DNA from: Gammaproteobacteria bacterium
GTDB taxonomy: Bacteria; Pseudomonadota; Gammaproteobacteria; Chromatiales; Chromatiaceae
DNA length: 33,367 nt
NCBI GenBank assembly: GCA_015490795.1
Contig: WFXD01000016.1
Location: forward strand, 1-33,367
Reading direction: 5' to 3'
How positions within the stretch are numbered: position 1 is the first letter of the stretch; each line of letters opens with the position of its first letter. Below are positions 1 to 33,367 of the stretch, one piece after another. The notes beneath the pieces were generated by a model, which was given only the letters and a program-made list of their open reading frames with translations, made no database searches and had not been told where the DNA came from. The position numbers and the translations under genes are program-made.

Positions 1-44
1 CATTTTGAACGATTGCGTATCACCCATACGGTGAGTTCAAAATG
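1..44. repeat. Stem-loop at the left window edge
   Basis: Ten-base arms CATTTTGAAC (1-10) and GTTCAAAATG (35-44) are perfect reverse complements. Inside them a second stem pairs CGTAT (16-20) with ATACG (26-30) around a 5-base loop. No T-run follows on either strand, so a simple intrinsic terminator is not obvious. The outer arm may continue beyond the window. It could be the 3' signal of an unseen upstream gene or part of a dispersed repeat. Confidence 0.5.
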
Positions 45-91
45 TGGGAAAAAATCCTGTAGATTGAGTGCATTAGACGTTCGCAGTAGGC

Positions 92-109
92 TCAACTGAT
101 TTTTCTAGG
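92..109. repeat. Short dispersed repeat, copy 1
   Basis: The stretch ending GATTTTTCTAGG (98-109) recurs at 11293-11304, and the preceding bases are also nearly the same (TCAACT here, CCAACC there). Both copies lie in non-coding DNA with a TGCATTAGA word upstream (69-77 and 11191-11199). It looks like the shared core of a degraded dispersed element. No transposase or clear ends are visible. Confidence 0.4.
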
Positions 110-198
110 TTGATACCCTTCTGTGCGTAAGGGGCGGCACTCCATCCTGCACGGTATACAGGGTGCATTCGCAGATCTATTACCCGGCTGCATGCATT

Positions 199-219
199 AA
201 ATGCGAACGATTCGCGTTT
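199..219. promoter_or_regulatory. Candidate operator palindrome over the -35 region
   Basis: A 21-base imperfect palindrome (8 of 10 pairs match) is centred on base 209. Its core is GCGAA (203-207), a 3-base spacer, then TTCGC (211-215), with AAA/TTT outer ends. It overlaps the start of the -35 hexamer of the iron-transporter promoter, a typical repressor position. It does not resemble the Fur consensus, so the regulator is unknown. Confidence 0.4.
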
Positions 220-245
220 ACACCTGTATGCAGTTGCTTTATAAT
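217..245 (+). promoter_or_regulatory. Sigma70-type promoter of the iron ABC transporter
   Basis: TTTACA (217-222) and a perfect TATAAT (240-245) are separated by exactly 17 bases. Transcription would begin near 252, giving a leader of about 30 bases before the ATG at 282. The -35 side is overlapped by the palindrome at 199-219. Confidence 0.7.
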
Positions 246-281
246 CAGTGTCCATCAAGGTTATTTTCTGGAAATTGCTCT

Positions 282-1304
282 ATGAATGATTGGATAAAAC
301 TATTAATCCCGACACTGGCACTGACCCTGCTGTCGGCTCCTGTGCTGGCAGCGGAAGAGGTTAATGTCTACTCTGCCCGCAAAGAGGCGCTTATCAAGCC
401 ATTGCTGGAGAGGTTTACCCAGCAGACCGGGATCAAGGTGAATCTGCTTACCGGCAAGGCAAAAACCCTGCTGAAGCGGCTGCAAAGTGAGGGGCGTAAC
501 ACGCCTGCTGATATGCTGCTGACAACCGATGCGGGTAATCTGCACGCCGCTACGGCTGCGGGTCTGCTGCAGCCTGTTGACAGCGCTCTCCTGAAGGCGG
601 CTGTGCCACGCAACCTGCGAGACCCCAATGACCGCTGGTATGCGCTCTCTATCCGCTCGCGAGTCATGGCCTATAGCAAAAAGCGGGTCAAGGCATCTGA
701 GCTGTCAACCTATGAGGATCTGGCTGATCCAAAGTGGAAGGGGCGGCTCTGCATCCGCTCATCCAGCAATATCTATAATCAATCACTGCTTGCATCGCTT
801 ATTCGTCACAATGGGGCAGAGCAGGCAGAAGAGTGGGCCAAAGGGGTTGTGGCCAATATGGCCCGGCCGCCAAAGGGCAACGATCGTGCCCAGGTCATGG
901 CGGTGGCTGTCGGCATCTGCGATATTGCCATCATCAACACCTATTATATGGGGGTGATGCTGGAAAAGGATGAGCGCCAGAAAAAGGCCGCCTCGCAGGT
1001 CTCTATCTTCTTCCCCAATCAGGGCGGACGTGGTGCCCACATCAACATCAGTGGCGCTGGCATCATTAAAGGTGCGAAGCATAGAGAGAATGCAATCAGG
1101 CTACTGGAGTTTTTGGTAAGTGATGAGGCGCAGCTGTGGTATGCCAAGGTGAATCATGAATATCCTGTCAAGGCGGGGATTCCCGTCAGTGATATTGTGA
1201 TGGCCTGGGGCTACCCCTTTAAACAGGATGGCCTCAATGTAGGTGAGCTGGGTAGATACAATGCCGATGCGGTAAAGGTGTTTGACCGGGCTGGCTGGAA
1301 ATAG
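282..1304 (+). CDS. Ferric iron ABC transporter, periplasmic binding protein (FbpA/FutA/IdiA-like)
   Basis: This 340-residue protein should capture ferric iron in the periplasm and deliver it to the permease encoded next. The start chosen at 282 gives a clean signal peptide: MNDWIK, a hydrophobic stretch to about residue 20, then an AxA-type site (VLAAEE). A frame extending back to 201 would add 27 residues that spoil the signal and would overlap the promoter. Mature features typical of the family are the NVYSARKE opening, the DMLLTTDAGNL segment, and the double tyrosine in NTYYMG, where family members place iron-ligand tyrosines. No strong Shine-Dalgarno precedes the ATG. Permease and ATPase genes follow on the same strand, supporting an iron importer. 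Exact substrate (bare ferric ion or chelate) cannot be read from sequence. Confidence 0.88.
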   Translation: MNDWIKLLIPTLALTLLSAPVLAAEEVNVYSARKEALIKPLLERFTQQTGIKVNLLTGKAKTLLKRLQSEGRNTPADMLLTTDAGNLHAATAAGLLQPVDSALLKAAVPRNLRDPNDRWYALSIRSRVMAYSKKRVKASELSTYEDLADPKWKGRLCIRSSSNIYNQSLLASLIRHNGAEQAEEWAKGVVANMARPPKGNDRAQVMAVAVGICDIAIINTYYMGVMLEKDERQKKAASQVSIFFPNQGGRGAHINISGAGIIKGAKHRENAIRLLEFLVSDEAQLWYAKVNHEYPVKAGIPVSDIVMAWGYPFKQDGLNVGELGRYNADAVKVFDRAGWK

Positions 1305-1320
1305 TCCGCCGCTACAGCAT

Positions 1321-1366
1321 CGCACCCAGGCGCAGGGGGAATATGTTCTCTCTGCGCCTGGGTGCG
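1321..1366 (+). terminator. Strong stem-loop between binding protein and permease genes
   Basis: Fifteen-base arms (1321-1335 and 1352-1366) are perfectly complementary around a 16-base loop, with GC-rich sequence beginning CGCACCCAGG. Only a weak TTTA follows, so it is more likely a partial terminator or mRNA-stabilising structure than a full stop. This fits the common need for more binding protein than permease. It ends 16 bases before the permease ATG. Confidence 0.65.
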
Positions 1367-1382
1367 TTTACAATCTAACGCC

Positions 1383-3071
1383 ATGCAACAGTTAACCACA
1401 GACCATTCGGCCCCACTGGCGCCGCTTCGTTTTGCATTCCGCCGCCCCTCCGGCTGGACGCTGAGTGCTGCCTTTGTTGCACTGATCATTGCAACACCTA
1501 TTCTGACGGTTCTGGGTTTTCTCTTTTATCCCAGCGGTGACACCTGGCAGCATCTGGTGGATACGGTTCTGGCCGATTATGTCACCAACTCGCTGCTGTT
1601 GATGCTGGGGGTTGCAGTGGGGGCGGGCAGCATCGGCATCTGCACTGCCTGGCTCACCAGCATGTACAGCTTTCCCGGCCGGCCGCTCTTTATCTGGGCA
1701 CTGTTGCTGCCTCTGGCCATGCCCGCCTATATCATTGCCTTTACCTATACCGGCATGTTTGAGGTGGCCGGTCCGGTGCAGGAGTGGATTCGGGAGCACT
1801 TCAATCTGCGCTACGGCGAATACTGGTTTCCAGAGATCCGTTCACTGGGTGGTGCTATCAGCATGTTGTCACTGGTGCTCTACCCCTATGTCTACCTGCT
1901 GGCGCGCTCGGCATTTCTGGATCAATCCGTCTGTGCGCTGGAGGCCAGCCGCACCCTGGGGTGCGGCCCCTGGCGCAGCTTCTTTTTTGTCGCCCTGCCG
2001 CTGGCACGCCCGGCAATCGTTACCGGGCTTTCACTCGCCCTGATGGAGACGCTGGCAGACTATGGCACCGTACAATATTTTGGCATCAGCACCTTCACCA
2101 CCGGCATCTTTCGCACCTGGTTCGGGCTGGATGACAGCGTGGCAGCTGCCCAGCTCTCTGGCCTGTTGATGACCTTTGTCTTTGTCCTGATCCTGCTGGA
2201 ACGCTGGTCACGCCGGCAGGCGCGTTTCCATCACGCCACCAATCGTTATCAAACCCTGCCTAATATCAAGTTGCCCCCCCTGATGGGCTGGATGGCTGCG
2301 CTCGCCTGCCTGTTGCCGCTCTTTTTTGGCTTCCTGCTGCCTGTTGGGCAGTTGGCCCAATGGGCGGTCATGACCTTTGCTGAGATGGTCAATGAAGATT
2401 TCTATGAACTGATGATGAACAGTTTTCTGCTGGCTGGTGCAGCTGCTGTGCTGACACTGATCCCGGCACTGATACTGGGTTACGGCAACCGCAATCATGC
2501 CACGCCGCTCTCCCGTTTTCTGGTGCGACTCTCTGCCATGGGGTACGCCATTCCCGGCACCGTTATTGCCATCGGTGTACTCATCCCGTTTGGCGCGCTG
2601 GACAACAGCGTTGATGGCTGGATGCTGGAGCATTTCAGCATCAGTACTGGCCTTATATTCAGTGGAACAGTTTTTATCCTGCTGTTTGCCTACATGGTGA
2701 GGTTCTTCACTGTGTCACTCAATACCATAGAGTCAGGCCTGGCCAAGATCAGGCCTTCGCTGGATGAATCTGCCAAAACGATGGGATATGGCGGCCTTGA
2801 GATACTGCGCCATGTGCATCTGCCCATCATGAAAGGCAGCCTGCTGACAGCGTTGATTATCGTCTTTGTCGATGTATTGAAAGAGCTGCCCGCCACCCTG
2901 GTGCTGCGGCCATTCAACTTCAATACACTGGCGGTGCGCGCCTTTGAACTGGCCTCTGACGAACGCCTGGCTGACTCCTCAACAGCCGCCATTGCGATTG
3001 TGTGCGTGAGCATTATCCCTGTGATTCTGCTCAGCCGGACCATTGCCCACTCACGAGCCGGTCAATCCTGA
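1383..3071 (+). CDS. Ferric iron ABC transporter, fused double permease (FbpB-like)
   Basis: This inner-membrane channel of about 562 residues belongs to the ferric-iron/thiamine permease type in which two six-helix halves are fused. Each half shows the EAA-type loop that docks on the ATPase: ASRTLGCGPW in the first and SAKTMGYGGL in the second. Roughly twelve hydrophobic helices are visible. The ATG at 1383 was preferred over an in-frame GTG at 1362, because the GTG lies inside the right arm of the 1321-1366 stem-loop. Neither has a recognisable ribosome binding site, so translation may depend on the stem-loop context. Its stop overlaps the start of the ATPase gene by one base, implying coupled translation. 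Confidence 0.88.
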   Translation: MQQLTTDHSAPLAPLRFAFRRPSGWTLSAAFVALIIATPILTVLGFLFYPSGDTWQHLVDTVLADYVTNSLLLMLGVAVGAGSIGICTAWLTSMYSFPGRPLFIWALLLPLAMPAYIIAFTYTGMFEVAGPVQEWIREHFNLRYGEYWFPEIRSLGGAISMLSLVLYPYVYLLARSAFLDQSVCALEASRTLGCGPWRSFFFVALPLARPAIVTGLSLALMETLADYGTVQYFGISTFTTGIFRTWFGLDDSVAAAQLSGLLMTFVFVLILLERWSRRQARFHHATNRYQTLPNIKLPPLMGWMAALACLLPLFFGFLLPVGQLAQWAVMTFAEMVNEDFYELMMNSFLLAGAAAVLTLIPALILGYGNRNHATPLSRFLVRLSAMGYAIPGTVIAIGVLIPFGALDNSVDGWMLEHFSISTGLIFSGTVFILLFAYMVRFFTVSLNTIESGLAKIRPSLDESAKTMGYGGLEILRHVHLPIMKGSLLTALIIVFVDVLKELPATLVLRPFNFNTLAVRAFELASDERLADSSTAAIAIVCVSIIPVILLSRTIAHSRAGQS

Positions 3072-4162
3072 TGACAGCGCAACTGCAACTTAACAAGGTC
3101 TCTGTCCGGCTTGGTGGTCAAAGCATCGTAAACGATATCAGCCTGAAGCTGGAACCGGGAGAGATCGGCTGCCTGCTGGGACACAGCGGCTGCGGAAAAA
3201 CCACCCTGCTCAGAGCTATTGCAGGTTTTGAGCAGCCTGCATCGGGTGAGATACTGCTGCACGGCAAGCCGGTCGCCAGCCGACAGATCATGCTGCCACC
3301 AGAGCAGCGAAACGTGGGCATGGTGTTTCAGGATCTGGCGCTTTTCCCCCATCTGACCGTTGGCCAAAATATTGCCTTTGGCATGCGCCGTTGCAGCAAA
3401 GAGGAGATCCGCCAGCGCACCCAAATCCTGCTGGAGCTGGTTGGACTGCCACACCTGATCAAGCAGCATCCACATCAACTCTCCGGTGGGCAGCAGCAGC
3501 GCATTGCACTGGCTCGCGCCATGGCTCCCCGCCCCGATCTGCTACTGCTCGACGAGCCGTTCAGCAGCCAGGATGCTGAACGGCGAGAACAGCTGGCCAG
3601 AGAGGTGGGTGAAATATTGCGTGAAGATGGCATCACTGCCATGCTGGTCACCCATGATCAGCATGAGGCCTTTGCCATGGCCGACAGCATTGGCGTCATC
3701 AGTGGCGGCCGCCTGCTACAGTGGGACAGCCCCTACAATCTTTACCACTGTCCAAACTCCAGGGAGGTTGCCGACTTTATCGGGCAGGGTGTACTGGTCA
3801 AAGGCACAGTGCTTGAGGCTGGCAGGCTACAGACTGAACTTGGTGAAGTTTGTGGTGATTTTTCCCAGTCTTTTCCGGCTGGCACAGAGGTCGATCTTTT
3901 GGTTCGGCCGGACGATATTATTCATGACGACCATAGCGATACTTTTGGTTGCGTAATCCAAAAGGCCTTTCGCGGTGCTGAATATATGTACACATTGCGC
4001 CTCTCCTGCCGCACGGATGTGCTCTGTCTTGCCCCCAGCCACCATGATCATAAAATAGGCGAGAAGATCGGCATCCGGCTAGAGCTGGATCACCTGGTGA
4101 TATTTCTCGTTTCAGAGATAAACAGAACGAAGGGAAACCTGCGCTGTAACCCTTTGCTGTAA
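3071..4162 (+). CDS. Ferric iron ABC transporter, ATP-binding protein (FbpC-like)
   Basis: This 363-residue ATPase powers the importer. It has Walker A GHSGCGKTT (residues 37-45), the signature LSGGQQQRIALARA, Walker B LLLLDEP and the switch histidine in LVTHDQHEAFAMAD. A C-terminal TOBE-like region, usual for this subfamily, follows. The D-loop reads SSQD, where SNLD or SSLD is commoner. The start at 3071 overlaps the permease stop (TGATG); an in-frame upstream start at 3002 would run deep into the permease. The protein extends about 15 residues past the usual LELDHLVIF end, and that tail lies opposite the 3' end of the Kelch gene. Confidence 0.9.
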   Translation: MTAQLQLNKVSVRLGGQSIVNDISLKLEPGEIGCLLGHSGCGKTTLLRAIAGFEQPASGEILLHGKPVASRQIMLPPEQRNVGMVFQDLALFPHLTVGQNIAFGMRRCSKEEIRQRTQILLELVGLPHLIKQHPHQLSGGQQQRIALARAMAPRPDLLLLDEPFSSQDAERREQLAREVGEILREDGITAMLVTHDQHEAFAMADSIGVISGGRLLQWDSPYNLYHCPNSREVADFIGQGVLVKGTVLEAGRLQTELGEVCGDFSQSFPAGTEVDLLVRPDDIIHDDHSDTFGCVIQKAFRGAEYMYTLRLSCRTDVLCLAPSHHDHKIGEKIGIRLELDHLVIFLVSEINRTKGNLRCNPLL

Positions 4163-5520
4163 AAATTTCTCATTAGCGTGCCATTGGGATAGCTGATGCG
4201 ATCCCCCACTTTCAGCTCCTTTGCCGGTGCTGCCAGCCATATTACATTGTTATTATCTTCACGTACCTGCAGATAGCTGTAGAGCTTCTGCCTGAAGTGC
4301 TGAAGAATAACTCCCTCATGTGGCAATGGCGGTTTATGTTGCTCGCGCAGGTCGCTGGCTGCTTTATGTCGTGCCACCTCTGCGGCCGTACCCCAATATC
4401 CAATGTCGCCATTTTCATTAAAACCGGCATAAAAGACATCGCGTAGATAGGCTCGCCCATCGCCACCGCCCAGCAGATAGATCCTGCCATTGATAACAGC
4501 AGCACTGGCGCCACCAACAACCGTGGGGGTTGGGGTGGTGTATTCCCAACTGGAAAGCGTACCCTCTTTTAGGATTTTTGAGCGTTCCACCGTGTTAAGG
4601 TGGGTTGCTCCGGTAAGCCCGCCAATGGCATAAAGGGTCCCGTTATGCACTGCGGTTGCCAGTGCATAACGCCCCGTCTGAAGTGGTGATGTTCTTTTCC
4701 ACGGAAGAAAAAAGCCCTCTTCATCTGTTTTGCTCCAGCTTACATCGGTAATTCCTGAGCCGCCGACCTTGCTGTGTCCACCGATATTGTAGATGCCCCC
4801 GCCAACCTTTACCCGGCCATGAACGTAACGCGCCACAAGCATAGGGTCGTTGGATACCAGCCACTCACCAACGGAGCCATCCGGATTTATCTCTGCCTGT
4901 TCAATCGTATCCAGTAAAATGCCGCCATATCCACCAAAGGCATAGAGGGTGTTTCCGATTACCGCCAACTTTACACAGCGCCGGGGGATGTTCATGATGG
5001 ACGGCTCTACTGTCCATTTACCCAGGGTGCCATCCCTCTTTATCTCTGCGCGCTCAACGGTTGCCAGCAGCTCCTTGCCATTTTGCCCACGACCACCGCC
5101 CACTGCATACAGATAGTTCCCATGCTGCACAACAGAAAAGTAGCCTCGCTCAATGTTCAGGCTTGGACCTGGCCGCCAGCTTGAGAGTGATCCGTCAGAG
5201 TTGATGCGTGCATATTCCGATGTTCTCAGGTAGGCAGGCCGCTGCTTTGCCCCGGCTGGTAAAGGCTTATCCTCCAGCCCCAAGCCACCGATCATGTAAA
5301 TATATTCAGTGGAGTGGTAGATGGCGGCCCCCGTACGCACTGCCTGCATGGATGCAGTCGCCTTCCAGCCGGCGATCCAGTGGCTTTTTTTATTTGATGC
5401 CTCCCTGTGTTCCACCCCCTCGCCACTGAACAAAACGGGGGATAGCATAAGAGCCGAGCTGAATATCAAAATATAAACAGGGCGCAAGAGCTTGTTAACC
5501 ATAACGTGTCGGGCTTCCAT
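4090..5520 (-). CDS. Exported Kelch-repeat protein with a C-terminal small beta domain
   Basis: The 476-residue product begins with a hydrophobic segment (about residues 11-32) that looks like a signal peptide or membrane anchor. Residues 55-390 hold about six Kelch-like blades with repeated GG turns, each followed by a pattern of the kind TVE-A-I--DG-L--W, so a beta-propeller is expected. From about residue 400 a separate domain follows (WLAAPAKELKVGDRI, then MRNFYSK), resembling small OB/SH3-like domains found in exported proteins near multiheme cytochromes. That assignment is from memory of the pattern. Two ATGs are possible (residues 1 and 7); neither has a good ribosome site. It converges on the iron ATPase gene with a 73-base overlap. 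Its ligand is unknown. Confidence 0.75.
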   Translation of the reverse strand: MEARHVMVNKLLRPVYILIFSSALMLSPVLFSGEGVEHREASNKKSHWIAGWKATASMQAVRTGAAIYHSTEYIYMIGGLGLEDKPLPAGAKQRPAYLRTSEYARINSDGSLSSWRPGPSLNIERGYFSVVQHGNYLYAVGGGRGQNGKELLATVERAEIKRDGTLGKWTVEPSIMNIPRRCVKLAVIGNTLYAFGGYGGILLDTIEQAEINPDGSVGEWLVSNDPMLVARYVHGRVKVGGGIYNIGGHSKVGGSGITDVSWSKTDEEGFFLPWKRTSPLQTGRYALATAVHNGTLYAIGGLTGATHLNTVERSKILKEGTLSSWEYTTPTPTVVGGASAAVINGRIYLLGGGDGRAYLRDVFYAGFNENGDIGYWGTAAEVARHKAASDLREQHKPPLPHEGVILQHFRQKLYSYLQVREDNNNVIWLAAPAKELKVGDRISYPNGTLMRNFYSKGLQRRFPFVLFISETRNITR

Positions 5521-5674
5521 TTTGTTGTTGTAAGTATATTCAATGCAAATGCAGGTTTTACTAAAGCGGGTTTATGGTTTATCGGGTCAATGGGGCCACT
5601 CATTAGCCGAGCCTGTTGATGAGCTTGATATTTCGTGCTTTCAGTCTGTTCACCCGGCAGGTGAACTCCGCTGC

Positions 5675-5779
5675 GGGGCGGATTGCATGTTTGTGGAGGC
5701 GCATGCCTGTGTTTCAACTCCTTGGAATAGAACACCGTTGCGCCTTGCCCTGCGCCTCCGCAAACGCACACTCCACCCC
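5675..5779. repeat. Imperfect inverted repeat with 31-base arms
   Basis: The arm at 5675-5705 (starting GGGGCGGA and containing GGAGGCGCA) matches the reverse complement of 5749-5779 at about 25 of 31 positions, around a 43-base spacer. Such a structure could be a decayed palindromic repeat or a folded RNA. It was compared with integron attC sites, but the required paired core motifs are not both present. Confidence 0.5.
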
Positions 5780-5792
5780 GTTCAACTGCGGA

Positions 5793-5829
5793 CTAGTACA
5801 CCGTCAATATAGCCTTGACGGTGTACTAG
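5793..5829. repeat. Perfect 15-base-arm hairpin
   Basis: CTAGTACACCGTCAA (5793-5807) and its exact reverse complement (5815-5829) flank a 7-base loop. No adjacent T-run is present on either strand. It may act as a transcript-end structure or be part of a repeat family. Confidence 0.6.
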
Positions 5830-5900
5830 GTCTATTGGAATTTAAACGGTACCCACACAGGGTGGAGGCCTGAATTGATCGGCAAAGTGATCTTCAATAC

Positions 5901-5957
5901 ATGCATGGGGTCAATTGCAGGATCACCTGCCCTATCAAGCATTTGACCCGCATGCAT
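5901..5957 (-). terminator. Nested stem-loop downstream of the octaheme cytochrome gene
   Basis: ATGCATGGGGTCAA (5901-5914) pairs with 5943-5957 with one bulged base, and a nested stem GCAGG/CCTGC (5917-5921 and 5926-5930) closes on a 4-base loop. It lies 17 bases past the stop of the cytochrome gene, where a transcript end or 3' stabiliser is expected. No U-run follows on the minus strand, so rho-independent termination is uncertain. Confidence 0.45.
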
Positions 5958-5973
5958 TTTCTGTCCACCTGGT

Positions 5974-7443
5974 TTATTTGTGCTCTGCTCTCAGCTTTGC
6001 AGCCTCTTCCCTGATCTCTACCAGATCCTTCTTCATTTCGGCCCAGCCGTACCAGTGCAGGTAGTCTGGATTGGAGTGAAAACCGCCCTGGAAGGTGCGC
6101 ATCCGATGCTCCAGAAACATGACATAGAGTGTCTGCTCAATGCCGCTTTGAACTTCGTAGAATCTGAGCAGATCCACGCTGGGCGGGTAATCTGTAGGTC
6201 GAGGAAGAATCCCGTCGTCATACAGCGCCTGGACGATGGTCACCGCTTCGGCCATCAGTTTGTCGGCCTCTTTGATCAGCCCGTCGATCTTCTCCAGCTC
6301 TCCTTTGGACCAGCTCTCGCCGTGACACTGGGCACAGACATCAAGCATCTTCTTCCGCTCGGCATCCCAGTCTGCTTTGGTGAGCCGGGCCATGTCAGCT
6401 GCTTTGACTGCACCGAGGCGGTCTGTGGGGTTGCCCTCGGCATCCAGTACGCCAAGCCCCTGGAGTATCGTGGCGCGATACCCCATCCACTCGGCATCCT
6501 CCTCTGGCAGTCTCAAGGCCAGAAAGCCCCAGGCGGTTGAGACATCATGCCCACCATCCGGCATGTGGCAGGTTACGCAGACAGGTGCCCGTGGGGTTTT
6601 TGTCGAGGCCTCATAGGGGTTGCTGTACCAATCCTTGATCTTCTTGCTGAAATCATAGTCATGCTTTTCGTTTTGGTAGATCATCCCGTGCTTGCTGGTG
6701 ATATACATCTCCCACTGGGGGTGATCAAAGCCCATGTGGCAGGTGCCGCATGCCTCTGGCTTTCTCGCCTCTTCGGCCGAGAAGAGGTGGCGGGTATGGC
6801 ATGAGTCACACTGCCCCTCATCACGCCCGATCTTGTGGCAGCCGCCGCACCCCTTTTCGCCAGCCATGATGGCTTCAGGCTGATCCTTGGTGCTTGGCAT
6901 GGCCTCCATGGCCAGCCAGGCCTTTGAGTGTTTGCCTTTGGCGAATTCGGCTACTTTGGTTTCATGGCACTGCTTGCAGTTGCTGGATGAGACCTCCAGC
7001 CGAACCTTTGAATTCTCACAGACGGTGGTCATGGACTGGATGCGTTCCGGTGCATCCTTGGTGGGGATGTGGCACTCATTGCAGCCAATACCCTTGGCAG
7101 CATGCTGTGACATCTTCCAGTCCCGAATGGCGCCGGCTGAAAGACCTTTCCTTACATGGCAGTCAAGACACTGCTTGCCCGGTTCTGTGATGACCGGTTT
7201 AAACTCCATCTTGCTCTCTTTTACGCTGACGTAGCCAACCATCGTTAGTGCAAAAAAGAGGATGAGGCTCAAAATGCCAATAAAGTATTTCATCAGGTTA
7301 TAGTCGCCCTCTTCTTCATCGGCAAAGAGTGTGCGTAAAGCTGTGCCGATGCTGGCTTTCCAGGACAACAGCTTCTCTGTTATTGGATCACTGGCTTGAT
7401 TGGCTGGTTTGGTCTTTTCAGACTCGCTCTGTTCTTCCTGCAT
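5974..7443 (-). CDS. Membrane-anchored octaheme cytochrome c, hydroxylamine-oxidoreductase (HAO) family
   Basis: The 489-residue protein has eight CxxCH heme sites, with first cysteines at about residues 92, 121, 156, 199, 212, 232, 289 and 370. One N-terminal membrane helix (about 50-72) follows a charged cytoplasmic tail of some 50 residues. Eight hemes, the KHSKAW and CGTCHMGFDHPQ segments and the C-terminal HSNPDYLHWYGWA region are HAO-family traits. Family members either oxidise hydroxylamine or reduce nitrite or hydroxylamine; the difference rests largely on a cross-linking tyrosine that cannot be placed here without alignment. It is the last gene of the Rieske-cytochrome b operon (41 bases after the b gene), in the position where a cytochrome c1 or f gene would be expected. 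It is therefore probably the electron-accepting subunit of that complex. Confidence 0.82.
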   Translation of the reverse strand: MQEEQSESEKTKPANQASDPITEKLLSWKASIGTALRTLFADEEEGDYNLMKYFIGILSLILFFALTMVGYVSVKESKMEFKPVITEPGKQCLDCHVRKGLSAGAIRDWKMSQHAAKGIGCNECHIPTKDAPERIQSMTTVCENSKVRLEVSSSNCKQCHETKVAEFAKGKHSKAWLAMEAMPSTKDQPEAIMAGEKGCGGCHKIGRDEGQCDSCHTRHLFSAEEARKPEACGTCHMGFDHPQWEMYITSKHGMIYQNEKHDYDFSKKIKDWYSNPYEASTKTPRAPVCVTCHMPDGGHDVSTAWGFLALRLPEEDAEWMGYRATILQGLGVLDAEGNPTDRLGAVKAADMARLTKADWDAERKKMLDVCAQCHGESWSKGELEKIDGLIKEADKLMAEAVTIVQALYDDGILPRPTDYPPSVDLLRFYEVQSGIEQTLYVMFLEHRMRTFQGGFHSNPDYLHWYGWAEMKKDLVEIREEAAKLRAEHK

Positions 7444-7484
7444 TTCTTTATTACCTCAAAAATAATTTATTTATATCTGAATGG

Positions 7485-8534
7485 CTATACCAGCGCTTCC
7501 CAGATGGTCATCGTGGAGAAGAAGATTGCAACGATGACGCCAATGGCAAGATTTACCCGCAACATGTTGGCCCCCCGGTCAGAGAAGCCACGGTCGATGT
7601 AGGGATAAATGGTAAACAGGGTGAAAAAGGCAAACACACTGAATAGCCCCGCCTCTCTCGGTGCAATGATGATCCAGCGATAGATTGCCGAAAAGTACCA
7701 GGGCGGTGAGACATCGGATGCCACTTCAAGCGGGTTGGCCGGGTCACCGATGGTCGGCGGGAAGATGGCAGCCATGTTGACAATTACGATCAGCAGCATC
7801 ACGGTTATCGCCAGCATCTTCAGCCCGTGCCCCGGGAAGAAGGGGTGTGTCCCCTGGTGTTTGGTTATTTTCGCAAAGCCGAGGGTGCGGATGGCAATGA
7901 TATGCGCACCAATCAGCAGCACAATCAGCAGCGGAAGCAGTTTGGTGTGCAGATCATATAGCCTGAGCAGGGTCAGTTCGGTAACATCCTCCCCCCCGCG
8001 CAACAGCAGGAAGATGGGGTCACCCACCACGGGGATCTGCCGAATCATGTCGGTTACAACGGTCATGCCCCAATAGGAGACATTGTCATAGACCAGTGAA
8101 TAGCCGGTAAAACCAAAGGCCAGCACAGTAAAGAACAGCCCCGCACCGAGGAACCATTTCAATCCGCCGCCGTCACGATAGGCGCGGGTAATAAAGACCC
8201 GGACTATATGTAACAACAGGGTGGCTACCATAAGGTTTACCGTAACCTGGTGGACGCCACGAATGAACCATCCAAGGTAGGTCTCTTCAGTGATTGCCTT
8301 TACACTGTCATAGGCCTGCCCCGGGAAGGGGATGTAATAAAAGGTCAGCAGGATGCCTGTTACCGCCAGAATGATAAACAGGATCAGCGGTGTTGCACCC
8401 AGGCAATATGAAAAACGGTTGAGATGATCAGGGATCTCCTCCTGAGCCACATCATAGGTTTTTTGCCAAAAGGATTTATTCTGCGTATCTCCAGACGTTT
8501 TTTTATCCCCGGCTTTTGTCTCAATAGTTTCCAT
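7485..8534 (-). CDS. Cytochrome b of b6f type (b6 and subunit IV fused)
   Basis: This 349-residue quinol-oxidising subunit has seven predicted helices, matching b6 (four) plus subunit IV (three). Heme-b histidines are H95 and H109 (13 residues between) and H196 and H211 (14 between); the second spacing is that of cytochrome b6, not mitochondrial cytochrome b. Cys44 in the FSYCLG segment aligns by eye with the cysteine that binds heme ci in b6f complexes. The quinol-site motif, usually PEWY, reads PPWY (residues 277-280). It lies 5 bases after the Rieske gene and 41 before the octaheme gene, so the three form an operon. Quinone type cannot be proven, though PEWY variants are associated with lower-potential quinones. 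Confidence 0.87.
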   Translation of the reverse strand: METIETKAGDKKTSGDTQNKSFWQKTYDVAQEEIPDHLNRFSYCLGATPLILFIILAVTGILLTFYYIPFPGQAYDSVKAITEETYLGWFIRGVHQVTVNLMVATLLLHIVRVFITRAYRDGGGLKWFLGAGLFFTVLAFGFTGYSLVYDNVSYWGMTVVTDMIRQIPVVGDPIFLLLRGGEDVTELTLLRLYDLHTKLLPLLIVLLIGAHIIAIRTLGFAKITKHQGTHPFFPGHGLKMLAITVMLLIVIVNMAAIFPPTIGDPANPLEVASDVSPPWYFSAIYRWIIIAPREAGLFSVFAFFTLFTIYPYIDRGFSDRGANMLRVNLAIGVIVAIFFSTMTIWEALV

Positions 8535-8539
8535 TTGGG

Positions 8540-8986
8540 TTACGCCACATCAAGTTTGATATAAACGCTCTTGCCGCGTTTGACGACTTCATACTGATCA
8601 AGTGGTCGTGGTGGTGGGCCGGATATGTTTTTGCCATTGCGGTCAAAAACACCGTTGTGACAGGGGCAGTGAAATTGATCATTTGCGTGATCCCAGGAGA
8701 TCAGGCAGCCAAGGTCGGTGCAGACGCGGGAGTAGGCGTTAAACCCCTCTTCACTTTGTAGCAACGCGACCTTTTTACCCGCGACATCAAAAAATTTTGC
8801 ACCGTCTCCGCTCAGATCATCTGCCTTTCCCAGCAGGATTTCACTGCTCTTTTTTGCCGCCACATCCGGCATAAGAAACTGCATGAATCTTGCGCCCATT
8901 GCACCTAGCCCGAGGGTCAAGCCAAGGGTCATAAAGGCGCCACTTAAAAAGCGCCGCCGTTCAGGGTTGTTGTTTACGACTGACAT
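8540..8986 (-). CDS. Rieske iron-sulfur protein with an altered cluster motif
   Basis: The 148-residue protein has a twin-arginine-type N-terminus (RRRFL, residues 10-14) followed by a hydrophobic helix (about 17-38), the usual uncleaved anchor of Rieske subunits. Box II is CPCHNG (residues 107-112) and a typical GPPPRPL follows. Box I, normally CTHLGC, reads CTDLGC (89-94): Asp91 (codon GAC, 8714-8716) stands where the first histidine ligand of the 2Fe-2S cluster should be. The other ligand positions (Cys89, Cys107, His110) and the disulfide cysteines (94, 109) are kept. The protein should pass electrons from quinol at cytochrome b to the octaheme subunit, unless the substitution changes the cluster. 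It is first in the operon. Confidence 0.85.
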   Translation of the reverse strand: MSVVNNNPERRRFLSGAFMTLGLTLGLGAMGARFMQFLMPDVAAKKSSEILLGKADDLSGDGAKFFDVAGKKVALLQSEEGFNAYSRVCTDLGCLISWDHANDQFHCPCHNGVFDRNGKNISGPPPRPLDQYEVVKRGKSVYIKLDVA

Positions 8987-9018
8987 AATCTATCTTTGCC
9001 TCAATGGATATAGCGTTA

Positions 9019-9044
9019 CCTGAACCCTGCAAGCAGGGTTCAGG
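9019..9044. terminator. Stem-loop between amt and the Rieske operon
   Basis: CCTGAACCCTG (9019-9029) and CAGGGTTCAGG (9034-9044) form an 11-base perfect stem with a 4-base loop, 11 bases past the amt stop. A T-rich tract (CTCTTTT) lies on the plus-strand side only. In the direction of amt transcription it is a stem without a U-run, so read-through into the Rieske operon is plausible. Confidence 0.55.
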
Positions 9045-9055
9045 TGTTAACTCTT

Positions 9056-10366
9056 TTAGTTGTTGGTGTAGCCTGTTTCACCATGCTCAGAGAGATCAAT
9101 ACCTATCTGCTCCTCCTCCTCGGTTACTCTGAGGCCGATGATGGGATCAAGTACGATCAACAGGACGTAGGTGACACCAAAGGCATAGATGCCTGTTCCG
9201 AGGATTGAGGCTATCTGTTTAAACAGTAGTGTCATATCACCAAAGAAGAGGCCATCAGCGCCTGCGGCATTAATGGCAGTTGATGCAAACAGGCCGGTTG
9301 CCAATGCGCCCCAGGCCCCGCCGATACCGTGAATACCAAAGGCGTCCAGTGAATCGTCATAACCCAGCATGGGTTTGATCAGGCTGACGGCCATGTAGCA
9401 GATGATGCCGGCGCCAAAGCCAATCACGATGGCGCTCATTGGCCCTACAAATCCTGCCGCAGGAGTAATGGCGACCAGTCCGGCAATAGCGCCTGATGCT
9501 GCACCCAGGGCGGTAGGTTTGCCCTGCTGCTTCCATTCAATCCAGAGCCAGCCAATAATGCCAGCGGCAGCAGCAAGCTGTGTGGCCACAAAGGCGCTGC
9601 TGGCCAAAGATCCAGAGGTCAGTGCGCTGCCGGCATTGAATCCAAACCAGCCAAACCAGAGCAGGCCTGCACCCAGCAGCGTCATGGGAAGATTGTGGGG
9701 AGGCATGTGGTCACGCCCATAGCCTCTGCGCTTGCCCAGCACTATGGCTGCGGCAAGGGCGGATACACCAGAGCTGATATGCACCACCGTGCCACCGGCA
9801 AAATCCAGTGCCCCCAGCTCGCCGATCCAGCCGCCACCCCAGACCCAGTGACAGATGGGGTCGTAGACAATGGTTGACCAGATAACGATAAAGATAAGGA
9901 AGGAGGAGAACTTCATCCGCTCTGCAACAGCGCCACTGATGAGCGCTGGCGTAATGATGGCAAACATCATCTGGAAGATCATAAAGGAGCTGTGCGGGAT
10001 GGTTTCGGCATACGCGCTGGGTTCAGCGCCCACGCCACTCAGCCCCAGCCACTTCAGGCTGCCGATAATGCCGCCAACATCCGGGGCAAAGGCAAATGAG
10101 TAGCCCATTATGGCCCACTGTATCGAAATGACAGCCAGGGCCGAGAAGCTGTACATAATGGTATTGAGCACATTCTTCTGCCGAACCATGCCGCCATAAA
10201 ATAGCGCAAGCCCTGGCACCATGAGCATGACAAAAGCGGCGCATACCAGTATCCAGGCGGTATCTGCGCTATCGATTGTGGAGGCTGCATCAGCAGCATA
10301 TGCAGTTGCTGAGCAAAGGCATGAAAGGAGTATTGCGGCTAAAAATTTCTGCACAACGTTGGTCAT
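9056..10366 (-). CDS. amt: Ammonium transporter (Amt/MEP/Rh family)
   Basis: This 436-residue channel protein carries ammonium across the inner membrane. It opens with a cleavable-looking signal (MTNVVQKF, then AYAADA) and has the standard eleven-helix Amt body with GLALFYGGMVR. The paired pore histidines sit in VVHISSGVSAL and GIHGIGGAWGALATGLF. The ATG at 10366 was chosen over 10399 because GGGGAA lies about 10 bases upstream and the signal then begins cleanly. The C-terminus keeps the acidic EEEEQIG segment and a final HGETGY, the tail that in this family responds to GlnK; no glnK is adjacent. The regulatory region at 10457-10690 predicts NtrC/sigma54 control, that is, expression under nitrogen limitation. 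Confidence 0.93.
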   Translation of the reverse strand: MTNVVQKFLAAILLSCLCSATAYAADAASTIDSADTAWILVCAAFVMLMVPGLALFYGGMVRQKNVLNTIMYSFSALAVISIQWAIMGYSFAFAPDVGGIIGSLKWLGLSGVGAEPSAYAETIPHSSFMIFQMMFAIITPALISGAVAERMKFSSFLIFIVIWSTIVYDPICHWVWGGGWIGELGALDFAGGTVVHISSGVSALAAAIVLGKRRGYGRDHMPPHNLPMTLLGAGLLWFGWFGFNAGSALTSGSLASSAFVATQLAAAAGIIGWLWIEWKQQGKPTALGAASGAIAGLVAITPAAGFVGPMSAIVIGFGAGIICYMAVSLIKPMLGYDDSLDAFGIHGIGGAWGALATGLFASTAINAAGADGLFFGDMTLLFKQIASILGTGIYAFGVTYVLLIVLDPIIGLRVTEEEEQIGIDLSEHGETGYTNN

Positions 10367-10380
10367 TGATGTTTCCCCGT

Positions 10381-10427
10381 CCAATAACAGTCCCGACACT
10401 GCTTATTACAGTACGGCAAATTATTGG
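10381..10427 (-). other. Possible leader stem in the amt mRNA
   Basis: CCAATAA (10381-10387) and TTATTGG (10421-10427) are perfect complements, with a small inner pairing CAGT/ACTG. The whole lies between the predicted transcription start (about 10446) and the amt start codon. The stem is AT-rich and may be marginally stable. Confidence 0.3.
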
Positions 10428-10456
10428 ATGATCTGTAATTTAGGTGCAAACGCATC

Positions 10457-10473
10457 TGCATAAATCATGCCAA
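10457..10473 (-). promoter_or_regulatory. Sigma54 (RpoN) promoter of amt
   Basis: Read on the minus strand, TTGGCATG, four bases and ATGCA give the -24 GG and -12 GC exactly ten bases apart, matching the sigma54 consensus TGGCAYG-N4-TTGCA at nearly every position. The start point would be near 10446, giving a leader of about 80 bases. NtrC-type boxes lie about 115 and 225 bases upstream. Confidence 0.75.
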
Positions 10474-10565
10474 AGAATAAGCTCTTGTTATTGAGAGAGA
10501 TTTTTTTTGAGACCGGATGAGTTTTAAAAATCATGCATAGGTGTGGGGCGTTTTTTGATCGGGGG

Positions 10566-10580
10566 GCACTATCATTGTGC
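10566..10580. promoter_or_regulatory. NtrC-type enhancer box 1
   Basis: GCACTATCATTGTGC matches the NtrC pattern GCAC-N7-GTGC exactly in both half sites. It is centred about 115 bases upstream of the -12 element of the amt sigma54 promoter, a usual enhancer distance. Confidence 0.65.
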
Positions 10581-10675
10581 GGAGAATATTTTGCGGATGC
10601 GGCAAGGTGGGGATATGGGGTGTGTGGTGGGCGCATACAAAATGAGTATTAATGGGTGCGCTGCATTCATATTCG

Positions 10676-10690
10676 GCACTGGCTTGGTGC
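10676..10690. promoter_or_regulatory. NtrC-type enhancer box 2
   Basis: GCACTGGCTTGGTGC is a second exact GCAC-N7-GTGC match, 110 bases from box 1. It could strengthen amt activation, or serve the small membrane-protein gene starting at 10779, for which no good sigma54 promoter was found. Confidence 0.55.
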
Positions 10691-10778
10691 AAGATGGTGG
10701 TCTGGATGAGGCAAATAGTGACCTTGTGCAGGGGTTTGAGTAAACTTAGGCGCCAACCGATCAACAACCAGGTATTTC

Positions 10779-11132
10779 ATGGCCATACTCTATCTCTACT
10801 CTGTTATTTTAATCATGCTGTTCTCATCGGTTGCCTGGGTTTTTGCCAGAAGATACGACACCTGGTTTGATTGGGATTGGCTGCTGTGCTTTCTGCCTAC
10901 TTCCATTTGGTTTGTTCTGATATCAAAGGGGGTAGGGCCGCCGTATAACGAGAGCCTGATTATTGAAGCCGCCGCCGTTACAGGGTTGATTCCGCTTCTG
11001 CTTACATTCAGGGTTTTTGTGCTTGACAAGCTGCTCGGCAATGCGAAAAACAGCTCTCTTTTTATCTTTGTAATATGTGCGATATCGCCGGTTTTTTTCC
11101 GGTTTGCCATACCTCCGTTTCTGGCGCAGTAG
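10779..11132 (+). CDS. Small multi-pass membrane protein of unknown function
   Basis: The 117-residue product is strongly hydrophobic with about four membrane segments (residues 3-22, 33-50, 64-82 and 93-110). Between the second and third lies a polar turn (GPPYNESL) and later a charged turn (LDKLLGNAKN). No enzyme motif was recognised. A modest CCAGG ribosome site lies about 7 bases before the ATG. It is divergent from amt and shares the intergenic region carrying the NtrC boxes, so nitrogen control is possible but unproven. The downstream gene runs the opposite way, so it is a single-gene unit. Confidence 0.6.
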   Translation: MAILYLYSVILIMLFSSVAWVFARRYDTWFDWDWLLCFLPTSIWFVLISKGVGPPYNESLIIEAAAVTGLIPLLLTFRVFVLDKLLGNAKNSSLFIFVICAISPVFFRFAIPPFLAQ

Positions 11133-11217
11133 CAGTTTCGGCTGTTATGTTTTGCCTGTATAAATCGTTTGATACTTGCTTGCAGCTCACTGCATTAGAT
11201 TGATGTTTTCATATATC

Positions 11218-11248
11218 GCGTTCGCTGTCCTATCTTTTTGGCGAACGC
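11218..11248. repeat. Inverted repeat GCGTTCGC/GCGAACGC
   Basis: Perfect 8-base arms (11218-11225 and 11241-11248) flank a 15-base T-rich loop. It lies 86 bases after the small membrane-protein gene and may end its transcript. It also lies in the region resembling the repeat copy at the left edge of the window. Confidence 0.4.
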
Positions 11249-11285
11249 TTTGTAACGATACGTGGGGTGCCAAATAAAACAGAAG

Positions 11286-11304
11286 TCCAACCGATTTTTC
11301 TAGG
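11286..11304. repeat. Short dispersed repeat, copy 2
   Basis: The second copy of the element at 92-109, sharing GATTTTTCTAGG. The sequence after it (GAGGCTGTCGGGCTTGG, to about 11370) looks like degraded mobile-element flank, although no open transposase frame exists. It sits just downstream of the epimerase stop. Confidence 0.4.
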
Positions 11305-11383
11305 AGGCTGTCGGGCTTGGGTGGATTGTAGCGAGGGAACGGGAGAGTGAGCGCAAAGCGAAGAATATGCATCTGCCCAGGCC

Positions 11384-12385
11384 TTAGTAGTAGTTTCGAT
11401 ACCATTCAACAAAATGCGCAACGCCATCTTCAACCGAGGTATTGGGTTTGTAGCCAGTGTCGTTGATGAGGTCTGTTACATCTGCATAGGTATCAGGTAC
11501 GTCGCCAGGTTGCAGGGGTAGCAGGTTTTTCTCTGCTTTTTTGCCCAGGCACTCTTCCAGCACTTCGATATAGCGCATCAACTCAACCGGACGGTTGTTA
11601 CCAATATTATAGATGCGGTAGGGGGCCATACTGGTGGCAGGGTCCGGTGTGCTGCTGATCCACTCTAAGTTTGGCGTGGCAGGTTGATCCAGCACCCGAA
11701 TGACCCCTTCAACGATATCGTCGATATAAGTAAAGTCACGCCGGTGGTTGCCGTAGTTGAATACATCTATGGGTTTGCCCGCCAGTATGCTTTTGGTGAA
11801 CATAAACAGTGCCATGTCGGGCCGGCCCCATGGGCCATAGACTGTAAAAAAACGCAGCCCTGTGGTGGGCAGGTCGTAGAGATGGCTGTAGGTATGTGCC
11901 ATAAGCTCGTTGGCTTTTTTGCTTGCGGCATAGAAACTCAGCGGATGGTCAACATTGTGATGCACGGAGAATGGCATGTTGGTGTTGGCACCATAGACTG
12001 AGCTGCTGGAGGCATAGACCAGATGCTCGATGCCGTTATGCCGGCACCCTTCAAGAATATTGGCAAACCCCAGTACATTGCTGTCAATATAGGCCAGAGG
12101 GTTCTCCAGTGAGTAGCGAACGCCGGCCTGTGCTGCGAGATTGACAACGCGATCTGGCTTGTGCTTTTTGAATAGCTCAGCAATGCCTTCACGATCTTCC
12201 AGGCTGAGCCGGAGATCGGTAAAGTTGCTGTGGCCTTCAATGCGGGCCAGGCGGGCTTTTTTCAGATTCACATCGTAATAGTCATTCAGATTATCCAGGC
12301 CGATGACTTCGTCACCCCGCTTGAGGAGCCTGAGTGAGAGGGTTGATCCAATAAAACCTGCGCTGCCTGTAACTAATACTTTCAT
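11384..12385 (-). CDS. NAD-dependent nucleotide-sugar epimerase, UDP-glucuronate 4-epimerase type
   Basis: This 333-residue short-chain dehydrogenase fold has the NAD-binding GSAGFIG (residues 7-13), the catalytic Ser region SSSSVYG, and the YAASK (152-156) tyrosine and lysine. The [17 protein letters not shown] segment and the [14 protein letters not shown] segment are typical of UDP-glucuronate 4-epimerases (LspL/Cap1J group). It would turn the uronic-acid product of the neighbouring dehydrogenase into its C4 epimer for polysaccharide synthesis. It starts 12 bases after the dehydrogenase stop, so the two are co-transcribed. If the dehydrogenase acts on UDP-GlcNAc, a HexNAc-uronate substrate is possible instead. 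Confidence 0.85.
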
Positions 12386-12397
12386 TATTGCTCCAGA

Positions 12398-13675
12398 TTA
12401 AAGGCGGCCATCTACATCAGCAGCCGGAAGGATGTTTTTAACATCAAAAAGTACGCCCCCGGGTTTGCAGAAGTTGCGGATTTTCTTGCTGCCCATGGCT
12501 TCGAACTCCTGGTGTGCGACGGCCAGGATGACAGCGTCATAGTGGTTGCTTTGGGGCTGTTGGGTCAGTTGAATGCCGTACTCCCCTTCCGCCTCGCTGC
12601 TGTTCACCCAAGGGTCATGTATATCCACATTGGTTTCATAATCATCCAGCTCTGCCAGAATGTCCACTACCCGCGTGTTGCGCAGATCCGGGCAGTTCTC
12701 CTTAAAGGTCAGGCCAAGCACCAGTATATTGCTCCCCTTGATCTGTATGCCTTGCTTGATCATAAGTTTAATCACGCAGTTGGTGATATAAACACCCATC
12801 TCATCATTGATGCGCCGTCCAGCAAGGATGATCTCGGGGTTATAGCCAATGGCCTGCGCTTTATGGGTCAGATAGTAGGGGTCGACACCGATGCAATGGC
12901 CGCCGACCAGCCCAGGCCTGAAGGGCAGGAAGTTCCACTTGGTGCCTGCGGCCTTAAGCACTTCGTCCGTGTCGATGCCCAAGCGGTTGAAGATAATTGC
13001 CAGCTCGTTAATTAGTGCAATGTTGACATCGCGTTGGGTGTTTTCAATAACCTTGGCTGCCTCTGCAACCTGAATGCTGCTGGCCTTATGGGTGCCGACG
13101 GTGATGACACGCCGGTAGATTGCATCAACATAATCGGCTGTTTCCGGTGTGGAGCCAGAGGTGACTTTTAATATGTTGGTAACGCGATGCTCCTTGTCGC
13201 CGGGGTTGATGCGCTCTGGGCTATAGCCGACAAAGAAGTCCTGGTTGAATTTGAGTCCGGAGCCCTGCTCAAGTATGGGGACACAGACCTCCTCTGTTGC
13301 ACCTGGGTAGACGGTAGATTCAAAGACCGCTACATCGCCGGGCTGAATCAATTTGCTGAGAGTTTGTGAGGCGCCAATCAATGGGGAGAGGTCGGGCCTT
13401 TTATTTTCATCAATTGGGGTAGGGACGGTGATGATATAGAGATTGCAATCGCGCAGGCCGCCAGGCTGGTCAGTAAAACTTAACTGTTTGGCCTGTCGAA
13501 GCTCAGCTGGATCAACTTCCAGTGTGCTGTCTTTTCCCTCTTTGAGTTCTGTAATGCGTGTACTGTTGTTGTCAAGGCCAAAGGTTGGAAGGATCTTTCC
13601 AAACTCTACGGCAAGAGGCAGCCCGACATAGCCAAGGCCAATGATGCCGATTTTTGTGTTGTTTATATCAAACAT
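12398..13675 (-). CDS. Nucleotide-sugar dehydrogenase (TviB/WbpO-like)
   Basis: The 425-residue enzyme oxidises C6 of a UDP-sugar to the uronate in two NAD-dependent steps. It shows GLGYVG (residues 13-18) for NAD binding, the [12 protein letters not shown] segment, [10 protein letters not shown], and the catalytic Cys261 in [12 protein letters not shown]. The overall pattern is that of the UDP-HexNAc dehydrogenases of the TviB/WbpO group, although UDP-glucose dehydrogenases share these motifs. It is transcribed with the epimerase and lies head-to-head with the EPS sugar-transferase gene, 229 bases away, fitting a role in supplying an acidic sugar for exopolysaccharide. Confidence 0.88.
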
Positions 13676-13904
13676 GCTGGAACCTGTTGGTTAAGTTATT
13701 GTGTTGGTTTTAAAGTCCGTATCCTGCCTGTATTACGTATCCGGATGGTTTTTAGTTGAACCAGGAACTGTTTGTTAAAGAGAGATATATTTGGCCCTTT
13801 GCTTCATGGCTCTTGATGCTGTGGTCTTGTATACTCATTGGGGCATTTGATGTCTGTCCCGCTTCAAATATCTACAGCCCAATGCATGAGGCATTTATTA
13901 TCTG

Positions 13905-15293
13905 ATGATCAGACTGTTTGGACATTATATATCAAGACACTTCTTGCTGCTTGGAGTAGTCGAGTTGGCGCTGTTTTTTTTGGCGCTGTTCGCCGGGTAC
14001 TTTGTGCAGTACCCATTGGAGCAACTTCAGCGGGCGATATTTGAGCAGCACCTGCTCATGGTCGCCGTACTGTTTGCTGTTGTAATGTTGATTTCAATGG
14101 TGTCAATGGGGGCCTACCAGCGCGGCCTTCAGGGTAGAGCCGATCTTATTTTGCGTACCGGACTGGCATTTTTATTTGCTTCAATGGCCTTGACGCTGGC
14201 CTTTTTTGCCTTCCCTGAGTTGTCACTTGGGCGTGGTGTTTTCGCGTTTGCACTGCTCTTCTCTTTTGTCATGGTGCTGCTGGTAAGAGAGTTCTATATT
14301 CATATAGCCGGGGCAGAGGCGTTTAAACACAGGCTGCTGGTATTGGGAACCGGGAAGAATGCCAGGTTGATACATGATCTGGAAGATGTGGGGGTGGGCT
14401 TTACAATAGCAAAGTTCCTCCATCTGCATGACAAGGATGATGTCATTCCCAAACCGAGACAAATTGAGTTGGGCGAATCCCTGTTGGCACTGGCCTTCAA
14501 AGAGGGGATTGATGAGATTGTGGTGGCCGTTGATGACCGGCGCCGGCGTCTTCCCGTGGATGATATTATTGATTGCAAAATGAGTGGCATTCGTGTCTAT
14601 GACTTGCTGGGGTTTCTGGAGAAGGAGACCGCCTGTGTCAAGATAGACCTTCTCTACCCAAGCTGGATTCTGTTTTCAGGGGGATTTAACATGGGGGTTT
14701 TTGCCAGGCACGGCAAACGCCTGCTGGATATTGTGGTAAGTACCTTTATGCTGATCTGTTTGTCCCCCGTTATGTTGCTGGTTGCCATTGCAAGCCTGAT
14801 TGATTCACGTTTTCAAGATCCGATTTTTTTCAAACAGGTTCGAGTTGGGCAAAATGGAAAACCCTTTAACGTCTACAAGTTCAGAAGTATGCGCACCGAT
14901 GCCGAAGCTGATGGCATAGCACGCTGGGCAACAAAAAATGATTCACGAGTGACCGCGCTTGGGCGCATGATGCGCAAAACAAGGCTGGATGAGTTGCCGC
15001 AGCTGGTTAATGTTTTGCTGGGTGATATGAGCATGGTAGGCCCGCGCCCGGAACGGCCGGAGTTTGTTGAACAGCTATCCAGGGAGATCCCTTACTACCC
15101 TGAGCGTCATCGTATGAAGCCCGGTGTGACAGGCTGGGCTCAATTGCGATATCCGTATGGCGCAACAACAGAGGATGCCCGGCGCAAACTGGAGTATGAC
15201 CTCTACTATGTGAAAAATGCCAGCCTCTTCCTTGATCTGAATGTGCTGATCCAGACCGTTGAGGTTGTGCTGTTTGGCAAAGGTGCGCAATAG
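13905..15293 (+). CDS. Polyprenyl-phosphate sugar transferase, PEP-CTERM/EPS system type (EpsB-like)
   Basis: This 462-residue initiating transferase moves a sugar phosphate onto a membrane lipid carrier to begin exopolysaccharide assembly. Four N-terminal helices (to about residue 125) precede a nucleotide-binding-like middle domain with [11 protein letters not shown] fifth helix near residue 275 precedes the C-terminal bacterial sugar-transferase domain, with [28 protein letters not shown] and [11 protein letters not shown]. The order and neighbourhood (PrsK, PrsR and PrsT follow) match the sugar transferase that accompanies PEP-CTERM systems. The ribosome site is a GAGG about 13 bases upstream, rather far. 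The gene begins a plus-strand run ending at 21627. Confidence 0.88.
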
Positions 15294-15342
15294 CTTTTTG
15301 CTGCCCTCCTGAAAGCCTTGATATGAATGTGTCTCCATAACA

Positions 15343-17442
15343 ATGTTTGAATTTGGGGTTTTAGGCTATTCAGCTGCCGCGCTCGCCTTCTTTGTCTTTG
15401 CGGCACTGCTCTCAACCAGTTGGCGAGGCAAAACACAGGGTGGAATGCTGCTGCTTGCAGCACTGATTACCTCGATATGGGCTGCAATCTTAGCTGTACA
15501 GGCAGCCTATCAGGTGGTACCCGTGGCACTGGTTTGGGCTGTAGAGGTATTGCGTGCGCTTGCATGGCTGGCCTTCCTGATAAGGCTGCTGCTGCCACCC
15601 ACTGGAGAGCGGAGCAGATATGCCCACCATTTAAAGACTGTACGGACACTGGTTTTTCTTCTTTGCCTCCTCCTGATTATTCCCTTTGACGATCTCCTGC
15701 TATTCAATACTGAAATTCCATATTTTAATCTTGGTTTCGATCTGAGGTTTTTGGGCCAGGTACTGCTTGCACTGTGCGGCGTGCTGCTGGCTGAGCAGCT
15801 GTTTAGAAATACCCCTGCTGATGAGAGATGGGGCATAAAATACCTCTGCCTTGGTCTTGGAGGCATATTTGTATTTGATTTTTATCTGTTTTCAGATGCT
15901 CTGCTGTTCAGGCGAATTGATGGTGATATCTGGTATGCCAGAGGTGCTGTCAATGCCTTGATTGTTCCACTGATCGCTGTTGCCTCCGCGCGCAACCCCC
16001 AATGGTCAGTTGACCTGTTTGTCTCCCGGCGAATGGTCTTCTATACCACCTCACTGTTTGGTGCCGGTCTCTACATGCTGTTGATGGCCGTGGCGGGTTA
16101 CTACGTCAAACTCTATGGTGGAGAGTGGGGAACAATACTCCAAATCACCTTTATATTTGCCGCCGGTATAGGGCTGCTTGCCATCCTTCTCTCAGGCTCT
16201 TTAAGAGCCAGGCTAAAGGTCTTTTTAAATAAGCACTTCTTCAACTATCGCTATGACTATCGTGAAGAGTGGCTGCGGCTCATACATGTCCTGTCGGGTG
16301 AAGGGGAGGAGAAACCACTGCAAGAGCGGGCCATTGCAGCGATAGCGGGCATAGTGGAAAGCCCGGGTGGGCTGCTGTGGTTGCGAGAGGGCAAAGGGGC
16401 GTATAGCAATGTAGCCTGCTGGAATCTGCCAGAAGTTGGCGTGAAGGGCAGTTCGGGGCTGGAGTCATTAATGGCGTTTTTCGAACAGCGACAGTGGGTG
16501 GTCAACCTCGAAGAGTACCTTGAAGACCCCTCCTTTTATTCTGACCTGGAGCTGCCTGACTGGCTGCTGGGGCTGGAGCGCGCATGGCTTTTGGTTCCGC
16601 TGCTGCATGACGCAAGGCTACAGGGGTTTGTGTTGCTGGCAACCCCGCGGGCGCGGCATACCCTGAACTGGGAAAATATGGATCTGCTCAAGACAGCGGG
16701 TTGTCAGGTTGCCAGTTATCTGGCGCTAAACAGAGCCGCGATAGCGCTGGCAGAAGCCCAGCAGTTCGAAGGGTTCAACCGGCTTTCGGCATTTGTGATC
16801 CATGACCTGAAAAACCTGATTGCACAACTCTCATTAGTTACAAAAAATGCAGTCCGCCATAAAAACAACCCAGAGTTTATTGATGATGCCATGCAAACCA
16901 TTGATAATTCTGTATCTAAAATGAGCCGCTTAATGGCACAGATGCGCAGCGCCATGCCGGGGGACAGCCGGTCTCAAATTGAGCTCAACGCCATGCTTCG
17001 CGATTTGGTTCTTGAGCGCTCCAGCCAGCCCCCGGTGCCGGTATTCAGTGGGGTGAGTGAAGATACTATAATTCTTGCAGACAGAGACCGCATGAGCGCG
17101 GTCTTTGGGCATGTCATACAAAATGCCCAGGATGCGACACCGCCGGATGGGTGTGTTGAGATTAAGCTGCATGTTGCATCCGGGCAGGCTATAGTTGAGG
17201 TGCGCGATACAGGCCTGGGCATGGATGAGGCATTTATCAGGGAACGTCTCTTCCGCCCGTTTGACTCGACCAAGGGGCTGACTGGCATGGGGATAGGGGC
17301 TTATGAGTGTCGTGAATTTGTAAAGGCCATTGGCGGGCAGGTGCTGGTCTCCAGCGCACCAGGTGCCGGAACCCTCTTCACAATGGTGCTGCCATTGGCG
17401 CCGACTGCGTTCACTGAAAAACCAAAACCTGAAAAACAGTAA
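15343..17442 (+). CDS. prsK: PEP-CTERM system histidine kinase PrsK
   Basis: This 699-residue sensor kinase has an N-terminal region of about eight membrane helices (residues 5-285). A GAF-like sensing segment follows (about 310-465), then the phospho-accepting histidine H487 in FVIHDLKNL and an ATPase domain. The ATPase shows the N-box Asn594 (QNAQDATP), DTGLGMD and the glycine-rich GMGIGAYE. The domain layout and the following PrsR gene identify it as the kinase of the exosortase-linked two-component pair. It is expected to phosphorylate PrsR; the signal is unknown. The start has no clear ribosome site. Only 9 bases separate it from prsR. Confidence 0.9.
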   Translation: MFEFGVLGYSAAALAFFVFAALLSTSWRGKTQGGMLLLAALITSIWAAILAVQAAYQVVPVALVWAVEVLRALAWLAFLIRLLLPPTGERSRYAHHLKTVRTLVFLLCLLLIIPFDDLLLFNTEIPYFNLGFDLRFLGQVLLALCGVLLAEQLFRNTPADERWGIKYLCLGLGGIFVFDFYLFSDALLFRRIDGDIWYARGAVNALIVPLIAVASARNPQWSVDLFVSRRMVFYTTSLFGAGLYMLLMAVAGYYVKLYGGEWGTILQITFIFAAGIGLLAILLSGSLRARLKVFLNKHFFNYRYDYREEWLRLIHVLSGEGEEKPLQERAIAAIAGIVESPGGLLWLREGKGAYSNVACWNLPEVGVKGSSGLESLMAFFEQRQWVVNLEEYLEDPSFYSDLELPDWLLGLERAWLLVPLLHDARLQGFVLLATPRARHTLNWENMDLLKTAGCQVASYLALNRAAIALAEAQQFEGFNRLSAFVIHDLKNLIAQLSLVTKNAVRHKNNPEFIDDAMQTIDNSVSKMSRLMAQMRSAMPGDSRSQIELNAMLRDLVLERSSQPPVPVFSGVSEDTIILADRDRMSAVFGHVIQNAQDATPPDGCVEIKLHVASGQAIVEVRDTGLGMDEAFIRERLFRPFDSTKGLTGMGIGAYECREFVKAIGGQVLVSSAPGAGTLFTMVLPLAPTAFTEKPKPEKQ

Positions 17443-17451
17443 GGAAAAGAC

Positions 17452-18807
17452 TTGAGCGACAGACCCAAAAAACTGCTTGTTGTTGAGGATGACCCAGGGC
17501 TACAGAGCCAGCTGCGCTGGAGCTTTGAAGGCTTCGATGTTGAAGTGGCCGCTGACCGAACCACTGCACTTGCCCAACTGCGCAGATTTGAACCCAGCAT
17601 TGTCACCCTTGACCTCGGGCTGCCTCCAGACCCTGGAGGAACCAGTGAAGGCTTTGCAACGCTGCAGGAGATACTGGCATTGGCGCCCGATACAAAGGTC
17701 ATTGTCGTTACCGGGCATAACGACCGCAATAATGCAGTCAAAGCCATCGGGCTGGGGGCCTATGACTTTTATGAAAAGCCGATAGACCCAGATCTCCTGA
17801 ACCTGATTTTGGAGCGGGCCATACGGCTCTACCATCTGGAGCAACAGAATCGCCAGCTGGAGCAGCAGCAGGCCGCCACGCCATTGGATGGCTTGATTGC
17901 GGCAAGCCCCCAGATGCTAAAGGTCTGCCGCTCTATAGAAAAGCTGGCGCCAACCAACGTATCAACCCTGCTGCTGGGTGAAAGCGGAACAGGCAAAGAG
18001 GTGCTCGTAAAAGCACTGCACCGCCTAAGTGAGCGCTCCAGCAAACGGCTGGTCTCCATCAACTGCGCGGCAATTCCAGAGAATCTGCTGGAGAGTGAAC
18101 TGTTTGGCCATGAGAAAGGTGCCTTCACCGGGGCGGTAAAAACAACAATTGGCAAGATTGAGCATGCTGACGGAGGCATGCTCTTTTTGGATGAGATTGG
18201 TGACCTGCCGCTTTCTCTCCAGGCAAAGCTGCTGCGTTTTCTGCAAGAGAGAGTGATTGAACGCATCGGCGGTCGGCGTGAAATTGAAGTGGATGTACGG
18301 GTCGTATGTGCCACCCACCAGAATCTGCTTGGACAGATAAAAGAGGGGAAGTTTCGGGAAGACCTCTACTATCGCATAAATGAAGCCGCAATCGTGGTGC
18401 CGCCGCTGCGAGAAAGGGAGGGGGATGCCGTGCTGCTGGCACGCGCCTTTTTGCAGCATTTTATACAAGAGTTAAATCTGCCTGCGCGGGAGCTTTCCAA
18501 AGCGGCTTTAGAGGCTGTCGAAAACTATGAGTGGCCGGGCAATGTGCGCGAACTTGAAAATCGAATCAAACGCGCCCTGGTTATGGCCGACGAGATGCAG
18601 ATAACGCCCGAGGATCTTGAACTTGCAGACCTGGAGGTTGAAGTAGAACCTTTCAACCTTCGTGAAGTGAGAGAAGAGGCAGAGCGCAGGGCTGTCCTGC
18701 GGGCGCTTAACCATACGGATAACAACGTATCCCGCACAGCAGAGATGCTGGGCGTGACACGACCGACGCTCTACAATTTAGTGCGTAAATATAAACTTGA
18801 AATCTGA
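17452..18807 (+). CDS. prsR: PEP-CTERM system sigma54-dependent response regulator PrsR
   Basis: This 451-residue activator has a receiver domain (residues 7-125, phosphorylated Asp54, Lys109), then an AAA+ domain with Walker A GESGTGKE (176-183). The sigma54-contacting GAFTGA (223-228) and Walker B LFLDEIGD follow. A Fis-type helix-turn-helix closes the protein (AEMLGVTRPTLYNLVRKY). It starts with TTG at 17452, supported by AAGGAA 6 bases upstream. The intact GAFTGA means it should drive RpoN promoters of EPS and PEP-CTERM protein genes. No convincing sigma54 site was found before the sugar-transferase gene or the PEP-CTERM-tail gene here. Confidence 0.93.
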   Translation: MSDRPKKLLVVEDDPGLQSQLRWSFEGFDVEVAADRTTALAQLRRFEPSIVTLDLGLPPDPGGTSEGFATLQEILALAPDTKVIVVTGHNDRNNAVKAIGLGAYDFYEKPIDPDLLNLILERAIRLYHLEQQNRQLEQQQAATPLDGLIAASPQMLKVCRSIEKLAPTNVSTLLLGESGTGKEVLVKALHRLSERSSKRLVSINCAAIPENLLESELFGHEKGAFTGAVKTTIGKIEHADGGMLFLDEIGDLPLSLQAKLLRFLQERVIERIGGRREIEVDVRVVCATHQNLLGQIKEGKFREDLYYRINEAAIVVPPLREREGDAVLLARAFLQHFIQELNLPARELSKAALEAVENYEWPGNVRELENRIKRALVMADEMQITPEDLELADLEVEVEPFNLREVREEAERRAVLRALNHTDNNVSRTAEMLGVTRPTLYNLVRKYKLEI

Positions 18808-18846
18808 CTGGATTGGCAGACTGTTCACTTTGGAAGGTAAGCGCAA

Positions 18847-21627
18847 ATGATTAAAAACGCCATGTTGTGGCATAAATACACTCTGCTGGCAGCCCTCTTG
18901 ATGCTCCCTGTTGGCCTGCTGGCAGCGCCCAATGTACAGGAGCATGTAGATAAAGCTGAAAAATACCTGGCGGAAGGGGAGGTGAGGTCAGCGGTTATTG
19001 AACTGAAAAATGCACTACAGCGTGAGCCAATGCATGTTGATGCCCGAATCATGCTGGGCAACATCTACCTTAAAACAGGGGATGCCGCCTCAGCCGAGAA
19101 GGAGTTCCGGCGTGTCTCCAAGCTGCATGTCGCTCAGGAGCGGTGGCTGAAAGAGATGGGGCATGCACTGCTGCTACAGAGAAAATATAAGGAGGCGCTT
19201 GAAACAGTAAAACCGGACGCGGAAGGCCCTGGCAACCTTACAGCTGAACTATTGATCATAAGAGGGCTGGCCCATCAGGGGCTTGATCAACTGGAGCAGG
19301 CTGAAAAAGCCTACCAGGAGTCACGCGGGCTGGATCCGGAAAACAGCTCGTCATTGATCGCCATGGCCCAGCTGGCACTGAAAAGGGGTCAGCGTGAAGA
19401 GGCAGCAGCATTGGTTAACCAGGTGCTGGAGAAGGAGCCTGAAAATATCCGGGCACTCATGATTCGTGGGGATCTGGCGCGGCAGGCACGCAGGTTTGAC
19501 CAAGCGGAAGAGGATCTCACAAAAATCATCACCATCAACCCACAGCACCCACAGGCCCGTCTTGCCAGGGCGACCATCCGCTTGGCAAAAGGTGAGTTTG
19601 ACCGTGTTCCGGAAGATCTGGGTATTGTAGAGAAGCGGTTTCCAGACAGCCCGGCTGCGCAATATTTAAGAGCCCTGCTGGCATTTCAGAGCAAAGAGTA
19701 TGATAAGGCTGCGGAGCTGCTGCAACTGGCACTGCGCAATAACCCAAAGCACATCCAGAGCCAGTGGCTATATGGAATGACCAGCTATGCGAAGGGTGAC
19801 CTGGAGACAGCAGGCAAATACTTGTCCAGTGTTGTCGCCGCAATGCCTGAAAACATCCAGGCGGTTAAGCTTCTGGCAGCGACCAGAATGAAGCTCAAGC
19901 AGCCAAAAGCGGCCATTGAAGTTCTTGAGCAAACCCTGGCAAAGCACCCTAAAGACCCACAGCTAATGGCGCTATTGGGCAGCGCCTACCTGCACAGTGG
20001 CGAGCAGGAGAAGGGGGCGGATATGCTGAGCAAAGCCATCGCCATCGAACCCGATCTGGCGATATTGCGCACAGAGCTGGCGATGAGCCTGCTTGCACAG
20101 GGCGAAACAGAAGAGGCGATAACAGAGCTGAAATCAGCAGTGGATCTGGGGCAGGGCGTGGTTCAGGCCGATATACTGCTGGTGCTCTCCCACCTTCAAA
20201 AAAAGGAGTATGAAAAGGCGCTGGCGGCAAGCAAAGCGCTGGAGAAAAGGATGCCGGAAAGCCCGATACCCTTTAACCTGACTGGACTGGCATATCTCTA
20301 TAAAGGTGATACCCGGCTGGCAGCAGAGCAGTTCAATAAAGCACTCGCCATTGATCCGGGCTTTTTTACCGCAGAGATGAATCTGGCTCGAATAGATTTT
20401 GCCAACAAAGACAGTGACGCTATGGAGCGGCGCTATAAAAGCATCTTGTCAAAGTCAGAAAAACATCTTGGCGCATTGCTGGGGATGGCCGACCTGGTTG
20501 CAAAAAAAGGAGAGAATGAAGAGGTTGAAAAGTGGTTGAAAAAGGCCTATCAACTGAATCCTGAACTGCCGCAGCCAGGCATAGCATTAACCCGCTACTA
20601 TTTGAATCTAAAAAAACCACTCAAAGCATTGCCGATGGTTAATGCACTGTTGCAAAAATTTCCCAAGAACCCCAACGTATTAAAAACGGTTGCTGATGCG
20701 CAGTTAGCTGCAGGCGAAATTAACAGCGCTATTCGTAATTATGAAATCCTGACAGAGCAGCAGCCTGCAGCGCCTGGAGTGTGGCTGCTGCTGGCACGCG
20801 CCCAATTAAAGAGGGATGAGCAAAAAAATGCACGGGCAAGTCTGCAGCAGGCATTAAAACTGAAAGAGGACTTTACCCAGGCCAGGGTCATACTGGCAGG
20901 TCTGGAGCTGAAGAGCCGTAACTATGATGAAGCCTCAAGGCTGGCTGACCTGATCATAAAAAACCGCCCTGAACTCTCAGCGGGTTATGAGATAAGTGCA
21001 GCGGTATCTCAAAACAGAAAGCAGCCAGAAAAAGCGCTAGAGCTGTATGAAAAAGGGTACAGGGCACAACCATCAGCCCGGCTTGCAATCACACTTGCCA
21101 GACAATATGGCGCTGTCGGCAAGCCAGAAAAAGCGGTTGCAACGCTGAATAACTGGCTAGAGGCAGAGCCTGAAAATATTGCCGTACTGAGCATGCTGGG
21201 CATGCAGCACCAGGCGATGAAACAGGATACGAAGGCCATCAATGCCTATCAAAAGGTGCATGAGCTGGCCCCCGAAAACCTGCTCGTGCTCAATAATCTG
21301 GCGTGGCTCTATCAGACCAGAGGCGATAAAAAAGCCCTGATCCTGAGTAAAAAGGCCTATGAACTGGCACCGGAAACCCCTGAAATTGTAGATACCTATG
21401 GGTGGATACTGGTGAAATTTGGTGAGCAGGAGAGAGGGTTGCAAATACTACAGCAGGCATTTGTGAGCGCCCCGACAAATCCTGAAATTGGCTACCATGT
21501 AGCCTATGCCCTGCACAAAACAGGGCGCGGCGAAGAGGCCAAAAAGATGCTGAAGAGAAACCTGCGGGACTACCCTGAATCACCCGTGGTAAACGAGGTA
21601 GAGCAGTTGCTCAAGCAGCTGGAATAG
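18847..21627 (+). CDS. prsT: PEP-CTERM system TPR-repeat protein PrsT
   Basis: The 926-residue exported protein has a signal peptide (hydrophobic to about residue 25, cleavage near LLA-APN) and then tetratricopeptide repeats over nearly its whole length. Some two dozen helix pairs with A-x-x-x-Y/F-x-x-A-L signatures can be followed. It is the scaffold protein found with PrsK and PrsR in exosortase loci, thought to work in EPS export or protein sorting at the cell envelope. Family members are usually lipoproteins, but no cysteine lies near the cleavage site here, so this one is probably soluble in the periplasm. A good AAGGTAAG ribosome site precedes the ATG. It ends the plus-strand run and converges on queF. 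Confidence 0.87.
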   Translation: MIKNAMLWHKYTLLAALLMLPVGLLAAPNVQEHVDKAEKYLAEGEVRSAVIELKNALQREPMHVDARIMLGNIYLKTGDAASAEKEFRRVSKLHVAQERWLKEMGHALLLQRKYKEALETVKPDAEGPGNLTAELLIIRGLAHQGLDQLEQAEKAYQESRGLDPENSSSLIAMAQLALKRGQREEAAALVNQVLEKEPENIRALMIRGDLARQARRFDQAEEDLTKIITINPQHPQARLARATIRLAKGEFDRVPEDLGIVEKRFPDSPAAQYLRALLAFQSKEYDKAAELLQLALRNNPKHIQSQWLYGMTSYAKGDLETAGKYLSSVVAAMPENIQAVKLLAATRMKLKQPKAAIEVLEQTLAKHPKDPQLMALLGSAYLHSGEQEKGADMLSKAIAIEPDLAILRTELAMSLLAQGETEEAITELKSAVDLGQGVVQADILLVLSHLQKKEYEKALAASKALEKRMPESPIPFNLTGLAYLYKGDTRLAAEQFNKALAIDPGFFTAEMNLARIDFANKDSDAMERRYKSILSKSEKHLGALLGMADLVAKKGENEEVEKWLKKAYQLNPELPQPGIALTRYYLNLKKPLKALPMVNALLQKFPKNPNVLKTVADAQLAAGEINSAIRNYEILTEQQPAAPGVWLLLARAQLKRDEQKNARASLQQALKLKEDFTQARVILAGLELKSRNYDEASRLADLIIKNRPELSAGYEISAAVSQNRKQPEKALELYEKGYRAQPSARLAITLARQYGAVGKPEKAVATLNNWLEAEPENIAVLSMLGMQHQAMKQDTKAINAYQKVHELAPENLLVLNNLAWLYQTRGDKKALILSKKAYELAPETPEIVDTYGWILVKFGEQERGLQILQQAFVSAPTNPEIGYHVAYALHKTGRGEEAKKMLKRNLRDYPESPVVNEVEQLLKQLE

Positions 21628-21637
21628 TGATTGAAAA

Positions 21638-22027
21638 TCAGGGCAGAGTGACGGGTATTGCAGGTTGCCAGTTCTCTGCCCGATGCTCTGCTACTATGGC
21701 CGTATAGATCCCACCGCGCACATTGAATTCAGCTGTCAGTCGCATGAAGCGTGGTGCTGTTGCCTCCACAAGATCGTGCAGGATCTGGTTGGTTACCGCC
21801 TCATGGAAGGCACCTTCATCACGAAACGCCCACACATAGAGCTTTAGCGATTTCAGCTCAACACAGAGTTGGTCAGGGATATACTCAACGGTAAGTTCAG
21901 CAAAGTCAGGCTGGCCCGTCTTTGGGCAGAGGCAGGTAAACTCAGGCACTTGAATGCGAATGGTGTAATCGCGCGCTTGCTGCGGATTTTCAAAGGTTTC
22001 CAGAGACTTGCCGGGTTGAGATGACAT
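21638..22027 (-). CDS. queF: NADPH-dependent 7-cyano-7-deazaguanine reductase (QueF, short type)
   Basis: This 129-residue enzyme reduces preQ0 to preQ1 in queuosine synthesis for tRNA. The short, single-domain (unimodular) form is indicated by length. Key residues are the catalytic Cys34 in [11 protein letters not shown], Asp41, and the family motif ELKSLKLY followed by [13 protein letters not shown]. It is transcribed away from smc by its own promoter near 22063 and ends 10 bases from the convergent prsT. No preQ1 riboswitch fold was evident in the roughly 30-base leader. Confidence 0.93.
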
Positions 22028-22062
22028 GATAGTGATCCGTTGAGTAGGGTTTTAGAGGGGCG

Positions 22063-22068
22063 ATTATA
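22063..22068 (-). promoter_or_regulatory. -10 element of the queF promoter
   Basis: The minus strand reads a perfect TATAAT here (ATTATA on plus), about 35 bases before the queF ATG. The -35 at 17-base spacing (TTTTCG) is weak. Confidence 0.5.
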
Positions 22069-22224
22069 CGGGGTCTGGTGAAACACGAAAACCGGCTTCT
22101 TTTCGAATCGCCAAAATAAAAACAATTCGCAATAAAATCATAAGGATAGAGCGTTGCTTCCAGTGGGTGCGTTTGCGTTTGAGCGGCTTGTATCCTGTTG
22201 CAGCTGCCTGTATCTTAGCGCCCT

Positions 22225-25200
22225 ATGCGTCTGGAAAAAATAAAGCTGGCGGGCTTCAAATCTTTTGTTGATCCCACCCATGTCCCCATGCCTGGCAACC
22301 TGGTGGGCGTGGTGGGGCCAAATGGCTGCGGAAAATCCAACATCATTGATGCCGTGCGCTGGGTGATGGGAGAAAGTTCCGCCAAGCACCTGCGTGGCGA
22401 ATCCATGGCTGACGTGATCTTTAACGGCTCCACCTCCCGCAAACAGGTGGGCACCGCCGCTGTCGAGCTGCTGTTCGACAACAGCGACGGCAGCGCCGGA
22501 GGGCAGTACGCACAGTATGCCCAGATATCGGTTAAGCGGCACGTCTCCCGTGATGGGCAATCCCTCTACTACCTGAACGGCGTACGTTGCCGCAGACGCG
22601 ATATCACGGATCTCTTCCTGGGTACAGGGCTGGGTCCACGCAGCTACTCCATTATCGAACAGGGAACCATCTCCAAACTCATTGAAGCACGCCCGGAAGA
22701 GCTGCGCCACTTTCTGGAAGAGGCGGCGGGCATATCGAAATACAAAGAGCGACGGCGGGAGACCGAGAGCCGGATCAGGCATACACGCGAGAATCTCGAA
22801 CGGCTCGATGACCTGCGGGAGGAGATTGCCAAACAGCTGCAACACCTGAAACGCCAGGCCGCCACCGCAGAGAGATACAAGGTTCTGAAGCAGGAGGAGC
22901 GGCGGCTGAAAGCAGAGCTGCTGGCGCTGCGCTGGAGCAGCTTTGATAACAGCCTGCAACAGCAGGATAGAGCCATTGCAGAGCAAGAGACCGCACTGGA
23001 AGCGGCAGTGGCAAAGCAGCGTCGGCAGGAGGCGGAGATCGAGCGGCAGCGGGAAGAACAGACCTGCGCCAATGACCATTTCAACAAGGTGCAGGCCGAT
23101 TTCTATCGCATAGGCGCCGAGATTTCCCGCTTGGAGCAGGCCATTCAATACGCCAAGGATGCGCGCCATCAGAGTGAACATGATCTTGAACAGGCGGAAG
23201 AGGCCCTGGCCGAAGCCAGCAACCACCGTCAGCAGGATGAGCAGAGCCTGAAGGCGCTGAGCCAGGTTCTGGCAGAGGATGAACCCAAGCTGCTGGCTGC
23301 CCGCAGCCATGAAAAAACCGCTACAGAGCAGCTGCAGGAGGCCGAGCAGGCCATGCAGAACTGGCAGAACGAGTGGGACAGCTTTAACCAGAGATCCACC
23401 GAACCGGCTCAAACCGCACAGGTCGAGCGTACCCGCATCAACCACCTGGAGCAGCAGGAGCGCCAGCTTTTGCAGCGGATGGAGCGTCTGAACCGAGAGC
23501 TGGGACAACTGGATGATTCTCAACTAAGCAAGGAGATTTTGCAGCTGGAACAACAGGCCAAGGAGGGGCAGGGAGAGATAGACAAACTGCAACAACAGCT
23601 GACCAGCCGGATTGCCCGGCTGGGAGAAGTGAGGGAGGCCAATGCCCGGTGTGCCAGCAAACTCGACCAGATACGCGAACAACAGCAGATGGCCCGAGGG
23701 CGCCAGGCCTCACTGGAAGCGCTGCAACAGGCGGCGCTGGGCAAACAGGAGAGCGCCGTAGTCGAGTGGCTGGAGGCGCATGAACTGGCCGGCGCCACCC
23801 GCCTGGCCGAACGGCTGGACGTGGCGCCAGAGTGGCAACACGCCGTGGAGACCGTGCTGGGTTTCCATCTGCAGGCGGTATGTGTTGACACCTTCCCCGA
23901 TCTGGCCGCCAGCCTCCAGGCACTGCAAAATGGCACCCTGACACTATTCGATACCACGAAAAAAACAGCCTCAAAAAGAGCGGAAGATTTCACAGAGCGC
24001 CTCATCTCCAGAGTCAGCTCCCCCTGGCCGCTGGATGACCTGCTGGGCAGCGTGCGGCTGGCTGAAGATCTTGCCCATGCCCTTAAACTGCGGGATAGCC
24101 TGGCTGAATACGAATCCATCATCACCCGTGATGGTATCTGGATGGGACGCAACTGGCTGCGCATGGCACAGGAGAAGGATGAAAAATCCGGTGTATTGGC
24201 GAGAGAGGATGAGCTGCGGCAGATCGCCACCGAACTAAAGCAGTCGGGCGCGCAGATAGAGCAGCTGGCAGCTGATTTTGAGCGGGGCCGGCAGCAGCTG
24301 AAAGAGATAGAGCAGTCCCGGGAGCAGCTTCAGCGCCAACTTGACGAGGCCAACCGAAGAGAGGCGGGCCTGCGCGCAGCGCTTGGGAGCAAGCGGGTAA
24401 AGGCCGACCACCTGAGCGCCCGGCGCAAGGCCATTGGCCAGGAGATTGCTGAGCTGCGCAGCCAGATCAGTGCCGATAAAGATGAACTGGAGCGCGCCAA
24501 AACCAGCCTGCACAGCGCGCTGGAGAAGATGGAGATGCTGGCCCAGCAGCGCCAGCGGTTGATCGAGCAGCGCAACCGCCTGCGCACAGTGCTGTCAGAA
24601 AAGCGGGATGAAGCGAGCCAGCGGCGAAACAGGGCACATGAACTTGCACTCAAGATAGAGGCTGTGCGCTCATCCAGTCAGTCACTGACGCAAGGGCTGG
24701 AGCGCATGGCAACGCAGTTAAGCCAACTGAGCCACCGCCGGGAGGAGCTTAAAGCCAATCTGAGTAAGGGCACAGAGCCGCTGGCGGAGCAGGGTCGGCA
24801 GCTTGAACAGCAGTTGGAAGCACGGATCAAGGTAGAGGCGCAGCTGACAAAGGCGCGTGAAGCAGTAGAGGGGATAGAGCAGAAACTGCGGCAACTGGAA
24901 CAGGATAGAGGCCAATCGGAAGAGGCGGTACAGCGGGAACGCAGCCGGCTGGATCAGAGCCGGATGAAGCGGCAAGAGGTGCTGATACGCGGCAAAACGA
25001 TAGAGGAGCAGCTGAACGAAACAAATTTCAGCCGCGACCAGCTGATTGACGAACTGGCCGATGGGGCCACAGAGGCGCAGTGGCAGGAGCAGGTGGAGCG
25101 GATGGATATGCGCATCCGCCGGCTGGGCGCGATCAACCTGGCCGCCATCGACGAATTTCAGGAGCAGTCCGAGAGAATGGAGTACCTCGATGCCCAGCAC

Positions 25201-25737
25201 GCAGATGTAACCGAGTCACTGGAGACGCTGGAGCGCGCCATCCGCAAGATCGACAAAGAGACCCGCACCCGCTTCAAAGAGACCTTTGACAAGGTCAATA
25301 CAGGCATCCAGGATATCTTCCCCAAACTGTTTGGCGGCGGCCATGCCTATCTGGAGCTGACGGGGGAAGATCTGCTGGACACCGGCGTCACCGTCATGGC
25401 GCGCCCACCCGGAAAGCGCAACAGCAGCATCCAGCTGCTCTCGGGTGGCGAGAAGGCATTGACAGCAGTGGCGCTAGTCTTTTCAATCTTTAAACTGAAC
25501 CCGGCCCCCTTCTGCATGCTGGATGAGGTGGATGCGCCGCTGGATGATGCCAATGCCGGGCGCTTCTGCGAATTGGTCAAGAGCATGTCCGCACAGGTTC
25601 AGTTTATCTTCATCACCCATAACAAGATAACCATGGAGATCGCCCACCAACTGGTCGGCGTCACCATGAACGAACCGGGTGTCTCCCGGCTTGTATCGGT
25701 CGATGTTGAAGAGGCTGCCAGATTGGCGGTCATGTAA
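22225..25737 (+). CDS. smc: Chromosome segregation protein SMC
   Basis: The 1170-residue condensin ATPase organises and separates chromosomes. It has the N-terminal head with Walker A GPNGCGKSN (residues 31-39), a first long coiled coil (about 165-500), a hinge (about 510-655) and a second coiled coil (to about 1000). The C-terminal head carries LLSGGEKALTA (from residue 1071) and Walker B CMLDEVDAPLDD. Length and layout are normal for bacterial SMC. The ATG at 22225 has no clear ribosome site but begins with the conserved RLEKIKLAGFKSF. Its position before zipA and ligA is the arrangement known in Pseudomonas. ScpA and ScpB genes are not in the window. Confidence 0.95.
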   Translation: MRLEKIKLAGFKSFVDPTHVPMPGNLVGVVGPNGCGKSNIIDAVRWVMGESSAKHLRGESMADVIFNGSTSRKQVGTAAVELLFDNSDGSAGGQYAQYAQISVKRHVSRDGQSLYYLNGVRCRRRDITDLFLGTGLGPRSYSIIEQGTISKLIEARPEELRHFLEEAAGISKYKERRRETESRIRHTRENLERLDDLREEIAKQLQHLKRQAATAERYKVLKQEERRLKAELLALRWSSFDNSLQQQDRAIAEQETALEAAVAKQRRQEAEIERQREEQTCANDHFNKVQADFYRIGAEISRLEQAIQYAKDARHQSEHDLEQAEEALAEASNHRQQDEQSLKALSQVLAEDEPKLLAARSHEKTATEQLQEAEQAMQNWQNEWDSFNQRSTEPAQTAQVERTRINHLEQQERQLLQRMERLNRELGQLDDSQLSKEILQLEQQAKEGQGEIDKLQQQLTSRIARLGEVREANARCASKLDQIREQQQMARGRQASLEALQQAALGKQESAVVEWLEAHELAGATRLAERLDVAPEWQHAVETVLGFHLQAVCVDTFPDLAASLQALQNGTLTLFDTTKKTASKRAEDFTERLISRVSSPWPLDDLLGSVRLAEDLAHALKLRDSLAEYESIITRDGIWMGRNWLRMAQEKDEKSGVLAREDELRQIATELKQSGAQIEQLAADFERGRQQLKEIEQSREQLQRQLDEANRREAGLRAALGSKRVKADHLSARRKAIGQEIAELRSQISADKDELERAKTSLHSALEKMEMLAQQRQRLIEQRNRLRTVLSEKRDEASQRRNRAHELALKIEAVRSSSQSLTQGLERMATQLSQLSHRREELKANLSKGTEPLAEQGRQLEQQLEARIKVEAQLTKAREAVEGIEQKLRQLEQDRGQSEEAVQRERSRLDQSRMKRQEVLIRGKTIEEQLNETNFSRDQLIDELADGATEAQWQEQVERMDMRIRRLGAINLAAIDEFQEQSERMEYLDAQHADVTESLETLERAIRKIDKETRTRFKETFDKVNTGIQDIFPKLFGGGHAYLELTGEDLLDTGVTVMARPPGKRNSSIQLLSGGEKALTAVALVFSIFKLNPAPFCMLDEVDAPLDDANAGRFCELVKSMSAQVQFIFITHNKITMEIAHQLVGVTMNEPGVSRLVSVDVEEAARLAVM

Positions 25738-25786
25738 CAACGGAGGCGCTTCGCAGGCACCTCTATACAATATTGAGCTGAGACAA

Positions 25787-28881
<3,095 letters not shown>

Positions 28882-28909
28882 CTACAGGGAGAGGCGGCCC
28901 TCCCTGTAG
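28882..28909. terminator. Bidirectional stem-loop between ligA and the isomerase gene
   Basis: CTACAGGGAG (28882-28891) pairs exactly with CTCCCTGTAG (28900-28909) around an 8-base loop, between two converging genes. T-runs are weak on both sides, so efficiency is unclear. Confidence 0.6.
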
Positions 28910-28921
28910 CCATATTGTGGT

Positions 28922-29890
28922 TTAGTCAGCGGGTGCTGCTGTATTGGTATCGTCAGCTTTCTGAGCAGGAGGCCTTATCTGAATGTCCGCTTTTTTGCGC
29001 AGCTCTGTCAGGTATGACATCACCAGCTCCCGGCGCCTTTCATTCATTAGTGTATCTCGTACCTCTCCAAGGTCGGGTGGCGATATTTCACGGGCGTCTT
29101 CCCGGAAAATGACATGCCAGCCAAATTGGGTTTTTACGGGAGCTGTGGAGTGTGTTCCATTTTCCATTGCCATAACGGCCTCAGCAAAAGGTTTGACCAT
29201 CTGTGTAGAGTCAAACCACCCAAGCTCTCCCCCCTGAGATGCAGAGGGGCCGGTTGATTTGGCTTTGGCCAGCTCGGCAAAATCTGCTCCGCCATCCAGC
29301 TCCTTGATCACCGCCTTGGCATCCTCTTCCGAGGCCAAAAGTATATGCCGGGCCTTAAACTCCTGCTGCGGCCTGTCACCGTAGCGTTTGTCATAGAGCT
29401 CTTTTAACTCATCACTGGATATCGGTTGCTGCTGTACATAGTTGGCAATGGACATCTCAGCAAGTGCGCGCATGCGCAGCAGGTTTAGCAGCTCGGCCAC
29501 TTCAGGCTTTTTATCAAAGCCCTGCGTCTCAGCATCCTGCACGATCAACATCGCATTGACCAGCTCATTGAGTATGGCCATCTGCTCTTGTGGTGTATCG
29601 CCTTTTGTACCCTGCCGGGCCTGGCGCCACTGCTGGTGAAAAATGGCGTACATGGATTTCGTTATAGGGGAGCCATTAACGATGACAACCACATCAGGGT
29701 CGTCAAGTGTGGCCTTTTGCGAGGCAGCCGGTGCAGTTGCTGCATTGCCGGCTTCCGGCGCCGGCTCCTGCTTTATGACTTCAGTTGCTGCTTTTGTTGT
29801 GATCTGGGGCACAGAGTCAGTCCCCTCATTACAGCCAGAGAGCAGCACGGCGATGGTTAGTACAATCAGTTTCTTGGGTAAGGGTTGCAT
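28922..29890 (-). CDS. Parvulin-type peptidyl-prolyl isomerase, lipoprotein
   Basis: The 322-residue protein has a lipoprotein signal with lipobox LLSG-C (Cys20), then a low-complexity Ala/Pro/Glu linker (about 30-60). A SurA-N-like helical chaperone region follows (about 65-170), and a parvulin rotamase domain (about 175-270) carries RHILLAS, GGELGWF and FGWHVIFRED. It likely helps fold exported or outer-membrane proteins. AAGGAA about 9 bases before the ATG supports the start. It follows yciI by 18 bases and is probably in its operon. Short-chain relatives are often PpiC/PrsA-like; the exact client is unknown. Confidence 0.87.
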   Translation of the reverse strand: MQPLPKKLIVLTIAVLLSGCNEGTDSVPQITTKAATEVIKQEPAPEAGNAATAPAASQKATLDDPDVVVIVNGSPITKSMYAIFHQQWRQARQGTKGDTPQEQMAILNELVNAMLIVQDAETQGFDKKPEVAELLNLLRMRALAEMSIANYVQQQPISSDELKELYDKRYGDRPQQEFKARHILLASEEDAKAVIKELDGGADFAELAKAKSTGPSASQGGELGWFDSTQMVKPFAEAVMAMENGTHSTAPVKTQFGWHVIFREDAREISPPDLGEVRDTLMNERRRELVMSYLTELRKKADIQIRPPAQKADDTNTAAPAD

Positions 29891-29908
29891 GGACGATTTC
29901 CTTGTGAT

Positions 29909-30208
29909 TTATGGTAGTACTTTTTTAAATGGGGTGACAGTGACGCAGGCATAGACGCCTGTCAGCGTATAGGGGTCCTGGTCTGCCCATGCCTTTGCTG
30001 ATTTTAGATCAGGGAACTCTGCAACAATCAGGCTGCCGGTGAAGCCAGCAGGCCCTGGCTCTTCGCTGTCGATGGCTGGAAAGGGGCCTGCCAGCAGCAG
30101 GCGGCCTTCGTCTTTTAGTTTTTCCAGACGACGCAGGTGCTCAGGGCGCGCGCTGATTCGTGCCTCAAGGCTCTCATCCTGGTCGGTTCCTATAATGGCA
30201 TAGTGCAT
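29909..30208 (-). CDS. yciI: YciI family protein
   Basis: A 99-residue ferredoxin-like fold protein of the YciI family. It starts with MHYAIIGTD, has [23 protein letters not shown] and ends with the conserved [17 protein letters not shown]. The His in the PEHL segment and the Asp of the DPY motif are the usual candidate catalytic pair, although a biochemical role is not established for most members. The ATG at 30208 is preferred over 30256: GGGAG lies 7 bases upstream and the family begins here. It is first of a pair with the isomerase gene. Confidence 0.88.
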
Positions 30209-30292
30209 GGTATCTCCCGGTTTGATGTGCAAAACCAGCGGTGATTTTAACAGCAAAAAGCAGATCTGTTCTGTTTAGATGGCAGCTGTTAA

Positions 30293-32050
30293 TCAGTTAT
30301 TCCATGCGTAGGTCGCTTCTACTTTATTTCCTGGTTCACTGTATGCAAGTGATTTGCACAACTCTCTGGTAAGCATCAGGCCGCGCCCGCTGGGGATAGA
30401 TGAATCCATTTTAATATTGGAGATGTAGCTTTTGTAGTCAAAGCCGGAACCACTGTCTTCAATCCGGATAATAATCTCACCGCCTGTTGGGTATAAACGG
30501 CTGTGGATGGATATGGTGATATGCCCCTCTGACAGTTCCTGGAGCCTTTTTTCCCGCTCTGTAAAGTAGGTCGTGAATCCTCCCGGTTCAGCTTTCAGTG
30601 CGGAGTCCAGGTTTAATACCCCGTGGTCAAGGGCATTGATATAGAGTTCGCTCAATATGGTAAAGATTACCCTGCGCTGATCTTTTAGCCCCTCCAGCTC
30701 CTGTATTTGGTTTATTAACAGCGGAACAGGGTCGGTTTTCAACAGGCGCGGACCCTCTAATGTAACTGAAAAACTCAGGCTGTTATGAGGCGAACTTGAG
30801 TCATTCTTCGGGGCTATTGCCTCGTTGCTGGCTGGAGGCAGTTCGTTATCAAGTGCAGCCAGCACCTCGGGCAGAAATGGCACCTCTACCAGGCTAATGT
30901 CATCGTCTTGGGGCGCATCAAGGCAGAACTCTTCGAGGGCGGCAGCAATAGACTCAACGATGCTTCTCTGGCTTGTGCCCTGGGAGAGCCGCTGCTCCAA
31001 TCTTTTCTGCCCAAAATATTCCCCCTCCGGATTTCTGGCTTCTGTTACCCCATCGCTTGCCAGCAGGGCGCGATCCCCAAGGTCTGCCATGATGTTTGAT
31101 ATGGAGTGGAGGTAATCTGTATCGGGAACGATGCCTAATGGCAGCCCGGTAGATGGAATGCGGTGTTTGATCTTGGTGCCTGCTGAGTTTGTGATCAGTA
31201 TATCGGGCATGCCGCAGCAACAGAGTATCATGTTATCCATAGTGTGGCTGATGCGAACGAGCTGAGCAGCCATGAACATGCCGGTGGGGAGCAGGGCATG
31301 TAGTTTTCGATTGATTTCATTGAGGATCTGGTCTACAGAAAACCCTTTAACCGTCATGGCGCGAAAAGATTCAGATACCGGCAGCGCCCCAAGTGCGGCT
31401 GACAATCCATGCCCGGTAAAATCACCCAGCAGTACGTTGAGATCACCATTGGGTGCGTAGGCGGTCAAGAGTACGTCGCCACTGAAGAGTGCAGCAGGTC
31501 GCATCAGCGTCTTAAGTTTTTCTGGCATCACATTGCCCGCTATTACTGCCCCGCTAAATACTTTTTCGGCAATCTCCTCTTCCCGCTCTCTTTGACCTAA
31601 CAGGGTTCTAACCTCGCGATGAAGATCGCGAATTCTCTCCATTGCCCTGATCTTTGACCTGAGGAGCGTGTGGTTGAATGGTTTGGTCAGAAAGTCATCA
31701 CCGCCGACCTCTACGCATCGGGCGAGTGCCTTCTCATCGGTCATTGCGGTCAGAAAGATGATGGGTATAAATGTATCGCCGCAGAGTGCCTTGATTCGGG
31801 TGGTAGAGTCGAAGCCATCCATAACCGGCATCATGATGTCCATGAAAATTATATCCGGCTGATTCTCTTTAAAGCATTCAATCGCCTCTGCGCCATTTAT
31901 CGCCTGGATAACGGTGTACCCCATTTTTTTCAGAAGGGCATTCAGGACGATGCGGTTGGATAGCTCATCATCGACTATCAGGGCTAACCCGGCTGATTGT
32001 GGCGTGGGCGGCTTGGGTAATGAGGCAGCTGATGTACCTTGCATATTCAT
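30293..32050 (-). CDS. Response-regulator serine phosphatase with C-terminal anti-sigma-type kinase domain
   Basis: The 585-residue protein joins three modules: a receiver domain (residues 22-140, Asp71, Lys123), a SpoIIE/PP2C phosphatase (about 170-392; Asp191, GDFTGHG with Asp210, SDGVTEA, DDDIS) and an RsbW-like HATPase (about 440-585; Asn472 in INALDHG, EDSGSGFD, GRGLML). The layout recalls HsbR of Pseudomonas and CrsR of Shewanella, which govern an anti-sigma antagonist through opposing phosphatase and kinase activities. No antagonist (STAS) gene is adjacent here. A short HATPase-like fragment lies just upstream (32129-32281). The start was taken as given because the receiver follows directly; ribosome site not strong. 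Confidence 0.88.
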   Translation of the reverse strand: MNMQGTSAASLPKPPTPQSAGLALIVDDELSNRIVLNALLKKMGYTVIQAINGAEAIECFKENQPDIIFMDIMMPVMDGFDSTTRIKALCGDTFIPIIFLTAMTDEKALARCVEVGGDDFLTKPFNHTLLRSKIRAMERIRDLHREVRTLLGQREREEEIAEKVFSGAVIAGNVMPEKLKTLMRPAALFSGDVLLTAYAPNGDLNVLLGDFTGHGLSAALGALPVSESFRAMTVKGFSVDQILNEINRKLHALLPTGMFMAAQLVRISHTMDNMILCCCGMPDILITNSAGTKIKHRIPSTGLPLGIVPDTDYLHSISNIMADLGDRALLASDGVTEARNPEGEYFGQKRLEQRLSQGTSQRSIVESIAAALEEFCLDAPQDDDISLVEVPFLPEVLAALDNELPPASNEAIAPKNDSSSPHNSLSFSVTLEGPRLLKTDPVPLLINQIQELEGLKDQRRVIFTILSELYINALDHGVLNLDSALKAEPGGFTTYFTEREKRLQELSEGHITISIHSRLYPTGGEIIIRIEDSGSGFDYKSYISNIKMDSSIPSGRGLMLTRELCKSLAYSEPGNKVEATYAWNN

Positions 32051-32578
32051 TCTTCAACCTATCTGTTCGCTCTGTGAACAAGCGCTGTCTATATTATGGA
32101 TCACGAAGTGTAGCGGCACCGATGTGGATTAATTGACCAGAAAATTGCATGAATTTTCCGGTGAATCTCTTGTAAGACCCCAGATTCCAGCAAATTTCTT
32201 AGCAATATTAAGGCCAAAACCAGGGGGTGTGCCTGGTTCATTGTTGGTAAAACAAGGCTGCCATCTAAGCAGCAGAATCATGAGCACAGGCTAACCCGTC
32301 ATGGAGTTGCCATTCTGCGCCATTGCGCCTTGCCTAAAGCAGCTCATGCTCCCCTGGTAATTAAATTCACTGATTGATGGTTTGTGCAGATAATATAGCT
32401 GCAAAACAGGTTGTTTTTTTTTACACTGTTGCAACCCCTATGTTTGTGCGGATTGATAACTGATTAGAATATAGGCTAATTTGTTGATTACCCTGTTTTA
32501 TGTTTATATATCGTCATCCGAACACTTTAATGATAGGCAGATCAATAATAAAAGCCATTAAAAGATGAGGTAGGTTAG
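32051..32578. other. Gene-poor interval between divergent genes
   Basis: These 528 bases lie between the SpoIIE-type regulator and the PEP-CTERM-tail gene and should hold both promoters. Apart from the short frame at 32129-32281, nothing coding was seen. A search for GG-N10-GC sigma54 elements gave no good match; AGGCTAATTTGTTGA (from 32473) is only a weak one with A for C at -12. The part next to the right-hand gene is AT-rich (about 32400-32560). Confidence 0.5.
32129..32281 (-). pseudogene. Possible HATPase C-terminal fragment (50 codons)
   Basis: The frame encodes 50 residues including PGFGLNIAKKFAGIWGL, which resembles the glycine-rich G2 region of histidine-kinase/HATPase domains (G-x-GL-IAKK), and ends NFLVN. 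A stop precedes it closely in frame, there is no ribosome site, and no other part of such a domain is found upstream. It may be the remnant of a lost kinase, or chance. It ends 78 bases before the next HATPase-containing gene. Confidence 0.3.
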
Positions 32579-33307
32579 ATGCTCTATAAAAAAACAGTAC
32601 TTACAGCGCTGCTGAGTGTTTCGATGGGTTCAGCCAGTGCCGCTACTGACTACTACTCCGCTGTTCCAGTTGCTGAGCTGGAGGCATTCTTTGGAACTGC
32701 CCCTGGGGCAATTACCGCAGCAAGCGCTGACCCTGGTTATGATCCGGCGTTTGAGGGATCAGGCATCAAGGACTCTTTTGGTTTTGTTGCAGGGGATATC
32801 CTCTCATTTGACTATAACTTTATGACGGATGAGCTATTGCCAGAGCTTGCTGATGATTATGCATTTGTGAGTGTAGGTGGTTATGTCACACGGCTGGATC
32901 ATGTGTTGGGCAGTAACCCATTATCAGCGTCATACCCTTATGAACGGGCAACGGGCTATCTGAGTGTCTCCTATACCGCACAGAGTACAGGCACGCTGGA
33001 TTTTGGCATAGGCATAGTTGATGCTTTTGATGAATTTATTGATTCAGCGCTGCTTATTGATAACATTAGAATAATGCGCGATGGCAGTGAGGTGTACAAA
33101 AATGGATTTGAGGATATAGACCCACTGGTTATGGGCATCGGTGATGTATCTATAGGGGCGGATTATTTTGGTATTGGGCCAACGGAAGATGCTACCCAGC
33201 TGCTGATGTCTACAACGGCGGTGCCCCTGCCTCCTGCTGTCTGGCTGCTTTTTTCAGGTTTTGTCGCGTTGGTGGGGTTTAGCCGCCATCGGCGTCACAA
33301 TAGTTGA
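32579..33307 (+). CDS. Exported protein with a VPLP-type PEP-CTERM sorting tail
   Basis: The 242-residue protein has a signal peptide (to about residue 22, ASA-AT), a beta-rich domain of unknown family, and a C-terminal tripartite tail. The tail consists of VPLPPAVW (from about residue 215), a hydrophobic helix LLFSGFVALVGF, and a basic end SRHRRHNS. That is the PEP-CTERM layout with the VPLP variant motif; exosortase would cut it and pass the protein to the envelope or matrix. The GAGG ribosome site lies 8 bases before the ATG. It is a likely client of the exosortase system served by PrsK, PrsR and PrsT, 11 kb to the left. Its middle domain has no cysteine or catalytic motif that I recognise. 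Confidence 0.85.
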   Translation: MLYKKTVLTALLSVSMGSASAATDYYSAVPVAELEAFFGTAPGAITAASADPGYDPAFEGSGIKDSFGFVAGDILSFDYNFMTDELLPELADDYAFVSVGGYVTRLDHVLGSNPLSASYPYERATGYLSVSYTAQSTGTLDFGIGIVDAFDEFIDSALLIDNIRIMRDGSEVYKNGFEDIDPLVMGIGDVSIGADYFGIGPTEDATQLLMSTTAVPLPPAVWLLFSGFVALVGFSRHRRHNS

Positions 33308-33367
33308 GTCCCTTGAGGTTTTATTAAGATACAAGCACCTATAACCGGTCAGCATGAAGCAACGCAC

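Follow-up and report, generated by a model that had tools for sequence, protein, structure and literature searches.

A Rieske/cytochrome b operon with an HAO-family octaheme gene and an altered Rieske ligand motif in a gammaproteobacterium

Introduction

Operons encoding a Rieske protein, a cytochrome b and an octaheme protein of the HAO family have already been described in Caldithrix abyssi and in anammox bacteria. In Caldithrix the order of these three genes beside a Nap cluster was interpreted as Rieske/b feeding a nitrite reductase (PMC5317091). Kuenenia HAOr, the closest solved relative of the octaheme protein described here, produces NO from nitrite with low activity (PMC12485887). HAOs without the cross-link tyrosine are considered reductive (PMC8940962, PMC12758564).

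An operon of this type from a gammaproteobacterium of the Chromatiaceae was analysed. The window, the whole stretch of DNA under analysis, comprises 33,367 nucleotides. A sequence-only reading of it had proposed a Rieske/b6-type complex with an HAO-like octaheme protein in place of cytochrome c1/f and had invoked anammox Rieske/b complexes with HAO-like subunits, a precedent that is real (PMC12954380, PMC12485887). The window operon is a variant of the described type. Judged from sequence, a change of Rieske ligand, a PPWY motif and an octaheme body of a different type on the native anchor appear to be new in the group of related operons designated clade A.

Results

Operon layout and source genome

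Three tightly spaced open reading frames, all on the minus strand, were found where the sequence-only reading had placed them. The gaps are 41 bases between the octaheme and cytochrome b genes and 5 bases between the cytochrome b and Rieske genes.

5974-7443, minus strand: HAO-family octaheme cytochrome c, membrane-anchored, 489 aa (ORF and Pfam)
7485-8534, minus strand: cytochrome b, fused b6/IV, 349 aa (ORF and Pfam)
8540-8986, minus strand: Rieske protein, 148 aa (ORF and Pfam)
9056-10399, minus strand: ammonium transporter Amt, separated by 69 bases from the Rieske gene downstream of it

In the window the operon is flanked by Amt upstream and by a Kelch protein downstream. As the earlier reading had noted, no cytochrome c1 or f gene adjoins it; the octaheme gene follows cytochrome b instead. 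No nitrate/nitrite gene adjoins the operon. It includes neither an NAD(P) oxidoreductase subunit nor a second multiheme cytochrome, the neighbours being Amt and the Kelch protein.

The source genome also carries an ordinary petABC on contig C104, with a canonical Rieske protein, a cytochrome b and a c1-like protein (242 aa, one heme, its c1 look judged by inspection). The window Rieske/b pair is therefore a second complex, and the possibility that it is the sole one of the organism is ruled out. The window complex may share the C104 c1-like protein. A further Rieske match is present on contig C56, and NarG is encoded in the genome (1893.7 bits against a cut-off of 1084.15). Base composition was uninformative on recent transfer, since the GC of the operon (0.533) and of the rest of the window (0.531) are nearly equal. 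Also uninformative were the counts of promoter-like sites, 3 where shuffles gave 4.8, and of terminator-like sites, 7 where shuffles gave 4.9 (sd 2.1).

Rieske protein lacks the box I histidine

The Rieske protein (PF00355, E 2.5e-12) carries at its N-terminus a twin-arginine motif, ERRRFLSG, which is typical of proteins exported with the cofactor already bound. Box II reads CPCHNG, with CPCH kept. Box I reads CTDLGC, with Asp91 where a His ligand is expected, and the Cys2His2 set of cluster ligands is thus incomplete. At this position clade A has Asp in seven of nine members and Asn in the other two; His is present in all 38 other Rieske proteins examined. The four box cysteines, the box II histidine and the twin-arginine motif are kept in 9/9 clade A proteins. 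Sequencing error was rejected as the source of the Asp, which recurs in seven genomes, and neither His100 nor His106, considered as substitute ligands, is conserved in clade A. A search confined to the open-licence literature, and hence weak evidence of absence, yielded no relevant report of natural Rieske proteins without a His ligand. As a normally required cluster ligand is missing, electron transfer through this Rieske protein is not assured.

Cytochrome b has b6 features and an altered Qo motif

Pfam matches to PF00033 (6.5e-45) and PF00032 (1.8e-4) identify a fused b6/IV cytochrome b, whose closest PDB relatives are b6 proteins. The four histidines of Rieske/cytochrome b complexes are present at 95, 109, 196 and 211 (spacings 14 and 15), with their role as heme ligands assigned by alignment, and Cys44 lies at the heme cn position. 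The sequence-only reading had described seven helices. The hydropathy scan, which gave 7 or 9 partly overlapping segments depending on the cut-off, is consistent with this number without proving it.

The Qo motif in clade A is PPWY and not PEWY, so that the Qo glutamate is lost. All 8 of the other fused cytochromes b carry PEWY, and the bc1 of the source genome itself has PVWY; PPWY was not seen outside clade A, including in the second sequence set behind the Rieske box I comparison. PPWY is associated with low-potential organisms. In the tree, clade A cytochrome b forms a single long branch (1.14); L048, where the gene is split, was excluded from this comparison. The two changes, His to Asp/Asn and PEWY to PPWY, suggest that the Rieske centre and the Qo site of clade A have been retuned, probably towards lower potential.

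Octaheme protein belongs to the HAO family and lacks the cross-link tyrosine

The octaheme protein matches Multi-haem_cyto (PF13447, 9.8e-33). Its CxxCH motifs number exactly eight, and a single hydrophobic segment, residues 54-72, forms the membrane anchor. Its placement in the HAO family, made earlier from the sequence, agrees with both sequence and predicted fold. The best solved relative by sequence is the Kuenenia reducing HAO (6h5l, E 1.1e-30), followed by HOX and HAO. The predicted structure (mean pLDDT 74.6, weak at residues about 131-220) matches 6h5l with Z 23.4 and Nitrosomonas europaea HAO (1fgj) with Z 21.2. Assignment as NrfA or ONR was rejected, as HAO relatives score Z 18.5-23.4 against 9.5 for the best NrfA and 9.2 for ONR. 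The best NCBIfam match, hydrazine dehydrogenase, scores 94.9, below its cut-off of 900.

Asp240-His241 corresponds to the catalytic Asp-His pair on the distal side of the active-site heme; both residues are invariant across an alignment of 28 sequences and lie in a stretch that aligns with solved HAOs. Counted ungapped from the upstream His, Trp464 occupies the cross-link position, where 1fgj has Tyr467 and 4n4j also has Tyr. All 94 genomic octahemes that were aligned have Trp there and not Tyr, as judged from the motif in 90 and from the alignment in 4. MAFFT places His463 in the Tyr467 column and the 4n4j tyrosine two columns off, which leaves an uncertainty of about two residues in the local alignment. 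On either side of the site lie Tyr461 and Tyr465, kept in at least 90% of the 28 sequences. The tyrosine of the P460 cross-link of oxidative HAO, HOX and HDH is thus replaced by Trp, which makes nitrite reduction more likely than hydroxylamine oxidation; the latter, one of the activities suggested in the sequence-only reading, is unlikely because of this replacement.

Octaheme body probably differs in origin from its anchor

In seven clade A members an octaheme body of a different, normally free-standing type sits on the membrane anchor proper to the complex. In the tree the window body clusters with octahemes of the free-standing kind from Kryptonia, Armatimonadota, Acidobacteriota and others, and lies outside the RBb/RBc clade with a 100/100 split. 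Forcing the RBa and RBb bodies together was rejected (p-AU 7.4e-7, a value that strictly applies only when the group has been specified ahead of seeing the tree). RBb/RBc were classed as epsilonHao-type by the mark of a Met eight residues before the Trp, as given in PMC8940962, and not through epsilonHao sequences. The window octaheme does not have the epsilonHao-type body of the Caldithrix-type operon. The tree, the AU test and the mosaic identity profile all speak against simple divergence of one octaheme lineage. The tree left out 45 of 72 standalone octahemes; the anammox octahemes in it are aligned segments of three PDB chains on very long branches, whose placement means little. L108 (merged ORF) was omitted from the head alignment and L125 (broken) never entered it. 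To our knowledge the group that holds the window octaheme body has no tested member, and the protein may act on another substrate.

Distribution and conservation of the operon

Clade A was found in nine genomes, of Sedimenticola-like bacteria and some 'Deltaproteobacteria'. The order Amt-Rieske-cytochrome b-octaheme, with Amt directly upstream, is kept in 9/9 operons read (cytochrome b gene split in L048). More distant operons with a canonical Rieske protein occur in Kryptonia, Calditrichota and others. Three of these, L171 (Calditrichota), L172 and L173 (both Kryptonia), have box I CTHLGC, Qo PEWY and octaheme bodies in another clade; Amt was not found in their available stretches. The linkage that the earlier reading had proposed to check is thus conserved. 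That reading had held that a normal petABC elsewhere, combined with an octaheme gene not conserved beside Rieske/b genes, would speak against it: the petABC exists, and the octaheme gene is nonetheless conserved beside the second Rieske/b pair. It had not remarked on Amt, the Rieske ligand loss, PPWY or the pairing of a native anchor with a foreign octaheme body.

Of 80 octaheme loci, 74 have no Rieske/b pair of this type alongside the octaheme gene, several of them on short contigs. Among six listed genomes of the same genus, counting the source genome, two gave no match to the cytochrome b profile at E 1e-60, and the trait is therefore dispensable. Finite dS was obtained for 24 of 26 pairs, in which dN/dS for the operon genes was 0.03-0.21, indicating purifying selection; five of nine clade A members contributed pairs, cytochrome b being compared in four, and several dS values are near saturation. 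In one member, L168, P-II precedes the operon, NirB follows it and NifH is nearby.

Discussion

We infer that the three proteins form one complex, and likewise its electron direction, substrate and product. There is about an even chance that the operon encodes an accessory Rieske/cytochrome b complex with an octaheme reductase as c-type acceptor, that is, a quinol-dependent nitrite reductase combined with ammonium uptake. From gene content, the octaheme protein would stand in place of cytochrome c1/f. Quinol would be oxidised at the Qo site of cytochrome b, and the Rieske protein would pass one electron to the octaheme protein at its first heme, beside the membrane anchor. The hemes would then carry electrons to an HAO-like active-site heme without a tyrosine cross-link, where nitrite would be reduced, most likely to ammonium or hydroxylamine and less likely only to NO. 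Amt would import ammonium for assimilation. In favour of this scheme are the gene order kept throughout clade A, the closeness of the octaheme protein to the Kuenenia reducing HAO, Trp at the cross-link position, purifying selection, NarG in the source genome, the neighbours of the operon in L168 and the Caldithrix precedent. Weighing against it are the lost Rieske ligand, the lack of nitrate/nitrite genes next to the operon and the dispensability of the trait. As KsHAOr makes NO, the product is less certain, and ammonium is a guess supported mainly by Amt. A fuller version of this scheme is offered more tentatively. Here clade A would represent a family of one-His [2Fe-2S] Rieske proteins (Cys2-His plus Asp/Asn) acting at a remodelled PPWY site, low in potential and possibly non-bifurcating, with a foreign octaheme head on a kept anchor and entry heme; quinol oxidation would drive ammonium formation coupled to Amt uptake.

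The changes in clade A could instead matter little. An ordinary Caldithrix/anammox-type Rieske/b-HAO complex, in which the Rieske change is near-neutral and a standard Q-cycle is still supported, would fit the same gene order and similar anchor in clade B and split-b operons and the four His ligands of cytochrome b. However, clade A is fixed for the lost ligand as well as for PPWY, its cytochrome b lies on the long branch, and neither change was met in the other Rieske proteins or cytochromes b, including the source genome's own bc1; this explanation is considered rather improbable. Loss of the box I His in all nine members, together with loss of the Qo glutamate, could also mean that the Rieske protein has no working cluster and persists as a structural remnant, the b subunit and the octaheme protein forming a quinol-octaheme reductase with direct transfer between them. 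Rieske dN/dS is at its highest (0.21) between the Asn carriers L046 and L047, which points the same way. Yet the retained cysteines, box II histidine and twin-arginine motif, a Rieske dN/dS of 0.07-0.21 in nine of ten pairs (the tenth saturated) and a predicted model that keeps the Rieske fold (Z 14.7 to 8hn2) make a remnant unlikely.

Reverse flow, with the octaheme protein oxidising hydroxylamine or another reduced nitrogen compound and electrons passing via Rieske/b into the quinone pool, is consistent with membership of the HAO family and with an adjoining Amt that could indicate a reduced-nitrogen substrate. A lower-potential Rieske centre would favour electrons towards quinone, and an unusual cross-link via the flanking Tyr461/Tyr465 is remotely conceivable. 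Trp464 in place of the tyrosine, as in the reducing Kuenenia HAO (PMC12758564), nevertheless leaves this direction very unlikely.

Should the one-His Rieske centre work, it would be a natural test of what the second His and the Qo glutamate contribute when quinol is oxidised, a step of the bc1 mechanism that has long been debated. Rieske/b complexes, as the mosaic octaheme suggests, have a multiheme partner whose head can be exchanged while the anchor stays fixed. If a quinol-linked nitrite-reducing complex is indeed present in Sedimenticola-like gammaproteobacteria, their nitrogen genes would have to be reread, because hao-like genes are easily mistaken for evidence of hydroxylamine oxidation.

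Canonical bc1/b6f complexes share with the window a Rieske protein and a cytochrome b with four His; the window has the b6 spacing and the Cys at the heme cn position. They differ from the window operon, which has no c1/f, no box I His, PPWY at Qo and the octaheme protein as likely partner. KsHAOr (6h5l) and epsilonHao are, like the window protein, octahemes of HAO fold with Trp for the cross-link Tyr, but KsHAOr is described as soluble (PMC12485887), whereas the window protein is membrane-anchored and encoded with Rieske/b. R/b-3 of Kuenenia stuttgartiensis (Kuste4569-4574) is also a Rieske/b6-like complex with an HAO-like octaheme subunit (PMC12954380, PMC12485887). In R/b-3 the b6 and IV parts are separate subunits, a further hexa/octaheme cytochrome is present along with an NAD(P) oxidoreductase subunit, and the Rieske protein has both His and a measured potential of +303 mV; in the window, cytochrome b is fused, the two further components are lacking and the box I His is absent. 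Caldithrix abyssi was compared by published description, the sequence comparison resting on L171, L172 and L173. Its operon is Nap-linked with an epsilonHao-type octaheme, and the window operon is neither. As in the window, Cabys_2558-2557 (Rieske/cytochrome b) and Cabys_2556 (epsilonHao) are three genes in a row with no cytochrome c1, and electron flow from quinol to nitrite has been proposed, as here, making Caldithrix abyssi the nearest published precedent found (PMC5317091).

Organization of the octaheme operon

The sequence-only reading had described a trio of Rieske, cytochrome b and octaheme genes. The trio is present on the minus strand with gaps of 5 and 41 bases, and the family assignments of the operon proteins are borne out by Pfam. 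The transcription unit probably begins further upstream, with an ammonium transporter (Amt) gene.

10399-9056, minus: Amt, ammonium transporter, first in transcription order
8986-8540, minus: Rieske protein, 69 bases after Amt
8534-7485, minus: cytochrome b, 5 bases after the Rieske gene
7443-5974, minus: octaheme protein, 41 bases after the cytochrome b gene

NCBIfam matches of the three respiratory proteins were all under the curated cut-offs, indicating divergent family members. Among the remaining large proteins of the window, those scanned had no evident link to the operon. A Kelch-repeat protein directly downstream of the octaheme gene (4090-5520) has no counterpart in locus L026, and a three-gene ABC importer (201-4162) has sub-cut-off matches to phosphonate-type systems. 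A row of genes at 13905-21627 (sugar transferase, histidine kinase, sigma-54 response regulator, TPR protein of 926 aa) resembles a PEP-CTERM/exopolysaccharide (Prs) cluster.

Conservation of the operon

Nine operons of this kind were read (clade A: the window and loci L046-L051, L168 and L169 of other genomes). Linkage of the three genes, which the earlier reading had proposed to check, is kept in all nine, with Amt directly upstream in one or two copies. Among the best 80 of 566 octaheme relatives in a scan of genome contigs (more exist), Amt, Rieske and cytochrome b genes precede the octaheme gene in six (L046-L051) and not in the other 74. When the order was searched with a cytochrome b profile, 5 of 210 genomes proved to have the complex: four of the six same-genus genomes listed (own included) and one from another genus. 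In the phylum of L050, four of 297 sampled genomes carried it, the fifth match being a related operon with a His-type Rieske protein (clade B). A Rieske profile gave the same four as top matches among 395 genomes of that phylum; within the class, where 369 genomes were sampled, its matches were the window's own and two others, both His-type.

L168 (2973-15913) presents a nitrogen-assimilation neighbourhood: P-II (match below cut-off), two Amt, Rieske, cytochrome b, octaheme, NirB and, further on, NifH. Two overlapping ORFs make up the cytochrome b gene of L048 (6920-7941, equal to L143 5545-6566) while Rieske and octaheme genes are intact, reflecting either an assembly error or a real frameshift. 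The L046 record (JAKISI010000013.1) is titled Candidatus Polarisedimenticolaceae, perhaps wrongly, as G045, a genome that contains this contig, is assigned to the window's genus. At E 1e-5, at least one octaheme match, often several, was seen in 62 of 96 sampled same-family genomes; other multiheme proteins may account for some of these matches. Many same-family members without the complex have other octaheme genes (e.g. L030, L033, L034, L036-L038).

Altered Rieske protein and Qo site

In the window Rieske protein, Asp91 replaces the histidine ligand of box I. The motif is CTDLGC in seven of the nine clade A proteins and CTNLGC in two (L046, L047). All nine retain box II (CPCH), the four cysteines and a twin-arginine motif; the retained box II histidine is the quinol-facing one in bovine bc1. 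The box I histidine was retained in 38 of 38 other Rieske proteins examined (L085, L113, L121, L124, L140, L170-L174, L179-L204, L206, L207), which are mainly the best-scoring among the matches; the phylum search, for one, matched 156 of 395 genomes and gave 30 loci. The clade A Rieske gene is under purifying selection: among five members dN/dS was 0.07-0.21 in nine of ten pairs, the tenth being saturated, and the highest value falls between two Asn carriers. The predicted structure of the window protein has a Rieske fold, with a block-mean pLDDT of 91-93 across residues 51-120 (best match 8hn2, Z 14.7, rmsd 2.7 over 107 residues).

Window cytochrome b has four histidines with b6 spacing. A cysteine at the heme cn position occurs in seven of eight full-length clade A proteins (exception L051) and also in a split-b group described below, so it is not specific to clade A. 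The Qo motif is PPWY in all eight and in the second fragment of L048; it is PEWY in all four clade B and four further fused cytochromes b, and the His-type Rieske loci of the profile searches (L179-L204, L206, L207) showed no instance of PPWY. The PPWY motif has been linked to low-potential quinones. Clade A forms a single group in the cytochrome b tree (100/100, branch length 1.14), and that branch can accommodate the lost ligand as well as the altered Qo motif. Judged from sequence, these alterations argue for a retuned complex, perhaps of lower potential.

Proposed exchange of the octaheme body

The octaheme bodies of clade A are of two types, RBa (window, L046-L049, L050 first copy, L051) and RBb (L050 second copy, L168, L169). 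In a 52-row tree RBb groups with clade B bodies (100/100, branch 3.4), and RBa joins free-standing octahemes from Kryptonia, Armatimonadota, Acidobacteriota and others (96/90). Holding the two bodies together was rejected by the AU test (49 rows, p-AU 7.4e-7); the cytochromes b linked to them nevertheless form one clade. In L050, which has both types in tandem, the two copies are identical at 34 of 40 positions in the anchor (residues 21-60), 11 of 35 at 101-140 and 11 of 40 at 141-180; in the conserved heme region (201-240) the figure recovers in part, to 23 of 40. Over the same span, identity of the first copy to the free-standing L053 protein goes from 8/29 to 34/40. L050 alone was profiled in this way; in the remaining six RBa proteins the alignment shows the same anchor and body type. 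A hydrophobic anchor is present in each of the 14 complex-linked octahemes read, and most free-standing ones have starts that look by eye like signal peptides. These sequences would be explained most simply if a foreign octaheme body had been fused to the first heme and anchor of the complex itself, L050 being a surviving intermediate.

Probable reductive character of the octaheme

To locate the position of the HAO cross-link, residues were counted without gaps from a conserved His (or Met) that precedes it by eight. The position is Tyr467 in 1fgj (Nitrosomonas europaea HAO), which we take to be the cross-linked residue, Tyr (chain position 415) in 4n4j, Trp in 6h5l (the reducing KsHAOr) and Trp464 in the window. 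Tryptophan occupies it in 94 of 94 genomic octahemes aligned, 90 by motif and four by alignment. In the MAFFT alignment His463 falls into the Tyr467 column and the tyrosine of 4n4j lands two columns away, which leaves an uncertainty of about two residues in this region. Neither Trp464 nor the pair Asp240-His241 varies across 28 sequences, and the predicted structure best matches KsHAOr. In published accounts, reductive forms have 'Histidine at the key site' (PMC12758564), epsilonHao has Trp with Met eight residues before (PMC8940962), and both sources treat tyrosine-free enzymes as reductive; KsHAOr makes NO from nitrite with low activity (PMC12485887).

A second complex in the same genome

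The window's genome (2.76 Mb, 98.85% complete) carries on contig C104 a Rieske protein with CTHLGC and a 404 aa cytochrome b whose Qo motif is PVWY, along with a one-heme protein of 242 aa taken by inspection for cytochrome c1. The octaheme operon is thus a second complex. The earlier reading had set against itself a normal petABC operon elsewhere and an octaheme gene not conserved beside Rieske/b; the former exists on C104, the latter is contradicted by the nine operons. An octaheme search of this genome (E 0.01) gave no match besides the window's own gene. UbiA scored above cut-off and a MenA-like protein below (119.8 vs 264 bits). NarG is encoded and, by inspection, NirB/NirD-like genes lie elsewhere.

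Proposed working and relation to known systems

Beyond gene content we infer each step of the most likely route. Quinol would be oxidised at the b subunit and the Rieske protein would pass electrons to the anchored octaheme. There nitrite would be reduced, with ammonium, hydroxylamine or else NO as the product; Amt would take up ammonium.

Clade B operons occur in L170, in L171 (Calditrichota) and in L172 and L173 (Kryptonia), their cytochromes b being 36-42% identical to those of clade A. L172 has a NapA-like protein upstream (416.6 bits vs cut-off 904), and L173 is alike by inspection. In the next score band of the Rieske search, 13 further genomes of L050's phylum have a His-type Rieske gene, followed in 12 by b6 and separate subunit IV genes; a multiheme gene starts within the available stretch in ten. 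In all five split-b genomes followed (L208-L212) an octaheme-type gene comes next, with eight heme motifs in L208-L210 (the L210 gene runs up to the end of its contig); in L211 and L212 it is truncated after seven and six motifs. Best matches were clade B octahemes (56-62%).

Other Rieske/b pairs have cytochromes carrying between 9 and 18 heme motifs as neighbours (L085 11628-16452, L113 1769-4608, L121 9367-15172, L124 973-3816, L174 2310-9935), their Rieske proteins keeping the box I histidine. Long proteins with one CxxCH adjoin canonical operons (L208 3894-5582, L209 3846-5516, L210 3545-5206, L171 5040-6986). They may be heme-sensing regulators; that of L208, the one scanned of the four, matches histidine kinases.

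The missing Rieske ligand and the exchanged head are the parts that a specialist would not expect. The window complex itself is real, conserved and under selection, and is a variant of an arrangement already known. The anammox precedent cited by the sequence-only reading is real, Kuenenia R/b-3 (PMC12954380) resembling these operons loosely; the closer match is Caldithrix abyssi, where Rieske/b is described as feeding an epsilonHao nitrite reductase (PMC5317091). Since both arrangements are published, the kind of complex is known and the window's clade is a variant of it.
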